From positions 1-64,000 of the forward strand of contig RXJR01000015.1 in NCBI GenBank assembly GCA_003963305.1: a stretch of DNA of 64,000 bases, in the 5' to 3' direction. The notes beneath the pieces are model-generated. The model ran no database searches and was not told the DNA's origin. It worked only from the letters and a program-made list of their open reading frames with translations. Origin of the DNA: Candidatus Melainabacteria bacterium. Lineage in GTDB: Bacteria; Cyanobacteriota; Vampirovibrionia; Obscuribacterales; Obscuribacteraceae. The position numbers were made by a program, and so were the translations under genes. Each line of letters opens with the position of its first letter. Positions within the stretch are counted from its first letter, which is position 1. Below, piece after piece: positions 1 to 64,000 of this stretch.

Positions 1-236
1 GCACTGTACCGGCGTTTCCTTGATTGGCGCCACCTTGCACTGTACCGGCGTTTCCTTGATTGGTTCCTTGGTTGGCACCACTTTGAAGTGTACCGGCGTT
101 TCCTTGGTTGGCACCGCTTTGCAGTGTAGCGGCGCTTCCCTGGTTGGCACCACTTTGCAGTGTACCGGCGCTTCCTTGGTTGGCACTACTTTGCATTGTA
201 CCGGCGCTTCCTTGATTGGCACCGCCTTGCACTGCG
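1..236 (-). repeat. 36-bp coding tandem repeat (12-aa GANQGSAGTLQS-type units)
   Basis: About six contiguous copies lie at the 3' end of the visible part of the giant gene. Most have period 36 bp, and one copy carries a 9-bp insertion near base 62. Each unit encodes a 12-residue Gly/Ala/Asn/Gln/Ser/Thr sequence. Copies differ by a few bases, so this is an aged repeat kept in frame. It continues to base 1 and probably beyond. Confidence 0.85.
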
Positions 237-3200
237 CCTTGAGTGCCCTGATTTGCGCCAGCAGTTAATCCGCTGTTAGCCCCGACATTAGAACCGGCAT
301 TTGCACCTGATCCAGTAGCGGATGTACCAGCATTCGCCCCAGTAGCTCCGGTCTGTGAAGCGGTGGCGTTACCCATTGCGCCTCCGGAGACTACTACATT
401 GTTACCAGCACTGTTCCCAGCCAGGTTCCCACCGGTAGTGGTGTTTCCAGCATTAGCGGTGCTTCCAGCCGCACTGGTGTTCCCAGCATTAGCAGTGCTT
501 CCAGCTGAAGCGGTGTTCCCAGCATTAGCAGTGTTTCCAGCTGAAGCGGTGTTCCCAGCATTAGCAGTGTTTCCACCTGAAGCGGCATTCGTGCCAGCGT
601 TCGTACCAGTGGTGTTAACAGCCGACGTGCCTGTACCTGAAATGTTGGAACTTACATTCGCTGCACTATTTCCACCAAGAACATTGGAAGCAGTTCCGCT
701 GGCCTGAGAACTCAAGGTACCACCGCTATTCGCAACGTTGCCTGTCGAATTGGCCGTGCCAGTTCCAACAGCCGCGCTCTGGTTAGAAGAGGCATTAGCA
801 CCAGTTGTGACACCACTATTGGCAGTTCCAGCCAAGTTCGAACCGGCCGCAGTGCCTAAAGTGCCGGTTGAATTTCCTGAATTCTGGCTTGACACATTGC
901 CGGCGGTGGTCTGGTTGCCTCCGACAGAACCGCTCACATTACCGGTTGTGCCTCCAGTACCAGGGTCTTTGCCGGTAATATTGACTGCAGGCAATGCATT
1001 GACGTTACCGCTTGCCGTCGACAGGCTCAACGAGCTATTAGCTGAATTTCCGCTATTAGAATTGATTACAGAAGCTGCGGTGGTCGCGGCATTGTTAGCG
1101 GTAGAGTTACCCGCAACATTAGTAGCGCCAGTGGCTGTTCCCGCGTTGCTTGTATTTGTACCACCAGTACCAGTAGCATTGCCGGACGCCGTGTTGAGAG
1201 TGCCACCGGTGCCGACATTCGAACCTGTATTGACGGTTCCCGCATTAGCTGTCGAACCGACGTTGGTGGTTCCAGCATTGGTCGTTGCACTGTTTGCATT
1301 TGCGCCAATATTAGTACCTGCGGAATTGCCTAAAGTACCGGTATTAGTAGTAGCATTATTGGCACTACCTGTAGTGGCTGATGCTGAAGGCAACGATGAT
1401 ACTGTGCCTGTAGTAGCTGTTGAGTTGAGCGTCTGACCAGACGTATTGACGCTCGTAGAATTCGAAGCGAGATTGGTTCCAGCATTTGTGGTTACAGTTG
1501 TAGAATTGCCAGTGTTGACGATTCCAGTGTTGACGTTAGCAGTGCTTACGTTGCCTGCTGTATTTGCAGATGTGTTTGCAGTATTTGCACCGGTATTCGC
1601 GGTGTTCGCACCAGTGACTACAGTGCCAGTGCCAGTGTTAGCGGCAGCGGTAGTGCCTGCAACTACCGTTCCAGTATTAGTGGCAACATTAGTGCCGGTG
1701 CCGGTGACAGTTCCATTCGTATTCGTAATCGGAACAGCAGTTGAACTGCCGGTATTTCCATGTCCATTATTTGTAGCATTGACGACCACACTACCGTTGG
1801 CGCTACCGATCGCGACTCCAGTGTTCGTGGAAAGATTGAGCGTACCACCTGAGCCCAGGTTCACAGGTCCCGGCGTCGCTTGAACCGGTCCTACAGCAAC
1901 ACTGCTTCCGGTGCTGTTGCCACTGCCATTAGTGACAGTAACCGGCACAGAGGGTGCCTTCACTTCAACTGGCTGACCGTAGAAGTTCGTACCGTTATCT
2001 TTGGTGGTACCAGGGTAACCGAGTATCGGTCCAGGCAAAACTACTGGAGTGCCGACCGGCGGTTGTGTTGTCGTCCTCTCCATCGGAGTAATAGTGACCA
2101 TGCCAGTCTTGCTGTCGATCGTCACCGTACCCGTCGTTTCCTTGATCACGTTTCCTTTTGGATCAAAGACGGTCAAAACGTTGCCGTTAGCTTGACGCAA
2201 CAGATAACCTTCGGAGTTCTTAATCTCGGTTCCGTTCGGTCCAACCGTTACTTCCGTGACCTTGCCGTTCACAGGAGCGAGATAGTAAGTGGTTGTCTGA
2301 TGGTCGGGGCTAATAGCCACTCTCGAACCATCAGCTTTGACGATCATCTGTGAGCCATCCGGCGAAATCGTCTTAAATGCCTGTGTTGCAGAATCAGTCC
2401 ACGTCTGTTTACCGCTGGCATCGACAGTGAGCGTACCTTTAAAGGCTGGTGCCCCAGGGCTGGTCCACACGCCATCTTTGAGAGTGTAGACCGTATTGCC
2501 GCTCGCATCACTGACCCGCACTGGCTGTCCATTCGGGCCAGGCGCATACTCGATCAAAGTCTTATTACCAACAGAATCAGTTATGGATGTCACCCGTCCA
2601 TAGCTATCTTTCTCAACAGTCGGTGTAACCGTCGGCGGCGGAGTTACATCTCTCTGCTGAGTGGGCTGCGTAATGACATCGGGTTTAGTTTGACTAACAA
2701 CCGCATCTGGTGCCTTTGGAACTTCTGGCGCCTTCACAACATCAGGTGCTTTGACAGGCTCTGCAGTTTTTACAACCTCTGGTGCTTTCACAACCTCTAC
2801 GGGTTTCGGAGGCTCAGGTGTTGCTTGAACACGCTCCGGCGTGCTTACTGGTTGATTAACTGGCTGCTGCTCTTGCCTGACGGGAGGCACATCAAGTCGT
2901 ACAGAGGAAGTATCTCTGTTTGCATTGTAGATAGAGTTCGAATTATTGGACGAATTGAAGTTCTCCGACCTGATCACAGGGTTATCAATCGGAGTGTAGC
3001 GAGATCCGGTGTTATTGTCTGTTGATGCAACTTGCTTAAACAACTCCGGCGCGTTGCTTGACGAGCTTATCCTTTCGACAACTGGAGGAGCACCCGGTCC
3101 ACCACCGCCGTAGCTGATGTTAGAAGGCTCGACTCTAGGTGCTGGAGGATCGACACGCATCGTCGTAGCCACCAGCCCGACAGTATTGGAGTCAGCAATC

Positions 3201-6200
3201 TTCGTTGCCGGTGGAGTGAATGTAGACTGCGGTGGCGGCGCTTGATAAACAGGCGGACCGTTGTTGACGACAGGTTGAGGAACATCAGCCTTCACAGGTG
3301 CTGTCACGACAGGTTGACCAGCAGGCGCTTGCACGACCGGCACCACTTCTGGTGCTTTAACTACAGGCGCCGACTCGGCAATCTTGCCTAAAGGTGAGCT
3401 GGGAACTTCCGGCACGTTAGGCTTCGGCCCAAATACAGGAGCTGTTGGAGTCGGCGGTACAACCGGCGGAATCGGTGCAGGCGGCGTCACGACGACCGGC
3501 TTACCACTGCCATCGGTATAGGTTCCATCAGCTGCCTTATTGGCGACTTGTCCTACACCATCAGCTCGAAGCACCTGAACACTGCCGGTATCGCTATTGG
3601 TGATAGTCGTGTTGCCAGTCTTTGAATCAACCGTAATGCGACCATTACCTGTTTGCAATACGTTCCCTTGAGCATCCGTAAGAGTAAATTTGCCTGAGCC
3701 ATTTTCCTGTGTGAGAACTGAACCATCAGCTCCATTCTTGACTCGAATGTTGCCGTTTGCGTCCACCGTCACTTCGGTCTGCTTACCGTTAACAGGCGCA
3801 TGCACGTATGTAGTGCTATCGCCGTAGGCATTAGTCTCAACGCGAGAACCGTTCGGATTAGCCTTAATCGTACTGCCATCTGAGTTGATAGTAGTTACGA
3901 CTTTGCTGTTCGCATCGGTCCAGACCTGATTGCCGTGACTATCGATTGTGACGGTGCCCTTGAAAGGTGCGTCACCGCGCAGGTCACTGGTCCACGTCTT
4001 TCCGTCTGCAGAAAGCGTCCAGGTTCTAGTTCCATCACTGATCTGCGATGGTTGACCGTTTGTATACTTAACTGTCGTGTATCGTTCTTGGGCATCTTCG
4101 ATGCCCAATACTTTGCCGGTAGCATCGCGTTCAACGGTCGAGGAAGGCAAGCCGTAAAACGAGTTGACTTCAAGCTGCGATCCATTGGCACGAATGGTTA
4201 ACTGCGTGTTGCCGTCGGTACTGACCCATTGTTGGCTTCCATCGGCGCCGACAGTGACATTGAATGTCTTTGGCGGTGTTGATTTGTCGGTGAACGTACC
4301 ATCAGCGTTGCGCTCGAAAATGGTGCCACCACTATTGATGGTTTTCAGACCCTGCGCATCATAATCAAAATTGTTGACTTTACCGACACTGTCGATTACT
4401 TGCTTGACATGACCATCTTTGGTCGTCGTAATCACTGAACCATCTGCTTGATGCGAGTGCACCATTCCTGCAGCATCAGTCAACGATGGCAGCCCGTTGT
4501 CGCTAATCTTCAGATTAGTGTAAGTAGTGCCATCTTTGCCCTGAAAGTTAACGCCATCAGTCGAGGTCAGTACGTTGGTACCATCGGTTATTGATTTCAA
4601 TTTTCCAGTTGCAGGATCATAGTCATATTTGACAGTATGACCTGCTGCATCTGTTGCTGATTTCAGGTATTTATCACCAGTGTCTGGGTTGACGCCCTGC
4701 ACACGGCTAGAGCCGTCAGGCATGCGCGTGGTGATATCTCCCGTCTTGATATCGACCGTACTCTTTTCGCCAAAATTGTTAGTAAATGAGTAAGTCCCGT
4801 CAGTCTTAACAGTGATGCTGCCCGACCATTTATCACCGTTATCATTGACCCAATTTTTGCCGGTAGAATCGGTAGCTTTCCAGTGACCGTCTGCGTTTTG
4901 CACATCAGTCAAATTGCCTTTTGCATCATAACCAAAGCTGTATCGATTACCTTTGGCATCGAAGATTTCGGTCACTTGACCAAACTTATTTGTTTCGATG
5001 CTGGACGTATCTTTCTTGAAGACATAGCTGCTTCCATCAGCGTACAAACGTGTGCTGGCGCCGGTAGAGTCATGATAATTGAGCGTTCCATTCTTATCGA
5101 CGGCTACTTCGTTTAAGGTTGTCGTGCCGTTGCTGAAGGTCTTGCCACCGTCTGTGCTGCTGAAAGAACCAGCCGGTGAAGTGAATGAAACCAACTTATT
5201 GTTGGCATCGTAGTTGTAGGAATATGTCTTACCGTTGCCGTCGATTACATTGGTTACGCTACCAGCTCGGTTAGTGGTGATTACACTACCGTCGAGATTC
5301 TGAACAGTGCTGTTTGACGCAGAATCTTTGTACTTGAGCTGACCGCTGGCATCGAGCTGCACGCCGGAAATAACCTTACCCGAGCCATCTGTTGATACGA
5401 AGCTGTTGCCGCCATCAACGGAGTGGTAAGTGCCGGTTGGAGTTTTGATATCAGAAAGCTTGTCACCATTGTAGGTGTATGTCGAAGACTGCCCGCGTGC
5501 ATCAACGACAGTCGACAGACGGCCAGCCTTGTCATACTGAAGCTGCGAACCATCCGGGTTCTCTGCGACTTTTGTTCCGTCAAGATTGGCAATTTGTTTA
5601 ACACCCTTGCCGTCTTGATATACAGTTGTGCCAGTCAACTGGTCGATTGCCATCGAGCCAGTCCAGGTGTCAGTGCCGTTCGTCCAGTTTTTGCCGTCTG
5701 CCGATGTCCACGTGCCCGACTCGTTTTTCGTGCTCTTTATGGTCCCGTCGGCGTTGTAAGTGAACTCTGATACATGACCGCCGGCATCTGATTCTTTGAT
5801 GATGCGATTTTCTTTATCGCGTTGCAGACTGGAGCCGTCAGGACGCACCTCAAGCGTGGATCCATCAGTTTGTGTAAGGTGTTTGATGCCGGTGCCTGCA
5901 TCGGTCTGAACAATATTACCCTTTTCGTCTACACCGATAGTGCCTTTGTATGTTTGCGTTGCATCTGATTTAAGTGTCCAGTTCTGACCATCTGTCGAAG
6001 TCCAGTCACCTTTGCTGTTCGTAAACGTAGTCGTATTTCCGTCATAGCCGAAGGTGTACTTTGATTTACCATCAGCGCTGGTAACCAGAGTCGGGCGTCC
6101 CTGGCTGTCCCGGTTGACGGTGGAACCATCCGCTTGAGTGGAAACACTCGTGCCATCGCCCTTCTGAATGATGACCGTGCCGTCTGCAGTTCGCGTTTCC

Positions 6201-7444
6201 TTTTCAGGATATTTATCACCAGCTTTTGGCGCTGAAGTGAAGGTGTACGTACCATCACGGGTGACATCGAAAGTGCCTTTGACCTTCGTCTTGTCGGTGT
6301 CATTCACCCAGGTGTTGCCGCCATCAGGAGAGTGCCACCATCCATACTCATTCTTGACGCCTGTCTTTCGACCATTGGCATCGTACTGAAATTCGTAAGT
6401 TTTATTGTCTGGTGTGGTTATCTTCGTAACTTGACCATCCGGATTCGACTGGATTGTCGACTTGTCCGGATTAGTTACCGTTTTATTGCCGTCAAGCGAA
6501 TATGAGGTGCTGACGCCATCTTTGACAATTGTAGCCTTACCATTAGCATCGAAATCCTTGCCATCGAATTTGGTGCCATCTTTGAACTGAACCTGGTGAG
6601 AGCCGTCGGGGTTCCAGGTGGTTGAAATTCCGGTACTGCGATCTTGATACTGGAAAGACCCGGTGCTGTCGTTGACTGTGATTGAACCCTTGAAAGTCTG
6701 ACCTTTCTCGTTCTGCCAGGTATTACCATCCGCGCTCAACTTCCAGTTGCCGGTGGCATTATCGACTTCGACAAGATTACCGTTTTGATAGACAAACTTA
6801 GATTCACGACCGGCCGAATCCTTTTCGGCTACGACACGCGGCGGCTGGCGGTTCGTATCTTTGGTCACATAACTGCCATCAGCATTCAAAGTCTGAACCA
6901 GATGCTGACCAGTCGCATCAACACCCTGGTCGATCTGTCTTGGCGGTCCTGAAATTATGGCGGTATCGGTCGCGGGTGCGTTCGCTACCTCAGGAGCTGG
7001 TCCAGTCGGGTATTGAATCCATCCAGCAGGAATGAAGTTAGCGTCGCCGGGTTTGAGCGTAGTCTGTTGAGGTCCTGCCAGAGCTTGAGCCTCAGGATTG
7101 GCCTGGACAACCTTTCCATCACTCACTTGAGAAACAACAAAAGGTCCTGACTGTTGCTTAACTTCGGGGGGTTGCTTCGGCGCAAATTCCCCGCCGGGAG
7201 CCGAAACCAGACCGGCAGTGTTCACCTTGGCAGTTATATTCGTGTAGTCGTCAATGCCGAAACCGTCATCAATGCTCTTGCCTGCAGGACGAACGGCAGT
7301 GAGAGTCGTTCTTCTGTCACCATCACCAACGATGTTCGTCAGGTTGAGCGTCGTTTCGGCTGGCTTTTTTTCGCCTACCGTGGTTTTATCAGTCGCTTTT
7401 GGCGGCTTCTTCGAGTCATCAGTTGGAGGAGGTGTTTCAACCAT
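1..7444 (-). CDS. Giant RHS/YD-like repeat protein with N/G/A/T-rich tail (3' truncated by window edge)
   Basis: The frame opens at ATG 7444-7442 and stays open to base 1, giving at least 2,481 residues; the stop lies outside the window. About residues 1-215 are disordered and Lys/Pro/Thr-rich. Residues ~215-1315 contain about ten degenerate units of roughly 90-110 aa, each starting with an aromatic-x-YD/YN motif (such as FQYDANGRKT) and continuing with WxSxDGxxW, GSITV and DGS elements. This resembles RHS/YD and cell-wall repeat proteins. A Pro/Val linker follows (~1315-1600), then one more YD-like block (~1608-1800), then a low-complexity tail of Asn, Gly, Ala, Thr and Ser with 12-residue tandem units. 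I see no signal peptide and no RHS core/toxin tip within the window. RHS-type units usually form secreted or surface beta-structures; a surface or biofilm role is inference. The gene lies 317 bp downstream of a LysM giant on the same strand. Confidence 0.85.
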   Translation of the reverse strand, partial: MVETPPPTDDSKKPPKATDKTTVGEKKPAETTLNLTNIVGDGDRRTTLTAVRPAGKSIDDGFGIDDYTNITAKVNTAGLVSAPGGEFAPKQPPEVKQQSGPFVVSQVSDGKVVQANPEAQALAGPQQTTLKPGDANFIPAGWIQYPTGPAPEVANAPATDTAIISGPPRQIDQGVDATGQHLVQTLNADGSYVTKDTNRQPPRVVAEKDSAGRESKFVYQNGNLVEVDNATGNWKLSADGNTWQNEKGQTFKGSITVNDSTGSFQYQDRSTGISTTWNPDGSHQVQFKDGTKFDGKDFDANGKATIVKDGVSTSYSLDGNKTVTNPDKSTIQSNPDGQVTKITTPDNKTYEFQYDANGRKTGVKNEYGWWHSPDGGNTWVNDTDKTKVKGTFDVTRDGTYTFTSAPKAGDKYPEKETRTADGTVIIQKGDGTSVSTQADGSTVNRDSQGRPTLVTSADGKSKYTFGYDGNTTTFTNSKGDWTSTDGQNWTLKSDATQTYKGTIGVDEKGNIVQTDAGTGIKHLTQTDGSTLEVRPDGSSLQRDKENRIIKESDAGGHVSEFTYNADGTIKSTKNESGTWTSADGKNWTNGTDTWTGSMAIDQLTGTTVYQDGKGVKQIANLDGTKVAENPDGSQLQYDKAGRLSTVVDARGQSSTYTYNGDKLSDIKTPTGTYHSVDGGNSFVSTDGSGKVISGVQLDASGQLKYKDSASNSTVQNLDGSVITTNRAGSVTNVIDGNGKTYSYNYDANNKLVSFTSPAGSFSSTDGGKTFSNGTTTLNEVAVDKNGTLNYHDSTGASTRLYADGSSYVFKKDTSSIETNKFGQVTEIFDAKGNRYSFGYDAKGNLTDVQNADGHWKATDSTGKNWVNDNGDKWSGSITVKTDGTYSFTNNFGEKSTVDIKTGDITTRMPDGSSRVQGVNPDTGDKYLKSATDAAGHTVKYDYDPATGKLKSITDGTNVLTSTDGVNFQGKDGTTYTNLKISDNGLPSLTDAAGMVHSHQADGSVITTTKDGHVKQVIDSVGKVNNFDYDAQGLKTINSGGTIFERNADGTFTDKSTPPKTFNVTVGADGSQQWVSTDGNTQLTIRANGSQLEVNSFYGLPSSTVERDATGKVLGIEDAQERYTTVKYTNGQPSQISDGTRTWTLSADGKTWTSDLRGDAPFKGTVTIDSHGNQVWTDANSKVVTTINSDGSTIKANPNGSRVETNAYGDSTTYVHAPVNGKQTEVTVDANGNIRVKNGADGSVLTQENGSGKFTLTDAQGNVLQTGNGRITVDSKTGNTTITNSDTGSVQVLRADGVGQVANKAADGTYTDGSGKPVVVTPPAPIPPVVPPTPTAPVFGPKPNVPEVPSSPLGKIAESAPVVKAPEVVPVVQAPAGQPVVTAPVKADVPQPVVNNGPPVYQAPPPQSTFTPPATKIADSNTVGLVATTMRVDPPAPRVEPSNISYGGGGPGAPPVVERISSSSNAPELFKQVASTDNNTGSRYTPIDNPVIRSENFNSSNNSNSIYNANRDTSSVRLDVPPVRQEQQPVNQPVSTPERVQATPEPPKPVEVVKAPEVVKTAEPVKAPDVVKAPEVPKAPDAVVSQTKPDVITQPTQQRDVTPPPTVTPTVEKDSYGRVTSITDSVGNKTLIEYAPGPNGQPVRVSDASGNTVYTLKDGVWTSPGAPAFKGTLTVDASGKQTWTDSATQAFKTISPDGSQMIVKADGSRVAISPDHQTTTYYLAPVNGKVTEVTVGPNGTEIKNSEGYLLRQANGNVLTVFDPKGNVIKETTGTVTIDSKTGMVTITPMERTTTQPPVGTPVVLPGPILGYPGTTKDNGTNFYGQPVEVKAPSVPVTVTNGSGNSTGSSVAVGPVQATPGPVNLGSGGTLNLSTNTGVAIGSANGSVVVNATNNGHGNTGSSTAVPITNTNGTVTGTGTNVATNTGTVVAGTTAAANTGTGTVVTGANTANTGANTANTSANTAGNVSTANVNTGIVNTGNSTTVTTNAGTNLASNSTSVNTSGQTLNSTATTGTVSSLPSASATTGSANNATTNTGTLGNSAGTNIGANANSATTNAGTTNVGSTANAGTVNTGSNVGTGGTLNTASGNATGTGGTNTSNAGTATGATNVAGNSTANNAATTAASVINSNSGNSANSSLSLSTASGNVNALPAVNITGKDPGTGGTTGNVSGSVGGNQTTAGNVSSQNSGNSTGTLGTAAGSNLAGTANSGVTTGANASSNQSAAVGTGTANSTGNVANSGGTLSSQASGTASNVLGGNSAANVSSNISGTGTSAVNTTGTNAGTNAASGGNTANAGNTASAGNTANAGNTASAGSTANAGNTSAAGSTANAGNTTTGGNLAGNSAGNNVVVSGGAMGNATASQTGATGANAGTSATGSGANAGSNVGANSGLTAGANQGTQGAVQGGANQGSAGTMQSSANQGSAGTLQSGANQGSAATLQSGANQGNAGTLQSGANQGTNQGNAGTVQGGANQGNAGTV
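440..584 (-). repeat. 36-bp coding tandem repeat (NAGNTASAGNTA-type units)
   Basis: A second 36-bp array in the same gene. The GGTGTTCCC landmark recurs at 476, 512 and 548, exactly 36 bp apart. The encoded unit is 12 residues of Asn, Ala, Gly, Thr and Ser. Unit length matches the array at the window start but the sequence differs. Confidence 0.85.
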
Positions 7445-7761
7445 TAGAAACCAGAACCGTCTTCACGGTCACTTTGCTCAGTTTTTCCTGCGCTTCCAGA
7501 CACTTTCAGAGAATTAGTCGTCTAAGGCTAAAGCCTCAGTGGCAGCGCAATCGCACTCGGTAGTAAGAGATGAAACCGTCTGCCTTAGTCGACTAACTCA
7601 GCCAGTCTCCGGGGATCCCAGGGCTACCGGCAAATGCCGTCGCCCGCACCGATGTCAATATACTCCTATCCGTGTGCCAATAATGTCATCTATCCAACAT
7701 TTCTTGTCCATTAGACAAGAAAACTATCGGATCTAGATTAATTCTGTCCGGTCAGACCAGA
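7445..7761. other. Intergenic region upstream of the RHS-like gene
   Basis: 317 bp between two minus-strand giant genes. No convincing ORF. It must hold the 3' end of the LysM giant's transcript and the promoter region of the RHS-like gene. The only clear structure is the inverted repeat at 7700-7722. A smaller AGGCT-AA-AGCCT dyad lies near 7526. No canonical -35/-10 pair stood out. Confidence 0.6.
7700..7722. promoter_or_regulatory. Perfect 9-bp inverted repeat (operator or terminator stem)
   Basis: TTTCTTGTC, a 5-nt loop, then GACAAGAAA. It lies 40 bp downstream of the LysM giant's stop and about 255 bp upstream of the RHS-like ATG. The stem is AT-rich and no T-run follows it on the minus strand, so a protein-binding operator is at least as likely as an intrinsic terminator. 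Confidence 0.5.
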
Positions 7762-10700
7762 TCAGCGGTTCAGGCTAATTAATTGAGCAAAATAACGGTC
7801 TCGATAATTCTTCCAGTTTGTCTTCAAATCGTTGTTCGAAAGTTCCAAAATCGCTTCGGTTGGCAAGTCGATGCGAACGCTCTTTCGATCGCCGCGAGGA
7901 GAGTATTCATGACGCATTGAACTCTGTGCAAAAATTTCGTAAGCCACCACGGATTTCCAGGCGTTATCCCGACTGACTTCTACGACAACAACAGTCGACG
8001 GGTTATCGCCATGAACCATGCATCGGGTCAGGCGAGTCTGTTCATCGAGTTGGACGACCGCCACTTGAGCTTGCGCATCATAGAGCGGCGGCGGGATGAC
8101 TGGCGCCGGTTCGAGTTCGACGGTTTCTGGAGGGGCCGGGCGTTTGGTCAGAGGAACTCCAGGTTTTTGCACGAATCCAGCGGCCTGGATGACGACCATG
8201 CCGGCATCAGACACAGATGGAGGTCTCGAGTCGAGATTGAAGCTATGAGCACAAGCGCCGCAGATTGCCGCGCCTACCGCGCTCAGTCGGCCACACTGAG
8301 GGCAGGCCTTTGTCGACCTGCCGCCCGCTGGTGCCTTGACACCGTTATGTTCACGGAAGTACTCAACCTCATGAGCGGTCGGGATCAAAATCGTGGATCC
8401 GCGCGACAATCGTGCTAAAGGTGTGCCTTTTTGATCCGTCTCAACGGAAATGTCATTTATCTCCGCTAACAACGGCCAGAGGGAAATATCTTGCAATGAT
8501 GGATGTTTCATTGCCACCGTCTTTAGTGTGTCGCCAAGCCTGACCACATAGCGAATGCGACCATCGGCCGGCTTTTGCTTGGCAATGGGTCCAAGCAATT
8601 TTTCAATGTTGGCCCTGCGTGCTTGCGCAGCCGCCAGCTGCTCTGGTGTCATCGATGGTGCACTTAAATCCCCGCCGGCAGCACCAGATTCAGTAGCATC
8701 ACCAGATGTAGTACCATCCCAATTTGCACCGAACCGTGCAGCCAATTCCTCCTCTGCCGACAGTTTTTCGTCACCCGCAGACTGTGCAGTAGAGCCAGAA
8801 TGTAAACGTTTTCGGAATTCTCGAATATCAACTTCGGACGGCAACCAGATCACCTGACGAGCGCGCAGATCTGGAACCTCACGACCGTTTTCCAACTTCA
8901 TGGCAATTTCTTTCTTATTGATTTCATGAATCAATGGAGCCAACTTCGCATCGCGATGCTGTTTTGATGCGATTGACTCGAGAGTATCTCGCTCTCTAAC
9001 GACATAACGACGGCGACGAGCGTCTTCGTCCTGTTTCTTGTCCTTGAGTTTCTCTTGCTCTTTTTGCTGCTTCTCTTTGTCTTCCCGAACCTTGCGGTCT
9101 GCCATGAGTGCAAGCAAAGCGGCTTCTCGGCGTTGCTGCTCTTCTTCCAGACGTTCTTTCTCGTCTTTCTGCTTCTCGGCCAGTTCCTTATCGTCTTTGC
9201 CCTTTTTGCCGTCGAGATTGTTGCCCAACCCGTCTTGTTTTCCAAAAGGAGAATGAGGATCGAGCTTATCGCCGCGCTCATCTTTACCGTCTTTGCTTTC
9301 AGGTCGAATAACCAGATCTGGCCGCCCTGGCATCTCCCCTCTTGCGCCAAGTTCTCCCTTTACTCCAAGTTCTGCTTTTATGCCGAGGTCTTTGCCAGTC
9401 ATATCCTTGTCGGATTTTCCGGGTAATTCTTTGCCTGTCGGATCTTTTCCAGCAAGCTCTTTTGCGGCAATCTCCTTTCCAGCAAGCTCTTTGCCCGCTG
9501 CTTCTCTTCCCTGAGCATCTTTAACAGGCAACTCTTTTCCTGCAGCTAACTCTTTGGCGGTTGGCTCATGCTTCCCATCTGGCTTTTGCTCAGCTTTATT
9601 GGCAAGCTCAGCTTTGACGGTCGTCTCGATTTTGATGCCCGGTTCATTTTTACCAAGCAGGTCTGTCTGTCGTTGAGTTGCATGTGTATCTTGGTTCGCA
9701 AGACGAGCATCTTTCATATCGAGGAGCGCGCGTATAGCTTGCTCTTGTTGCGGAGTAAGCCTTGCCGTAAATGTAAGCGGATCAAGATTGGTCGGTGCCA
9801 GAGCGCTCTTACCTTCTAAACCACGCTCACCACCTCTGGTACCATCAAGGGAGCGACCGATGATGTCACCGAGAGTAAGCACGTTCTTGCCTTCGAATCC
9901 GAATTGCTTATTAACGTCTCCTACAAGTCTGTTTATCTCTTGCATCAACCGAGCATCACGGACCTGCAGGGACTGCAAATCGATCAAATTCTGGTTGCCT
10001 CGAACCAGATCGGTCAACCTGTCGATAGCCATCTTTTGACCTTGAGTAATATCGACTGGGGCTCCCGCCACTCGATCACCTGGCTGAGTAAGCAGCGAAG
10101 CCAGCCTACCGACTGCAGCATCGGTGATCTGTCCCTTTCCATCAGGATTCAAAAATGCTTGCAATTTATCAACTTTTTGCGGATCGAATCCTTTCAATAT
10201 ATCCTGCAGATTCTGATTCTGACTGCGCGGATCGAAGTCACCCATCTTATTGGACTGAATTTGTTTCAAAGCATCTGCAAGGAACTGCCGGGTCTGCGGA
10301 TCATGCATATCCAGACCAGGAATACCATTTCTCTGTTGCGGCAACGCTGGCTGCGGCTGGTCGCCACCGGCACCACGAGCGGCTATCTGCACACCAGGGT
10401 TATCTTTGCCATCACCGCCATGCCCACGAGTCAAATCTGGTGGCAACTGAACCGGTTGAAATGGCTTACCGTCACCCCCAATTCTATCGACCGGCTGCAT
10501 GCCAGGGTTTTGTAACTTCTGCGCCAGAACGGCAGGATCGATCGGTCCTTGCCCCGGTTGACCTGGAAGTCCGCGAAGCGCGGCATTGTCGCCACCAGGC
10601 GTGAAGTTGCCTTTGTTTCCATCTTTGAGGATGACACCCTCAACTGCTGTCACAACCTTCGCTGGATCTACCTGCCGAACCGGTTGACCATCAATACCTC

Positions 10701-11922
10701 CTGGATTCGGACGCACGACTGGCTGGTTGTCGCCATTACCTTTGGTCCACTGACCACCCGGATTCAAGTTATCCGGTTTAAGTGCACCGCCATCCAGTCT
10801 CGCCGGTATCGGCTGCTGACCTGGTTGCACCACCGGCTGCTCACTTTTCGCTGGTGTCGAAGGGATAGCAGCAGGCTGCTTGTCGGTGCCAGCCGGCGCA
10901 GCTGGCTGCTTATCGGTGCCTGCCGGTGCAACTGGCTGCTTGTCAGTTCCAGCCGGTGCCGGCTGGGAAGTACCTGGATTGTCCATCCCTGACCGAACCT
11001 GATGGGCAGTTTGTCTCAAGTCGTTTATTACATCGCCGGCATTAGCACGATCGGTTTTGATCCCCACTTCAGCAACTTGTCTAATAAAGTCTCGCTGTTG
11101 CTCTCTTGGAAGCTGGCTCAGACTGCTGGTTAACAAATCACGCTGTTGTTGATCATTGGCACCCTTGAACGAATTATAGAATGCCGCAGGATCGAGTTTT
11201 GGCGCTGCTGAAGGAGCAGCTGCCGGAGCAGCCACAACAGCGTGCTCGACACCACCAGTGGTGTTAACCACTGGTACCGTCTTATCAGTACCAGCCGGTG
11301 GTACTACTCGCTCCGGAGCCACGGCGGGCGCCACTACTGGCGCCACTGGAGCTACGGCTGCAGGTTTTTCCGCTACCGGCTTGTCCACCGCCGGTTTATC
11401 GCCCTGGCTTGCAGAAGCGTCGTTATCGTTATTTCTTCTATTTCCCCAACGTCCAAAGTTGTTCGAAACGACATCACGCTGCGTAGCTTCAATAGGCGGT
11501 TGCCCTTCTCTTTGAGGTTGCAGGGTATATCGTCCATTTTCTGACTGAACTTTGTAAGTATCCCCTTCAGGAGTTTTGAAGAATGTGCCGTCCCGATTAT
11601 GGTACTGACCGCCCTGAATGGTGTTGCCATTGGCGTCCGTATACTTAACGACTTGCCCTCGCGAAATTCCCTCACCCTGACCGACATCACGATTGAACTG
11701 CTCAGCTGTGTATCGCGTATTCCCTCTGTTTCCACTCTCAAGCCCGATCGCGGCCCGGAAGGCATCTTCTGAAGATTCATGCGTCCCGCCACCTGACGTG
11801 TCGTTATGGGCGCCATCCCCTACGCGAGTACCCGAGGCGGCCGGAGCGGGATGTTTCTCTGGGGGAGGACTCTTCTTATCGTCTGCCTTTATGAGGCTGT
11901 CCGACGACGAAATTTCAGTCAT
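7762..11922 (-). CDS. Giant disordered protein with two LysM domains, zinc ribbon and shared C-terminal domain
   Basis: A 1,386-aa protein. ATG 11922 is chosen over the upstream frame extension because GGAG (11932-11929) sits 6 nt ahead. About residues 1-900 are Pro/Gly/Gln/Lys-rich and disordered, with short repeats such as PAGTDKQP and GKELAGKE. A charged Lys/Glu coiled coil follows (~905-970). LysM 1 (RDTLESIA core) lies at ~970-1024 and LysM 2 (GDTLKTVA core) at ~1123-1180. A CPQC...CGAC zinc ribbon is at ~1205-1226. The last ~90 residues, with RC, W-x2-VVAYE and YRDRY landmarks, match the C-terminus of the divergent neighbour at 12151. LysM modules generally bind GlcNAc-containing glycans such as peptidoglycan. 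No signal peptide is visible, so the location is uncertain. It is probably a paralog of the neighbouring giant; the function of the shared C-terminus is unknown. Confidence 0.85.
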   Translation of the reverse strand: MTEISSSDSLIKADDKKSPPPEKHPAPAASGTRVGDGAHNDTSGGGTHESSEDAFRAAIGLESGNRGNTRYTAEQFNRDVGQGEGISRGQVVKYTDANGNTIQGGQYHNRDGTFFKTPEGDTYKVQSENGRYTLQPQREGQPPIEATQRDVVSNNFGRWGNRRNNDNDASASQGDKPAVDKPVAEKPAAVAPVAPVVAPAVAPERVVPPAGTDKTVPVVNTTGGVEHAVVAAPAAAPSAAPKLDPAAFYNSFKGANDQQQRDLLTSSLSQLPREQQRDFIRQVAEVGIKTDRANAGDVINDLRQTAHQVRSGMDNPGTSQPAPAGTDKQPVAPAGTDKQPAAPAGTDKQPAAIPSTPAKSEQPVVQPGQQPIPARLDGGALKPDNLNPGGQWTKGNGDNQPVVRPNPGGIDGQPVRQVDPAKVVTAVEGVILKDGNKGNFTPGGDNAALRGLPGQPGQGPIDPAVLAQKLQNPGMQPVDRIGGDGKPFQPVQLPPDLTRGHGGDGKDNPGVQIAARGAGGDQPQPALPQQRNGIPGLDMHDPQTRQFLADALKQIQSNKMGDFDPRSQNQNLQDILKGFDPQKVDKLQAFLNPDGKGQITDAAVGRLASLLTQPGDRVAGAPVDITQGQKMAIDRLTDLVRGNQNLIDLQSLQVRDARLMQEINRLVGDVNKQFGFEGKNVLTLGDIIGRSLDGTRGGERGLEGKSALAPTNLDPLTFTARLTPQQEQAIRALLDMKDARLANQDTHATQRQTDLLGKNEPGIKIETTVKAELANKAEQKPDGKHEPTAKELAAGKELPVKDAQGREAAGKELAGKEIAAKELAGKDPTGKELPGKSDKDMTGKDLGIKAELGVKGELGARGEMPGRPDLVIRPESKDGKDERGDKLDPHSPFGKQDGLGNNLDGKKGKDDKELAEKQKDEKERLEEEQQRREAALLALMADRKVREDKEKQQKEQEKLKDKKQDEDARRRRYVVRERDTLESIASKQHRDAKLAPLIHEINKKEIAMKLENGREVPDLRARQVIWLPSEVDIREFRKRLHSGSTAQSAGDEKLSAEEELAARFGANWDGTTSGDATESGAAGGDLSAPSMTPEQLAAAQARRANIEKLLGPIAKQKPADGRIRYVVRLGDTLKTVAMKHPSLQDISLWPLLAEINDISVETDQKGTPLARLSRGSTILIPTAHEVEYFREHNGVKAPAGGRSTKACPQCGRLSAVGAAICGACAHSFNLDSRPPSVSDAGMVVIQAAGFVQKPGVPLTKRPAPPETVELEPAPVIPPPLYDAQAQVAVVQLDEQTRLTRCMVHGDNPSTVVVVEVSRDNAWKSVVAYEIFAQSSMRHEYSPRGDRKSVRIDLPTEAILELSNNDLKTNWKNYRDRYFAQLISLNR

Positions 11923-12075
11923 GGTGATCTCCGGAAATAAGACAGGAACTAGTCTCTCACTCAACATACCCAAGAGGGTTGCCAGAGAATTCGTGTGAAA
12001 TTGTGATTAGTAAAAGTCGGAGAAGCCGACCAATCAGTCGAGCCATCCATATATAAGATAGCGTTAAGAATAATA

Positions 12076-12091
12076 GCCCCAGCAGTGGGGC
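12076..12091 (+). promoter_or_regulatory. GC-rich hairpin in leader of LysM giant
   Basis: GCCCC-AGCAGT-GGGGC forms a short stem 60 bp upstream of the GTG start at 12151, in the 228-bp divergent region between the two LysM giants. A second small dyad, GTCGG-AGAAG-CCGAC, lies near 12017-12031. Both are candidate leader structures or operators; no T-run follows. Confidence 0.35.
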
Positions 12092-12129
12092 GTTGTCAAC
12101 AAGCAACAGCGCCTAAATTGCCCCACATC

Positions 12130-12147
12130 GAGGGACATTTAATGTAA
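12130..12147 (+). promoter_or_regulatory. Strong SD followed by an in-frame ATG-TAA start-stop
   Basis: GAGGG at 12130-12134 is ideally spaced (7 nt) from ATG 12142-12144, but the next codon is TAA. This ATG is in the same frame as the long downstream ORF, whose first usable start is GTG 12151 (ATG 12163 is the next). The best ribosome site therefore serves a two-codon start-stop element. Confidence 0.6.
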
Positions 12148-12150
12148 TTC

Positions 12151-15100
12151 GTGTCCAGTCAAATGTCGGGGCGTGTACATAAAAATAGGCGGGATTTTAA
12201 ACTCTTTCAATTCCGCATTTCAACGAAGCAACTTGCTTCTGCAAGTGGCATACCACACGCGGATGGCGGCATGGGTTCAATTTTTCAAAGCGCGGGTCTG
12301 GAACAAACCGACTCTCAAAAGAATAAAACGCAAGTTAGTAGCGAGCGCGAAAGTACCATTGCGCATCTGCTCTTCTCTTTTGGATATGCGAGCGCACAGG
12401 TAGATCAGCCAACCGCCTCAGCGTATTCACAAAGCACTGACAGCAAGCCATATCTACTGAAACCCGTCTCGGATACTACGGCTTCAGTAGTCCGAGCGGC
12501 AGAATCACTGACAATCGGAACGCAAGCACCGCTGATTCGGAGCGCCCTGACAACTAACTTACTTAGTCCTGAACCGGGCTTGCTCAAAGCTCAAGTTGCG
12601 CCCGCAGATCCCACCTGTCGAAACTTAATGCAGTGCGACACAGCGGCGCCGCGTCTGAGCAACAATGGACAGCCGGAAGTTCCCATCCTCAGAGTGCTAA
12701 AGGAAAGCGCCCAGGTACCTGTAGCCCAGACCGCAGATGGGTCTGCGGGCACCTCAGCCCCAGCCCCCAGGTATGATACTGCTGCAACTGCGCCAAAAAC
12801 GCCCCCCGTTTATGAGCCGGCAGCGATAATTCCAGCAAGAGTCGAGCCCGCAAATCAACCAACAGTTGACAGTAAACCTGCACCGCAAAATTTGACGCGT
12901 GATTCGCAGAACCAGATTTCAACTCCGGCGATCAAGCCGGATGTGTCACCTCAGACGGTGCCCATAGCGGCAATATCCTCGGGCACACAAATAAATACAA
13001 CTATCACTTCACCAATACGAAACGACGGTTATATCGCTTCTCGCACAGACATAGCGACGGGAATTCAACCACCTGCAATTCAACCGACAATATTGCAACC
13101 TCAGGCAAATCGCCCGGAGACACTTCCACTTAGCTCGAACAAAGTCGATGTGGTACCCGCTCCGCTCACGCAAAGAACTGAGTCTGGCGTAATACCAAGG
13201 TCCGAATCGGCGCCGACAAATCCACTAACTGCACCACAGACGGTTGGACGATCTGAAATTGGCAATCCGACAGTTCGCGACAGCATTCCTGCCAGAGAAG
13301 TACCTGCAACCATACAAAATCCGCCGAGGTCAGCGGTCATGGCCCAGGCAAGTACTGAAGCTGGGGCTATCCCAGTGCGACAGGTAGCAGCGACATGGAA
13401 TGATCAACTAAATAGGTTTAACTACAATGATGTAGTGACACCACCCAGGTCAAATCAAACGACAGACAGACAACCAGCTACGGCACCAAATCCGGTGCCT
13501 GGCAGCCCCTTGCCCACCACCATAAGTTCTGATTCTTTATCTGCAAGAACGACTGCCGCATTACCTGGGGGAACTGATAAACAACCCTCGCTGAACCTGG
13601 ATACAACGAATTCCAGGCAGAATTCCACCACCGACTCAACATCCGTGACCAGAAATACGCAACCAATGCCCGGCGATACAGGTACTGTGGTCCGACCAGG
13701 AACAAACAGTCCAGACAATACACAATTTGCAAAACCGGGACAACCAACCACAGTAGACACCCAAACAGTAGCAAAACCAGGTCCGACAAATCCTCTGGAA
13801 CCATCAAAACCCGGCTTACCAGGTCCAATAGACTCTGCCACAAACCGAACGGCACCAACTGATAGGACTGGAATAGATTCCACTCGAAATGCCATAGACA
13901 GCAGAACCCCAATACCGGGAGATACAGCTCAACGAAATACTCCTGTGACCAACACAGACGGAAAGTTGATAGACGGGGCACTGAGACCAGGCGTAACTGA
14001 TGGACGAGGGCAAGATGTAACGAGAACGCCTGCGGCTGATCCGTTACGACCGTCATCGCTAGAGAATCCACGAGGAACGGCCGAAGCAAAACCAACCGAT
14101 CTCCCTAGAGCCGGGCAGGACGCACGCACGGCAGACAACGCCAGAATCGGAGCCGATCCTCGACTACAAGACAGCGCGAAAATCGGCATTGATGGTCGCA
14201 CTCCGGATGCTTCCAGAACTGGAGTCGACGGTCGTACTCCCGATGCTTCCAGACCGGGAATCGACGCTCGTACTCCCGATGCTTCCAGAACTGGAATCGA
14301 CGCTCGTACTCCCGATGCTTCCAGAACTGGAATCGACGGTCGCACTCCCGATGCTTCCAGACCGGGAATCGACGCTCGTACTCCCGATGCCTCCAGAACT
14401 GGAATCGACGCTCGTACTCCCGATGCTTCCAGAACTGGAATCGACGCTCGTACTCCCGATGCTTCCAGACCTGGAATCGACGCTCGCACTTCCGATGCCT
14501 CCAGAACTGGAATCGACGCTCGTACTCCCGATGCTTCCAGACCTGGAATCGACGCTCGCACTCCCGATGCCTCCAGAACTGGAATCGACGCTCGTACTCC
14601 CGATGCTTCCAGAACTGGTCAAGAATTCCGACCAGCGGACAGCCAACGCACCAATACCACTGATGGTGTCAATCGAGCCGAAGCAAATAGAACCACTAAT
14701 GATGGAATCACCAGACAGTCTGATCAAAGAGGAGATCAAGCGAGAGGAGACATTCGACCAGACAGTCAAGTCGGGAAATTCGAAGCAGGACGAACTGAAA
14801 CAGGAATTCGCGCCGGCTCTGAACTCTCGCAACAAAAAGCAGGTGAACTCCGCTCAGACGTTTCACCAGCAAAACCAGGCGAAGTTCGTTCAGAAAACAC
14901 AGCAACACGCGGCATTGAACAGCGAAACGAAATTTCAGCAAATCGAAATAACGAAACGCGCGGTGAAACTTCAGGGACGCGAACAAACGAAGCAAGCAAA
15001 ATAGTCGAGACTACCGGCATCAGAAATAACGAAGCGCGGCTAGATGCGACTGCCAACAAACAACCAGATAACACTCAAATCAGGACAGACATAGTTAGCG

Positions 15101-17337
15101 GAAGAACTGATTCAACAAAAGTCGACAGTACGAATTCGCGCTCAGACAATGCCGCCATTAAAGTCGACAGCGGGTCAGGACGCACCGACAACCCAGGAAT
15201 CAAGAATGATGGAATGGCAGCCCGCAACGACATCCCATCCACCAGGACTGATACCGGATCGGCGCGCACAGATAATCCCGGAATCAAAACAGACAACAGC
15301 GTAGTGCGCACCGACAATCCTGCAATCAAAAATGAAATCAGCGCTGCACGCACCGACAATCCCGGAATCAAAAACGACAGTAGTTCAGTGCGCACCGACA
15401 ACGTCGGAATCAAAAACGACAGCAGCGCAGCGCGCACCGACAACGCCGGAATCAAAAACGACAGCAGCACAGTGCGCCCCGACATTACCGGAATCAAAAC
15501 CGACAGCAACGCAGTGCGCACCGACAATCCTGGAATCAAGACTGACAGCAGCACAGTGCGCACCGACATTACCGGAATCAAAAACGACAGCAGCTCAGTG
15601 CGCACCGACATCACCGGAATCAAAAACGACAGCAGCTCAGTGCGCACCGACAATGCGGCGAGCAAATTCGACGGTATTGTTGTCAAAAATGAAAGTCCAA
15701 TAGTTAAGCCAGACGGCGCAAACAACATCAAGATAGACAGTGCACTGTCACAGTCACCCATCCAGAATGACTCATCCGCGCCAAAACAGAATGGTTCTAA
15801 AATTGCTGACGGAATAGATAGTAGCAAAATCGCAGACAGAGTGGGCATTCCCCCCGAAGGAGCAAAGCCAACGCCATTCGGTTTTCCAGCGGACGTTGTG
15901 GCAACGCACAAAGAAGCTGCTGCCATCAGGCAGGTTCTCAATGAACTTAGACAGAATCAAAATCTATCGCCCTCAGAGGTCCTGGAGCTGCCCAGCTTCA
16001 AAGAAGCAATCAGACTTCTGGACGCGCTCAAAACAAGAGATGCCGATTCGCATCAAGACGTCAAACAACATTTCACAACCTCGTTCGTAGAAGCAATGCG
16101 GCTTTCAGACTTCCTGAAAGTTCTGGAAAGAGCCGATGAAGTTCAGCAGAAGAGAATCCATAAGCAGCAGTGGGCCGCACGCTCTATTGCGCAAACACAG
16201 CATCGAGTCAGATACCTGGTCCAGCGCGAAGATACACTTGAGAGCATTGCGCAAAAAATTCTCGGCGACGTCAGATTCGTCCAGCTGCTCGTCACAATCA
16301 ATAGAGCAGAAATTATCTTCACCGTCGTAAATGGCAAATCAGTATCAACAGTCTATGAAGGTCAATATCTCTGGATTCCAACACCCAATGAAGTCGCCAT
16401 CCACCGCAAACACTATTTCAATGCAAACGGCGCTGCCTTGCGCGGTGAACCGATTGCACCGGAAGATCCTACGCCGATTCGAGTCGAAGAGTACGAAGCT
16501 CCTACAACGGTTCGCGATTTCGCGACTCGATTGAAACCGCTAACAGCACCACAGGTAATGACTCCAGAAGGACCGGTGAGCAGTCCGATGGCATTAGTTC
16601 TTTACCGGTTACGATTTGCAGGCAACCGAAACTCAGTCAATCTCGACGAAGTCCCTGAAGATGAACAGGAATCAGCACAACCCAGCAACAGACGTCACCA
16701 CAAGGTCAGGCTCGGTGAGACCCTGCAGTCGATAGCCGTGAACGACGAGCTTTTGAAAGACGTAAACATGTGGGTTTTGATATGCCAGATAAACAATCTG
16801 AGCACCGCAGTCGATGTCGTCGGCAGACCTCGCGTTCAAATAAATCGCGGTGACATACTGCTGTTGCCAAACCAGGAAGAAATAGAAGAATTCAAACTAC
16901 TGAAAAAACTGACAGAAATTGCGCAGTTGTCCGGCAAAGAGCTGGACGTCGACCTGACACGTAAACCGGCTCCAGCAAAAGCATCGCCTCACTGCAAAAT
17001 TGACCGACAGATGTCAATCGAGAAACTCTGGGAGCGGTGCCGCATGATTCTGACTGACAACGATGACACCAGTTACAGTATCAAGCTGCAGAGAGACACA
17101 CTCGAGGGTCGCTGGACGACAGTGGCAGCGTATGAATCGAAAAACGGAAAAACTGTTCGCTGGACATACAAAATAGACGGCGCCAGGACTTGCCTCGAGG
17201 TCGGCTTACCGGCGGCAGTGTCTCGCGAAATGGCAATAGAAGATTTTCAACGCAATTGGCGCTTTTACTATAATCGCTACACCGCGATCACAACAGATAC
17301 GCTGGAACTGCTCGATTTGAGTGAGGCGGCTTTGTAG
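12151..17337 (+). CDS. Giant disordered protein with tandem repeats, two LysM domains and shared C-terminal domain
   Basis: Up to 1,728 aa from GTG 12151; ATG 12163 is an alternative. No clear signal peptide. Residues ~40-1240 are disordered and Pro/Thr/Asn/Asp/Arg-rich. They contain twelve exact-length 12-aa units (residues 679-822) and about nine 14-aa units (~1037-1174). A helical region (~1250-1350) precedes LysM 1 (REDTLESIA core, ~1352-1410) and LysM 2 (GETLQSIA core, ~1516-1580). The final ~100 residues carry RC, W-x2-VAAYE and YYNRY landmarks shared with the divergent protein at 7762-11922. There is no zinc ribbon here, unlike in that paralog. A 486-aa gene follows in the same direction 102 bp later and may be co-transcribed. 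A glycan-binding scaffold is a reasonable inference from LysM; the rest is unknown. Confidence 0.85.
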   Translation: MSSQMSGRVHKNRRDFKLFQFRISTKQLASASGIPHADGGMGSIFQSAGLEQTDSQKNKTQVSSERESTIAHLLFSFGYASAQVDQPTASAYSQSTDSKPYLLKPVSDTTASVVRAAESLTIGTQAPLIRSALTTNLLSPEPGLLKAQVAPADPTCRNLMQCDTAAPRLSNNGQPEVPILRVLKESAQVPVAQTADGSAGTSAPAPRYDTAATAPKTPPVYEPAAIIPARVEPANQPTVDSKPAPQNLTRDSQNQISTPAIKPDVSPQTVPIAAISSGTQINTTITSPIRNDGYIASRTDIATGIQPPAIQPTILQPQANRPETLPLSSNKVDVVPAPLTQRTESGVIPRSESAPTNPLTAPQTVGRSEIGNPTVRDSIPAREVPATIQNPPRSAVMAQASTEAGAIPVRQVAATWNDQLNRFNYNDVVTPPRSNQTTDRQPATAPNPVPGSPLPTTISSDSLSARTTAALPGGTDKQPSLNLDTTNSRQNSTTDSTSVTRNTQPMPGDTGTVVRPGTNSPDNTQFAKPGQPTTVDTQTVAKPGPTNPLEPSKPGLPGPIDSATNRTAPTDRTGIDSTRNAIDSRTPIPGDTAQRNTPVTNTDGKLIDGALRPGVTDGRGQDVTRTPAADPLRPSSLENPRGTAEAKPTDLPRAGQDARTADNARIGADPRLQDSAKIGIDGRTPDASRTGVDGRTPDASRPGIDARTPDASRTGIDARTPDASRTGIDGRTPDASRPGIDARTPDASRTGIDARTPDASRTGIDARTPDASRPGIDARTSDASRTGIDARTPDASRPGIDARTPDASRTGIDARTPDASRTGQEFRPADSQRTNTTDGVNRAEANRTTNDGITRQSDQRGDQARGDIRPDSQVGKFEAGRTETGIRAGSELSQQKAGELRSDVSPAKPGEVRSENTATRGIEQRNEISANRNNETRGETSGTRTNEASKIVETTGIRNNEARLDATANKQPDNTQIRTDIVSGRTDSTKVDSTNSRSDNAAIKVDSGSGRTDNPGIKNDGMAARNDIPSTRTDTGSARTDNPGIKTDNSVVRTDNPAIKNEISAARTDNPGIKNDSSSVRTDNVGIKNDSSAARTDNAGIKNDSSTVRPDITGIKTDSNAVRTDNPGIKTDSSTVRTDITGIKNDSSSVRTDITGIKNDSSSVRTDNAASKFDGIVVKNESPIVKPDGANNIKIDSALSQSPIQNDSSAPKQNGSKIADGIDSSKIADRVGIPPEGAKPTPFGFPADVVATHKEAAAIRQVLNELRQNQNLSPSEVLELPSFKEAIRLLDALKTRDADSHQDVKQHFTTSFVEAMRLSDFLKVLERADEVQQKRIHKQQWAARSIAQTQHRVRYLVQREDTLESIAQKILGDVRFVQLLVTINRAEIIFTVVNGKSVSTVYEGQYLWIPTPNEVAIHRKHYFNANGAALRGEPIAPEDPTPIRVEEYEAPTTVRDFATRLKPLTAPQVMTPEGPVSSPMALVLYRLRFAGNRNSVNLDEVPEDEQESAQPSNRRHHKVRLGETLQSIAVNDELLKDVNMWVLICQINNLSTAVDVVGRPRVQINRGDILLLPNQEEIEEFKLLKKLTEIAQLSGKELDVDLTRKPAPAKASPHCKIDRQMSIEKLWERCRMILTDNDDTSYSIKLQRDTLEGRWTTVAAYESKNGKTVRWTYKIDGARTCLEVGLPAAVSREMAIEDFQRNWRFYYNRYTAITTDTLELLDLSEAAL
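14185..14616 (+). repeat. Twelve 36-bp coding tandem repeats (12-aa units)
   Basis: Exactly 432 bp = 12 x 36 bp with no gaps, encoding GIDARTPDASRT-type units. Variation is confined mostly to A/G at position 4 and T/P at position 12. The tight length and near-identity at DNA level indicate recent expansion or gene conversion. The units are contiguous, with no spacers. Confidence 0.95.
15259..15672 (+). repeat. About ten 42-bp coding tandem repeats (14-aa units)
   Basis: Nine full 42-bp units (15259-15636) and a decaying tenth encode SVRTDNPGIKNDSS-type units. More degenerate copies precede them from about 15170. Divergence is greater than in the 36-bp array of the same gene. Confidence 0.9.
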
Positions 17338-17439
17338 AAAGAGAGCGTCCATAAGTCGTCAGACGAATTCGTGCCCGCTAATTTTCATGTGAAATCACAT
17401 GCGATACAATCTTCTGTCAGCGCAGCAAAGGGCAGGCAC

Positions 17440-18900
17440 ATGACTGATTGGCTAGACATATTCGATCAAGTAATTTACAACGAGGTGATGTTCTCTACAT
17501 CGTCAGAAACGGCGCCGGCAAGACAAGAAAAGTCTTCACCATTGTTCAATCAAGCGATCATGGACCTGTTTGCATCCAGCGCCAACGACACAGCCGTACC
17601 TGATTTTCTCACGACTATAGTGAAACAAGATGAGTGGTGGATTGCCACAAAACCGGACGGTTCGCTAAATCCAATCAAGGCCGAAGCTGGCGAGTTTCGC
17701 AAAATGATGGAAATTGATCAGCCTCCATCCCCGAAGAGAAAACGTCAGAAATCTGCGCGCACTGGTAGCGGTGGCATTCTTTTGCCAGTCTATGACGAGC
17801 CACCATCAGATAAGATCACGCACAAAGTGACGGGATGCGAGTTAGCGGCTCAGACGACAAGCAAAGACTTAGATGGATTGCTGGTCTATTCAAAAGACCA
17901 GACCGAATTCGAGATCGACGCATCGAACTTTGACTTAATGAGAGATATTGCAAGCGAGACAGACCTTGAGAGATGGCTAACCACACCCAGTCCCGGACAA
18001 GTCGAAAAATTACTCCAGTCGACCTGGTACGCAGAATTCCATCACAGCGACAACATAAACATATCCACTAGAGATAGGTTGGCACTGATCCATACTCGCC
18101 CGGACCGCCTCGGGCTAAGTTTTAACAAGAGAGTGCCTATGACTGGTGAGAAACTTTTTCGCACACTTGTGGAGCAGAAAGTGGGCGGAGCACTGGTCGA
18201 AATCAGCAGAATAGGTCTCAAACACTATGAAACTTCGACAATTATTTTATCCCCGGCTTTTTTCTATAAGCTGCTTGAGGGTGAAGACATTCGACCTGGT
18301 GCGAAGCCCATGCCCGCTCAATCAATGGACGAAATCAAGCTTTGGCTAGACTTTTCGAAATTTCCATATAACAACAGACGTTTCCTGGAAACAACCTTGA
18401 ATGGTGAGAAACTGGTGCGAGTTGTCGCGCCCGATTCGTCCGAATGGCAAGCGCTAGAAACAATAAGACTGGAATTCAAAAAGCCGGCTCCAACTTTGAG
18501 CCCAGTGTTCTCACTACCAGCTCAAGAAAATTTCGTTGACTCCGGCTTCGGTCCGCATCCTTCACGGCTGCTGTGCCCGGGTCTGCTGGCAGCCGAACTG
18601 GGAGCGATGGCATTTCAAGTTGGCAAGTATCCTGAGAAGCTGTGGCAACCAGGACGATGGGTGCTGCTCGGGAGATTGTTGAATCAAGATGATATCGAAG
18701 ATTCTAAAAAACGTTTGAGACTGGCTCGAGAATTGCAGAAGCTGATTCCGCCGGGCAGCGATTCAATTCCTCTGTCGGCAATTTTAACCAACAAAGGTAT
18801 GAACGTTTTCCACGAACATCCAATCGCGTTTACGAAGGCGTGGATTGATGCGACTGTGGCTCAAGCTGAGAAGTATACGAAATCTTTTGTTTGGAACTAG
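17440..18900 (+). CDS. Uncharacterised 486-aa protein downstream of LysM giant
   Basis: ATG 17440 is preferred because AAAGGG (17427-17432) lies 7 nt upstream; a GTG at 17371 would add 23 residues of unlikely sequence. The protein is soluble-looking with no signal peptide or membrane segment. A short basic stretch (PKRKRQK) lies near residue 100. The C-terminal half has aromatic-rich ordered sequence, including a PSRLLCPGLLAAELG stretch. I do not recognise a family. It lies 102 bp after the LysM giant on the same strand, so a shared transcript and related role are possible. It ends 6 bp before a convergent small gene. Confidence 0.75.
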   Translation: MTDWLDIFDQVIYNEVMFSTSSETAPARQEKSSPLFNQAIMDLFASSANDTAVPDFLTTIVKQDEWWIATKPDGSLNPIKAEAGEFRKMMEIDQPPSPKRKRQKSARTGSGGILLPVYDEPPSDKITHKVTGCELAAQTTSKDLDGLLVYSKDQTEFEIDASNFDLMRDIASETDLERWLTTPSPGQVEKLLQSTWYAEFHHSDNINISTRDRLALIHTRPDRLGLSFNKRVPMTGEKLFRTLVEQKVGGALVEISRIGLKHYETSTIILSPAFFYKLLEGEDIRPGAKPMPAQSMDEIKLWLDFSKFPYNNRRFLETTLNGEKLVRVVAPDSSEWQALETIRLEFKKPAPTLSPVFSLPAQENFVDSGFGPHPSRLLCPGLLAAELGAMAFQVGKYPEKLWQPGRWVLLGRLLNQDDIEDSKKRLRLARELQKLIPPGSDSIPLSAILTNKGMNVFHEHPIAFTKAWIDATVAQAEKYTKSFVWN

Positions 18901-18906
18901 TCTCAG

Positions 18907-19458
18907 CTAAGCGCCGTTGCCTTGAGTCAAAGTTCCATCACCGCCGGTAGTGAGTGCATTTTGAGATGCCAGCTCGTTCGATGGGGCGTTATTTTGATCG
19001 GCTTGTTGCTGTTGATTCTTCAAAAGTCCGGGAGGAGCAAAGCGCATCCACATTGGAATCGCTGGTCCCGGTCCTGGATCTCCCGGACTGCCGGGTCCAT
19101 CAGCAGGCATCATGGTGCCGTCAGTAGCTACGGGGGTTGGAGAAAATCGCTGCCAGGACGGCACACAGAGACTGGGATTGTAGGCAACGCTCTGCGGCTG
19201 CTGCTCACTAGCAGACTGCTGCGAACCTGCAACCTGCTGCTCGCTAGACTGCTGCTGGCGCGCCGCCTGACTGCCATCGGTCTGACTCAGGGGCGGAATA
19301 ACCATTTGCGAACCATCAGCGCTCAAGACCGGAGGTTTGTCAGCAGACGACCGCTGAGTGCTCTGAATCAAATTCGCAAATTCTGTATTCAGTCCACTGC
19401 CCGTGGGCGCGGACGACAGTGACGATTCTGACCTTTCAGGCTGGAAGGGCGCGGTCAT
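18907..19458 (-). CDS. Small Gln/Pro/Ser-rich disordered protein
   Basis: 183 aa from ATG 19458, where ACGGA is a weak SD and the protein begins MTAPFQPERS. An in-frame extension to 19560 lacks a good start signal. The sequence is almost wholly low complexity, with Gln/Ser runs near residues 65-95 and a GSPGDPGPGP stretch near 130. Two similar short motifs, PSWQRFSP and PMWMRFAPP, recur in it and may be binding peptides. No domain is recognisable. It is convergent with the 486-aa gene and 111 bp downstream of the GT9 gene on the same strand. Confidence 0.6.
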   Translation of the reverse strand: MTAPFQPERSESSLSSAPTGSGLNTEFANLIQSTQRSSADKPPVLSADGSQMVIPPLSQTDGSQAARQQQSSEQQVAGSQQSASEQQPQSVAYNPSLCVPSWQRFSPTPVATDGTMMPADGPGSPGDPGPGPAIPMWMRFAPPGLLKNQQQQADQNNAPSNELASQNALTTGGDGTLTQGNGA

Positions 19459-19569
19459 TAGTAAATTTCCGTGGGGCGTACTGAATGTTTGTAGCACGGT
19501 TTTCAAGTATTTCAAATGACTTCCGCACGTAATTAATATGCGACTACGTATTTCCCGCAAGAAACAGAA

Positions 19570-20580
19570 CTAGTGCATCAGCTCCTGGGCTTCAAGCTCA
19601 GCTTTCAGATAAGCGATGATTTCGTGCAACTGAATACGGTTCATGCACTCACCCGGGCTGCCGGGTCCAGTGTATTTACACGACTTCTGGTCGCGACATT
19701 GACAGGAAGCACTTTGATTCAAGGTCGTACTCATACAACCGTAAGGTCCACTTCTTTCTGGATATGTTGGTCCGTACAAGCCGATCACTTTCGTGCCTAC
19801 AGCAACGGCTATATGCGCCGGACCGGTGTCACCGGAAATAACTACCTTGCACTTTTTCAAGAATGCCGCCGTCTCGGTCAGAGACAGCCTGCCTGAAAGA
19901 TCGAGACAGCGATTCTCCAGCTCAGCGTTCAAGCCGGCACATAGAGACTGCTCATCGGCTCCACCGATCAGAACCGGCAGGTGCGACTGCCATCCAAGAA
20001 TGTGCTGCAACAGATATCTCCAACCATCGTATATCCAGGCTCTATGCGGTCGTAACTTGCCGACACCAGGAACGATACCAATCATCGGCAAAGGTCCAAA
20101 ACCATGTTCGGCAATTACCCGGTGCACTACATCAAGAGCCAGGGCATCCGGAAAAATCGTCGGGAAAAGATGTTCTGGATATTCATTGCATACAGGTTTG
20201 ATCGTATCGAGGAAATTTGCCGTGGCATGTTTGATTGGCCTCACATTTGGTGCCTGCTTCTCATAGCGCAAAACCTTGATTCGCGTAAGCCAGGTGAAAG
20301 CGGTCGATTTGAAAGAGTTCGAGAGGTCAACGAAGAGATCTGGTTTGACTCGCTCAAACGTTTTCATGTTCTCAAAGAGACTCGCATCTCTCGCATATTC
20401 GATCACTTCATCGACGGCAGGGCAGAGTTCGAGCAGAATCGGCCGCAGGGAGGAATGAGTCCAATATGTCAATTGAGCCGCAGGATAATTTAGTTTTAGA
20501 GTGGTGGCAACCGGCGTAGCCAGCATGCAGTCACCGATTGCGGCGGGATGATAGACGAGAATGTTGGCAAAAGCTTGCAT
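19570..20580 (-). CDS. Glycosyltransferase family 9 (ADP-heptose:LPS heptosyltransferase-like)
   Basis: 336 aa from ATG 20580. The N-terminus carries the GT9 Rossmann opening HPAAIGDCMLATP. The C-terminal half carries the donor-binding motif ISGDTGPAHIAVAVG followed by GLYGPTYPERSGPYG, both typical of heptosyltransferases (GT-B fold, ADP-sugar donor). Length is normal for the family. A Cys-rich stretch near the C-terminus (CQCRDQKSCKYTGPG) is also seen in GT9 members. Such enzymes act at the inner face of the cytoplasmic membrane in LPS core or other surface glycan synthesis. The acceptor cannot be told from sequence. Confidence 0.88.
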   Translation of the reverse strand: MQAFANILVYHPAAIGDCMLATPVATTLKLNYPAAQLTYWTHSSLRPILLELCPAVDEVIEYARDASLFENMKTFERVKPDLFVDLSNSFKSTAFTWLTRIKVLRYEKQAPNVRPIKHATANFLDTIKPVCNEYPEHLFPTIFPDALALDVVHRVIAEHGFGPLPMIGIVPGVGKLRPHRAWIYDGWRYLLQHILGWQSHLPVLIGGADEQSLCAGLNAELENRCLDLSGRLSLTETAAFLKKCKVVISGDTGPAHIAVAVGTKVIGLYGPTYPERSGPYGCMSTTLNQSASCQCRDQKSCKYTGPGSPGECMNRIQLHEIIAYLKAELEAQELMH

Positions 20581-20634
20581 TATTGATTAGTCTTCACTGG
20601 ACTTTTGGTGCGCATCATTTATCATAATATTTGT

Positions 20635-20943
20635 ATGAGTGATGAATCCTATTACGTTTTAGGTTGGCCCCAGCCCTCTGGAAAAGTAGCTGTACTTTGC
20701 CGATCTCGCGGGCAAAATGCCGGACCTGCTTATTGTTGGACAAAACGCGAGGCAATTCAATTGCGCACTCGCCTGGCCAATGATCGTCGAGGCGAAGAAA
20801 ACCCCTCCGCTCGAAGAATCATACGACAACTTCTGGTTTACAAGTACTTATTGCGTCAGCCCCTCCAGTGGCGCCCAGGCGAGCTGTGGGTCTATCTTGA
20901 TCCAGGTTATCTGGAAGCAGTCGAAGCACTGCGCGCAGTCTGA
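20635..20943 (+). CDS. Small uncharacterised protein (102 aa)
   Basis: ATG 20635 begins MSDESYYVLG. No SD is visible: the preceding bases are AT-rich (CATAATATTTGT) and could be a promoter -10 region, so leaderless translation is possible. The protein is basic, Arg-rich and Trp/Tyr-containing, with no signal peptide or membrane segment. It starts with the phrase YYVLGWPQPSGKVAVL and ends with WVYLDPGYLEAVEAL. Family unknown. It is divergent from the GT9 gene (54 bp apart). Confidence 0.6.
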   Translation: MSDESYYVLGWPQPSGKVAVLCRSRGQNAGPAYCWTKREAIQLRTRLANDRRGEENPSARRIIRQLLVYKYLLRQPLQWRPGELWVYLDPGYLEAVEALRAV

Positions 20944-21027
20944 TACACAAATCTTATTGACCATATCTAGCGGCATCTGTGCGCATGCTTCGCACATGGT
21001 GGCAATCTAGCGACGAATTGTGGAACT

Positions 21028-21046
21028 CCCTTAAAGTGCCCTTAAC
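21028..21046 (+). promoter_or_regulatory. Candidate Pho box: two CCCTTAA direct repeats 11 bp apart
   Basis: CCCTTAA at 21028-21034 and again at 21039-21045, exactly one helical turn apart and about 80 bp upstream of the PiT start. PhoB/SphR-type regulators bind 11-bp direct repeats; the cyanobacterial SphR site has a CTTAACCT-like core. Assignment is inference from spacing, sequence and the downstream gene. Confidence 0.45.
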
Positions 21047-21124
21047 CGCTTCTCTGCTATTTAGATCAGCAGGCGTAGCGCCATAAGCACTAAAAGCCCT
21101 TTTTCAAGAGGCGAAGATTCCAAA

Positions 21125-22150
21125 ATGGGTGTCGAAACAATAGTTGCAGTCTTTGCAATTGTTTTAGCGCTTGGCTTTGACTTCGTAAACGGCTTTCACG
21201 ACACCGCCAACGCAGTAGCGACGGTTATATATACAAAGGCCCTCAAACCAGGCGTCGCCATCGTCATGAGCGGCATCTTGAATTTCCTTGGTGCGGTGCT
21301 GGTTGGAACGGCAGTTGCTACGGTGATAACGAAAATCATTCCTGCCGCTGTTGTCACGTTACCGATAGTGGTGGCAGTGTTGCTGGCAGCATTGATCTGG
21401 AACTTGATCACCTGGTGGTACGGAATTCCGGTCAGCTCCTCACACTGCTTAATAGCAAGCTTGTTCGGTGCCGGAGTGACGGCAGCCGGTTTTACAGGAG
21501 TAGATTGGAGCGAGCTGTACAAGGTCATGGCAGCGCTCTTTCTCTCACCACTGATCGGATTTTTCGCCGGTTGGTTGCTGACCTGGCTAACGCTGAAGTT
21601 ATCGAAAGAAAAAGACAATCCACCTGGCACCAAACATGAACACTCTAAATTGATGCGGTTTCTCCACGTCATCGCCAGCGCTTCCGTCAGCTTCAGCCAC
21701 GGCAGTAACGATGGGCAGAAAACGATGGGCATCATTACCCTCATCCTGGGCACTCACTTCAGCGGCTACACAACCAACCATGTCCCACTCTGGGTAATCA
21801 TGAGTGCGGCGACGGCCATGGCGCTTGGCACCATCATCGGTGGATGGCGAGTCATTCGCACTGTCGGAACTAAAATCAGCAGAGAACGATTAAGCCATTC
21901 TCAGGGCTTCGGCGCATCAATGAGCACAGCTCTAATCATCCTGGCAGCCTCGCACATAGGCGCACCAATCAGCACCACCCACACCCTCAGTTCCGCCGTA
22001 GCTGGTGGAACGATACCGGCGCATGGAAAAGAGAAGTTAAATCCAAAAACCATGAAACTTTTGCTCAGCGCCTGGGTCCTCACAATACCGATTGCGGCGG
22101 CACTGGCAGCTATCTGTTATTCAATTTTGCGAATCATCTGGCATCCCTAA
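21125..22150 (+). CDS. pit: PiT-family inorganic phosphate transporter
   Basis: 341 aa, ATG 21125. It shows both inverted PiT signature repeats: DFVNGFHDTANAVATVI near residue 20 and FSHGSNDGQKTMGIITL near 193. Each is followed by its second-half motif, PVSSSHCLIASLFGAG near 102 and GAPISTTHTLSSAVAGG near 280. There are about ten hydrophobic segments with a short cytoplasmic loop (KLSKEKDNPPG...) in the middle, which is compact for the family. PiT proteins take up metal-phosphate complexes with protons or sodium across the inner membrane. A UspA gene follows after 29 bp. An 11-bp direct repeat upstream suggests phosphate control. Confidence 0.93.
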   Translation: MGVETIVAVFAIVLALGFDFVNGFHDTANAVATVIYTKALKPGVAIVMSGILNFLGAVLVGTAVATVITKIIPAAVVTLPIVVAVLLAALIWNLITWWYGIPVSSSHCLIASLFGAGVTAAGFTGVDWSELYKVMAALFLSPLIGFFAGWLLTWLTLKLSKEKDNPPGTKHEHSKLMRFLHVIASASVSFSHGSNDGQKTMGIITLILGTHFSGYTTNHVPLWVIMSAATAMALGTIIGGWRVIRTVGTKISRERLSHSQGFGASMSTALIILAASHIGAPISTTHTLSSAVAGGTIPAHGKEKLNPKTMKLLLSAWVLTIPIAAALAAICYSILRIIWHP

Positions 22151-22179
22151 TACAATAGAGTGCCATCAAGGAAAGAGAT

Positions 22180-22644
22180 ATGAAAATCGTCGTCGCCTTC
22201 AGCAGCCCTAAGCGCAGTGCCAACACAGTTGAGCTTGCCGCAAAACATGCAAAAGCCATGGACGCTGAATTGATCCTGCTGCGCATTATTCCAGACCCTG
22301 AAAAGGTCGGAGTAGTGGCACAGCTCATCTCAACCGAGCGACCGATCGACACAGCTCAACGACAGATTGACGAAGTAGTAGCTCGGCTGAAAGAGCAGGG
22401 TATAAACGCCTCTGGTCTCGTCAAATTAGGGGAAGTCGCTAAAGGCATAATGAAAGGCGCCGAGGAGTTACAAGCCGACCTGCTCTACGTCGGCACGACC
22501 AATATTGCCAAACGCCCGATTTTCTTGATGAAGCGCGACCCGATTGTGCGCTACCTCGTCGACCACTGCTCCATATCGCTCTGCCTTGTCAGGCGAGACT
22601 TTCCAGGCGAAGACCCGAAGAGCGGATCTGGCGAATCAAGCTGA
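22180..22644 (+). CDS. Universal stress protein UspA family
   Basis: 154 aa, ATG 22180 behind a good SD (AAGGAAAGAG). It has the Usp alpha/beta fold pattern: KIVVAFSSPKRS at the start, a central strand-helix ELILLRIIP, and a C-terminal LLYVGTTNIAKRPIF...SISLCLV. The classical G-2x-G-9x-G(S/T) ATP-binding motif is not intact (GTTNIAKRP), so ATP binding is doubtful. It is probably co-transcribed with the PiT gene. Its last 94 bp overlap the 3' end of the opposing dinG-like gene. Confidence 0.88.
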   Translation: MKIVVAFSSPKRSANTVELAAKHAKAMDAELILLRIIPDPEKVGVVAQLISTERPIDTAQRQIDEVVARLKEQGINASGLVKLGEVAKGIMKGAEELQADLLYVGTTNIAKRPIFLMKRDPIVRYLVDHCSISLCLVRRDFPGEDPKSGSGESS

Positions 22645-24551
22645 AGCAATTTCTCTTCGATTGAAGTGATGCCCTGCAAAGAGCGAATCACCGTCATTGG
22701 TGGCAAACATTCGAGTATCTGCTTGCCGTAACGCTTATTTGTGAGCCGATTGTCGAGAATCGCCACAATTCCAGTGTCTTTATGAGTGCGAATCAGCCTG
22801 CCGACTCCCTGCTTGAGACGCATGGTAGCGTGCGGAAGCGAAAGATCATTGAACCAACTCGACTCAGGATTAGACTTCAGCACATCGCAACGAGCCTCGT
22901 GAACCGGGTCATCAGGCACCTGAAACGGTATGCGATCGATGATCACGCAGCTGAGCTGGTCGCCATCGATTGAGACGCCTTCCCAGAAACTGGAGGTTCC
23001 AAATAGCACTGCATTCGGTGTGCGCACGAACCATTCGAGAAGCTTCTTGCGAGGCATGTCACCCTGCTTTTTGGACGGAAAAGCGAGGCGCTCACCCAGC
23101 ATGTTTGCCACAGTTGTCAGAGCATACTTGCTCGTGAACAGCACAAATGCACGTCCTTCACTGATATCGAGAATTCGCTCGATTTCATCGGCCGACTGCG
23201 CGGTAAAACTGGGATGATTAGGCTCCGGAAGGTTTCGAGGCAGATAGAGCAGCGACTGGCGAGCATAATCGAACGGGCTGGCCACCTTGTTTTGAATGAC
23301 ATGCCCTTCTACGCCGCACAAACTCTTGAAATAGCCGAATGGGTCATCACCCACGGTGGCAAGAGTAGCCGACATCCATACTGATGACTGTAAATGTGGT
23401 TTGTCGAAAACGTAATCCTGGATGAATGGAGCCACATCGAGCGGTGCGGCATGAACTTGAATGCGGCTGCCGCTTATGTCACCACGTTCCACCCAAACGA
23501 CCCAGTTGGGATCGGGATTAGCCAGCAACTGCAGACAATGAATGTATGCAGTGGTTGTCGAAATCAATGCACGCGCCTTTAGTTTAGCTCGTTCACGAGC
23601 CTGACCGACATCGAGTATGGTGTCGAATTCCTGCTCTTCCAGCCAGACTTTGAGATTTTCGAGCGACAAAGCCAGTTCACTGGCTCCATCGATTGCTTGC
23701 CTTACGCGCGTCTTTTGAGTGGTGCAACTCTGCGAGAGTCTGAAGAAGAACTCGTCAGCTTCGAACTCCAACTCCCGCACGATGCTCAACGGCGCCTGTA
23801 CACGCTTGGTTGCTTTGCTAGCCAGCATGCGCAGACCACGATTGCTGATACCCAAACCAAATGCGTCGGTTGCCACATCGGGTAGATGGTGCGCTTCGTC
23901 GACTATGAGCAAGTCGTATAGCGGGAGTATATTGCCATAAGATGCAGCATCAGCCAGAAGCAGCGCATGATTGACCACGAGAAGATCCGCTTCTTCGGCA
24001 CGTTTCCTCGCATCAAAATAAAAGCAGTCATTGAAATTCGGACATTTATTGCGCATGCAGTCGTCCGAATCTGAGTTGATTTCATTCCATGTCTCCCAGT
24101 GGGGAACGAAATCAAGCTCTGAGATATCACCGGTCGAAGTCGAATGCGCCCATTCGATCAGTCGCTCATCCATCTCTTGCTCGTAAACTTGTTCTTCGAA
24201 ACGTCGCACACCAAGATAGTTTCCACGCCCCTTCATCAGCACAGCGTCGAATTTGAAGGGCAACATCTGCTTCAGAGCAGGAATATCCTTATTGATATAT
24301 TGCTCTTGCAGTGAAATGGTATTTGTTGAAACGACCACTTTTTTGCCCGAAAGCAAAGCAGGAATCAAAGCAGCAAGACTCTTACCGGTACCTGTGCCTG
24401 CTTCAAATATGCCTGTCGACTGGGTGGCAAAGGCACGTTCAATAAGGTGCGCTAATTCAAGCTGCTGCGGGCGAGCTTCGTAACCTGGCAGCTTATCTGC
24501 CAGGCGGGCAAAGATGTCTTCAACTGAAAACGCGCTGCGCTCTTCGTCCAC
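22551..24551 (-). CDS. dinG: DinG/XPD-like superfamily 2 DNA helicase lacking one Fe-S cysteine
   Basis: 666 aa from GTG 24551. Walker A is AGTGTGKS (residues 51-58). The Walker B/DEAH box is in LLIVDEAHHLPD. Motif VI is QGVGRLIRTHKD. The Fe-S region holds C-x4-C-x5-C (CMRNKCPNFNDC), spaced as in E. coli DinG, but the first cluster Cys, expected after NYL, is Gly (GRGNYLGV). The enzyme unwinds DNA 5'-3' and removes R-loops or forks in known relatives. GTG lies 5 bp after the stop of the upstream LysM membrane gene, implying translational coupling. The 3' end overlaps the convergent usp gene by 94 bp. Confidence 0.9.
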   Translation of the reverse strand: MDEERSAFSVEDIFARLADKLPGYEARPQQLELAHLIERAFATQSTGIFEAGTGTGKSLAALIPALLSGKKVVVSTNTISLQEQYINKDIPALKQMLPFKFDAVLMKGRGNYLGVRRFEEQVYEQEMDERLIEWAHSTSTGDISELDFVPHWETWNEINSDSDDCMRNKCPNFNDCFYFDARKRAEEADLLVVNHALLLADAASYGNILPLYDLLIVDEAHHLPDVATDAFGLGISNRGLRMLASKATKRVQAPLSIVRELEFEADEFFFRLSQSCTTQKTRVRQAIDGASELALSLENLKVWLEEQEFDTILDVGQARERAKLKARALISTTTAYIHCLQLLANPDPNWVVWVERGDISGSRIQVHAAPLDVAPFIQDYVFDKPHLQSSVWMSATLATVGDDPFGYFKSLCGVEGHVIQNKVASPFDYARQSLLYLPRNLPEPNHPSFTAQSADEIERILDISEGRAFVLFTSKYALTTVANMLGERLAFPSKKQGDMPRKKLLEWFVRTPNAVLFGTSSFWEGVSIDGDQLSCVIIDRIPFQVPDDPVHEARCDVLKSNPESSWFNDLSLPHATMRLKQGVGRLIRTHKDTGIVAILDNRLTNKRYGKQILECLPPMTVIRSLQGITSIEEKLLQLDSPDPLFGSSPGKSRLTRQSDMEQWSTR

Positions 24552-24556
24552 TCAAA

Positions 24557-25255
24557 CTACTGCACTTGGGCGGCGCTCGTCGCGGCAACCTGGTTGGATT
24601 GAGCGTGATATTCAGGCAAGGTCAATTTCTGTCCGAGGCTGAGCACATTTGCATTGCGCATATTGTTGGCACGGCAAATGGAGTCGAGCAGTCTCGGGCT
24701 GACCCGGTTGTAGTTGCGCTGTGCAATGCTTGCGAGCGTGTCGCCTGGTTGCACCTGATAGCTGTTGGCGGCAGGAACCAGAGTCTCCGAACCGTCTTGA
24801 CCGGTCACGGTCTGAGGTGCGCCAGTAACCGCATTTGGTGCCTTAGCAGCAGCTGCGACCATCTGTTTGTTTTCGACTGGTTTGGTGGCAACTACTTGAG
24901 ATGATATCGCTGAATAACCAAAGACACAGAGCAGAGAGAGAGCAGAACCAGCCATGAAACCGACTGTGGCGTAAAAGCTTCCGGCCTTGCGGTGCGAATG
25001 TTCGAAATCATGATGAACGCCCGGCCACAGTGCCTCTAATTCATCAGACTTCGGCGCTTCGGGACCAGGAAGGAGCGATTCACGGTTATCACGATTGAAA
25101 TCGCGAACCTCACGGTCACTGAAAAATTTTGAGGACATAGAAACAGCGGCTTCCCTGGATGGGAGAGGACTGTCTTTCAGAAAATCAGGTACCGGATCAA
25201 AATCTAGCGCTTCTCTCTCACAGTTAATCACTGTAGTCATTTCTTTTAACGCCAC
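24557..25255 (-). CDS. Single-pass membrane protein with C-terminal LysM domain
   Basis: 232 aa from GTG 25255 with AGG 8-9 nt upstream; ATG 25240 is an equal alternative. The N-terminal ~90 residues are charged and probably cytoplasmic. One membrane segment follows (~93-117, FYATVGFMAGSALSLLCVFGYSA). An Ala/Val/Thr linker leads to a LysM domain (~165-214) with the core YQVQPGDTLASIAQRNY and end LGQKLTLP. Topology suggests cytoplasm inside and LysM outside binding peptidoglycan. It is transcribed just ahead of the dinG-like gene, 5 bp apart, an unusual pairing. Confidence 0.85.
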   Translation of the reverse strand: MALKEMTTVINCEREALDFDPVPDFLKDSPLPSREAAVSMSSKFFSDREVRDFNRDNRESLLPGPEAPKSDELEALWPGVHHDFEHSHRKAGSFYATVGFMAGSALSLLCVFGYSAISSQVVATKPVENKQMVAAAAKAPNAVTGAPQTVTGQDGSETLVPAANSYQVQPGDTLASIAQRNYNRVSPRLLDSICRANNMRNANVLSLGQKLTLPEYHAQSNQVAATSAAQVQ

Positions 25256-25572
25256 GGTTTACCTACTCTGGTTGGGGACTGCCTGAAGATTGGGACGGCT
25301 GACGAATATGCGGTCGATGTCCATTTATCTGCTTGCCGCCAAATACAGCGGTCAATGCAGCATATTAGGCTAATTCTCGGTCTAAAGTCAAACTTGAGGC
25401 ACGATCGCCAAAAGCCAACGATACTGGGCTACAACGGACTTTTTCAAAGTGTCAATGTAGTTGCGGAACAATGCAGACTGTGTTTCTGAGCCAATCAGAT
25501 TAAATAAATGACAACCTATCCACTATTTACAATCGCCGCTATGAGAGTACTGATGCTTAGATTGAGAAATGC

Positions 25573-25584
25573 ACCACGCGTGGT
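25573..25584. promoter_or_regulatory. 12-bp perfect palindrome ACCACGCGTGGT
   Basis: Self-complementary over 12 bp, about 320 bp upstream of the LysM-dinG operon start. Candidate dimeric regulator site; identity unknown. Confidence 0.3.
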
Positions 25585-25664
25585 TACTAATTCGTCCGGC
25601 GCCCGCCAGCCTGCTCGAACCTTCACTTTACAAGCCCAGTGGCGGTTACCGTTGTTAGTCAGAA

Positions 25665-25696
25665 CGCATATGCGACACGCATGAACAATTGTTCAT
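25665..25696. promoter_or_regulatory. Two adjacent palindromes, one matching a Gram-positive LexA-box pattern
   Basis: CGCATATGCG (25665-25674) and ATGAACAATTGTTCAT (25681-25696) are both perfect palindromes. The second contains GAAC-N4-GTTC, the core of the Bacillus-type LexA/DinR SOS box. It lies about 430 bp upstream of the operon containing a dinG-like helicase, which in E. coli is SOS-regulated. The distance weakens the link. Confidence 0.35.
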
Positions 25697-25781
25697 ATTT
25701 ACAATGGCGACCACTTGAATACTCAATAATTCTCATTTAAGTGGGCATGTCAGGCGCGACAATTCCATCAAATTTCTAATA

Positions 25782-28700
25782 TCAGGGAGAAAGCGCAGAA
25801 GGTACGGATTCACCGCTATCTCTTGCCGGCACTGCCTCACGAGGTTCTGGAACGGCGCCGGACTTTCCGCCGTGCACCCGTTTCATGGTGGCCGTTGTAC
25901 CGGCGATAACGAGCGAAGATTGATCAGGTTTAAGGTCGCTGCGAACGAACTTATTCAAATTATCCAGCTTCGCCGAGCGCAGATTTGTCAGCTGCTCGTT
26001 GAAGCCGTCGTGCCCTCCGCTCTGGATGTAGCACTCCAGAATCGTTTTGGCGGCATCTGTTGCAGTGCTGAACTGCCTCACCGGAACAGCATTGACGAGG
26101 AATCGCTTTACCTCGCTGAACTCCTCGGGCGTAATCGGGGTGCGAGCGAATTTACGCAGTTCCGCCTGTACGACTGTAGCTACAGTTGGCACTATATTTG
26201 GTTCCACAGGTATATTCAATGCCCATGCAACAGAATTACCTAATGGTACGAATTTAGTATCAACAGCGTCGGGTGACAGATTATCCGCAAGTGCCGGATC
26301 GGCACCGACTCGCTGCGCCATACGCGAAAAGATGGGGTGATTATTGAGCACACAATCTGCCATCATCAGATATGCGTAATTCGATGTATCTGCCGGAGTA
26401 TTGACCAGGCGGCCAATAGTGACAAAAGTTTTGGACTTATCCTTTATAGGAATAGATGTTTTAACGATGCGCCTCTGATTTGGTTCCATAGGCGGAAAGT
26501 TCTTAGCTGTGGAGGTATTCTGCTCCCAACTGCCGAAGGTCTGGTCGGCCAACCTGAAAACCATCTCTGCGGTGACATCGCCAACCACGACAATCGTTGT
26601 TGCCTCAGGAAGAACATTTTCTCCGTGGAAATCATCCAGCTCAGACGACTTAAATGTGGCAATTGAAGTAGCTTTCTGATTCAAGTCATCAGGATAATAA
26701 GGAGAGTTAGGTGAAATCAGACTGCGCAGGAGCGCACGCTCTGTTTTTATTGTCGACGAATCGTCGATTTGTTTAAAATGCGCCAGTACATCACGCTTAG
26801 CCTTGTCCAGGTCGGGACCTTGTACAAGCGGCTCGCGCAAACACGAGCCGACAAAACCCAACACTGCTGAAAGGTCGCGAGGCAAACATCGAGTTCTGAA
26901 GCCGATAGTCTGAAGACCAGATTCGAATTGCAGCATCGCATTCGGTGCCATTCCGAGATCTTCTTGCGCTTGCTGCAACTGAGCACGAGTATATTTTGCT
27001 GTGCCGTTGTTCATGCAAGCAGTCATCACATCAGAAATCCCTTTCTTAGTGGGCGGTTCGAAGGCTGTGCCTGCACGAACAAGACCGCCGATTTGCACTA
27101 TCGGTGACAGATGGTTTTCCAACACGAGCACAGTCAGACCATTCTTCAGAACACGCTCCTGAACGCGTGTAGGCGTAGACTCGAGAACAAGCGGTTTGGC
27201 AGGTTGGCGGGGTGCTCCTGCTGCGGCGCCTGCACCTGTGCCGGGTCCTGCGCCCGGGCCATTGGCTCCGTTAGAGGTCGCGCCAGACGCTGCGGACGAT
27301 CCAGACACGCCACCTGGTCCTGAAGCCGCTCCCGTCCCTCCTGATGCAGACGTAGATGACTTTGTAGGGCCACCTGCTGAAGCTGGAGACTTAGTCGTCG
27401 AACCAGTTCCAGCCGGCATCTTTGAAGCACCAGCGGGCGACTCCGACTTAGTGGGGCTCTTAAGAGCGCCGTTAATCGGAACATCCAACTGATTAACGCT
27501 CCGTTGAGCAATCAATTGAGTATCAGTGCCAGACGACTTTGTCTGAGGAAGAGTCCAGTCATCCTTCTTGTAACCGGTTATGTGAGTGTGCAAATAAGGC
27601 TTCGGATGCTGCTCATGATGGTGGGGCTCCGCCTCTGAGTCCGCAGAGGGAGCTGACTTAGTCGGAACTTTACTCGGAGGAGCCGGTGGATTGGGTGCAG
27701 GTTTCGGTACTGATACGGGTGTCGCAAGTAGACCGACAACGCGATTCTCTTGAGCAAAATATCGTTTCGCCACACGCTGCAGATCGGCATTAGTAACAGC
27801 CTTCACTTTTTCCGGCCATACAGATGCCAACTGATACGTTTGCAAGCATTCGCAGAAACCCAGATTGAATGCTACGTGATATGGCCCATCATTTTCAGAA
27901 GCATAAGAAAATTCCGCCAGATTCTTCGCCCGTCGCAACTCGGCATCAGAAGCACCTTGAGCCTTGATTTGATTGATGGCTCCATCCCAGCCTTCCAACA
28001 GCTTCTGCAAAGTTCCAGGCGCAATCGTAAAACTAACCGTAAATAGACCTGGATCTTTCTTCAGCTCATAGGCAGACTTTGCAGTAAGAGCAGACTTACT
28101 CTCGACCAACTTTCTCAGCCTGCCCGATAACTGCGCATTCATCAGCTTTTCCATGATCATAAGTGCAGGCGCGTCACCATCAGAGAAAGGTGGTGCGTGA
28201 TAGGCGATCTCCACGAGGTCGCGTTTGCCGGGCTGATGCATGATGACTCGGCGTTCAGCCTGCTGCGGAGGCTCAATAGTGCGCACAACCGGTATCGGAT
28301 TTGGTGACTTTGGTAAGAGGGCGAAATGCTTAACGACAGCGCCCAACACAGCTTGTGTGTTCATGTCACCAACAATTACCAGCGTGGCATTCTCGGGATG
28401 ATAATACTTGTCATAAAAAGCTTTCACATCCTGGACTGTCATGTTCTCCAGATCGGTCTTGTAACCGATAGCGGGATGTCTGTAGGGATGCTGCGAAAAC
28501 GCTGTAGAACGCACTTCTCTAGCCAGGGTCGCTTGTGGGTCTCTTGCCTGCTCCTCAATGTCCTGGTTAATGCGAACCAGTTCCTCTTTTAGATCCTGGG
28601 CAGTGAAATTCGCTTTGCGCATGCGATCGGCTTCGATGCGCAACATCAAATCTAATTTTGACGGATGAACCGTTTCGAAAAATGCGGTGAAGTCGTCACT

Positions 28701-29033
28701 GGTAAATCCGTTGAATTGACCACCGTTGCGAACAATCGTGGCACCCAATTCACCTTTTCGATACGTACCGACATTGTGAAAGAGCATGTGCTCAACAAGG
28801 TGACTGATGCCGGTCATTCCAGGGGTTTCATTGCGCGAACCGACTTTGTACCAGACGAAGCAGGAGACGACAGGGAAAGAATGATCCTCAACAAGAAGGA
28901 CTTTCAGACCGTTAGGCAAAACCTGAGCCTGGACGCGTTGGTTCTGGGCCATTGTCGGCGGCGGACAAAACCCGACAATCAGCAATGTCAGTGAAAGAAT
29001 GAATGCTAAAAGTTTGCGCGCTTGATTCGCCAA
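25782..29033 (-). CDS. Exported tandem M16 metallopeptidase (active + inactive domain fusion)
   Basis: The frame extends to GTG 29108, but TTG 29033 is favoured: GGAG lies 9 nt upstream and the protein then opens with a signal peptide (ARKLLAFILSLTLLIVG...TMAQ). That gives about 1,083 aa. The first M16 half holds the inverted zinc motif HLVEH (SHLVEHMLFHN) and downstream Glu residues. The second half (~residue 620 on) shows M16 fold sequence but has TACMNNGTAKYT at the motif position and is catalytically inactive. The two halves are joined by a ~160-residue Pro/Ser/Gly/Ala linker with a His-rich patch. Periplasmic M16 proteins usually form pairs of an active and an inactive subunit; here both are one chain. 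Likely role: periplasmic peptide or protein processing. Confidence 0.9.
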   Translation of the reverse strand: MANQARKLLAFILSLTLLIVGFCPPPTMAQNQRVQAQVLPNGLKVLLVEDHSFPVVSCFVWYKVGSRNETPGMTGISHLVEHMLFHNVGTYRKGELGATIVRNGGQFNGFTSDDFTAFFETVHPSKLDLMLRIEADRMRKANFTAQDLKEELVRINQDIEEQARDPQATLAREVRSTAFSQHPYRHPAIGYKTDLENMTVQDVKAFYDKYYHPENATLVIVGDMNTQAVLGAVVKHFALLPKSPNPIPVVRTIEPPQQAERRVIMHQPGKRDLVEIAYHAPPFSDGDAPALMIMEKLMNAQLSGRLRKLVESKSALTAKSAYELKKDPGLFTVSFTIAPGTLQKLLEGWDGAINQIKAQGASDAELRRAKNLAEFSYASENDGPYHVAFNLGFCECLQTYQLASVWPEKVKAVTNADLQRVAKRYFAQENRVVGLLATPVSVPKPAPNPPAPPSKVPTKSAPSADSEAEPHHHEQHPKPYLHTHITGYKKDDWTLPQTKSSGTDTQLIAQRSVNQLDVPINGALKSPTKSESPAGASKMPAGTGSTTKSPASAGGPTKSSTSASGGTGAASGPGGVSGSSAASGATSNGANGPGAGPGTGAGAAAGAPRQPAKPLVLESTPTRVQERVLKNGLTVLVLENHLSPIVQIGGLVRAGTAFEPPTKKGISDVMTACMNNGTAKYTRAQLQQAQEDLGMAPNAMLQFESGLQTIGFRTRCLPRDLSAVLGFVGSCLREPLVQGPDLDKAKRDVLAHFKQIDDSSTIKTERALLRSLISPNSPYYPDDLNQKATSIATFKSSELDDFHGENVLPEATTIVVVGDVTAEMVFRLADQTFGSWEQNTSTAKNFPPMEPNQRRIVKTSIPIKDKSKTFVTIGRLVNTPADTSNYAYLMMADCVLNNHPIFSRMAQRVGADPALADNLSPDAVDTKFVPLGNSVAWALNIPVEPNIVPTVATVVQAELRKFARTPITPEEFSEVKRFLVNAVPVRQFSTATDAAKTILECYIQSGGHDGFNEQLTNLRSAKLDNLNKFVRSDLKPDQSSLVIAGTTATMKRVHGGKSGAVPEPREAVPARDSGESVPSALSP

Positions 29034-29224
29034 CAGAGTTATCTCCAAATTCACGACCAGTTCATCAGGGGCAGTGATGACTCTAGCACGGTCATCCAGG
29101 TTAGACACCTCTTATTCGTTTCTAGATGGTCAGACAGCGTTAATGCGAATGCTCATCAATGCCATGCAAAAAAATCCCTGAAAAGCTTCGCAAATAGTTA
29201 GTTTTCCTTGAATCAAAACCGCAA

Positions 29225-29247
29225 TTATTGATAAGATTTCTCAATAA
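29225..29247. promoter_or_regulatory. Spaced palindrome TTATTGA-N9-TCAATAA before feoB
   Basis: Perfect 7-bp arms flank a 9-bp spacer. The site ends 15 bp before the feoB ATG at 29263, where a repressor would block transcription or initiation. The AT-rich dyad is of the type used by Fur/DtxR-class iron regulators but does not match the classical Fur box closely. Confidence 0.4.
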
Positions 29248-29262
29248 CCACGAGGAGCGGGT

Positions 29263-31302
29263 ATGAGCGTTTCTTCCAAGGAAATGACTCAAGGTCAAGG
29301 ACGCTATAGCTTTCCACCTGCCAGCACGCGCAAAATCGCGCTGGCGGGAAACCCAAACGTGGGCAAATCTGTAATTTTCAACGCTCTGACAGGTATGAGC
29401 GCAGACGTGTCGAACTACCCAGGCACGACGATCGATGTCTCTCGCGGCAAACTCGGCGAGTACGACATCGCTGACACTCCTGGAGTGTACGGCGTCTCGA
29501 GCTTCAACGACGAAGAAAGAGCAGCCAGATTAATGATTTTGGAAGCCGACACAATAGTCAACGTAGCTTCTGCACTCAGTCTCGACCGCGATTTGTTCCT
29601 ATCCATTCAGCTGATTGAGATGGGAAAGCCACTTCTGCTCGTCATCAACCAGTGGGACGAGGCTAAGCGCCGAGGGATGGAAATTGACACCTCCCTTTTA
29701 TCCAAACTACTCGGCGTGCCCGTTCTCAAATGCGTCGCTGTTCGGAAGGAAGGCATCGACGAAATTCGGCAGAATATCGACCATGCCACCGTCGGAAACG
29801 TCAGCGAAGAAGTGCTTCATTGCATTCAACCGCTATTGGACAAAGGCATCGACCAGGCACACGCTTTATTGATCGCCGAGGGTGATGAACTCTCAGCCAC
29901 CGCATGTGGTGTTCAGCCGTTACCTGACCGCGCGGCAATCTATGGCACACGCAGATTACTCGCAAACGAGTACGTGCAACAGTGCGTCACGCAAGAAGCA
30001 AAAACAGTCAACTTCTCTATCAAGCTGGGTCGATTTCTTCTCCACCCAGTCTGGGGCTCATTGATCTCCTTTGCGGTTTGCTATTTAATCTTCTATCAAC
30101 TGCTCGGCGTCCTCATCGCCGGCACTCTCGTTGATCTAACTGAAAAACGAATCATGAAGGTCTACTACGAGCCAGCAGTGAGACGATTAGCTGCAAATGT
30201 ATTTCCGTCGACGATTACCGCGAACGACAAGACATTTGACTTTCCCAACGGAACGCTGGCGAATCCAAACGAAGCAGCTCAATTAGACTCCACAATAAGT
30301 AATACGTCAGTCGAGGACTTAAAGTTCAATTTCTGGCCGAACAAATCTTTGATGAGTGTGATCGGAAATATTCTGGTCGGCGAGTACGGTCTGGTCACAC
30401 TGACGGTGACATATTTGATTGGGCTTCTATTTCCGCTCGTGCTCGGATTCTATCTTGGACTGTCGATTCTAGAAGACTCAGGATATCTGCCTCGACTGGC
30501 GGTGTTGGTTGATCGCATGATGAACAAGATTGGTTTGAATGGAAGAGCAATCATTCCACTTATTCTGGGTCTGGGCTGTGTAACCATGGCGACAATTACG
30601 ACTCGGCTGCTGTCAACGAAACGCGAAAAGATGATTGCTACCGCCTTACTTGGAATCGCTATTCCATGTTCAGCGCAACTAGGGGTGGTATCAGGCACGC
30701 TCGCTAGAGTAGGCGGCGGATATGCATGGGCGGTCTATCTTGTCGTCGTTACCACAATACTCGCAGTCACAGGTTTGTTATTGAACATGATCATGCCTGG
30801 CAAATCAGGCGGACTGATCATGGACTTACCGCCAATGAGAATGCCCAGAGCCGACAACGTTCTGAAAAAAACCTGGAGTAAATCGTGGAACTTCCTGCAA
30901 GATGCAACGCCAGCATTTTTCATTGCTGGATTCGCAGTAACAATCGCTCAGATGACTGGGCTGCTTGATGCATTCATCAAGCTTCTGCAGCCAATCACAG
31001 TAACATTGCTCAATTTGCCGAATGATCCACGAATTGCCACCACATTCATTTTGGGAATTGTGCGCAGAGACTTCGCCTCATTCGGGCTGACCGAAGTGCC
31101 ACTGACCGCGGTGCAGGCCGTGACTGCCATGATTGTGATTACTTTATTCGTACCCTGTATCGCCACGGTAGGCGTGATGTGCAAGGAACGGGGTCCCAAA
31201 GTGGCATTTACCATCTGGTTCGGCTCATGGGCTTGCGCATTCGTCATCGGTGGCGCCATCGCCAGGCTACTGCCGCCGGTATTCAAGCTCGTCGGGCTTT
31301 AG
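29263..31302 (+). CDS. feoB: Ferrous iron transporter FeoB
   Basis: 679 aa, ATG 29263 with a strong SD (GAGGAGCGGGT). The N-terminal G domain shows G1 GNPNVGKS (29-36), G2 region NYPGTT, G3 DTPG (71-74) and G4 NQWD (129-132). The FeoB guanine-dissociation-inhibitor region follows. The membrane half has about eight to nine helices with gate-like motifs, including LGLGCVTMATITTRLLSTKRE and the C-terminal half repeat. Length is slightly short of E. coli FeoB (773 aa). FeoB imports Fe(II) through the inner membrane. No feoA or feoC lies beside it. A palindrome just upstream suggests iron-responsive control. Confidence 0.92.
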   Translation: MSVSSKEMTQGQGRYSFPPASTRKIALAGNPNVGKSVIFNALTGMSADVSNYPGTTIDVSRGKLGEYDIADTPGVYGVSSFNDEERAARLMILEADTIVNVASALSLDRDLFLSIQLIEMGKPLLLVINQWDEAKRRGMEIDTSLLSKLLGVPVLKCVAVRKEGIDEIRQNIDHATVGNVSEEVLHCIQPLLDKGIDQAHALLIAEGDELSATACGVQPLPDRAAIYGTRRLLANEYVQQCVTQEAKTVNFSIKLGRFLLHPVWGSLISFAVCYLIFYQLLGVLIAGTLVDLTEKRIMKVYYEPAVRRLAANVFPSTITANDKTFDFPNGTLANPNEAAQLDSTISNTSVEDLKFNFWPNKSLMSVIGNILVGEYGLVTLTVTYLIGLLFPLVLGFYLGLSILEDSGYLPRLAVLVDRMMNKIGLNGRAIIPLILGLGCVTMATITTRLLSTKREKMIATALLGIAIPCSAQLGVVSGTLARVGGGYAWAVYLVVVTTILAVTGLLLNMIMPGKSGGLIMDLPPMRMPRADNVLKKTWSKSWNFLQDATPAFFIAGFAVTIAQMTGLLDAFIKLLQPITVTLLNLPNDPRIATTFILGIVRRDFASFGLTEVPLTAVQAVTAMIVITLFVPCIATVGVMCKERGPKVAFTIWFGSWACAFVIGGAIARLLPPVFKLVGL

Positions 31303-31431
31303 AAGGCATCTGGACCGCGACCTCCCGGACTGCCATCCCTCCCGGTTATCCAGCCGTTTTACCGACTGTTAAAGGTCAATGAAGTCATGGTGCGCGTCTT
31401 CGAAGAGCGTGCTAACATAGTCCTCTGGTAT

Positions 31432-31508
31432 GGCAGGCGTCGCCAAGTGGTTAAGGCACCGGTTTGTGGTACCGGTATTCGGGGGTTCAAGTCCCCTCGT
31501 CTGCCCCA
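31432..31508 (+). tRNA. tRNA-His (anticodon GTG)
   Basis: Full cloverleaf. Acceptor G1-G7 (GCAGGCG) pairs with CGTCTGC, with G-1 encoded at 31432 opposite C73, the identity pair of tRNA-His. The anticodon stem-loop CCGGT-TTGTGGT-ACCGG carries GTG. The T arm is GGGGG-TTCAAGT-CCCCT. The 3' CCA is encoded (31506-31508). It is followed by an intrinsic terminator at 31533. Confidence 0.97.
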
Positions 31509-31532
31509 TATTCGCTTTTTGAAGCTCGAAAG

Positions 31533-31559
31533 ACAAAGCCCGTGAGGCTTTGTTTTTTT
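31533..31559 (+). terminator. Rho-independent terminator of tRNA-His
   Basis: ACAAAGCC-CGTGA-GGCTTTGT forms an 8-bp stem with a 5-nt loop, followed at once by TTTTTT. It lies 25 bp after the tRNA 3' end. Confidence 0.9.
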
Positions 31560-31750
31560 GTTTTGACTGGAGTGGACACGATCTGCCACATTTTCTGCCA
31601 GGTATCGAAACTTTTTGGGGTACCTAAATTCAAAATCTCGGTCCAATTTTCCATAATCATAAATGGGCACTTCTGGGGAAGATTAGGCTTCCGGCAGCTT
31701 ACTCCCCGTAAACAGGCATCTGGCGTGCTTCAAGACAAAACCAGAATGTG

Positions 31751-32266
31751 TCACTGCTTTTGGTGGCTGAGTGAAGATAAATCCACTACGTCAGCTTCCC
31801 TGCCAATAAGGCACTTGTATGCAATAAGATCTTCCAGTGGTTGCACCATAACTTCAATACCTGAGATTCGCCGACGTTCGGCTCTGTTCAGATCTGTTAA
31901 AAACGGCACACGTCGACCATCTTTAGTAATGGCAAAAGCATCCTCGACTTGGTTTATATCAACATCGATTCCATCAATAGACAATGTCATTAGCCACAAG
32001 TCGAACTCGTCATCCACGAGGTGATGAGGTGGCTGTTTAAGTTCGTCCGCAAATAATTCGGCAACCTTTCCGAAATCAGCAGCACCTACCTCAAGATCGA
32101 TATCGTGTGGTGGCCAGAGGGAGCCGTGAATGTTTCCAGCAATACCACCAGTAACTTGATATGGAACATTTTGAGACTCAAGTCGCTCAACTATTCGGGC
32201 TAAAATAGCCAAATACTTCTTCAACATTGGCGCCCCGGGCTCATGCTTTTCTGCTTCTTGCGTCAT
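31751..32266 (-). CDS. Nucleotidyltransferase-fold protein (lone MNT/LNT-like)
   Basis: 171 aa from ATG 32266 (GTG 32275 adds 3 residues). It shows the pol-beta nucleotidyltransferase signature: VTGGIAGNIHG followed by HDIDLEV (two metal carboxylates), and a third acidic strand IDVDIN near residue 105. Resembles small NTases linked to toxin-antitoxin or antibiotic-modifying proteins. No HEPN or other partner adjoins it, so its activity and role are open. It sits between tRNA-His and the RES/Xre module on the same strand as the latter. Confidence 0.7.
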   Translation of the reverse strand: MTQEAEKHEPGAPMLKKYLAILARIVERLESQNVPYQVTGGIAGNIHGSLWPPHDIDLEVGAADFGKVAELFADELKQPPHHLVDDEFDLWLMTLSIDGIDVDINQVEDAFAITKDGRRVPFLTDLNRAERRRISGIEVMVQPLEDLIAYKCLIGREADVVDLSSLSHQKQ

Positions 32267-32381
32267 CACACCCACGAATATTGTTGTACCGCTCCATCAG
32301 TTGGATTCACTCCGCACTAGTACTGATTGATCTGGCAGCGTGAACCGATATTCAGGCATCGCAGCGCGAGTTGGCGGGCAG

Positions 32382-32822
32382 CTAACGCTTAAATAGCCGG
32401 TCATCGAATTCAAAAACATTCGTCTCAAGCGTGCTGACATTAGGCATTTCGCTATGGATAGGATTTAGGATGACATTTCGTTCGACAGACAGAACTGCAG
32501 ATGGTACGTTCAAACATAATGATCTTTCGGACGCTAGCCAGTCATCACCAAAAGCCTCAGCATCCCTTTCGTTTGGTGCTTTCAGACCAGGAAATGTCTC
32601 AATGCTGGCGGCATCTGGGACTTCGATCTTGAGCCAAACCAGGTCAACAGGCAAGTTATCGAAATCTACATGAACCAGGTATTCCAACGCCGCTAAAGAT
32701 AGATGCGTAGACGTGTATACGGCGGGACGTCCTGGTGCATTCCAGCGCCCACCGTACAACCGCGAACCTTCTCCATCGAGCGCTGAATTCCGTGCTCCGC
32801 AAATCCGATAAACGAGCATCAA
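32382..32822 (-). CDS. RES-domain toxin (NAD+-degrading type)
   Basis: 146 aa. It has RES-family landmarks: Arg in MLVYRI and GSRLYGGRWN near residues 6-27, Glu in AALEYLVHVD (~47), and Ser in the ERSLCLNVPSAVL stretch (~110). RES toxins (MbcT, ParT, Res) degrade or transfer NAD+ and stop growth when unbound. It overlaps the upstream antitoxin gene by 4 bp (ATGA), standard for this pair. The frame reads straight through with no sign of decay. Confidence 0.88.
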   Translation of the reverse strand: MMLVYRICGARNSALDGEGSRLYGGRWNAPGRPAVYTSTHLSLAALEYLVHVDFDNLPVDLVWLKIEVPDAASIETFPGLKAPNERDAEAFGDDWLASERSLCLNVPSAVLSVERNVILNPIHSEMPNVSTLETNVFEFDDRLFKR

Positions 32823-33244
32823 GAATAAATCCCGTGAGCGATCCGACCAAGGATAGACTCAACGATGCGCGCACCGTAATCGCTTCTGAGAAGTCCTAAC
32901 GGAAGATGTCCGTTTAATGCTCGGTTCGGCGTGCGTAGCCACTTGTGGGCCTTCGGTGAGTTCCCAAACACTTCAACTGCGAAATCGTGGATACGAGCGA
33001 TCCGCGCTATCAGATCCGATTCTTCGGGTGACAAACGCTTTTCGCTTTTTCGCCTTGCCAATGTTCGCGGTGCGATAAATGACTTAATTTCTGTCTCGTC
33101 AACGATCCCTTTATGCTCGATTTCTGCCAGTGCTTCTACCGGCAGTCCTTGGTTGAGGATGTTCAGCATTTCGATTTCTGAATTTATTTCTTCGGGCAAG
33201 GTGGCACCGCCCGAAAGAACTCTTATGACTCTATCCTTATCCAT
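32819..33244 (-). CDS. Xre/MbcA/ParS-type antitoxin of RES module
   Basis: 141 aa, ATG 33244 with GGTGG 4 nt upstream. The C-terminal DUF2384-type domain carries ARIARIHDFAVEVFGN, KAHKWLRTPNRALNG and LLRSDYGARIVESILGRI, characteristic of antitoxins that plug the RES active site. The N-terminal ~75 residues would be the DNA-binding part, but the helix-turn-helix is weak to the eye. It precedes the toxin with a 4-bp overlap and sits behind a promoter embedded in an inverted repeat (33257-33301), as expected for autoregulation. Confidence 0.88.
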   Translation of the reverse strand: MDKDRVIRVLSGGATLPEEINSEIEMLNILNQGLPVEALAEIEHKGIVDETEIKSFIAPRTLARRKSEKRLSPEESDLIARIARIHDFAVEVFGNSPKAHKWLRTPNRALNGHLPLGLLRSDYGARIVESILGRIAHGIYS

Positions 33245-33256
33245 GAAACCACCAAT

Positions 33257-33301
33257 TTGCCATCTGCCTCAAATTATAGCGCCAAATGGCAGATGAGGCA
33301 A
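33257..33301 (-). promoter_or_regulatory. Promoter and inverted-repeat operator of RES/Xre module
   Basis: On the minus strand, -35 TTGCCT (33301-33296), a 17-bp spacer and -10 TATAAT (33278-33273) form a good sigma-70 promoter. Arms TTGCCATCTGCC (33257-33268) and, inverted, TTGCCTCATCTGCC (33301-33288) flank the -10. Each arm has TTGCC and ATCTGCC; one carries a 2-bp insertion. Confidence 0.75.
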
Positions 33302-33487
33302 GCTGAAAGGCTTACACATCACCATGACTAGTGTGACCTGGTGAGACCGTCATCAGCATGTCCTTGGCCACAGTGCCGCACGCCCTGCTGGATCTTTCGC
33401 ACGACGCCATGTCTTCACCACTTGATAACCCGCCTGAATTGTGCTATCCTCCCTAAGCTTAATTTCCGCAGCTTCAATTTCTTACTA

Positions 33488-36373
33488 ATGAAAAGTCCCC
33501 TTTTGCTCGCCGCACTCAATGCGGTGTATTTCGGCGTCGCTGCCGCGTCTGCAGCCTGGTGCGTTCACACATACGGACTCAGCACACCTGCGTCGTACAT
33601 GGCAGGTGCAACGCTCTGCGTCTACGCATTCCTCGCTGCAGCCTCACTCGTAACACTCATTCCGAGACGACCTGGTCCAGCAAAACCTGCAGCGTCGCTT
33701 CAGCCGCATACAAAAGTGTTGATTCGCGCCGCATTCCTCATTCTGCCGATAGCGTATTTTGCCTATATCGCTTCTTTCTATTTTGTAGAACGAACATATC
33801 GCACCATAGGTGGTGTCGACCGGTATGAAGCATTTTCCGCCCTCGAGCTATCGCTTTTTGGCAAAGAAGTATGCACTCCTTTTAGACCCTATTCAGCGAG
33901 TTGTAACACGTACTTCACCGTCACCTTCGCAGACTGGGTAAAGCACCAATGGCATGCCCAGGAGACGAAAAATCCTTACAAGCTCGTATGCCGATTCGAT
34001 GTCTCGAAAGATGGAACAATCAAAAACTTGAAAGTGCACAAATCCTCCGGCGACAAAAATTGCGATCGCGCCGCGCTTGCTGCTCTTGATTCAGTGGCCC
34101 CACCTCTGCCCCCAGATGCTCCTGACCGAATGCTGATCGAATACACATTTGGCTTCAGTGGCGTCGAGGACAAATGGCCAGTTTTTGAAACAGAAACGAT
34201 AACGCCGGCTCAAGACAAGTTTCTGTTTGAGCAAGGAGATCGTGCCAATTTTCATTGCGATTACCCTCGCTCTAGAAAGCTCTTACTGCAATGCCTTGAG
34301 GAGAGACGTTTGCGATTCAAAAGTGGCGCTCCAGAGCTAACTGAAATCTTGGTTGCGGTGGCAAAACTTTATTGCCGAATGGGTCTTATACCGGAGTCGG
34401 AAAAATACTTTGAAGAGGCCCTTACTAACGCTCAGTTTGAGCAAAAGCAACATCCAGAAGCCGTTATCACCACACTGCAGGAATATGCAAATCAGTCATT
34501 TGAATGCAAGAAATTTGACAAGGCACTCAATTTGTACAAAAAGTACTTTTCGCTGGCTCCATCATCTGCAGACCGTTCAAGTCAAATACGACTAGCTGAA
34601 TCATATTACGGAACTGGTGCACGTTACATCGCCGCAAAGGTTTTTGCGGACGTAATTCGTTCTGACGAGCAACAGGGGTCAACAGTTGATGCCCACACAC
34701 TCGAATCTGAACGCGTTTCTTTGTGCAATCAGTACGTAAAATCCGGTCATGCAGACGCTGCAATCAAACTGATGGATGAATATTTTGCTCAATACACTGA
34801 AGAGAGAGATCCAAAATTAAAAAAGGAAAAATTCGATCTGATATGCGCCTTGCATGAAACCTACAGGCAAGCAGCACCATCCTCAGCTAAAGCGAAGTTG
34901 TATACAGAAACGGTCTTCACTGAATTACTGCGAATTAACCACCCGCTCAGCGAAGGGGGGAAATGGGTCAGATCTGATTTAGCATCGACATTGTTGAAAT
35001 CGGGAGATAAAGCTGGCGCTCTTGCTTTGTATCAAAACCTGGTTGCGAAGTACAGTGCTAATACGACGGACCGTGCATATGCTCTCATGCAGCAAGCGAG
35101 CTTTCTGTTTAAAACGAGAGACTACTCCGAGTCAGAACGCTGTGTCCGAGAGGTTCTCAGCATTAGGTCGAGATCCTACGCTCACGATGATGCCCGAGTG
35201 ACCAACGCAAAATTTGCGCTGGCAGCTATACTCACGGCGCAGCATAGAGAAGAAGAAGCCGCACATTTAATCGACCAAATAGCCATTCCGACGGATCCGA
35301 GGTCAGGCAATATCTGGCGACTGAGCTCTTTCTATGAGCAAACCGGGCAATTGGAACGCGCGCTTCAAATTGTCGATGGAGCTATTCGCCGATCGTACAA
35401 AAGTCTTCCCCAGAATGAGATCGCTATTCGAAGTAACCTCATCGATCGCGCACTAGATTTTTCAGAAAAATTACACGACGAAAAACGGTTCGAAAAATAT
35501 CTAAACGAACAGTACCAGACGGAAATTAAGTGCAGTGGATTAGAAAACAGATTTCCGTTGGTGAAATACTATCTTGAGCACAATCAGCTCGCGACTGCAG
35601 AAAAGCTGGCTAACCTGCAGGTGAAATACACCCATCCAAAATCTACAGATATATTTGAGCACGAGGCTCAAGCTACTGCGTTCATCCTTCTGGCACACGT
35701 CAAAGACGCACAAAAACGACGCGAAAGCGCGAAGTACTACGTCGAGAGGGCCATTGAAGCAGTCGAAACCTACGGTCGAAGCAGCGAGCATGTCACCGCC
35801 GTCGGATTATTGGCGCAATTACGAGCGAGAGAAGGCGATTTGAAATCAGCGGAAGATCTTCTGAATAGCCTGTACAAAAACGAACTAACAGATACCTCTC
35901 AGGCGGTCTGCGGGGACATCGTCTCAGGCTTCAACACAACAGGCTGCTACTTCAGTTCTGGTTCGAGCGGTCAAACTGAATACACCGAGTCTGGTGGTTC
36001 ACGGAGCGATTCAGAGATCTACGGAGATAGCGCCGACAAGTTCGAACCGACCCCAACACCGGTGCCGATGGTCTCTCTAAATTGGAACGCTGCTGTCAGC
36101 CAATATCATGAGTTTCAATTTTTGCAGGCATCAACCTTAGAGGCGCTGGCTCGAATACAGACACTTGAATCAAAGCCAGAGGCAGCTGCTAAGTCGCGGG
36201 CACTTTTATTTGACCTTGTCGAAGCTCATCTCGGGAGACATCTCGCTTCAATTCATGGCATTAATTTATGCGACATGGAAGGACTAGCGCGGGAACTGCC
36301 GAAGTCGGAACGTCAGCAAAAATTGCTTGTACGTGCGCGAGAGACTTCCAAACAACCTATTGAATGGCTCTGA
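33488..36373 (+). CDS. Membrane protein with TonB C-terminal-like domain and TPR repeats
   Basis: 961 aa from ATG 33488 (MKSPLLLAALN). The frame reaches 33341, but that extension is Cys/Pro-rich non-protein-like sequence. Three membrane segments lie near residues 3-25, 37-56 and 75-96. A TonB_C-like domain (~160-225) shows CRFDVSKDGTIKNLKVHKSSG and PPLPPDAPDRMLIEYTFGF. About 600 residues of TPR-type helices follow (~235-830), with EKYFEEAL, FDKALNLYKKYFSLAP and GQLERALQIVDGAI. The C-terminal ~130 residues are less regular, with a Ser/Gly-rich patch. TonB_C domains in such proteins often act as assembly modules and not as energy transducers. The partner is unknown. Confidence 0.82.
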   Translation: MKSPLLLAALNAVYFGVAAASAAWCVHTYGLSTPASYMAGATLCVYAFLAAASLVTLIPRRPGPAKPAASLQPHTKVLIRAAFLILPIAYFAYIASFYFVERTYRTIGGVDRYEAFSALELSLFGKEVCTPFRPYSASCNTYFTVTFADWVKHQWHAQETKNPYKLVCRFDVSKDGTIKNLKVHKSSGDKNCDRAALAALDSVAPPLPPDAPDRMLIEYTFGFSGVEDKWPVFETETITPAQDKFLFEQGDRANFHCDYPRSRKLLLQCLEERRLRFKSGAPELTEILVAVAKLYCRMGLIPESEKYFEEALTNAQFEQKQHPEAVITTLQEYANQSFECKKFDKALNLYKKYFSLAPSSADRSSQIRLAESYYGTGARYIAAKVFADVIRSDEQQGSTVDAHTLESERVSLCNQYVKSGHADAAIKLMDEYFAQYTEERDPKLKKEKFDLICALHETYRQAAPSSAKAKLYTETVFTELLRINHPLSEGGKWVRSDLASTLLKSGDKAGALALYQNLVAKYSANTTDRAYALMQQASFLFKTRDYSESERCVREVLSIRSRSYAHDDARVTNAKFALAAILTAQHREEEAAHLIDQIAIPTDPRSGNIWRLSSFYEQTGQLERALQIVDGAIRRSYKSLPQNEIAIRSNLIDRALDFSEKLHDEKRFEKYLNEQYQTEIKCSGLENRFPLVKYYLEHNQLATAEKLANLQVKYTHPKSTDIFEHEAQATAFILLAHVKDAQKRRESAKYYVERAIEAVETYGRSSEHVTAVGLLAQLRAREGDLKSAEDLLNSLYKNELTDTSQAVCGDIVSGFNTTGCYFSSGSSGQTEYTESGGSRSDSEIYGDSADKFEPTPTPVPMVSLNWNAAVSQYHEFQFLQASTLEALARIQTLESKPEAAAKSRALLFDLVEAHLGRHLASIHGINLCDMEGLARELPKSERQQKLLVRARETSKQPIEWL

Positions 36374-36498
36374 CCACAGCTAGACTATTTGAAGCTTAAC
36401 CATCAAAATAGATAACTTGTAGCTTAAGGTGAGAAACCTCAAGAGTGAATCAAAAACGATTGCGGAATTCTCGGAAACTTGTTCACTGGGGGGAATCA

Positions 36499-37155
36499 AT
36501 GAAGCCTACATCTATGTTGAAATGCGCGATGAGATGCCTGATTATCGCTGGATGCTTGTTGCTGATGGCGCCGTACTCGGCAAGTGCAAGACCCTATTTC
36601 ATAAGCTCGGTCGCACGTGATGGAGGACAAGCAACTTTCCGTCCTGCCGACCAACGAGAATTTCGCGCACTTGATTTCGTTCCCTCATACTATCTCCAGC
36701 CTCCTCAAAACCCATCGAGCGCGACCGTTGGACTGAACGTTGAAGGACGATTGCGCGATGCCGGTAACTTCCAATTTCTTAGTTTCAAATATTTTGTTCC
36801 GCAAAACGCGCCAAATCTGAATCCCGAATTGGATGTTCTGATTCAAACGTCCGACGGCTTTACTCGCTTCACGACCGTAACCGGCAACCAAACAAATTTG
36901 GTTGGCACCACGCCAGTACGCGACCCTGGTCTCGGAAGTATTGCGAGTATTTACGCCGTTGACATTAGGTCCACTGACTTCCAGCCTTCGTTTGCAGCAA
37001 ACACTCTGACAGTAGAAAGAATCGAAGTTCAGTATTCCGGAAACCGGCTTTTTCGCATCGGTTCACTCGACATCTTTGGTCAAAAGCGCTCGATTCTCCG
37101 TGATTATTTCTCGTACAGAACTGAGCCGGAAACGCAATTCTTACTTAACAAATAA
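36499..37155 (+). CDS. Secreted hypothetical protein (218 aa)
   Basis: ATG 36499 is chosen because GGGGGG precedes it by 6 nt and it starts a clean signal peptide (MLKCAMRCLIIAGCLLLMAPYSASA, cleaved before RPY). The mature part is beta-rich, with repeated IAS/ISS and FRI/FTT strands and no Cys. It may be a jelly-roll-type domain, judging from VDIRSTDFQPSF and FRIGSLDIFGQ. No family recognised. It ends 9 bp before the convergent AbiEii gene. Confidence 0.72.
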   Translation: MKPTSMLKCAMRCLIIAGCLLLMAPYSASARPYFISSVARDGGQATFRPADQREFRALDFVPSYYLQPPQNPSSATVGLNVEGRLRDAGNFQFLSFKYFVPQNAPNLNPELDVLIQTSDGFTRFTTVTGNQTNLVGTTPVRDPGLGSIASIYAVDIRSTDFQPSFAANTLTVERIEVQYSGNRLFRIGSLDIFGQKRSILRDYFSYRTEPETQFLLNK

Positions 37156-37164
37156 CTGCATCAC

Positions 37165-38034
37165 TCAGCAAACCTTCAATCGTGGCAACAATGAAATAAA
37201 GAAGTCGGTGGTCCAAAGGTCTACAGACTGAGGATCTTTCACGAATGGAAGAACGTCACGTTTTGCAAGCTCAATGTCAACTTGAGAGAACTTCGACTCC
37301 AAAAGATTGACGAGATCTGCTCGGGTCAGATCTCGATCGGCGTTCCACGACCTTGTCTGACAAAGTCTCTGCTTTAAGTGAGCCAGATGCACCGGCGTGT
37401 CACGACCCAAATACCAGACGAAATCATAGTAGTCGCGGCCCTTCACTCTACCGCTTCCCCAGCCGCGTTCAAGCAGCGCGTGTATTTTGCCCGCAAACAA
37501 ATCCGGTTGTTTGTAAGTCCTGACCGAAAACGGAATCGGCTGCAAGAGAACTTTCGCTTCCGTTTCGAAATCACCAGGCGGATTAGTGTCAACTTCGAGC
37601 TTGATTTTTAGAACATTGCGAGGCGCAATCTGATCGGCAATTTCTCTCGGCACATCAATCTTCAAGAAGTGCTCCTTCGTGTCAGCTTTGATAAAAGCTG
37701 AATCAATAGCGGTGTCTATGTTCTTGATTTTTTCTGCAATTTCAACGTTGAAATCCATTGCAGAAAGTTCAGCACCGATGGCGTCAAGATAAGGTTGCAG
37801 CTCAAAGTCACGATCTGGTACCAGCAAAGAAAAATCCATATCCTCTGAAAATCTATCGAGACCATATAGAATTCTCAAAGCTGTGCCACCATAGAAAGCG
37901 GCATGCTCAAAGAACTTCGCTCGCCACAATCCGAGCAACGCAATCTCTTGAATAATTTCCTTCATCGCATTCTCGAAATCCTGACGAGTTACGCAGTTAT
38001 ATTTTCTCAGCATTGAATCAGTGGCCGGATTCAT
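37165..38034 (-). CDS. abiEii: AbiEii-type nucleotidyltransferase toxin
   Basis: 289 aa. The PF08843-like core is FEHAAFYGGTALRILYG followed by DRFSEDMDFSLL (Asp-x-Asp metal pair), with the downstream KIHALLERGWGSGRVKGRDYYDFVWYLGR block near residues 185-215. AbiEii toxins are nucleotidyltransferases that act on tRNA in studied relatives and cause abortive infection or addiction. It overlaps the antitoxin gene by 4 bp. Catalytic motifs look intact. Confidence 0.88.
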   Translation of the reverse strand: MNPATDSMLRKYNCVTRQDFENAMKEIIQEIALLGLWRAKFFEHAAFYGGTALRILYGLDRFSEDMDFSLLVPDRDFELQPYLDAIGAELSAMDFNVEIAEKIKNIDTAIDSAFIKADTKEHFLKIDVPREIADQIAPRNVLKIKLEVDTNPPGDFETEAKVLLQPIPFSVRTYKQPDLFAGKIHALLERGWGSGRVKGRDYYDFVWYLGRDTPVHLAHLKQRLCQTRSWNADRDLTRADLVNLLESKFSQVDIELAKRDVLPFVKDPQSVDLWTTDFFISLLPRLKVC

Positions 38035-38666
38035 AGCACCTCCAAAATTCTTGCAATCGAAGCGCTTTTATAATGCTTATTGAGATGCGTTAGTCGACGG
38101 ATATCGAATCTTTCAAGTTGCGTCGGATCGATCCGAAGATCGGCGACAAGAAATTCCCTCGCTGAATCAGGACTGTCAATATTCGGCACGTCGTTTAATA
38201 CAACGTAGTCGCACAAAGCTTTTTCAGGCGTGGCAATCAAAACGGGATGAGCCGAATCGACCCAGATTTGTTCAATTCCATGCGGGTACTTAGCGGCCGA
38301 AAGATAGCGGTAGGTAAAGCGCCCTATTGGAGTATCGAATGTTTTATTCTTCTTGGGCGTCACGCTGGTAACCACCTCAACACGCTCCGGGATAAAACCA
38401 GTGAGCGAAAGTGCGTACTCAAGAGAAATGCAAGACGGACCGTAAATGAGATTAGCTAGCGTTTCCTTACAAACCGGGTTGCGTCGCAATTTCGGACCGA
38501 AAACATACAGACCCTTTTTGACCCGAAGAATGTTGCCAGACTTCAACAGCTGATTAATTTTCTGACGGACAGCCTGATACGGCGAAAGCGCAGAGCTTAT
38601 GAGCAGATGGTCAAATTCATCCCGCCCAATCCGCTCCCGCAAATCTATAAGATCGACCTTCGCCAT
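38031..38666 (-). CDS. abiEi: AbiEi-type antitoxin / transcriptional repressor
   Basis: 211 aa, ATG 38666. An N-terminal winged-helix (residues ~1-60, QKINQLLKSGNILRVKKGLYV) is followed by the AbiEi core (SCISLEYALSLTGFIPERV, PIGRFTYRYLS, IATPEKALCDYVVLND). AbiEi proteins neutralise AbiEii and repress the operon by binding inverted repeats. Four alternating half-sites lie immediately upstream (38678-38760), fitting this role. Confidence 0.88.
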   Translation of the reverse strand: MAKVDLIDLRERIGRDEFDHLLISSALSPYQAVRQKINQLLKSGNILRVKKGLYVFGPKLRRNPVCKETLANLIYGPSCISLEYALSLTGFIPERVEVVTSVTPKKNKTFDTPIGRFTYRYLSAAKYPHGIEQIWVDSAHPVLIATPEKALCDYVVLNDVPNIDSPDSAREFLVADLRIDPTQLERFDIRRLTHLNKHYKSASIARILEVL

Positions 38667-38677
38667 GGTCTTTTCGT

Positions 38678-38760
38678 CCAGTAAGTTAGCTTAATTCTAA
38701 CATACTGGCACTTATTTAAGACAATTCATCCAGTATGTCAGGAAAAATCTAACATACCGG
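38678..38760. promoter_or_regulatory. Four-half-site operator of the AbiE module
   Basis: 12-bp half-sites alternate in orientation: CCAGTAAGTTAG (38678-38689), CTAACATACTGG (38697-38708), CCAGTATGTCAG (38730-38741) and CTAACATACCGG (38749-38760). They form two imperfect inverted repeats. The second pair extends outward into AATTCATC/GATGAATT. The first pair lies 12 bp from the abiEi ATG. A TAGAAT-like -10 (minus strand) overlaps the second half-site. Confidence 0.8.
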
Positions 38761-38811
38761 ATGAATTGGCTACAGCACTCCGGAGAAAATTCTGCTCCCT
38801 CAAGCGAGAGC

Positions 38812-38839
38812 GTATACAAACCCAGCGAGATGTATACAA
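38812..38839. promoter_or_regulatory. Two GTATACAA sites (GntR/FadR-type operator)
   Basis: GTATACAA at 38812-38819 and 38832-38839, 20 bp apart and in the shared context GAnnGTATACAA. They lie 40-67 bp upstream of the GntR gene. TNGTATACNA-like palindromes are the usual targets of FadR-subfamily regulators, so autoregulation is likely. Confidence 0.6.
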
Positions 38840-38878
38840 TTTCTTATCGCGCAAACCAAGCCAACAAGGTCCACCTTC

Positions 38879-39520
38879 ATGTCAAAGCCGTTAACCGTTC
38901 CCCGCCGTCAGGAGACATACGATGTTATCCGTGACCGCATCATGAGTGGTGCTCTTGTCCCTGGAGCGCGGATAATCGAATCCACTCTATGCGAAGAGCT
39001 TGGCGTCAGCCGCACTCCGATGCGTGAAGCACTCTTTCGCCTTGAGCAAGATGGGCTCGTGCGCCAGGAGCCTGCTCGTGGTTTCTCGGTCATGCCTCTC
39101 AGTGCGAGGGAAGTGCGGCAGATATATCCAATCATATGGACGCTCGAAGTTCTCGCGTTAAAAATCGGGGCAGACAACGTAGACACAACAGAACTTCAGC
39201 GACTCAACCGCAGTCTGACCAGAGCGACCAATCCAGAAAAACAACACGCTTTAGATGACAAATGGCACGAGATTTTGATTGAGAGTTGCAAAAATAAACG
39301 CCTATTGCAGCAGATTCAACTTTTAAAACATGTGGCTCATCGCTATGAACTAGCCTACATGCGCCATTCAAAAAAATTGGACACATCGATAGATGAACAC
39401 GAAGCGATTCTCACAGCGATCGCAAGTGGTCAGGCGACAGAGGCGCAGCTTCTGCTCGAAAAGCACTGGCGCCGCGGCATGGAGACTCTATTAGACTGGC
39501 TGGATTGGAGGGATGAATAA
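38879..39520 (+). CDS. GntR-family regulator, FadR (FCD) subfamily
   Basis: 213 aa, ATG 38879. The winged helix-turn-helix occupies residues ~10-75, with the GntR signature YDVIRDRIMSGALVPGARI and ELGVSRTPMREALFRLEQDGLV. The C-terminal FCD-type all-helical ligand domain follows (~85-210), including HEAILTAIASGQATEAQLLLEKHW with its His ligand. It overlaps the downstream threonine-synthase-like gene by 8 bp, so it probably controls that enzyme's operon as well as itself. Confidence 0.9.
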   Translation: MSKPLTVPRRQETYDVIRDRIMSGALVPGARIIESTLCEELGVSRTPMREALFRLEQDGLVRQEPARGFSVMPLSAREVRQIYPIIWTLEVLALKIGADNVDTTELQRLNRSLTRATNPEKQHALDDKWHEILIESCKNKRLLQQIQLLKHVAHRYELAYMRHSKKLDTSIDEHEAILTAIASGQATEAQLLLEKHWRRGMETLLDWLDWRDE

Positions 39521-40763
39521 AATGAATGGTGCGAGTTTGAAGACAGGAAGTCCTCCCTCGATAATCAAATCGGCTCAGAATCCAAATCTTACGGGGCTGA
39601 AATGCTTACGATGCGAGAGACTCTATTCACTGGATGATCCGCACATCGACAGCGGTTTAGGGTGCAAAGACTGCTTGCAGAAAGGTTTCCCTGTATCTCT
39701 GTATTGTGTCTACTCTGAGAGTGCGCGCTTGACTGTAGAGAATAACGAATCAGGAATGCATCAATTTGTGAGCATGCTTCCTTATAGCAACTTCCCGTCG
39801 ATTGGCGAACGAAGCACAGGGCTCGCGCAAATCGAATCACTGGCTTCAGCCATGGGTGTCGCCTCTGTTGCAATCAAGAACGAAGGGCAAAATCCAACTG
39901 GATCACACAAAGACCGCATGAGTCCGTTCGCAGTTGCTAGAGCAATATCGGCAGGATTCACGAAAGTCATTGCCAGTTCCTCAGGAAATGCGGGAGCGTC
40001 TCTTGCGGCATACGCGGCCCGAGCCGGTCTCGAATGCTGCATCATCTCCGCACCTGATATAAGCGAATCATGGGCAACAGCAATCAAACTCACCGGAGCT
40101 CACCTGCGACTGGTTCCCAGCCACGAGCGCTGGCCGTTGATGCAGCGATTGGTGCAAGAGGAAAACTGGTTTCCTGTAACAAACTTCCATGCCCAGCCGA
40201 TTGCTAGCAATCCGTTTGGCATCGAAGGATATAAAACCGTCGCCTACGAAATTGCTCTTCAGTCGCGCGACAAAACTCCGACCTTGATTTTGATACCTAC
40301 TTGCCGCGGAGACCTTTTATTTGGACTTTATAGAGGGTTCGTCGAAGCTATGCAGGCAGGGCTGATACGTACGATACCGCGACTGGTGGCAGTCGAGCCT
40401 GGAGATCGTCTTAAAGATGCACTTGAGGGAAAAGATTACCGGCAGCACTTCACGGTGGATGACAATAACATGGCATCGATTGATGGCGACACGGTAACCT
40501 ACCAATCAATTCAAGCGCTTAAGAACACTAAAGGCGGTGCAATCTGTGTCAGCTCGGAAGAAGCATCTTCGGCTCAGGGTGAACTAGCACGCAACGGCTA
40601 CTACGCAGAGATGTCTTCCGCCGCATCGCTTGCCGGACTTCACAAACTTAAGAGAAATAATAAATTGTCGGCTTCTGACCGAGTAGTACTTATTGCAACC
40701 TCGCACGGATACAAGCAATTACCTGAAGATACAGCAGCTGTTACGAATCGAACCTGCAACTGA
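39513..40763 (+). CDS. Threonine synthase-like PLP enzyme (fold type II)
   Basis: 416 aa. An N-terminal rubredoxin-like Cys pair, CLRC...CKDC (~residues 29-55), is typical of long threonine synthases. The PLP lysine is in NPTGSHKDRMSPFAV (~125-140), followed by the phosphate-binding loop ASSSGNAGASLAAYAARAG. The C-terminal half has VAVEPGDRLKDALEG and ATSHGYKQLP. It could be a true threonine synthase or a relative acting on another O-phospho or hydroxy amino acid. Co-translation with a GntR regulator suggests a dedicated catabolic or salvage role over housekeeping, but this is inference. Confidence 0.82.
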   Translation: MNKMNGASLKTGSPPSIIKSAQNPNLTGLKCLRCERLYSLDDPHIDSGLGCKDCLQKGFPVSLYCVYSESARLTVENNESGMHQFVSMLPYSNFPSIGERSTGLAQIESLASAMGVASVAIKNEGQNPTGSHKDRMSPFAVARAISAGFTKVIASSSGNAGASLAAYAARAGLECCIISAPDISESWATAIKLTGAHLRLVPSHERWPLMQRLVQEENWFPVTNFHAQPIASNPFGIEGYKTVAYEIALQSRDKTPTLILIPTCRGDLLFGLYRGFVEAMQAGLIRTIPRLVAVEPGDRLKDALEGKDYRQHFTVDDNNMASIDGDTVTYQSIQALKNTKGGAICVSSEEASSAQGELARNGYYAEMSSAASLAGLHKLKRNNKLSASDRVVLIATSHGYKQLPEDTAAVTNRTCN

Positions 40764-40776
40764 CTGTTTGCTGGTG

Positions 40777-41796
40777 TCACTTCGATGTGTCTTGCCACAT
40801 CGGTTCACTCTCACCAGGTGCACCAGCGTTTGATGGCGCAGATGGTGCCTCCTGCGCGGAAGTAGGCATAGCTCCTCTTGTAACCTTGCCGTTCTCGTAG
40901 TGAAACATGCCTGGCGGCACTGTCGTGCTGGTTGTAGACGGCGAGAGCACGCCATTTGGGGAAGAAGTCCCATTCGATATCGTGGATGAATTCTCTTTCG
41001 ATATAACCGCAGAGCTCTGATTCGATCGTATGGACGAATTGGCACCACTTTCATCAGGCGAAATCGAGGTAACAGGCTGAATTTTCGATGACTGTCCCAG
41101 AAGTACCATCAGGAGTATTGCGCTCAAGAGTGATATCACACCAAGTACGGAGAGAGAAATCATTCGCAGCTTGCGTGAAACTTCTCTCGGACATTGCCGG
41201 GTCATGAACTTTCCATCAGTGCGCAGATAGAACTTCGGCTTTTTCAAATTTTCGCGCTGGAAAACAATCGCCGCAGCCGGCTCTTGCTCCAGACCTTCGA
41301 AATCATAGATTGCAGTCTGACAAACGCCGCATGCACGATATCGCTCTTTCCTATTGGATGCGTCTGTCCATGACCATTTGCATCCGCTGACTTTGCCATC
41401 AGCAACAATCGGTTCAATCAATTCGACTGGTTCTTGCGCTCGTTCCTTCGCTATTTCAGCAGCCTTATGCTCGAGACGATTAGCTGACTGCGATACAGCC
41501 TGAAACAACAAGGAATGATCGAGCATCGTCTTGGCTACATATCTGGCAGACTTAGCCGGCTGCATGTCAGGCGAAGGAACAGCCTGCTCCTGCAGCGTTT
41601 TTGCAACGCGCCGGTTCGACTTCTTAGGAATGTGAGAAATATCCAACATCGTTCGCGCGACACGTCGTTCCGGGGCATCCGCATTCGATTTCGCATTTGA
41701 TACCGAACTGCTCTGATCCGACTGTGCACGCGGCTCCACAGGCTCGGGTGTGCTACTGTCGAGCGGCGGGATCGGACCGTCTGGTGCTTCGCTCAT
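40777..41796 (-). CDS. Membrane protein with repeated VA(R/K)T(M)LD motifs and a half zinc ribbon
   Basis: 339 aa. The N-terminal ~100 residues are disordered and contain a motif three times: RRVARTMLDIS, RRVAKTLQEQ and RYVAKTMLDHS. A central ordered domain (~135-205) has CGVCQTAIYDFEGL and FMTRQCPREV (three Cys, possible metal site). One membrane segment (~208-232) follows, then a Ser/Asn/Thr-rich external tail. No family recognised. The repeated Thr motifs look like phospho-sites or docking peptides. It is convergent with the PLP enzyme gene. Confidence 0.72.
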   Translation of the reverse strand: MSEAPDGPIPPLDSSTPEPVEPRAQSDQSSSVSNAKSNADAPERRVARTMLDISHIPKKSNRRVAKTLQEQAVPSPDMQPAKSARYVAKTMLDHSLLFQAVSQSANRLEHKAAEIAKERAQEPVELIEPIVADGKVSGCKWSWTDASNRKERYRACGVCQTAIYDFEGLEQEPAAAIVFQRENLKKPKFYLRTDGKFMTRQCPREVSRKLRMISLSVLGVISLLSAILLMVLLGQSSKIQPVTSISPDESGANSSIRSNQSSAVISKENSSTISNGTSSPNGVLSPSTTSTTVPPGMFHYENGKVTRGAMPTSAQEAPSAPSNAGAPGESEPMWQDTSK

Positions 41797-41920
41797 TTGG
41801 TTTCTCTAAGCTCCTCACAGCGAGCGGCACTAAATAACTGGTCGCTTTCGTCCTAATTATCCTTTCGACTGTGTAATATTCTACGTTACCCACCGAATCC
41901 CGGGTAGCAAAGGTGCCGGA

Positions 41921-42406
41921 ATGAAGCGCAAGTTCAAACCCAATCGCGAAAACAAGGGAGTGTCGATCGCCGAATTCGGTCCGGCTTTGATTGTTCTTTT
42001 GATCTTTTTCTTCTTCCCACTCGTTGACTTGCTTGCAGTAGGGCTGTCTTTCGGCATTTGTACCGTGCTCAATTCAAATCAATTACATGAAGCTTCGCTG
42101 GAACGATGGCAAGATGCTGCTGATCCAAATGGCACTGTGATGAAGGTTATTCCGACCACATGGGCGCGTGGTATGGGTAGGTTCGTCAGAGCCTCAGGCA
42201 CACCCCAGACAACAGTCGGTTACCGCGATGGCGACAAAAATTCTGATGACCAGATAGACAAAGTGGTCAAAGTCGAAACATCTGTGCGCTGCAATCCATT
42301 TGTGCCGCTGCCAATTCCCGTTGCGAACATTCCGGGTCTCAATGGTTCATATACGGTGACGATCTCAGCCGAAAAAACGATGGAGAACCCGGATTATGCG
42401 CCTTAA
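41921..42406 (+). CDS. TadE-like pseudopilin
   Basis: 161 aa. A short basic N-terminus leads to KGVSIAEFGPALIVLLIFFFFPLVDLL: a Glu in a hydrophobic helix (position +5-like) as in TadE/TadF pseudopilins. The C-terminal ~110 residues are periplasmic and beta-rich. It overlaps the next gene by 11 bp. TadE-type proteins are minor subunits of Flp/Tad type IVc pili. No tadA, tadB, tadC, tadZ, rcpA or flp gene lies in the window. Confidence 0.8.
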   Translation: MKRKFKPNRENKGVSIAEFGPALIVLLIFFFFPLVDLLAVGLSFGICTVLNSNQLHEASLERWQDAADPNGTVMKVIPTTWARGMGRFVRASGTPQTTVGYRDGDKNSDDQIDKVVKVETSVRCNPFVPLPIPVANIPGLNGSYTVTISAEKTMENPDYAP

Positions 42407-42836
42407 CAAGTTGAAAAGCCGCAGACCCAGCGTGCCCCACAGCAACCGTGAGAGGCGCAGCAAGCGCGGGGTGGGACTGATTGAAGCAATCGTCATGGCC
42501 ATAGTTCTTATTCCGGTTACCCTATTCTTTCTCGATCTCATTGTCCTGGTGCTGGCAAACTGGACTAATGATGCAGCCTGCAAAAATGCAGCAAGAGTTG
42601 CGGCCAATCAGCGAATCGGGGATGACGCGGTTCAGGCTGCAGAAAAAGCCATAAACTCCTACAGAAAGAATTCCATTGTGAAAAGCATACGCATTGTCAC
42701 CTTAGATTACGACGAAGTGGGTCACACCATCGTGGCAGTGCAAACCGAACTCGTTGTTCATTTGCCCGTGCCAGTTCCCGGATATAGCGACGTCAAATTT
42801 ATAGCTAAAGATGTGGAGCCGATACTGGTCAAATAA
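42396..42836 (+). CDS. TadE/TadF-like pseudopilin
   Basis: 146 aa, starting inside the previous gene. After a basic ~28-residue leader comes RGVGLIEAIVMAIVLIPVTLFFLDLIVLVLA, a pseudopilin helix with the conserved Glu, and then NAARVAANQRIGDDAVQAAEKA, the alpha-helical stretch usual in TadE/F proteins. It ends with a beta-rich periplasmic domain. Middle member of a three-gene TadE/F/G-type cluster. Confidence 0.8.
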   Translation: MRLNKLKSRRPSVPHSNRERRSKRGVGLIEAIVMAIVLIPVTLFFLDLIVLVLANWTNDAACKNAARVAANQRIGDDAVQAAEKAINSYRKNSIVKSIRIVTLDYDEVGHTIVAVQTELVVHLPVPVPGYSDVKFIAKDVEPILVK

Positions 42837-42966
42837 AGATGTTTATTGAATTTCTGCCGCTGACCGACTTTTAAAACTGATTGATTGTAATACTGACGGA
42901 TTTGTAAAACTGAACAATTCTCTAGCACGAATGACCACTTACTAGTAAAGCCAACTAAAGAACTCC

Positions 42967-44751
42967 ATGAATAAACCTTCTATTGCTGAAAACAAAAGAA
43001 TCTGCCGCACCAGATACAGAGGCAAGAGGGGCGCCATCGCCTTCGGCGTAGTGCTTGCTCTCATACTCGTCATGCTGGGTGTAGGATTCATGGTGCTGGT
43101 GCTATACATGGGCGGTCAGCATGAAACAAAAAACGCTGTGGACGCCGGTGCACTGAATATCGGAAAACAAATCATAGATAACGCAAGCACCAGATTGGGC
43201 TTGGGCTTTCTAGACGAAAAGCAGAGAATTTTCTATGACGTGCTGGCTGATGATCCGTATAAATTAATCCCGGACCTGAAGGTAAAAGCTTCCCTGCGAA
43301 ATATAAATCGTGTTTGGGGCAAAGCACTTTTGATTGGTATCAATGCTGATGCAGCCGAAAAAGATGGCAACGCCGGTTCAGCGACAGCGAACGCAAAAAG
43401 TGCAATCGAAGGCGCCGAGGCTTTGAGCAATGACCTGCAGAAGGATGTCGTCGACAGCAAAAACTGGCGCGGCTGGTTCGATGATATTGCCAAGCTGAAT
43501 TCGGTGCGCATGCTCGGACAAGACGCAGCAATGAAGCCGATAAATGTCGATCAATGGCAAAATTCTTGCATGATGCGCGGAGCGGAGAGCAACATTGAAC
43601 TATTCGGCGATGCGCCCAACTTCAACTTGCCGCCTGGCTATCAGCTAAGCGCTGACGCCTACACAAGCAGCACCCGAGAGTCAAAAGTTGCCGGTGCCGG
43701 TGGAAGACATTTCTTGAAAGGATATACACCAATTACGGTGGCGGGGAAAACAATTTGGCAAATTCCTTTCCCTTACGACGAAAAAACTCACCTGGTTTCA
43801 GGTCCTGAATTCGTCAGAGATAAACCCGCGAACAAGCCACTCTCATGGGCAAAACCAATACCAAATGCATTCTCAGCCGAAGGAGCCTCTGTAAAAACCG
43901 GCGGAGGACCAGGAGAACACGCCACTTCATACGTAATCACAAACCCGCATCAATCCTTTCGTTTGTCGATTCCGCACTCATTCTTAAAAATCCACGTTGA
44001 AAAGCCCAAGACACATTGGAAATTCTTGCCATACGTTGACTGGGTAGAATTTGGAGACCCGCAAGAATACGATTTCTCAGGGAAGCAGAGCCAGAGTGGT
44101 CCCACAATGCCACTCGGTGGCGTAGGCTGTACCACCAGCAGCGCAGGCGAAGTCGATGGAATCGGATTAGACGTAACTTTACGAACACTCGACATGCTCA
44201 TGTTCCCTCCAGAATTCAAAATAGGCGACAATGACATGTCGCAGCTGGAAGGATACATGGTCAACCGCATTAACGAAATGGTCTCTGATGCCGGCACAGC
44301 AAAGACACCACCCAAAGCCCTGACGGCCAACGATTTGCATGAATGCCTGAATAACCCGCTGACCATTCTGTATTTGCGCAAGGGCATCCAGGACTTCTAT
44401 ATATTCAGCAAAGACGGTAAAACAATTACTTGTCAGCCGGAAGAAATTGCAACTACTCCTTTTATGGCGCCATGGCTCCGAACCGACATGAATATGATCG
44501 CAAACGATCCTGACGGTACCGAGAAAAAGATCATCGATGACGCGAACATCCCATTCGTTGTTGATGGCAATCCATCGTCAGTGCCTTTACAAATCCCAAT
44601 ACCATTCAGTAATTTCCTGGATATAGACTGGGCAACCTGGGATGAAAACGTTTACTGGACACCAGGCAGCGGGTACAACGGCTGTCTTGGAACGGTACGC
44701 CTGGAACGTTATACAGAAATACACACACTGAGTATATGTGTGCCTTTATAG
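42967..44751 (+). CDS. TadG-like pilus-assembly protein
   Basis: 594 aa, ATG 42967. The N-terminus shows RGAIAFGVVLALILVMLGVGFMVLVLYMGG followed by HETKNAVDAGALNIGKQ, the TadG pattern of a single membrane helix then a V-D-A-x-A-L motif. The large periplasmic part (~residues 75-594) has no von Willebrand A motif that I can see and no similarity I recognise. It lies 130 bp after the TadE/F pair and is likely co-regulated. Role inferred: minor component of a Tad-type pilus or secretion apparatus. Confidence 0.78.
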   Translation: MNKPSIAENKRICRTRYRGKRGAIAFGVVLALILVMLGVGFMVLVLYMGGQHETKNAVDAGALNIGKQIIDNASTRLGLGFLDEKQRIFYDVLADDPYKLIPDLKVKASLRNINRVWGKALLIGINADAAEKDGNAGSATANAKSAIEGAEALSNDLQKDVVDSKNWRGWFDDIAKLNSVRMLGQDAAMKPINVDQWQNSCMMRGAESNIELFGDAPNFNLPPGYQLSADAYTSSTRESKVAGAGGRHFLKGYTPITVAGKTIWQIPFPYDEKTHLVSGPEFVRDKPANKPLSWAKPIPNAFSAEGASVKTGGGPGEHATSYVITNPHQSFRLSIPHSFLKIHVEKPKTHWKFLPYVDWVEFGDPQEYDFSGKQSQSGPTMPLGGVGCTTSSAGEVDGIGLDVTLRTLDMLMFPPEFKIGDNDMSQLEGYMVNRINEMVSDAGTAKTPPKALTANDLHECLNNPLTILYLRKGIQDFYIFSKDGKTITCQPEEIATTPFMAPWLRTDMNMIANDPDGTEKKIIDDANIPFVVDGNPSSVPLQIPIPFSNFLDIDWATWDENVYWTPGSGYNGCLGTVRLERYTEIHTLSICVPL

Positions 44752-44780
44752 GGACCAGATAACTATAGGTACCAGATAAC
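44751..44780. repeat. 17-bp-spaced direct repeat at end of tadG-like gene
   Basis: GGGACCAGATAAC (44751-44763) and GGTACCAGATAAC (44768-44780), 12 of 13 bases identical, begin at the last base of the stop codon. Function unknown; probably a small duplication. Confidence 0.5.
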
Positions 44781-44799
44781 GTTACTTACCAAACGGGCA

Positions 44800-45330
44800 C
44801 TAAGTCGCTTGCCGAACTTTGAACCAGGTAATACTAACTGTAGTGCCATGTAGTTTTGCATTCGGGGAACAGAACAAACGAATCATCTGCTTATCTTTAC
44901 TGCCTTCGAGCATAAAGAAATTTCCGGCAGACTTTGTGCCTTCTAGTGCTTTAGCGGTAGGAGATTTAGTCTTCCAACCGCTTTGAATACAGGCATCCTG
45001 ATAAAACTTGAATACCGTTTGAGGAGAATCTTTTGTGTGAAGAGTCGCAACCGCAGTCGGTCGGCCCTTCGTTGTGTTCAGCCACTTCGCGTCAACCACA
45101 TTGCTTGAGTATTTTGGAAGCGGAAAATTAATCGGCCAGGAATCAGCAAAGTGAAGATTTTTAGCAGCCAGCTTCATGTATTTGTCACGAATCTGCTCTT
45201 TGGAAAGTCCCTGCATCGAGTCCTTGACTTGCTGCGGCGTCGGTGCTTGAGCTAACACCACACTTGCCCCGAGGAGCACCAGTACAACCTCTGCCGAAAT
45301 CAAAGAAATTGTGTTCTCAAAAATTTTCAC
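44800..45330 (-). CDS. Secreted hypothetical protein (about 177 aa)
   Basis: GTG 45330 with GGTGGA upstream is preferred. The frame's longest start, TTG 45366, would lie only a few bases from a TATAAT -10 at 45375-45370 and so near the transcription start. From GTG the protein opens with a signal peptide (ISAEVVLVLLGASVVLAQA). The mature part (~145 aa) has an AVATLHTKDSPQTVFKFYQDAC strand-helix block followed by GNFFMLEG and VSITWFKV strands. This alpha/beta layout is common in exported hypotheticals. Function unknown. Confidence 0.7.
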   Translation of the reverse strand: MKIFENTISLISAEVVLVLLGASVVLAQAPTPQQVKDSMQGLSKEQIRDKYMKLAAKNLHFADSWPINFPLPKYSSNVVDAKWLNTTKGRPTAVATLHTKDSPQTVFKFYQDACIQSGWKTKSPTAKALEGTKSAGNFFMLEGSKDKQMIRLFCSPNAKLHGTTVSITWFKVRQAT

Positions 45331-45369
45331 GCTTCCACCAGGAATTTGCTTCAAGTCAATATTCAAAGC

Positions 45370-45375
45370 ATTATA
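45370..45375 (-). promoter_or_regulatory. Consensus -10 box (TATAAT)
   Basis: TATAAT read on the minus strand, 40 bp upstream of the preferred GTG start at 45330. No convincing -35 at 17 bp. Confidence 0.4.
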
Positions 45376-45396
45376 TCCTTTCCAGCATTATTCGAG

Positions 45397-46242
45397 TTAC
45401 AGCACCTTATCGAAGTACATTCTCAAATTCGGCATAAGATTATCTCTGTCGCCCTCAATCACTTCAACAGCCCCCTCGGCTGCTAGGCTCTGACGGTTAA
45501 GCTCCGGGTCGGGGCACACAAGCTTTGATGCGTCTATTTCGAGTTGCAAAAGTTCGTCGGCAAAAGGCGGTCTTTTTGCATCTTCAAGTTTGGCAAGTTC
45601 ATTCCGCACTATCGCGATCGCGTCAAGCACGCGGGAAGTGCTGATTTCATTAGCGAATCCGATCGGATAAATGTTGAACTCATGAGAATGCGACGAAGCG
45701 GTGCGCACCTCAGATAGTGCATCGGCAACATAAAAAATGCGGTTGCATCCCAACTCTGAAACATGCTTGAAGTGGTCCTTGCCTTTGGCAAAGCGCTGCC
45801 TTTTTCCCATCGCTTCAGTCAGGAGACTTGCGATTTGACTTCCTTGCGGACCAGCTAGCCATTCGTCCAGCACACTTTGCTCGACGGCTGAAGATACGAA
45901 ATTCCGCACTCCGCCAGCTGTCAAATTATCCAGCAATTCGATCGTGCCACTGAAGTACTCGGCCAGATTTCCTGCGGCGGCAGCAAGAACGTTGTACAAA
46001 CCAGATGCTGCCTCGACATCGCTGATTATGTTTTCGCGTTGCGCATTGTACATCATCATCTTAGCTGCACAGGAGAACCCTGATTTTTCGAAGGCAAAAT
46101 TGATCAAATGCTCCAGGGTTCCTGGTTTTCTAGCCTCAACCGGAGCGTACAGCCAGGAAGCGCAGCCAAAAGCAGCAGCATTAATCGGCATGCGATCTAT
46201 CAGCACGCCGTCTCTTATCCACACTACCGCTGTCTGTAGCAT
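45397..46242 (-). CDS. HAD-superfamily-like protein lacking the nucleophilic Asp
   Basis: 281 aa. The N-terminus VVWIRDGVLIDRMPINAAAFG aligns with the HAD motif I pattern FDxDGVLVDS, but the first (nucleophile) Asp is Ile. Motif II-like VSSAVEQ, a motif III Lys in FAKGKDHFKHV and motif IV-like FYVADALSEV (usual GD is AD) are in order. The alpha-helical cap lies at ~residues 30-100. The fold looks like a phosphoglycolate phosphatase relative; loss of the nucleophile argues against normal phosphatase activity. It lies 30 bp upstream of the secreted hypothetical gene's preferred promoter element, same strand. Confidence 0.7.
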   Translation of the reverse strand: MLQTAVVWIRDGVLIDRMPINAAAFGCASWLYAPVEARKPGTLEHLINFAFEKSGFSCAAKMMMYNAQRENIISDVEAASGLYNVLAAAAGNLAEYFSGTIELLDNLTAGGVRNFVSSAVEQSVLDEWLAGPQGSQIASLLTEAMGKRQRFAKGKDHFKHVSELGCNRIFYVADALSEVRTASSHSHEFNIYPIGFANEISTSRVLDAIAIVRNELAKLEDAKRPPFADELLQLEIDASKLVCPDPELNRQSLAAEGAVEVIEGDRDNLMPNLRMYFDKVL

Positions 46243-46283
46243 TACCAGTCTTTCCCGAAATTGAAGAAAGCAATTCTACAAGA

Positions 46284-46311
46284 AAAGACCCTGCTTTGCA
46301 GCAAGGTCTTT
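46284..46311 (-). terminator. Hairpin terminator after SGNH-GH5 gene
   Basis: On the minus strand AAAGACC-T-TGCT-GCAA-AGCA-G-GGTCTTT forms a 12-bp stem including one G-T wobble, with a GNRA-type GCAA loop. It is followed by a T-rich tail. It lies 26 bp after the stop of the 46337 gene. Confidence 0.75.
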
Positions 46312-46336
46312 CCCGCTTCCCTTCAGCGAAACCAGG

Positions 46337-48391
46337 TCATGAATTATTGGCTTGAACAATCGTAGACATTATGGCGCGGTCCTGGCCATTTACAGGCTCG
46401 ACGCTCAGGGTGTAGTCCGATTGCCAGCCCGGTCCGCCAGCCCACACCATGTTGCCCATACCGTTCTGATTGAGATAGTGGATGAAATTAGTAACAGCCG
46501 GCGCCCAGGCTGGGTTATCGGTTGGTACACCCCACTCGCCGACAAATCCCCTGGCGTCATTTTGCTTGAGCCACTCAACAAAAGGACGAATATTATCAAC
46601 GCCAACATTTACGTTGTCTGGTGGATTAGGATTCGAATACGCGCCCGAGCCGTCATCCCAGTAACTGTGAGCTTCAAAAGCAACATTTTTGTCTAACTTA
46701 GCGAGCCCTTCCAATCCGCTAAAGTTTCGCGCCCACTGATCGCCCTCGACCACAACTGTATGATTATCGCCAGTTGCTCGTATTGCCTGGTCTACAGCAG
46801 TAGCTGTTTCAGGCCAGAGCCCGTTGGTATTGAAAGGCTCATTCGTTAAATCCCAACCGGCAATCGCCCTGCTGGCGGAGGCATCGGCATCAACGTGTCG
46901 CACCATCTTTGACCAAAAATCCTGCATAGCGGAAATAGGCAAACCGGGCGAGCCCACCACTGTTCCTTGCGCCTCATGGTCTATGCCCTGACCGTTTGGT
47001 CCGTGGTTCAACGTATAACGATCGAAATTAGCCAGATTTAGCAGGACTTTCATCCCGCGCGCATCAGCCTCATGCAAAAAACTATCGAGTCGAGCCATTT
47101 CACTGGCATCGAGAGGTCCGTTCAAAGTCGGCTGAAACTGCTCCCAGCTGATGGCCAGTCGAACGGTATTCAGCCCCTTACTCTTGTAGTAATCAAGCTC
47201 CTGAACGGTAGGCCAAAAATGACTATCCTGGGAAGAATTCTTTCCCCATTCTGCACCTGACAAATTAACGCCGCGAATTCCAGCCGTGTCTAAAGTCAAC
47301 TGCCCATCTGAAGACCCGCCATTCAACGGTTTGTAAGTCAATGCTCCTGACGATTGATCTGATGCTTCCGAAGGTGTCATCGGCGTGTAATCGCCACCGT
47401 TTCCATTAGCGGGTGAATCTCCAGTACCTGACCACACTCCCGGAAATGAATCTGCTTCCGTGTTTTGCAGAGCAGATTTCAAACCGTCTGCCCATGCCTG
47501 ATATCCCGCCGCTGAGAGATGGAGCTTATCAGCCTGATAGAGCTCTGAACGCTGATTGCCGCTTTGATCGACAAAAGAATTTCTCAAATTGACAAATTGA
47601 ACCGCACCACCTGAAGTGGCTAACTGAGAGAGAGCTTGATTTGCCTCATCGACCATTCGATTACCCGGGTCGCCGCTGTCAGTTCGAGGCAAAATTCCCA
47701 TAAGCACCACCCTGGTGTTCGAGCTCCGCTCTTGAATTGACTTGATGCTATTAGCGGTATTTTCAGCAATCTGAGAGGCTGAAAGACTACCCAGATCGTT
47801 CGTTCCGATCATGATTACTGCTGTTTTCGGCTTTCCTTGCATCTCACCATGATTTAGCCGATACAGGAGTTGTGCGGAGCCATCACCGCCTAATCCCAGA
47901 GCAGTTGGTTGGTCCACACCAAAAGAATCTTTAAAGGGTTGCATAGCGCTCGGACTGTACCCCATCGCCTCTGTTATCGAATCGCCAAAGAATTCGAGAT
48001 TTGAACCGGCTTGGGCGGCACTGGCAGCCTTCTCAACATTCGAGCGATGAAGGCCTTCCCAATCAGAAGCATCAGGATATGAACCATTTGCATGCACCGG
48101 CAGAAGTTCTTCGGAACGCTGTGTTAAATCACCAACCGATTCGCTCCCAGGCTTACTGCTGTCGACAGCGCCGCCAGTCGCGACCGCATGTTCAACATTG
48201 TGTTCCCCGTCAGCGGCGGAATCGCTAACAATGGACAGCTCGGGCAGATGCTCAGAAGCCGTGCTTGGGTGCTTCCGACAATGCGCGTGCTCTCGCGAGT
48301 GCTCATGCCACTGCTCCCGTGCGATGGAATGAAATTGTTGATGCTCGGAAGTATCTCTACGACGGTGGTTCTCTGAAAAACAATCAGACAT
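46337..48391 (-). CDS. Bifunctional SGNH esterase-GH5 glycoside hydrolase fusion
   Basis: 684 aa from ATG 48391, set by an excellent SD (AAAGGAG, 7 nt spacing). Residues ~1-50 are His/Arg/Glu-rich with no signal peptide. The SGNH/GDSL domain (~130-320) has FFGDSITEAMG (Ser), a glycine block GLGGDG, GTND (Asn) and DKLHLSAAGY (His). The GH5-type TIM barrel (~375-680) has NTVRLAISWEQF, GWDLTNEPFN (acid/base Glu), AHSYWDDG and GFVGEWGVPT (nucleophile Glu). Likely activity: deacetylation plus endo-glycan cleavage of a beta-linked polysaccharide (cellulase/mannanase-like). Without a signal peptide the route outside is unclear. Confidence 0.88.
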   Translation of the reverse strand: MSDCFSENHRRRDTSEHQQFHSIAREQWHEHSREHAHCRKHPSTASEHLPELSIVSDSAADGEHNVEHAVATGGAVDSSKPGSESVGDLTQRSEELLPVHANGSYPDASDWEGLHRSNVEKAASAAQAGSNLEFFGDSITEAMGYSPSAMQPFKDSFGVDQPTALGLGGDGSAQLLYRLNHGEMQGKPKTAVIMIGTNDLGSLSASQIAENTANSIKSIQERSSNTRVVLMGILPRTDSGDPGNRMVDEANQALSQLATSGGAVQFVNLRNSFVDQSGNQRSELYQADKLHLSAAGYQAWADGLKSALQNTEADSFPGVWSGTGDSPANGNGGDYTPMTPSEASDQSSGALTYKPLNGGSSDGQLTLDTAGIRGVNLSGAEWGKNSSQDSHFWPTVQELDYYKSKGLNTVRLAISWEQFQPTLNGPLDASEMARLDSFLHEADARGMKVLLNLANFDRYTLNHGPNGQGIDHEAQGTVVGSPGLPISAMQDFWSKMVRHVDADASASRAIAGWDLTNEPFNTNGLWPETATAVDQAIRATGDNHTVVVEGDQWARNFSGLEGLAKLDKNVAFEAHSYWDDGSGAYSNPNPPDNVNVGVDNIRPFVEWLKQNDARGFVGEWGVPTDNPAWAPAVTNFIHYLNQNGMGNMVWAGGPGWQSDYTLSVEPVNGQDRAIMSTIVQANNS

Positions 48392-48483
48392 GCTGATTCT
48401 CCTTTTCTGGCTTGGGCAGTTCAGAAGTTCTGGTAAGTGAGGCAGGCTGCGTAGAATCAAGTCTAAAATGGACCCTGTTTCAT

Positions 48484-48518
48484 CGTTATGTCGTCAGTGT
48501 TTCAACGTTGTGTCATGA
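48484..48518. promoter_or_regulatory. 13-bp direct repeat, 22-bp period, before histidine kinase gene
   Basis: CGTTATGTCGTCA (48484-48496) and CGTTGTGTCATGA (48506-48518) match at 10 of 13 positions and are exactly two helical turns apart. They lie about 85-118 bp before the kinase ATG and about 93 bp before the divergent SGNH-GH5 ATG. An extended -10 (TGGTATCAT) follows at 48535-48542. OmpR-type regulators bind such direct repeats. Confidence 0.35.
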
Positions 48519-48601
48519 GAGCCAAGAATGTCGTGGTATCATGCCGACAGGGTTTACACGCTTTTTGATCTAGGCCGCGCGGTCAAACCAAACCAGGACA
48601 T

Positions 48602-50425
48602 ATGAAACTTACTTTGATGCACAAGGGATTGCTTTTGGTGAGCATTCCGCTTTGCTTCGAAATAGCAATGTTCAGCGTTCTGATTAACATGCAAGAACAG
48701 GTTGAACGCGATGCACAAATACTAGAGCACAAAAGACAAATCAATGAGTGCATGAACACCATTATCAATGACATGGCGCGCATCGCACTGGTGAAAAAGC
48801 GCTTTCAGCAAGGTCCTTCCTCGACAGAAAATCTTCTCAGAAAAAATGTCGATGAATTGCTGCAGGCTTTTGCGAAGGTCGAAGAACTGACTAAAGACGA
48901 ACCAGAGCTCTTGCAGTCAGTCCAAACCTCGAAGAAAGCGGTGCTGAATGCCAAAGAAGAACTTACCCTGGTCAGGAGCCAGGTTCGAAATGCAAGCTCA
49001 ATCGAAGAAGTAAATGGATTTCTAATCGCCAGCAGAAAAAGACTCGATGCAGACCTGGCTGTAGCACTAAACTCAGGGATTCTCGACATCGTCAATAAGA
49101 CAGAGCAAGGCGAAGACTTAGAAAAAAACATCGAGGCAAGACATCGCATCACGTTGCTTCTCCGCTGCGCATTGTGGATAAGCGCTATTCTGGGCATTTC
49201 TCTCGCCGTCGTATACAGCAGAAACTTGACTCTCCGAATCATGAGAGTGAAAGAAAACGCCACCAGGTTCGCAAACCGTGAATCTTTGCGCACCGTACTA
49301 ACCGGTAATGACGAAATCGCCGAACTGGACAGAGCATTCCATGATGCCACGAGACAAATAGAAACAGCAACGAGAAAAGAAAGAGCGATACTAGAAAATG
49401 CCACCGACCTGATTTTCTCCCTCAATGAAGATCTGGTTATTACGTCGGCAAATCCCTCTACAGAACTGACTATAGGCACACGCCCGGAAGATCTAATTGG
49501 GGAAACAATCACTTCATTAATCGCGCCGGAAGAAGCTGAAAAGTTATCGCAATCACTTCTTCAGATGATTGCAACGACACACAAAGCCGAGTTAGAAGTG
49601 CACATGCTGAGAAAGAACATGTCTGCTGCTCACGCAGACCCACTTAACGTGGTCGTTTCGGCGAGTTATTCGCCAAGAGACAAATCATTCTATTGCATTG
49701 TGCATGACGTAACATCCCAGAGACAGATGGAACGCATGAGGCAAGAAGTTGTGGCAATGATCACTCACGACCTGCGCACACCTCTTCAAACAATCAGAAA
49801 CTATCTAGAGATGCTGCGGCTTGGCATGCTGGGCAACTTGAACGATCAGGGAGACAGTCTTCTAACAATAGCTGACAAAGAATCAAGAAGAATGTCCACG
49901 CTCATTGACGGTGTTCTGACGCTTGAGAAACTGCGCAGCGGAAATACCGAACTGAATATAGAGAATCTAGATCTCTTCAAGCTTTTAGACTCATGTGCAA
50001 AGGCACTGGAATTGGTTTCCAGAGACAAACAAATCGAGATCGAAATAGAACCCTTTACGCCCATAGAGATCAGAGGCGATCGACTATGGTTGGAACAGAT
50101 TCTACTTAACGTTCTCACCAACGCTCTCAAATTTTCACCGCCCAAAACCAGAGTAACAATGAACGCTAAAACGATTGAGGATAACGCCGAGATTCGAATA
50201 AAGGATCAGGGCCCGGGAATTCCAAAAGAAGATCAACAGCGGATTTTTGAGCGCTTTCAGCGAGTCAGTGCCACAGCGCACAAAGTTGGCTCAGGGTTAG
50301 GTCTTAACATCTGCAAAGAGCTTCTACAGTTGCATAAAGGTTCAATCCGCTGCGAGAGTGAACAAGACCAGGGAAGTACATTTATAATTTTGCTTCCGCT
50401 TGCGGTGAAAGTTGCTGAGGTTTAA
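48602..50425 (+). CDS. Membrane sensor histidine kinase (HAMP-PAS-HisKA-HATPase)
   Basis: 607 aa, ATG 48602. TM1 (~8-29), a ~155-residue helical periplasmic sensor, TM2 (~187-206), HAMP (~207-258), PAS (~262-375, ILENATDLIFSLNEDLVIT), HisKA with the phospho-acceptor His389 in MITHDLRTPLQ, and HATPase_c with N box (EQILLNVLTNALKFSPP), G1 (KDQGPGIP), F box (IFERFQRV) and G2 (GSGLGL). The response regulator starts at the next base after the stop, so the two are translationally coupled. The signal is unknown. The helical sensor region resembles four-helix (CHASE3/4HB) inputs. Confidence 0.93.
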   Translation: MKLTLMHKGLLLVSIPLCFEIAMFSVLINMQEQVERDAQILEHKRQINECMNTIINDMARIALVKKRFQQGPSSTENLLRKNVDELLQAFAKVEELTKDEPELLQSVQTSKKAVLNAKEELTLVRSQVRNASSIEEVNGFLIASRKRLDADLAVALNSGILDIVNKTEQGEDLEKNIEARHRITLLLRCALWISAILGISLAVVYSRNLTLRIMRVKENATRFANRESLRTVLTGNDEIAELDRAFHDATRQIETATRKERAILENATDLIFSLNEDLVITSANPSTELTIGTRPEDLIGETITSLIAPEEAEKLSQSLLQMIATTHKAELEVHMLRKNMSAAHADPLNVVVSASYSPRDKSFYCIVHDVTSQRQMERMRQEVVAMITHDLRTPLQTIRNYLEMLRLGMLGNLNDQGDSLLTIADKESRRMSTLIDGVLTLEKLRSGNTELNIENLDLFKLLDSCAKALELVSRDKQIEIEIEPFTPIEIRGDRLWLEQILLNVLTNALKFSPPKTRVTMNAKTIEDNAEIRIKDQGPGIPKEDQQRIFERFQRVSATAHKVGSGLGLNICKELLQLHKGSIRCESEQDQGSTFIILLPLAVKVAEV

Positions 50426-51103
50426 GTGGCGAAAATTCTATTAGTCGAAGACGACGGTTCGTCCGCCGAAATCGTGAAGACATGGCTGTCGGCACAAAGA
50501 TATGTCGTAGAAATTGCCAGAGATGGAGAAGAGGCTCTGGAATTTTTGCGCATGGCAGAATTTGACGTCATCCTGCTTGACCTCAATCTGCCGCATGTTT
50601 CCGGCTTCGAGGTGCTGAAGCAACTGCGCGCAAAAGGCAAGAACACGCCTGTGATCATGCTCACAGGCAAAACCTCTGTGACAGACAAAGAGACAACCCT
50701 TGATGGCGGCGCCGATGACTACCTGACGAAACCATTTGATCTAACGGAACTATCAGCAAGAATTAGAGTACAACTACGCAGGCAGACTGGTTCAACGTCA
50801 AGCCAGCTCAGCGCCGGCAACGTCATTCTCTACCCGGAACAAATGAGAGTCACTCAGGATGGAATAGCGATAGAACTGGCACCAAAAGAATTTAGTCTCC
50901 TGGAGTTTTTTCTGCGCAATCCAGATCGAGTTTTCAACGCCGAAACAATCATGAGCAGAGTTTGGAGCTTAGACACAGAAGCTGGAACAAATGCCTTTAG
51001 AACAACATTGGCGAGACTGAGACGCAAGCTCAATCTTGATGACAGCGATAATTTCATTGAAACAGTGCATGGAGCGGGCTACCGGCTAAATTCAAACAAA
51101 TAG
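50426..51103 (+). CDS. OmpR/PhoB-family response regulator
   Basis: 225 aa from GTG 50426; GAGG in the kinase's last codons lies 5 nt upstream. The receiver has acidic pocket ED/D near residues 8-10, phospho-acceptor Asp52 (LLDLNLP), Thr in MLTGKTS and Lys in YLTKPF. The C-terminal winged helix (~130-225) shows the family pattern LAPKEFSLLEFFLRNPDRVF and RTTLARLRRKLN...IETVHGAGYRL. It will bind DNA as a dimer on direct repeats. Partner of the adjacent kinase. Confidence 0.94.
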   Translation: MAKILLVEDDGSSAEIVKTWLSAQRYVVEIARDGEEALEFLRMAEFDVILLDLNLPHVSGFEVLKQLRAKGKNTPVIMLTGKTSVTDKETTLDGGADDYLTKPFDLTELSARIRVQLRRQTGSTSSQLSAGNVILYPEQMRVTQDGIAIELAPKEFSLLEFFLRNPDRVFNAETIMSRVWSLDTEAGTNAFRTTLARLRRKLNLDDSDNFIETVHGAGYRLNSNK

Positions 51104-51332
51104 CGACGCGCAATGCCCGTTGATATATCGATGCGATATCAAAACTCACCAGCCGTTTTCAGCCAATGTGACAGAAACAAAAATTGGAAATGTCTTATTC
51201 GATACGGTAGTCATTAAGCCACCGAAATCTTACAAAGCAGGAATTATTAGATCCACAGGCATTTCGGCACCAGTGGGCGAATCGAGCACTTGATTATTGG
51301 ATTTTTTCAAGGTTTAGAGCGCAGTCGAAACT

Positions 51333-51338
51333 TATAAT
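51333..51338 (+). promoter_or_regulatory. Consensus -10 box (TATAAT)
   Basis: TATAAT 32 bp upstream of the TTG start at 51371. A -35 is not obvious. The 267-bp gap from 51104 holds nothing else I can identify. Confidence 0.35.
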
Positions 51339-51370
51339 GTTGAGCTAGCCCCGTTGTCAGGCAGTACCTT

Positions 51371-52621
51371 TTGAGATCCCCTACAGCCACAAAATTCGTC
51401 GTGAGCGCTGCACTGGTCGCTGCGGTCTTTTTCGTTCTCATTAATTTTGTCCTGCACCTTTCTGGTCTGGGCGCACAGCGGACACTGAATCGCGGCACGA
51501 TTGGTGATCGCGATGCCGCACTGAAAAGCGGTCGCGTCGCCAGTTGGTGGTTTTCGCATGCTTACCTGAATGAAACACCAGCACCAGATGTGGTGTTATT
51601 TGGCAGTTCCCAGTTAGGCGGGCTCCAGGCCGCCGACGCTAAATTCCTGAGAACACCACAAGACTACGTACTCGACCACAAATGTGTGAGTGTCGAAAAA
51701 CACTTACAAGAGCTGAATCTATTCGCAAATTGTTTTTCCATTGGAATCGTCGGCAGCATGATTTCGGATCACTTTATGATCAGCAAAGTGTTATTTACGC
51801 CGCAGAACAGTCCCAAGATCATGGTTGTGACAATATCTCCGCGCGACTTTATCGACGGATATCTTTCCTCGGTCACATCAACCGAGGTCTTTCGCTGGTT
51901 TTCACCATACCTGACTAATGTCGCCATCGGCGAAGACTTTCTCAGCGAACCAATCGAAAAGGTAACCTGGTTCACTACAGCTGGACTCCCTCTACGCAAG
52001 GCATTTCGCAATACGCATAGCGAACTCGACTCTGCTGAACTAACATTCCAGGAGAGCAACGATGCGTGGCACAGGGTCGAGCAAGACCCGCTACTAACGA
52101 CAACCAGAGATTCTCTGACCAACTTACGTCCGGGACAATGTATCGTCTCTCCCGAGATGCAGGAGTTCTTCCTCGATAATTCCAGCGACTACAAAAAGCG
52201 CTATAGCAAGCCATCGGGTGCAATGTACGAGCACCAAATAACCTGCTTCAACAAGATGCTTGCCGACGCTAAAACGCGGGGCATCAGCGTCCTGGTCGTC
52301 GGCATGCCACTGGATTGCACAAACTGGGAATTACTTCCTGATTCATTCTGGAATGACTATCGAGATCGAGTACAGGCAGCCTGCACCAACAGTGCCGCCA
52401 CCTTCATGGACCTCTCACATGACTCAGAATTTGGACGAGGCGATTTTGTCGATGGTGTGCATTTGAGTGCACGAGGTGGTTGGAAAGTCGCAGGAAGAAT
52501 CGCCCGCGTCATTGCGGCAACCCCTACACTTGCAACAGCGCTGAAATCAACTGAACATAAAGGCACCGCTAGTGTCCTTGCGGACAGACTGGATAACACG
52601 AAAACGTCGCTGACTTACTAA
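51371..52621 (+). CDS. Membrane-anchored SGNH/DltD-like protein
   Basis: 416 aa from TTG 51371 (CAGG lies upstream). One N-terminal membrane anchor (~8-32). The SGNH-like core has VVLFGSSQLGG (nucleophile Ser block) at ~75, ISPRDFIDGY at ~155, ISVLVVGMPLD at ~300 and FVDGVHLSARGG (catalytic His block) at ~365. This is the layout of DltD/AlgX-type O-acetyl or acyl transfer proteins that act outside the membrane. It is paralogous to the partial gene at 62906-64000, sharing RDF.D, TSEAF/TTEVF-like and VLVVxMP blocks. Substrate unknown. Confidence 0.78.
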   Translation: MRSPTATKFVVSAALVAAVFFVLINFVLHLSGLGAQRTLNRGTIGDRDAALKSGRVASWWFSHAYLNETPAPDVVLFGSSQLGGLQAADAKFLRTPQDYVLDHKCVSVEKHLQELNLFANCFSIGIVGSMISDHFMISKVLFTPQNSPKIMVVTISPRDFIDGYLSSVTSTEVFRWFSPYLTNVAIGEDFLSEPIEKVTWFTTAGLPLRKAFRNTHSELDSAELTFQESNDAWHRVEQDPLLTTTRDSLTNLRPGQCIVSPEMQEFFLDNSSDYKKRYSKPSGAMYEHQITCFNKMLADAKTRGISVLVVGMPLDCTNWELLPDSFWNDYRDRVQAACTNSAATFMDLSHDSEFGRGDFVDGVHLSARGGWKVAGRIARVIAATPTLATALKSTEHKGTASVLADRLDNTKTSLTY

Positions 52622-52643
52622 TGCGCTCCTGAACCAATGAAAA

Positions 52644-52664
52644 GAGCGGCACATAATGCCGCTC
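52644..52664. terminator. Hairpin GAGCGGCA/TGCCGCTC (bidirectional terminator candidate)
   Basis: An 8-bp perfect stem with a 5-nt loop between two convergent genes (51371 plus, 52743 minus). Neither side has a long T-run. The same stem core recurs at 54075-54101. Confidence 0.6.
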
Positions 52665-52742
52665 CTTCTCTCCCTAAAATTTTTGGCCATCAGATTTCAA
52701 CTTCAAAGCATTTTTTTTGAAGTCCAATCAAATTCTTTTGAA

Positions 52743-53873
52743 TCAACTTTTTGGAGGCTGCCCGGCATCCAATACTCTGTCTCCGGTCGGATAAAAGGTC
52801 GGATCTCCTTCGTTTCCAGGATCGAGATGCACTTGCGGTCGCACCGTGCTATTGCCGTCAGTCGAAATGCTCGGTCCGAAATCCAGAGTTTTGTCGCCAA
52901 GTTTCAAGCCAACTCCTGCGCCAACTCCGGAATTATCGTCCGCATTGACGTGTCCACCGGCACGAACATCAAAGACATTTGCGATGCCGGTATTTGCACC
53001 CGTATAGGCATCGGCGCCGTCAGGTGAGACATCAGCCCCGGCAGCGGCTTGCACATGCACGGGCCAGACATTGCCGCGCACATCACCGGACACGCCTGTG
53101 TGTCTTCCTGCATTAACACCGAAATCTGCGTCTCCATTGACCAGATTGAAGACGTTTGCACCTGCGCCTACCTGACTGTGCACGCCATCACGGTTAAATC
53201 CGATTCCCGCACCGGCTCTGGCATGCACTGGTCCGCCCATTGGCATGAACTCAGCATCGACGCGCGTCTCTTGCCCAAGTTGCAACTCGGTGCTGGCTAC
53301 GCCTACATTCACACCCAGGTCTAGAGATCCGCCTTTTACGCCGGCTTTGATAATGCCCAGGTCCAATCCATAGAATTCCGGCTCCGGCTCATTGTAGGCC
53401 GAATCATAAGCAGGGCTTGCCGGTGTTTCCGGAGCAAACTTGCTGTGCGGAGCGTAGCCAGGGTGAAGTTTAACTTCTGATTGTGGTTCTATGCGTTGCT
53501 TATCAGCATCCTGTCGGTCGCCCGGTCGACCGGCGAGATACTCATCGCGAAGGCGGTCGGCTGCAGATGTCTGTGAGTCTTTGTGCGATTTATCAAGATG
53601 TCTGTCTGCGGCACCAGACTGGTGTTCCACTACCTGTGGTGCCACCGCTTTCGCCTTCGCTTCTTCTTCATCGATCTGGTGCATCGCTTTCGACCAGGCT
53701 TTAGGATTGTGTTTGATAATCCTCTCGCGTTCGTCGAGTGCACGATCCCAATTGTCTGGCTCACTACTCTTCCACATCTCCCATGCGCGCTGTGCAGCTA
53801 TTTCATCAGCTTGAAAGCTGTCGTGACCGCTGCGGGCGGAGTGGTGTCGGTGATGATTGCTGTGTCCATCCAT
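52743..53873 (-). CDS. Uncharacterised His-rich-headed protein with Gly/Val/Ala beta repeats
   Basis: 376 aa from ATG 53873 (MDGHSNHHRHHS). GAGG lies 9 nt upstream; the longer frame to 53909 is less likely. The first ~20 residues are His-rich. A charged helical stretch follows (~25-75, AQRAWEMWKSSEPDNW). A disordered linker follows. From ~residue 170 a Gly-Val/Ala alternating region begins (LDLGVNVGVA, HARAGAGIGF, SQVGAGANVF, VRAGGHVNAD). This resembles amphipathic beta strands of a solenoid or barrel. No signal peptide. Function unknown; similar His-rich openings occur in the SGNH-GH5 protein. Confidence 0.75.
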   Translation of the reverse strand: MDGHSNHHRHHSARSGHDSFQADEIAAQRAWEMWKSSEPDNWDRALDERERIIKHNPKAWSKAMHQIDEEEAKAKAVAPQVVEHQSGAADRHLDKSHKDSQTSAADRLRDEYLAGRPGDRQDADKQRIEPQSEVKLHPGYAPHSKFAPETPASPAYDSAYNEPEPEFYGLDLGIIKAGVKGGSLDLGVNVGVASTELQLGQETRVDAEFMPMGGPVHARAGAGIGFNRDGVHSQVGAGANVFNLVNGDADFGVNAGRHTGVSGDVRGNVWPVHVQAAAGADVSPDGADAYTGANTGIANVFDVRAGGHVNADDNSGVGAGVGLKLGDKTLDFGPSISTDGNSTVRPQVHLDPGNEGDPTFYPTGDRVLDAGQPPKS

Positions 53874-54200
53874 GATCGCTGTCCTCTTCGTAAAAATGAT
53901 TCCGCACACTGAGTCGATTACTTACATCAGGCGCACCGCAGATTGTTGATATGAATGGCTTTTGAAAAGCTCATTTGTTCAACGCCGTCATCGTCTGTGC
54001 GATTTCCTACATGTTCGTATGGACCAGTGTCCGAACTGTGTCCAATACTTGCGTAAACTACGCGTACAAAAGCAAAGAGCGGCATGAATGATGCCGCTCT
54101 TACAATATGCTGGATAATGCTTCTCTACTTCTTCAGCAGATTTCTACTTCTTAGGCAGATTTCTACTTCTTCGGCAGATCTCTACTTCTTCGGCAGATCT
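53874..54200. other. 327-bp gap with hairpin and minisatellite
   Basis: Between two minus-strand genes. It contains a hairpin terminator (54075-54101) and 19-bp tandem repeats (from 54125). A CAGTGTCC/CTGTGTCC direct repeat lies near 54025-54043, upstream of the 52743 gene. No ORF. Confidence 0.6.
54075..54101 (-). terminator. Hairpin terminator of the 95-aa gene
   Basis: AAGAGCGGCAT-5 nt-ATGCCGCTCTT, an 11-bp perfect stem. Read on the minus strand it is followed by TGCTTTTG, a moderate T-rich tail. It shares its core with the hairpin at 52644-52664. Confidence 0.7.
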
Positions 54201-54220
54201 CTACTTCTTCGGCAGATTCT
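54125..54220. repeat. 19-bp minisatellite overlapping the 3' end of the 95-aa gene
   Basis: The landmark CTACTTCTT starts at 54125, 54144, 54163, 54182 and 54201, exactly 19 bp apart. A sixth, altered copy starts at 54221 inside the gene. In the gene's sense each copy reads ATCTGCCGAAGAAGTAG, so the stop region itself has been multiplied. Units show one or two substitutions. Confidence 0.9.
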
Positions 54221-54488
54221 CTATTTCTTCGAAAGTCAACAGGTCTTCGTGAAATCTGAACGAATCGCTGAACGCCTCAATTTTGTGCTCTCTGTCGCTT
54301 GAAAAGATCAAAGTCACCGGCACTTTGGCGCCAGCCTTACGATTAGCCTTAATTTGGCCTTGCAATTCAGCCTCATCTTCCGGGCTCAATCTCTTGATTG
54401 CCAGACGGTGACCGTTTAAGCCCACTCTCTTCGCGTCTGCTACTTTCAGGGGATGTCCATTGATTGAAACCGCTACCACTTCTATCAT
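54201..54488 (-). CDS. Small acidic/basic hypothetical protein (95 aa)
   Basis: ATG 54488. The protein has a beta-hairpin opening (IEVVAVSINGHPLKV), a charged helix (SPEDEAELQGQIKANRKAG), a strand (VPVTLIFSSD) and an acidic tail ending in ENLPKK. No signal peptide. The last codons and TAG are part of the 19-bp repeat array. Family unknown. Terminator at 54101-54075. Confidence 0.65.
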   Translation of the reverse strand: MIEVVAVSINGHPLKVADAKRVGLNGHRLAIKRLSPEDEAELQGQIKANRKAGAKVPVTLIFSSDREHKIEAFSDSFRFHEDLLTFEEIENLPKK

Positions 54489-54605
54489 CGTGCTCTGTTA
54501 CCTCTTATTGCCTGCCGCCGCAGAAAGCCACTGAATAGCTAACGGTTAAGCAACTCCGTTACCACCGCTAAAAGACTTCGACCGAGTTTAGCACAGCGTC
54601 GTCAC

Positions 54606-55571
54606 TTATCCATCTGAGTTTATTTTTTTGATGAGTTCTTGCAACACTTCGTCGGCGCGCTCATTGCTGACTTGACACGTACCGGCGTTTTCGTGCCCGC
54701 CGCCCTCGTACTTCAGGCAGAGTTCCCCGATATTTGTTTTTGAGCTGCGATTAACGATCGACTTCCCAATTGCAAAGACAGTATTCTGCTGCTTCAACCC
54801 CCACAAAACATGGATTGAGATGTTGGTTTCCGGATGCATTGCATAAATCATGAAACGATTACCGGCGTAAATCGTTTCCTCGTTCTTTAAATTCAAAACG
54901 AGCAGATTCTTATGTATCTGAGAGCAGCGATTGACCTGCTCCTTGAAGAGCTCTTCCTGCTCGAAATATAGATCGACTCTCTCTTTCACATCGGGCATCT
55001 GCATGATTTCTGAAATCTCTTTGTCTTTGCAGGCATCAATCAACTCCATCATCAGGTTATAGTTCGAGATGCGAAAGTTTCTGAACCGACCCAGCCCTGT
55101 ACGCGGGTCCATCAAATAGTTGAGCAGCACCCAGTCAGTTGGATGCAATATCTCTTCTTTGCTGAATTGTGCAGCATCTGCTTTATCAACGGCGACCATC
55201 ATGTCATTCCATTTAGAAGGAAATGTTTTTGCGCCGCCGAAGTGATCATAAACAACACGAGCAGCTGACATTGCTTTGGGGTCGATAATGTAGTTATCTT
55301 TCTCGCCCTTGTTGCGTATCATTTCACTGGAATGGTGATCGAAAGCCAGATGTACGCCTTCGACGTATGGCAAGTTGGTTGTAATATCCTTATTTGTAAT
55401 TTCAACTTTTCCATCTTGCATGTCTTTAGGATGAACGAACAAAATGTCGTCAATCATATCCAAATGCTTTAACAGCACAGCACACACAAGTCCGTCAAAA
55501 TCACTGCGTGTCACCAATCGACATTTGGTCGCGTCTTTAACCGAACCCGCGCTCGCATTGGGTGTTGTCAT
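54606..55571 (-). CDS. DHH-family phosphoesterase (exopolyphosphatase-like)
   Basis: 321 aa from ATG 55571; GAGG lies 9 nt upstream, and the longer TTG 55601 start is less likely. DHH motif I is TRSDFDGLVCAVLL, DHH motif III is LAFDHHSSEM, and the C-terminal DHHA1-type motif is YEGGGHENAGTCQV. The Asp/His set for two Mn ions looks complete. Relatives cleave short RNAs/pAp, cyclic dinucleotides or polyphosphate; these cannot be separated by eye. Given the PiT transporter elsewhere in the window, a polyphosphate role is attractive but unproven. It follows the Cys/Gly-rich gene by 74 bp on the same strand. Confidence 0.85.
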   Translation of the reverse strand: MTTPNASAGSVKDATKCRLVTRSDFDGLVCAVLLKHLDMIDDILFVHPKDMQDGKVEITNKDITTNLPYVEGVHLAFDHHSSEMIRNKGEKDNYIIDPKAMSAARVVYDHFGGAKTFPSKWNDMMVAVDKADAAQFSKEEILHPTDWVLLNYLMDPRTGLGRFRNFRISNYNLMMELIDACKDKEISEIMQMPDVKERVDLYFEQEELFKEQVNRCSQIHKNLLVLNLKNEETIYAGNRFMIYAMHPETNISIHVLWGLKQQNTVFAIGKSIVNRSSKTNIGELCLKYEGGGHENAGTCQVSNERADEVLQELIKKINSDG

Positions 55572-55645
55572 AGCGTTCAGCCTCACTATAGATTGCTTCA
55601 ATATCCTGCCGCATGAACGCGGATTCTAAACCAGGATCTTGAACA

Positions 55646-56353
55646 TTAATCATGAGGCTCGTATGATTCAAACTTACCTGCATCGGAAAAGCGCACAACA
55701 TCACCATTTGGCCAGGTGATGGATTCATTGTGATTCCATCCACCGCGACTGCGATAGATCGCACCGTTGCTCAGCACATGCTCGACGGGAGCGTCCATAG
55801 CTCCAGAATCTAGAGTCTTAACGACAGTCACGGGCATTCCATCTTTATCGACTAAAGAAAATCCGTGCATTCCGCCCAGTGTCAATTGATCGCCATTACT
55901 TACGGTAATCGTTTTGGTTCGGTCAGAACTGTCGGTTGAATATGGTGAATCGGAATTACCGGAGTTTTTCCCATTCGGCTCGAAACTACCGGAGTTGTTC
56001 AAGTTCGTCTCCAAATCAGGCAACATATTGGCGTACGGGGTGCCTTCGTACAACTTCGGCCAGAGGGCAGGTAGATCAATAGTCAAACCAAGCCCTTGCA
56101 AAACTTTGGTCATTTGACTTATTCCGGCTTCAAAAGCTTTTGGATCCTCGATCACGGGGCGCTCATTGCCGCTTCTGCCATGACAGCATCCGCAAGAACA
56201 ACCGCCGCCGCCACATCCTGAATCACGCTTCCAAATGGCGCTCGACAAATCTGCTTTGTCTCTCATTGATTGATCCTGCATTCCGTTATCAAAAGGGTTC
56301 ACGCCTTGTTGACAGTCGTAGTCGTTTGAGCCGCGCTCGGATCTCCAGGTCAT
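55646..56353 (-). CDS. Uncharacterised protein with Cys/Gly-rich cluster
   Basis: 235 aa, ATG 56353 with a perfect SD (GGAGG, 7 nt). A CGGGGCSCGCCHG cluster (~residues 47-59) gives five Cys and one His within 13 residues, a likely metal site or disulfide knot. Residues ~70-110 are helical. The C-terminal ~90 residues form short YD-like strands (GDQLTLGGMHGF, WPNGDVVRFSDAGKFES), related in style to the RHS-like repeats at the window start. No signal peptide or membrane segment. Function unknown. Confidence 0.7.
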   Translation of the reverse strand: MTWRSERGSNDYDCQQGVNPFDNGMQDQSMRDKADLSSAIWKRDSGCGGGGCSCGCCHGRSGNERPVIEDPKAFEAGISQMTKVLQGLGLTIDLPALWPKLYEGTPYANMLPDLETNLNNSGSFEPNGKNSGNSDSPYSTDSSDRTKTITVSNGDQLTLGGMHGFSLVDKDGMPVTVVKTLDSGAMDAPVEHVLSNGAIYRSRGGWNHNESITWPNGDVVRFSDAGKFESYEPHD

Positions 56354-56653
56354 GGCAATCCCTCCATGGGCAAATATATTTAGGGCTCAAGTGTCTATAC
56401 ACAACCTGAAGATTCTGGACACATACATTCCGATTTAATCTAAGCTCCTGACCAAACGACCACAACTCTGCCCAAAATTTTCGACAAAATGGCATCGCAA
56501 ATTAGATTGGCCTGGCAATCTGCTGCCATCCGTAACATCCTGGTAACACGTTATCGATACAACTATAAAGTTAGGGTAACTCTACTTACTAGCGCCACAC
56601 ACACACAGGACTTGACCGGGTTCACAGCCGGTCGTTTCTTCGAGGTCAATTCG

Positions 56654-57493
56654 ATGAGTGTACCGGTTCCGCCACCTATTGCATTCTCTACTGTACAAGC
56701 GACCGCGCAGCCGGCAACGGAAAAGCTGAATCTCGAAAGAGTCATCAATGTGACATTCATGTCCATGATGGAAAGCCCCGATCTTTCGTCTGTTTACAGA
56801 GTCAGATCAGGCGACACGGCGCGCTCGATCGTGACGATTGCGCTGGCCAAAAGACTGAAGCGCGAGGCGACGCATGGCGAGATCGAGAGCTATCTCCACG
56901 AAGTCAAAGAGCTGAACGCTGATGTCGATCATCTCAAACCGGGCGATGTATTTTTATTGCCAATCGATCACGAACATGCGCTCAACCATAGTGTCCGAAA
57001 ACCTGGTCCTTCACCAGATGTGACACGCAAGGTGATTGAAACTGCCAATAGCCCGAGACCGGCGAATGTGCAGACTGTGATCGCCCCACCGGGTCTCTCG
57101 ACAGTTCCCGGTATGTGCGTTAAAGCCGATCCATTAATTCGCATGCGCACGGCAGCAGCACCAGAGGTAGACGATACTACCGAAACAGTGACCTACAATT
57201 ACCAGGGCGAACTCGCATCAAGCTTTCTGGGGCTGTTCCGCTCATTCTTCACCGCCACTGAAACGAGAACATCGACCGGGCACCTACTTTCGAGTAGTAT
57301 CGAATATGATGGCTTTGGTACGACGCTGAAATTTATGACAATTGGCGGAGTGATTGAACTATCGTTAGTACGCTCGATTAAAACAACCTACGACAACTCA
57401 TCAAATTTATATTTGACCGTTCTTTGCTGTGCAGATGGCATGACGCACACACTCTTTTCGTCGCCGGACGGCTCGCGCTCATGGCGTGTGTGA
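56654..57493 (+). CDS. LysM-like domain protein (about 279 aa)
   Basis: ATG 56654 (MSVPVPPP) is chosen for GAGG 8 nt upstream; the frame runs back to 56489 without a better start. A LysM-type module (~residues 45-105) opens VYRVRSGDTARSIV and closes LKPGDVFLLP, with an insertion of about ten residues compared with standard LysM. A Pro/Val linker follows. The C-terminal ~100 residues are beta-rich (TYNYQGELASSF, GTTLKFMTIGG, LYLTVLCCADG). The C-terminus does not match that of the giant LysM proteins. No signal peptide. Confidence 0.75.
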   Translation: MSVPVPPPIAFSTVQATAQPATEKLNLERVINVTFMSMMESPDLSSVYRVRSGDTARSIVTIALAKRLKREATHGEIESYLHEVKELNADVDHLKPGDVFLLPIDHEHALNHSVRKPGPSPDVTRKVIETANSPRPANVQTVIAPPGLSTVPGMCVKADPLIRMRTAAAPEVDDTTETVTYNYQGELASSFLGLFRSFFTATETRTSTGHLLSSSIEYDGFGTTLKFMTIGGVIELSLVRSIKTTYDNSSNLYLTVLCCADGMTHTLFSSPDGSRSWRV

Positions 57494-57531
57494 AAGTCTG
57501 ACAGTAGTCTCTCAGACCAAAATTTGGTAAC

Positions 57532-58461
57532 GTGAATGGAGGTCAGGACACCTCGCGTACACGTGAATTTATGCATCCATTGATTCAGAAACTGAAATCA
57601 ATCAACTGGAGCTTCGTCTTAAAGGGCGTTCTCGCCACCATTCTTGCTATACCAATCGCTATTATGATCGGGCTGGCGCCTATTGTTGGACGGCCGTTGT
57701 ACAACCAGGTAATTTTTCATCCATCAAAATATCCTGTTGGCAGCGACTGGCCGCAGAAAGCCTGCGGCATAACGCCCGAAGACATTTACTTCCAATCTGA
57801 GAACGGCAATAAGCTACATGGATTACTTTACAGATTGCCGGGGGCAAAGAAAATCGCCCTGATCAGTCACGGCAATGCGGGAAACGCGTTGCAACGAGCA
57901 TTTCTTGCCGAACGACCGCTGAGCAACAATTGCTCCGTCTTTGCATACGACTATTCCGGCTATGGTCGCAGCCAGGGCGAGCCGTCGCTGGAGGGCATCG
58001 TGCAGGACGCGGAGGGCGCCTACAAATTTCTGCTCAGTCATAACTACAAGCCGGAGCAGATCATTTTCTTTGGTGAATCGATAGGGACGCTCGTAAGCGG
58101 CGAACTTTCGCGGCGCCACAAAAGCGCGGCGGTTATCCTTGAGTGTCCGCTTTACTCACTGCGCCATAAAGCGCTCTCCATTCTGCCGTTTCTGCAGTAT
58201 TATCCGCAGTGGCTATGGTTTGCTCCTGGATATTATCTAGACAACTCGACAGCTTTCCACGAGCAACATGCACCACTTTTATTGATTGCCGGAACGGCTG
58301 ACCATCTAACACCGATCGAACAAGCCAATCTGCTCTTTGATATGGCTGCGGAACCGAAAGGAATTCTTCGTATAGACGGAGGTGGGCACGGAGACAGAGT
58401 AATGATGTCATCTCCCGTCTATAAGAACGGCTTAGCCGAATTTATGCAAAAACTGGAGTGA
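57532..58461 (+). CDS. Membrane-anchored alpha/beta hydrolase
   Basis: 309 aa from GTG 57532; ATG 57571 is a plausible alternative that keeps the anchor. A membrane segment lies near residues 28-50. The hydrolase core shows ALISHGNAGNA (oxyanion region), FFGESIG (nucleophile elbow G-x-S-x-G), LLLIAGTADHLTP (Asp) and DGGGHGD (His). This is the FrsA/BAAT-like or bem46-type family, which cleaves acyl esters or amides. It lies 47 bp upstream of mscL and may be co-transcribed. Substrate unknown. Confidence 0.85.
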   Translation: MNGGQDTSRTREFMHPLIQKLKSINWSFVLKGVLATILAIPIAIMIGLAPIVGRPLYNQVIFHPSKYPVGSDWPQKACGITPEDIYFQSENGNKLHGLLYRLPGAKKIALISHGNAGNALQRAFLAERPLSNNCSVFAYDYSGYGRSQGEPSLEGIVQDAEGAYKFLLSHNYKPEQIIFFGESIGTLVSGELSRRHKSAAVILECPLYSLRHKALSILPFLQYYPQWLWFAPGYYLDNSTAFHEQHAPLLLIAGTADHLTPIEQANLLFDMAAEPKGILRIDGGGHGDRVMMSSPVYKNGLAEFMQKLE

Positions 58462-58508
58462 GAATTTCAAGAGGATATACTCGGGAAACATTTTGAAGGT
58501 GCCACCCG

Positions 58509-58925
58509 ATGATCAAAGATTTCAAAGAATTTCTCCTCAAAACAAACGCGTTTGCCCTTGCCGTAGGCGTCATCATCGGTGCAGCCACAGGAAAAGTCGT
58601 TTCAGCAGTTGTCGACGACTTGCTCATGCCGCCAATCTCTTGCGTCATGCCTGCAGGTGATTGGCGCGATGCACAAATTGTGCTGAGCAAAGGCGTTGAT
58701 CCCAGTGGTAAGCCGACGGTGAGTGCGGTCAAGTACGGGCACTTTCTTGGCTCGGTCATCGATTTCACCATCATTGCCTTTGTTGTGTTCGCCATCACCA
58801 AGACTGTATTACCGAAGGACCCAGAACCTGCACCGGCTGACCCGACCAAGCAATGTCCGGAATGTTTGGAGACAGTGCCGACGGCCGCGCGTAAATGTCG
58901 CGCCTGCTGCTCTGTGTTTGCTTAA
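58509..58925 (+). CDS. mscL: Large-conductance mechanosensitive channel MscL with C-terminal zinc ribbon
   Basis: 138 aa, ATG 58509 behind GAAGGTG. TM1 (FALAVGVIIGAATGKVVSAVVDDLLMPP) and TM2 (IDFTIIAFVVFAITKTVL) match MscL, including the N-terminal helix MIKDFKEFLLK. The periplasmic loop is of normal size. The usual C-terminal helix is replaced by a Pro-rich hinge and CPEC...CRAC, a zinc-ribbon pair. MscL opens under hypoosmotic stress to release solutes. The ribbon version is known in several non-proteobacterial lineages. Confidence 0.92.
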   Translation: MIKDFKEFLLKTNAFALAVGVIIGAATGKVVSAVVDDLLMPPISCVMPAGDWRDAQIVLSKGVDPSGKPTVSAVKYGHFLGSVIDFTIIAFVVFAITKTVLPKDPEPAPADPTKQCPECLETVPTAARKCRACCSVFA

Positions 58926-58928
58926 CCA

Positions 58929-59786
58929 CTACAGACGGTGGCTTATGTCTTTGATCTTTTCGGCATGGGCGAAGACTCGCTCAGCAAATTTGCTGTCACC
59001 TTCAGCAATCGACTGCTCCCGAGAAACTCCAAGCAATTCAAAAGCGGTCGTTGCGGTTCCGTATAATCGCGGTGAAACATACATATTGGGTAAGTACGTC
59101 TGAGGCACAAATCTTCCCTGATAAATAGCATCGAGCAACTCAAATGTGGATGGATCAAATTGTGCGAGCCAAGCGGGACCGCGCTCGGGGTAAGGATCCA
59201 TGTATCCGCCGTCGCCCTCGCTGCCGCAATACCATGTGCTCATCTCAGCAAAAAACTCGTCTGAATTAGTTCGCGCCCAGGTGGCAGCCCAGTGATTTTT
59301 GGAGGCAAGATATTGCTCTTTGACCGCATCGCGCATGGCGGCATCAAACCCAAAGTCCATCAGACCGTGAGCGAATTCATGAATACAAACATCGCGCAAG
59401 TCTAACCCTTCACGCTCAGGCAAAAGATTTTCCTCACCGCACGACGAAAACAAACCGCCCTGCCCGCGCACCCTCTGGTCGAAAGAGAAAATACCCGGAC
59501 GAGGTTTTCGCCTGCCTCTAAAGCGATGCTGGGGCAAATCTGAAGTCTTTTGCTTGAGACCAATAATGTGATATTCAGCCTTCGCGTGCAGAAGATTTGC
59601 CAGAACCTCAGGAGCCTTGTGCAAGGCATATGAAATCCTTCGGTGCGCCTCAATCAGTGCCACATCACTGACGTCTTCATGACCCATGATCAAGAAGCCT
59701 TTGTAGTGGACAGCCTTTGAGAAGAAGCCACGAAAGGGCTGAGGCAATCTGTAAATCTGTGGAGGCGCAATTTGGCTCGTGGTCAT
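58929..59786 (-). CDS. Gluzincin-like metalloprotein (HExxH)
   Basis: 285 aa from ATG 59786, set by AGGA 6 nt upstream. The zinc motif is H136-E-F-A-H140 (DVCIHEFAHGLMDFG). A downstream NSDEFFAEMSTWYCG gives the likely third ligand Glu. This HExxH plus E-F-x-A-E layout resembles the anthrax-lethal-factor/Pro-Pro endopeptidase class of gluzincins. No signal peptide or membrane segment. The N-terminal ~90 residues hold strands and helices ending in HRRISYALHKAPEVL. It follows the 147-aa gene by 55 bp on the same strand. Target unknown. Confidence 0.72.
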   Translation of the reverse strand: MTTSQIAPPQIYRLPQPFRGFFSKAVHYKGFLIMGHEDVSDVALIEAHRRISYALHKAPEVLANLLHAKAEYHIIGLKQKTSDLPQHRFRGRRKPRPGIFSFDQRVRGQGGLFSSCGEENLLPEREGLDLRDVCIHEFAHGLMDFGFDAAMRDAVKEQYLASKNHWAATWARTNSDEFFAEMSTWYCGSEGDGGYMDPYPERGPAWLAQFDPSTFELLDAIYQGRFVPQTYLPNMYVSPRLYGTATTAFELLGVSREQSIAEGDSKFAERVFAHAEKIKDISHRL

Positions 59787-59841
59787 AGGATGTCCTGCGA
59801 AGAGTTCAGCGAAACGACCTACGCAGACCAAATTACCACGG

Positions 59842-60285
59842 CTAGCGCTTAAACTCTATTGATCCATCCTTTTGAACCCTGGCGCTAGTCAAACAACCTG
59901 CCTCTTCCTTCGCTTCCTGAAATTCTTTCTTCATTGCCGGAGTCAACTTTCCTTGTTTCTCAAGACCGGCAAAGTATCCTAATTCTTGGCTGTTTGGATA
60001 CTGCCTGTACCCTGCCAGCGCCTTCCGCTCATCAGAAGTGAGCTTATCCCCTTCGTGTTCTCTAGTTGCTAGATACGAAGCGCTCCGGCTGTGGGGAAAC
60101 TCACGGTCTCCATACTGAGGCGCGTGGGGCAACACCGTGTAAAACTGAAGTCCCATTCCCTGAGGCGTATAAATCGTCTCGACACGCCCCTCTTTCGGGG
60201 TTCCGGCCTCCCTGGCCATGTCCATTAAGTCGACGAACGTTGTACCTTTGCAGACTGTGTCGCCTGAATCTCGATGTCTTACCAT
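59842..60285 (-). CDS. Hypothetical 147-aa protein upstream of gluzincin-like gene
   Basis: ATG 60285 with GGAGAG 6 nt upstream (MVRHRDSGDT); a frame extension to 60339 is less likely. The middle contains an ASYLATREHEGDKLTSDERKA helix pair and FAGLEKQGKLTPAMKKEFQEA. The C-terminus ends in a basic strand (VQKDGSIEFKR). No signal peptide. Family unknown. Spacing suggests an operon with the zincin, which makes an inhibitor, substrate or partner conceivable. Confidence 0.65.
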   Translation of the reverse strand: MVRHRDSGDTVCKGTTFVDLMDMAREAGTPKEGRVETIYTPQGMGLQFYTVLPHAPQYGDREFPHSRSASYLATREHEGDKLTSDERKALAGYRQYPNSQELGYFAGLEKQGKLTPAMKKEFQEAKEEAGCLTSARVQKDGSIEFKR

Positions 60286-60471
60286 TGAAATCTCTCCAGA
60301 ATCGGGGGCAAGGTTATATTGCCGTTTCCTTGTTACCAAGTTCTTACTCGAAAAATGAAAGCAATGCGCCTGTAACGGTCTTAGAACGGGCTAAATTATT
60401 TCGGCGTTCGATACGGTAAAATCAACCACACCGCGGCACCCAGCGGAATTTTTATGCGAGGTTAGTTGGCA

Positions 60472-62142
60472 ATGCTGGAATTTCGGCAAAAGTTCTTTCT
60501 ATCTACGGCGATGACGTTGTCACTCTGTTATTCGGCGGCTTTTGCGGAGGAGACGACTGGCGAGGCAAAGCATTCCACTGCACCTGTACCGGGAAACGCC
60601 CCTCTTCACCTGATGCAACCCACGACCAGCCAGGGCGTCGCTAACGGAAAGGACGAAGAAGAAGCACTCCTCCCGAGAGAGAGCGATGAAGCCATTAAAA
60701 AGGCGAATGAGCTGCATGCCCAGGCGGCAGAACAACTGAAAAAGGACAACATCGAACAAGCAATCAAATTAGACGAAGAAGCGATGAAAGCAGCTCCGCA
60801 CTACTGGCTGCCTCACGTTGCCCTGGCCTATCTGTACTCATATTACAAAGGCGGCGGTCCTGCCCTGGAACAAGCTGCGATGGGCGTCAAATGCGAACAC
60901 CCAGCCATGGCAGAAAACACACATGCTGCACTGATCGGCTCACTGCATGCCTTCGCCTCAGCGATGGAAAGATACAAGAAGCTAGCCGCAGAAGATCCAA
61001 CCTCCTGGCGCGCTAAGGTCGGTCTTGCGGCTTGCTATATGAATAAGGGTGATGCGAAATCCGCCAATGCCATTCTCGATGAATTGAACAATGCGGGCGT
61101 TAAAGAACCACCAGCGCTGCTGATGATGGGCAACTACTACAAGAAGACCGGCGAACAAGAGAAAGCCAAAGACGTATTGAAACGAGGTCTAGCCAACAAT
61201 CCAGATCCAAAAATCAAAGACAAGTTGCTGATTCAGTTGTTTGAAATAGCCGTAAACACTAACGATGCAGCATTGATAACAGAACTCAAACCAAAAGTAT
61301 CGCCAATTCTTGATGCCAGACAAAGATCCTGGTTGCGCACAGGCGATATCAAACTTGCAAAGACTCCAAAAGAAGCAAAATTGGCTCTGCAACTGGCAGA
61401 AACTGAGACAATCACAGACTCGGAATATCGAAGCTACGCAAGAATTTTCGATGCCATGGCCAAAGCAAATCCATCGGAACAAACTGCGTGGCTCAAGCTT
61501 TCTCAGGAAGCGCTTACACAGGCATTGACGCTAAAACCTGCCGACCTGGAAAACAAAGCATTGCTCGCAGCTAACGACGAACAGCTCGGTGACAAAAAGC
61601 AAGCACTGAAAATTATCCATACACCGTCACCTGTGACTCAGGCAGAAGCGGAACAAGATGTGTACCTCTCAAACTATTACAGGAAGGCACGAAAAGCACA
61701 GGACGACGCGTTGGCAAAACTGTTCGTTGCGGATAAGGACGGATACAAGTGCTTTGCACAGGCCATCGATTTCAAAATACCGATGGCTAATTGCAAATGC
61801 AAAGTCAATTCAGCCAGTTCGATGATCAAGGGCATTCCAGGAGTGTTCGATGTCATCGTCGGACCAGGCGATACACCTACAGCTACAGTCGTTTTCGACA
61901 AGAAGAAGCTAACTGGTCCTGGCATTTTTCAGGACCCCAAAATCAAAAACTTCAAGGAAAAGCTAGAGGTCAGCAACGAAAGACCGGTCAACAGTATCTC
62001 TGAGCTCGCGCAGATCTATGGCAATAAGGAACAATATCCGATCGCGCAGAGCCCGGCAGTTCAACTCGTCTCATTGCAATATCCATCAGTTGAAGATGCA
62101 GTGACAGCCGTTTCAGTGGGCTCGAACTCCCACACTAATTAA
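60472..62142 (+). CDS. Exported TPR protein with degenerate HMA-like C-terminal domain
   Basis: 556 aa from ATG 60472 (TTG 60466 is two codons earlier). A signal peptide (FFLSTAMTLSLCYSAAFAEE) is clear. TPR-type helices fill ~60-395 (NIEQAIKLDEEAMKAAPHYW, WRAKVGLAACYMNKGDAKSA). The C-terminal ~80 residues hold FKIPMANCKCKVNSASSMI, KGIPGVFDVIVG and TATVVFD. This is the beta-alpha-beta pattern of heavy-metal-associated domains, with CxC in place of CxxC. Function: perhaps a periplasmic scaffold or metal-responsive adaptor. Confidence 0.8.
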   Translation: MLEFRQKFFLSTAMTLSLCYSAAFAEETTGEAKHSTAPVPGNAPLHLMQPTTSQGVANGKDEEEALLPRESDEAIKKANELHAQAAEQLKKDNIEQAIKLDEEAMKAAPHYWLPHVALAYLYSYYKGGGPALEQAAMGVKCEHPAMAENTHAALIGSLHAFASAMERYKKLAAEDPTSWRAKVGLAACYMNKGDAKSANAILDELNNAGVKEPPALLMMGNYYKKTGEQEKAKDVLKRGLANNPDPKIKDKLLIQLFEIAVNTNDAALITELKPKVSPILDARQRSWLRTGDIKLAKTPKEAKLALQLAETETITDSEYRSYARIFDAMAKANPSEQTAWLKLSQEALTQALTLKPADLENKALLAANDEQLGDKKQALKIIHTPSPVTQAEAEQDVYLSNYYRKARKAQDDALAKLFVADKDGYKCFAQAIDFKIPMANCKCKVNSASSMIKGIPGVFDVIVGPGDTPTATVVFDKKKLTGPGIFQDPKIKNFKEKLEVSNERPVNSISELAQIYGNKEQYPIAQSPAVQLVSLQYPSVEDAVTAVSVGSNSHTN

Positions 62143-62218
62143 GCTGCGATACCGGTAGCGCTTAACCCGAGAGCCTTATGGGTATAACCATCTCAGACAA
62201 TCTGTCTGGGGTAAATCT

Positions 62219-62905
62219 ATGGCTAGCTTAGAACGTAGACGCAAACTAACGCTTGACGAAGTTAACATCTACTGGCACAAACTCAAGGAAGGCACTGAGC
62301 GTGCCAACTTGCATAAGTTGTGCAACGCCATACGCACAATCGACCTGGCGCTGGCAGAAGACAGTCCAGCCCTCTGTCGAAGACTGACCGCAAAAGGATG
62401 GTCACGCATTCGAGATGATTGCTTCGACTACTTAATTTCATCATTTCCAGGCCACTTCATCATTTACGACGACGAAAGCAAAACGCCGGTCGAACCGGGC
62501 GTAGACTGGCCGGAGAGCGGCACGCTGGAGTTCTATCCTGAGGGCGTGAAACGTCGCGAAGATGCCTACCAGTCACAACTCGAACGCATACACAAAGACG
62601 TCGTAGTGCGCTACAGATGGTGCTTCGCCGAAGGCAGACAAAACACCACTCCACAGGATTTTGCTGCATTCAGAGATGGGCTTGAACAGCCGAACACCGA
62701 AGAAGCCGAGAATGCGCGCAATCTCATGGAGCAGCTCTACGAAGCATGCGCTGAGGAAGCAGTTAAACTGAAAAAAATTGCACACCGCCAATGGTGGCAG
62801 CTTCACTACGAGGCAGATGCCTGCGCTGATAGACGGCACAAAAATGCCCTCAGGCAACAGATGATAAATCTGGAGCTGCTCTGGGGCAAGAGCACTGCAC
62901 AGTAG
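62219..62905 (+). CDS. Uncharacterised helical protein (228 aa)
   Basis: ATG 62219 with GGGG 7 nt upstream. Highly charged, mostly helical, soluble. It has a Trp/Arg-rich C-terminus (HRQWWQLHYEADACADRRHKNALRQQM). No known motif. It lies 76 bp after the TPR-HMA-like gene and may share its transcript. Its stop codon abuts the stop of the convergent SGNH-like gene with no gap. Confidence 0.68.
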   Translation: MASLERRRKLTLDEVNIYWHKLKEGTERANLHKLCNAIRTIDLALAEDSPALCRRLTAKGWSRIRDDCFDYLISSFPGHFIIYDDESKTPVEPGVDWPESGTLEFYPEGVKRREDAYQSQLERIHKDVVVRYRWCFAEGRQNTTPQDFAAFRDGLEQPNTEEAENARNLMEQLYEACAEEAVKLKKIAHRQWWQLHYEADACADRRHKNALRQQMINLELLWGKSTAQ

Positions 62906-64000
62906 CTACATGTTTCCGTTCTGTCCTACAGATGCATAATGGGGAGCCTGACCGCTGCCTGCATTCAAGGCTTGTGCGACAGCAGAAGTTCCTACTGTTT
63001 TAGCCAGCGCATCGAAGAACATCGTGCTGCCATGCGGGTTGAGATGCACCGTCTCAAGGAAATTGGAAGCATCGTTCAACGGCGCCTTGTTCAAATCTTG
63101 GAACTCGACGGAATTCTCGCGACACAGGCGTTGTGATTCTTTCATGTAGTAATCGTAGAGTTGCGGCGGCATGATGGCGACATTATCTTGAGAGATAGGC
63201 ATGTTAACTACCAAAACGGGCACATGCCGACTGCGACAGAGCTTGAGCAGGCGATCGAAATAAGCAAATTGAGTTTTGATTTGACTGGGAGCAAGAGGGT
63301 TATACCGATTCAGATAAGCTTCCTTCATATGCTCAGCGCTGGGATGACCGACAGACTCTCCAGGCGCGAGGGGTCCATCAATCTGCATAGCCGGAGCGGC
63401 TGAAGGTTTCGCCGCGACTGCGGGAAGTAACGAGCCAACAGGCTTGAATGCAACCTTGCCCACCTGATTGCTCAAGGCGCTGCGATCATCCCAAAGAGGA
63501 CAGACAGATGCCAGAGTCAGGGCCAACTTTGTGTCGGCTGTCATCTTCGGAAGACGCCAGATATCCGGCAAATCTTCAGGCTGGTAGAACAATTTGAATG
63601 CTTCGCTAGTCTCGACACCAAACATCAAATTATCTTGAAAGTCTCTGACGCTGATACCATATATGATGGCGCGTGGGGCTTTGTTGCCGTTCAAAACATG
63701 TTTAGCCAGCAAATAAGCATCAGAAGCCATTGCCCCTCCAAGAGCGAGGCAAGCAGTATTGGTCTGTACGCCAAGATTCCGAGACAGAGCCTGGTCGAAA
63801 TATTCGCTGTTTCGATGGGTCAACCGGTCCACCGGTTTCTTTTCAGCAATTGCTGCCGCCTGAACAGACGAGACAGCCACCAGCGACGAACCTAAAAGTC
63901 CAATGTCAGGCGACAATTTCTGCTCACGCATGAAACTGGAAACAGCCAACGCATCACTGGCGTGGGGGTCTAAACGGCTCTCACGGGAGAGGCTGTCTTG
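62906..64000 (-). CDS. SGNH/DltD-like protein, 5' end beyond window
   Basis: The frame stays open to base 64000, so the gene is cut off at its 5' end. The TTG at 63949 is not a likely start, because by comparison with the paralog at 51371 about 60 residues including a membrane anchor are missing. Visible blocks: IGLLGSSLVAVSSV (Ser), ALGGAMASDAY, YGISVRDFQDNLMFGVETSEAFKLF, VPVLVVNMPIS and FLETVHLNPHGS (His). An Ala/Pro insertion lies near the middle. Likely an extracytoplasmic acyl/acetyl transferase or esterase acting on surface glycans. Confidence 0.8.
   Translation of the reverse strand, partial: QDSLSRESRLDPHASDALAVSSFMREQKLSPDIGLLGSSLVAVSSVQAAAIAEKKPVDRLTHRNSEYFDQALSRNLGVQTNTACLALGGAMASDAYLLAKHVLNGNKAPRAIIYGISVRDFQDNLMFGVETSEAFKLFYQPEDLPDIWRLPKMTADTKLALTLASVCPLWDDRSALSNQVGKVAFKPVGSLLPAVAAKPSAAPAMQIDGPLAPGESVGHPSAEHMKEAYLNRYNPLAPSQIKTQFAYFDRLLKLCRSRHVPVLVVNMPISQDNVAIMPPQLYDYYMKESQRLCRENSVEFQDLNKAPLNDASNFLETVHLNPHGSTMFFDALAKTVGTSAVAQALNAGSGQAPHYASVGQNGNM

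What the first reader, a model, noticed from the sequence alone, without database searches (positions are those of the whole stretch)
1..7444. More than 2,480-residue RHS-like protein ending in a repeat-grown N/G/A/T tail
YD-type units (about ten), a Pro-rich hinge, another unit, then over 650 residues of very low complexity built in part from 12-aa tandem units. The order (ordered repeats first, disordered tail last) differs from classical RHS toxins, where the tip is a C-terminal enzyme. The stop is outside the window, so a terminal domain may still follow.
Basis: seen in the sequence. Interest (0 to 1): 0.6.

Follow-up and report, generated by a model that had tools for sequence, protein, structure and literature searches.

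The report
Giant YD–LysM protein cut by assembly
The apparent "protein that ends in a disordered tail" is the front half of one of this bacterial family's conserved giant proteins: a repeat-rich head, a long flexible linker and a sugar-binding (LysM) rear module; the rear was missing only because assemblies break inside the linker's repeats.

Summary
The reading frame is real: 2..7444 (-), 2,481 codons from ATG, no stop. It has ten YD units of about 96 aa, a Pro-rich hinge, one more unit, then about 650 N/G/A/T/S-rich residues. Base 1 of the window is the physical end of contig C15 and lies inside a 36-bp tandem array, so the "tail last" order is an assembly effect. In six genomes of the same GTDB family the orthologue is one unbroken ORF of 3,436–5,945 aa: YD head, middle linker (low-complexity in five of six), then coiled coil, two LysM domains, a Zn ribbon and a DUF7718-type end. 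The missing rear half in this genome is almost certainly G000:C43:2-3379. Genes beyond both contig ends are syntenic with the flanks of the unbroken ORFs. In five other split genomes the two contig ends carry the same genome-specific repeat DNA. By its rear module the protein is a paralogue of the LysM giants next to it. It is not a classical RHS toxin: no RHS core, no DPxG[LYM], conserved C-terminus. Most likely mechanism (inferred): a leaderless envelope-binding tether. Its convergent neighbours are VirD4-like and HerA-like ATPases, but VirB4 is absent, so a classical T4SS is not supported.

The parts
2..7444 (-). N-terminal part (2,481 aa) of a giant YD-linker-LysM-DUF7718 gene; the frame runs off the contig edge
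   Evidence: rear half identified off-window at G000:C43:2-3379 (L073) by homology and two-sided synteny
3545..6922 (-). YD head, residues 175-1300: ten composite units of about 96 aa ([FY]xYD motif, then a GxWxxxDGxxW-like motif)
   Evidence: PF05593 E 9.4e-39; unit list; all-beta AlphaFold2 model, pLDDT 70.5, Foldseek best hits Rhs and teneurin YD shells, E 1.8e-24
2645..3514 (-). Pro-rich hinge (about residues 1311-1600)
   Evidence: sequence and low-entropy span; alignable in two G002 copies
2075..2614 (-). single YD-type unit after the hinge (about residues 1611-1790), strongly conserved in the G002 copies
2..1957 (-). N/G/A/T/S-rich low-complexity linker (from residue 1830), internal in complete orthologues
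   Evidence: composition; complete ORFs G046, G053, G055, G048, G011
1..234 (.). 36-bp tandem array (6.2 copies) at the contig edge; the likely reason the assembly stops
   Evidence: TRF; the facing contig C43 also begins in a 36-bp array, 12.4 copies
7762..11973 (-). upstream LysM-LysM-Zn-ribbon-DUF7718 giant (1,403 aa), paralogue of the rear module; directly upstream of the YD giant in the unbroken loci
   Evidence: PF24839 E 1.2e-5, LysM
8251..8304 (-). Zn-ribbon CxxC-x10-CxxC of the upstream giant (the same pattern is in the rear module of the YD giant)
   Evidence: Cys positions 1224, 1227, 1238, 1241
7789..8037 (-). DUF7718 domain of the upstream giant
   Evidence: PF24839, residues 1313-1395
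12151..17337 (+). divergent LysM giant (1,728 aa), third paralogue sharing the LysM-DUF7718 end
   Evidence: A2 match at 16129-16908

Best explanation
The frame is the front of one giant gene of at least 3,607 aa (2,481 + 1,126 + an unsequenced gap). Shown, by homologues and synteny: N-terminal YD head, then a repeat-grown flexible linker, then a conserved C-terminal module (coiled coil, LysM, LysM, Zn ribbon, DUF7718-type end). That module is shared with the two neighbouring giants. Inferred: the protein, which has no signal peptide or transmembrane segment that I could see, works as a long tether. The rear LysM module holds it to a peptidoglycan or glycan surface, the linker gives reach and changes length by slippage of 36-bp repeats, and the YD head is the displayed or interacting part. 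How it crosses the membrane is unknown. Architecture about 0.95; tether function about 0.45; the score below is for the two together.
For: Unbroken ORFs with this order in six genomes of five genera: G046 5,945 aa, G048 5,854, G053 5,499, G055 4,123, G007 3,555, G011 3,436. Their heads match P0001 (G055 E 2.6e-37, G011 7e-25, G053 1.4e-13, G046 8.7e-11; weaker in G048 3e-9 and G007 2e-6) and their ends match G000:C43 at 33-43% identity. Rear-module cysteines of the Zn-ribbon type recur in all six; Pfam finds LysM and DUF7718 traces. Two-sided synteny: window genes 19573-30000 match the upstream flank, and C43 genes 3936-22735 (HerA-like, VirD4-like, SelA, SpoU, EF-Tu) match the downstream flank of unbroken loci. 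In 18 genomes the rear-module frame is open exactly at a contig edge, and in 11 the head-side frame is. Facing ends share genome-specific repeat DNA: G040 190 shared 14-mers, G003 121, G041 52, G012 29, G016 22, against 0-1 for all cross-genome pairs. No 19-aa window in P0001 or its C43 half exceeds mean KD 1.22. LysM1 is modelled at pLDDT 72-86 with LysM folds among the hits.
Against: In G000 itself the two contig ends share no repeat DNA, so the join is by synteny and homology and the gap length is unknown. G007 has the architecture without a low-complexity linker, so the linker is not essential in every lineage. LysM and DUF7718 scores in the rear modules are mostly just under the Pfam cut-offs. 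The Zn ribbon and missing leader could equally mean a cytosolic protein. No localisation or binding data exist.
Confidence: 0.5

Rival explanations
1. A cytosolic scaffold or condensate protein: leaderless giants that use low-complexity linkers and a Zn-ribbon/DUF7718 end for protein or nucleic-acid contacts inside the cell.
For: No signal peptide or transmembrane-like segment in any of the giants; Zn-ribbon cysteines, usually found in a reducing compartment, are present in every complete orthologue; neighbouring HerA-like and VirD4-like ATPases resemble DNA or substrate translocases.
Against: Two LysM domains point to an extracytoplasmic glycan ligand; head and linker of P0001 have no Cys, as is common in exported proteins.
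Confidence: 0.25
2. An RHS/YD polymorphic toxin in which the YD part cages a C-terminal enzyme.
For: YD repeats; Foldseek of the head model retrieves Rhs, TcC and teneurin shells; classical RHS proteins exist elsewhere in this genome.
Against: No RHS-associated core in P0001, whereas the control L014 has it (TIGR03696 1.2e-15); no DPxG[LYM] motif in any of the giants; the C-terminus is conserved at 33-43% across genera rather than polymorphic and has no known toxin domain.
Confidence: 0.05
3. A substrate of a stand-alone VirD4/HerA-type export motor encoded by the convergent neighbours, with the DUF7718 end acting as the C-terminal recognition signal.
For: HerA-like (82-85% identical to the unbroken loci) and VirD4-like membrane ATPases follow the giant in the loci seen; the last 15 residues are conserved (NWxxYxxKFLxGKKLSA type); both families occur in the two families of this order and in none of 13 other genomes of the class.
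Against: VirB4 (PF03135) is absent from G000 and was found in only one of 30 relatives; no pore component was found; co-occurrence may only reflect shared ancestry; the genes are convergent, not co-transcribed.
Confidence: 0.1
4. The C15 frame and the C43 frame are two different genes, and the tail really ends the protein a little beyond base 1.
For: No shared repeat DNA between the two ends in G000.
Against: Six unbroken orthologues in five genera and two-sided synteny; five other split genomes with shared repeats; no other rear-module frame open at a contig edge was found in G000.
Confidence: 0.03

Closest known systems
RHS/YD polymorphic toxins (Rhs, Tse5, WapA-type; TcC)
   Same: YD repeats recognised by PF05593 and TIGR01643; local fold of the head model matches YD shells
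   Different: no RHS core or DPxG[LYM] motif, no C-terminal toxin, conserved rather than polymorphic C-terminus, YD part near the N-terminus followed by a long linker
Teneurins and bacterial teneurin-like proteins (PMC13018210)
   Same: large YD-repeat protein; in that paper some bacterial members lack a predicted signal peptide and some Gram-positive members carry cell-wall-binding domains
   Different: no RHS core or variable C-terminal toxin domain here; the linker and LysM-Zn-ribbon-DUF7718 end were not seen in the passages I read
LysM cell-wall-binding proteins
   Same: two LysM domains near the C-terminus; LysM1 modelled with fair confidence
   Different: no signal peptide; combined with a Zn ribbon, DUF7718 and a giant YD head
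Very large repetitive bacterial surface proteins (e.g. the A. kunkeei giants, PMC12863079)
   Same: thousands of residues, adjacent giant genes (abstract)
   Different: no secretion signal here; different domains (from my own knowledge, not compared by tool)

Membership tests
RHS/YD repeat proteins (broad sense) | YD/RHS repeats above curated cut-off | tested here: met
   PF05593 131.5 bits against 22; TIGR01643 103 bits against 15.8
RHS polymorphic toxin | RHS-associated core domain (TIGR03696) ahead of the C-terminal toxin | tested here: not met
   absent at E<=0.01 in P0001 and in the C43 half; positive control L014 has it. The unsequenced gap could not be tested
RHS polymorphic toxin | autoproteolysis-type DPxG[LYM] motif | tested here: not met
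   none in P0001, the C43 half or six complete orthologues
RHS polymorphic toxin | polymorphic C-terminal toxin domain with immunity gene | tested here: not met
   C-terminal module conserved across genera; the flanking convergent genes are ATPases in the loci seen
RHS polymorphic toxin | closed YD cage | tested here: inconclusive
   local fold matches YD shells but TM-score 0.11 and pTM 0.38
LysM protein | LysM domain | tested here: met
   G046 rear module 25.5 bits against 20.9; G000:C43 19.3 bits, just below; upstream giant above cut-off
DUF7718 (PF24839) | Pfam match above 25 bits | tested here: inconclusive
   upstream giant 25.5 bits, over; rear modules of the YD giant 18-24 bits, under, but homologous to it
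Type IV secretion substrate or locus | VirB4 ATPase in the genome | tested here: not met
   PF03135 absent in G000; of 30 genomes only G004 has it

The most novel reading that the evidence does not exclude
The order carries its own export system: leaderless LysM/DUF7718 giants recognised through their DUF7718 C-terminal end and driven out by an adjacent VirD4-like membrane ATPase and HerA-like ATPase without the rest of a T4SS.
Probability: 0.08. Interest if true: 0.85.

Novelty: new variant of a known kind. Interest (0 to 1): 0.5.

Why it matters
A locus with one of the largest genes in these genomes, conserved in position near EF-Tu across a family of non-photosynthetic relatives of cyanobacteria, is cut in two in most of the assemblies read here and so will be mis-described as several unrelated or tail-ended proteins. 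Knowing the full design (YD head, slippage-prone linker, LysM/Zn-ribbon/DUF7718 rear) makes its localisation and export testable and gives DUF7718, which no paper in the held library mentions, a context.

Tried and rejected
(1) Finding the other half by DNA similarity to the C15 end gave nothing, because the two ends lie in different arrays. (2) Using the G002 copies to see past the tail failed: both run off their contigs too. (4) The RHS toxin reading was rejected by the missing RHS core, with a positive control. (5) A classical T4SS reading was rejected by absence of VirB4. (6) AlphaFold of the LysM–DUF7718 end with three sequences left DUF7718 below pLDDT 50, so no fold claim is made; a PDB sequence search with its profile gave no hit. 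(7) Synonymous versus non-synonymous differences between the 36-bp units (36 against 72 codon differences in pairwise comparisons) are too few and too dependent to argue selection. (8) Literature: no paper on DUF7718 and none joining Obscuribacterales with YD repeats.

Full report
What was checked. The window is contig C15 of a 7.48-Mb, 44-contig genome, from base 1. The frame 2..7444 (-) is open over 2,481 codons and starts at ATG. It has ten YD units of about 96 aa (residues about 197-1300), a Pro-rich hinge, one more unit at about 1611-1790, and from 1830 a stretch of 651 residues that is 83% N, G, A, T and S, ending in 36-bp tandem copies at the contig edge. It holds no Cys.

Organism. The closest named record is a Candidatus Melainabacteria MAG (palsa_1080; PLZS01000037 and PLZS01000004) with two copies at 61-65% overall identity. 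The same contigs lie in genome G002, which the tool places in the same genus. Both copies also run off their contigs inside the low-complexity part. That the group is Obscuribacterales is my inference from what I know of GTDB placement, not a tool result.

Where the protein really ends. A profile (A2) of the C-terminal end of the neighbouring LysM giant (window 7762-11973) and its relatives was run over 50 genomes of the family. In contiguous genomes it hits twice in a row: once in the orthologue of that giant and once at the very end of the next, enormous frame. Reading those loci shows unbroken ORFs of 5,945 (G046), 5,854 (G048), 5,499 (G053), 4,123 (G055), 3,555 (G007) and 3,436 aa (G011), each directly downstream of the LysM–DUF7718 gene. 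Their N-terminal parts match the YD head (E 2.6e-37 to 2e-6) and their C-terminal 480 residues match contig C43 of the window's own genome at 33-43% identity. The low-complexity part is in the middle in five of the six; G007 has none by the thresholds used. Pfam finds RHS_repeat in the G011 and G055 heads, but none in the first 3,664 residues of G046, whose head is recognised only by BLASTP over 178 residues.

The missing half. G000:C43:2-3379 is a 1,126-aa frame, open at the contig start, which begins in 36-bp repeats of its own, passes through a His-rich stretch and a coiled coil, and ends in LysM, LysM, Zn ribbon and a DUF7718-type end. Genes to the right of it (HerA-like ATPase, VirD4-like ATPase, an 832-aa protein, SelA, SpoU methylase, EF-Tu) match the genes downstream of the unbroken giants; genes 19573-30000 of the window match the genes upstream of them. 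The two contig ends therefore face each other across a gap inside one gene. Shared repeat DNA does not bridge the gap in G000, but it does in G003, G012, G016, G040 and G041, with cross-genome pairs as a negative control. In 18 genomes the rear-module frame starts exactly at a contig edge, which is the expected signature of a repeat that short reads cannot cross.

The cassette. Three adjacent giants, the divergent 12151-17337, 7762-11973 and the YD giant, share the LysM–DUF7718 end. Matches to that profile occur in 27 of 40 relatives: every genome searched of the two families of the order, and none of 13 other genomes of the class. The HerA-like gene has nearly the same distribution. PF24839 itself is rare in the phylum sample (3 of 386).

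Structure. The head model (three sequences, mean pLDDT 70.5, pTM 0.38) is an all-beta ladder. Foldseek finds Rhs effectors, teneurins and TcC at E down to 1.8e-24, but TM-scores near 0.1 mean that only the local hairpin ladder matches, and a closed cage is not shown. LysM1 is modelled with fair confidence, DUF7718 is not.

How it most likely works. Shown: order of domains, no signal peptide or membrane-like segment by hydropathy (no dedicated predictor was available), recurring Zn-ribbon cysteines, fast-changing linker. Inferred: LysM domains bind peptidoglycan or a similar glycan, the linker spans distance, and the YD head is the working end. Export is unresolved. The adjacent VirD4-like ATPase has membrane segments, and in bacteria-killing T4SSs such coupling proteins recognise leaderless effectors by a C-terminal XVIPCD domain (titles and abstracts, and my own knowledge). 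But VirB4 is missing, so I give an export role only about 0.1.

Novelty. The parts are known; this combination and its conserved locus are, as far as the held literature shows, undescribed. I rate it a new variant of a known kind.

Noticed in passing
L017:6550-13755 (G000:C21), L045:5964-14492, L039:5415-12701: YD-headed giants of 2,400-2,850 aa with annexin repeats (PF00191, E 6e-11 to 7e-7) in bacteria.
   Followed up: partly
L019:9131-11341 (G000:C33): YD head followed by an EF-hand and a calpain-type Peptidase_C2 domain (E 9.8e-12), 737 aa, no obvious signal peptide.
   Followed up: no
L073:3936-11337 (G000:C43): Conserved pair of VirD4/TraD-like (with membrane segments) and HerA/CedD-like ATPases, the latter 82-85% identical across genera, near EF-Tu; several HerA-like copies per genome, two of them adjacent, in family f2 (G024-G026).
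   Followed up: partly
L037 (G002:C76) and L038 (G002:C195): Relative G002 carries two copies of the whole cassette (divergent LysM giant, LysM-DUF7718 giant, YD giant).
   Followed up: partly
L042 (G022:C100) and L043 (G022:C35): YD-related open frames of 7,646 and 6,083 aa in a family relative.
   Followed up: no
G004:C1:74920 and 161121: Two VirB4-type genes, the only ones among 30 relatives searched.
   Followed up: no
L073:3416-3991: Conserved small frame (about 190 aa, no Pfam match) between the giant and the HerA-like gene, on the ATPase strand.
   Followed up: no
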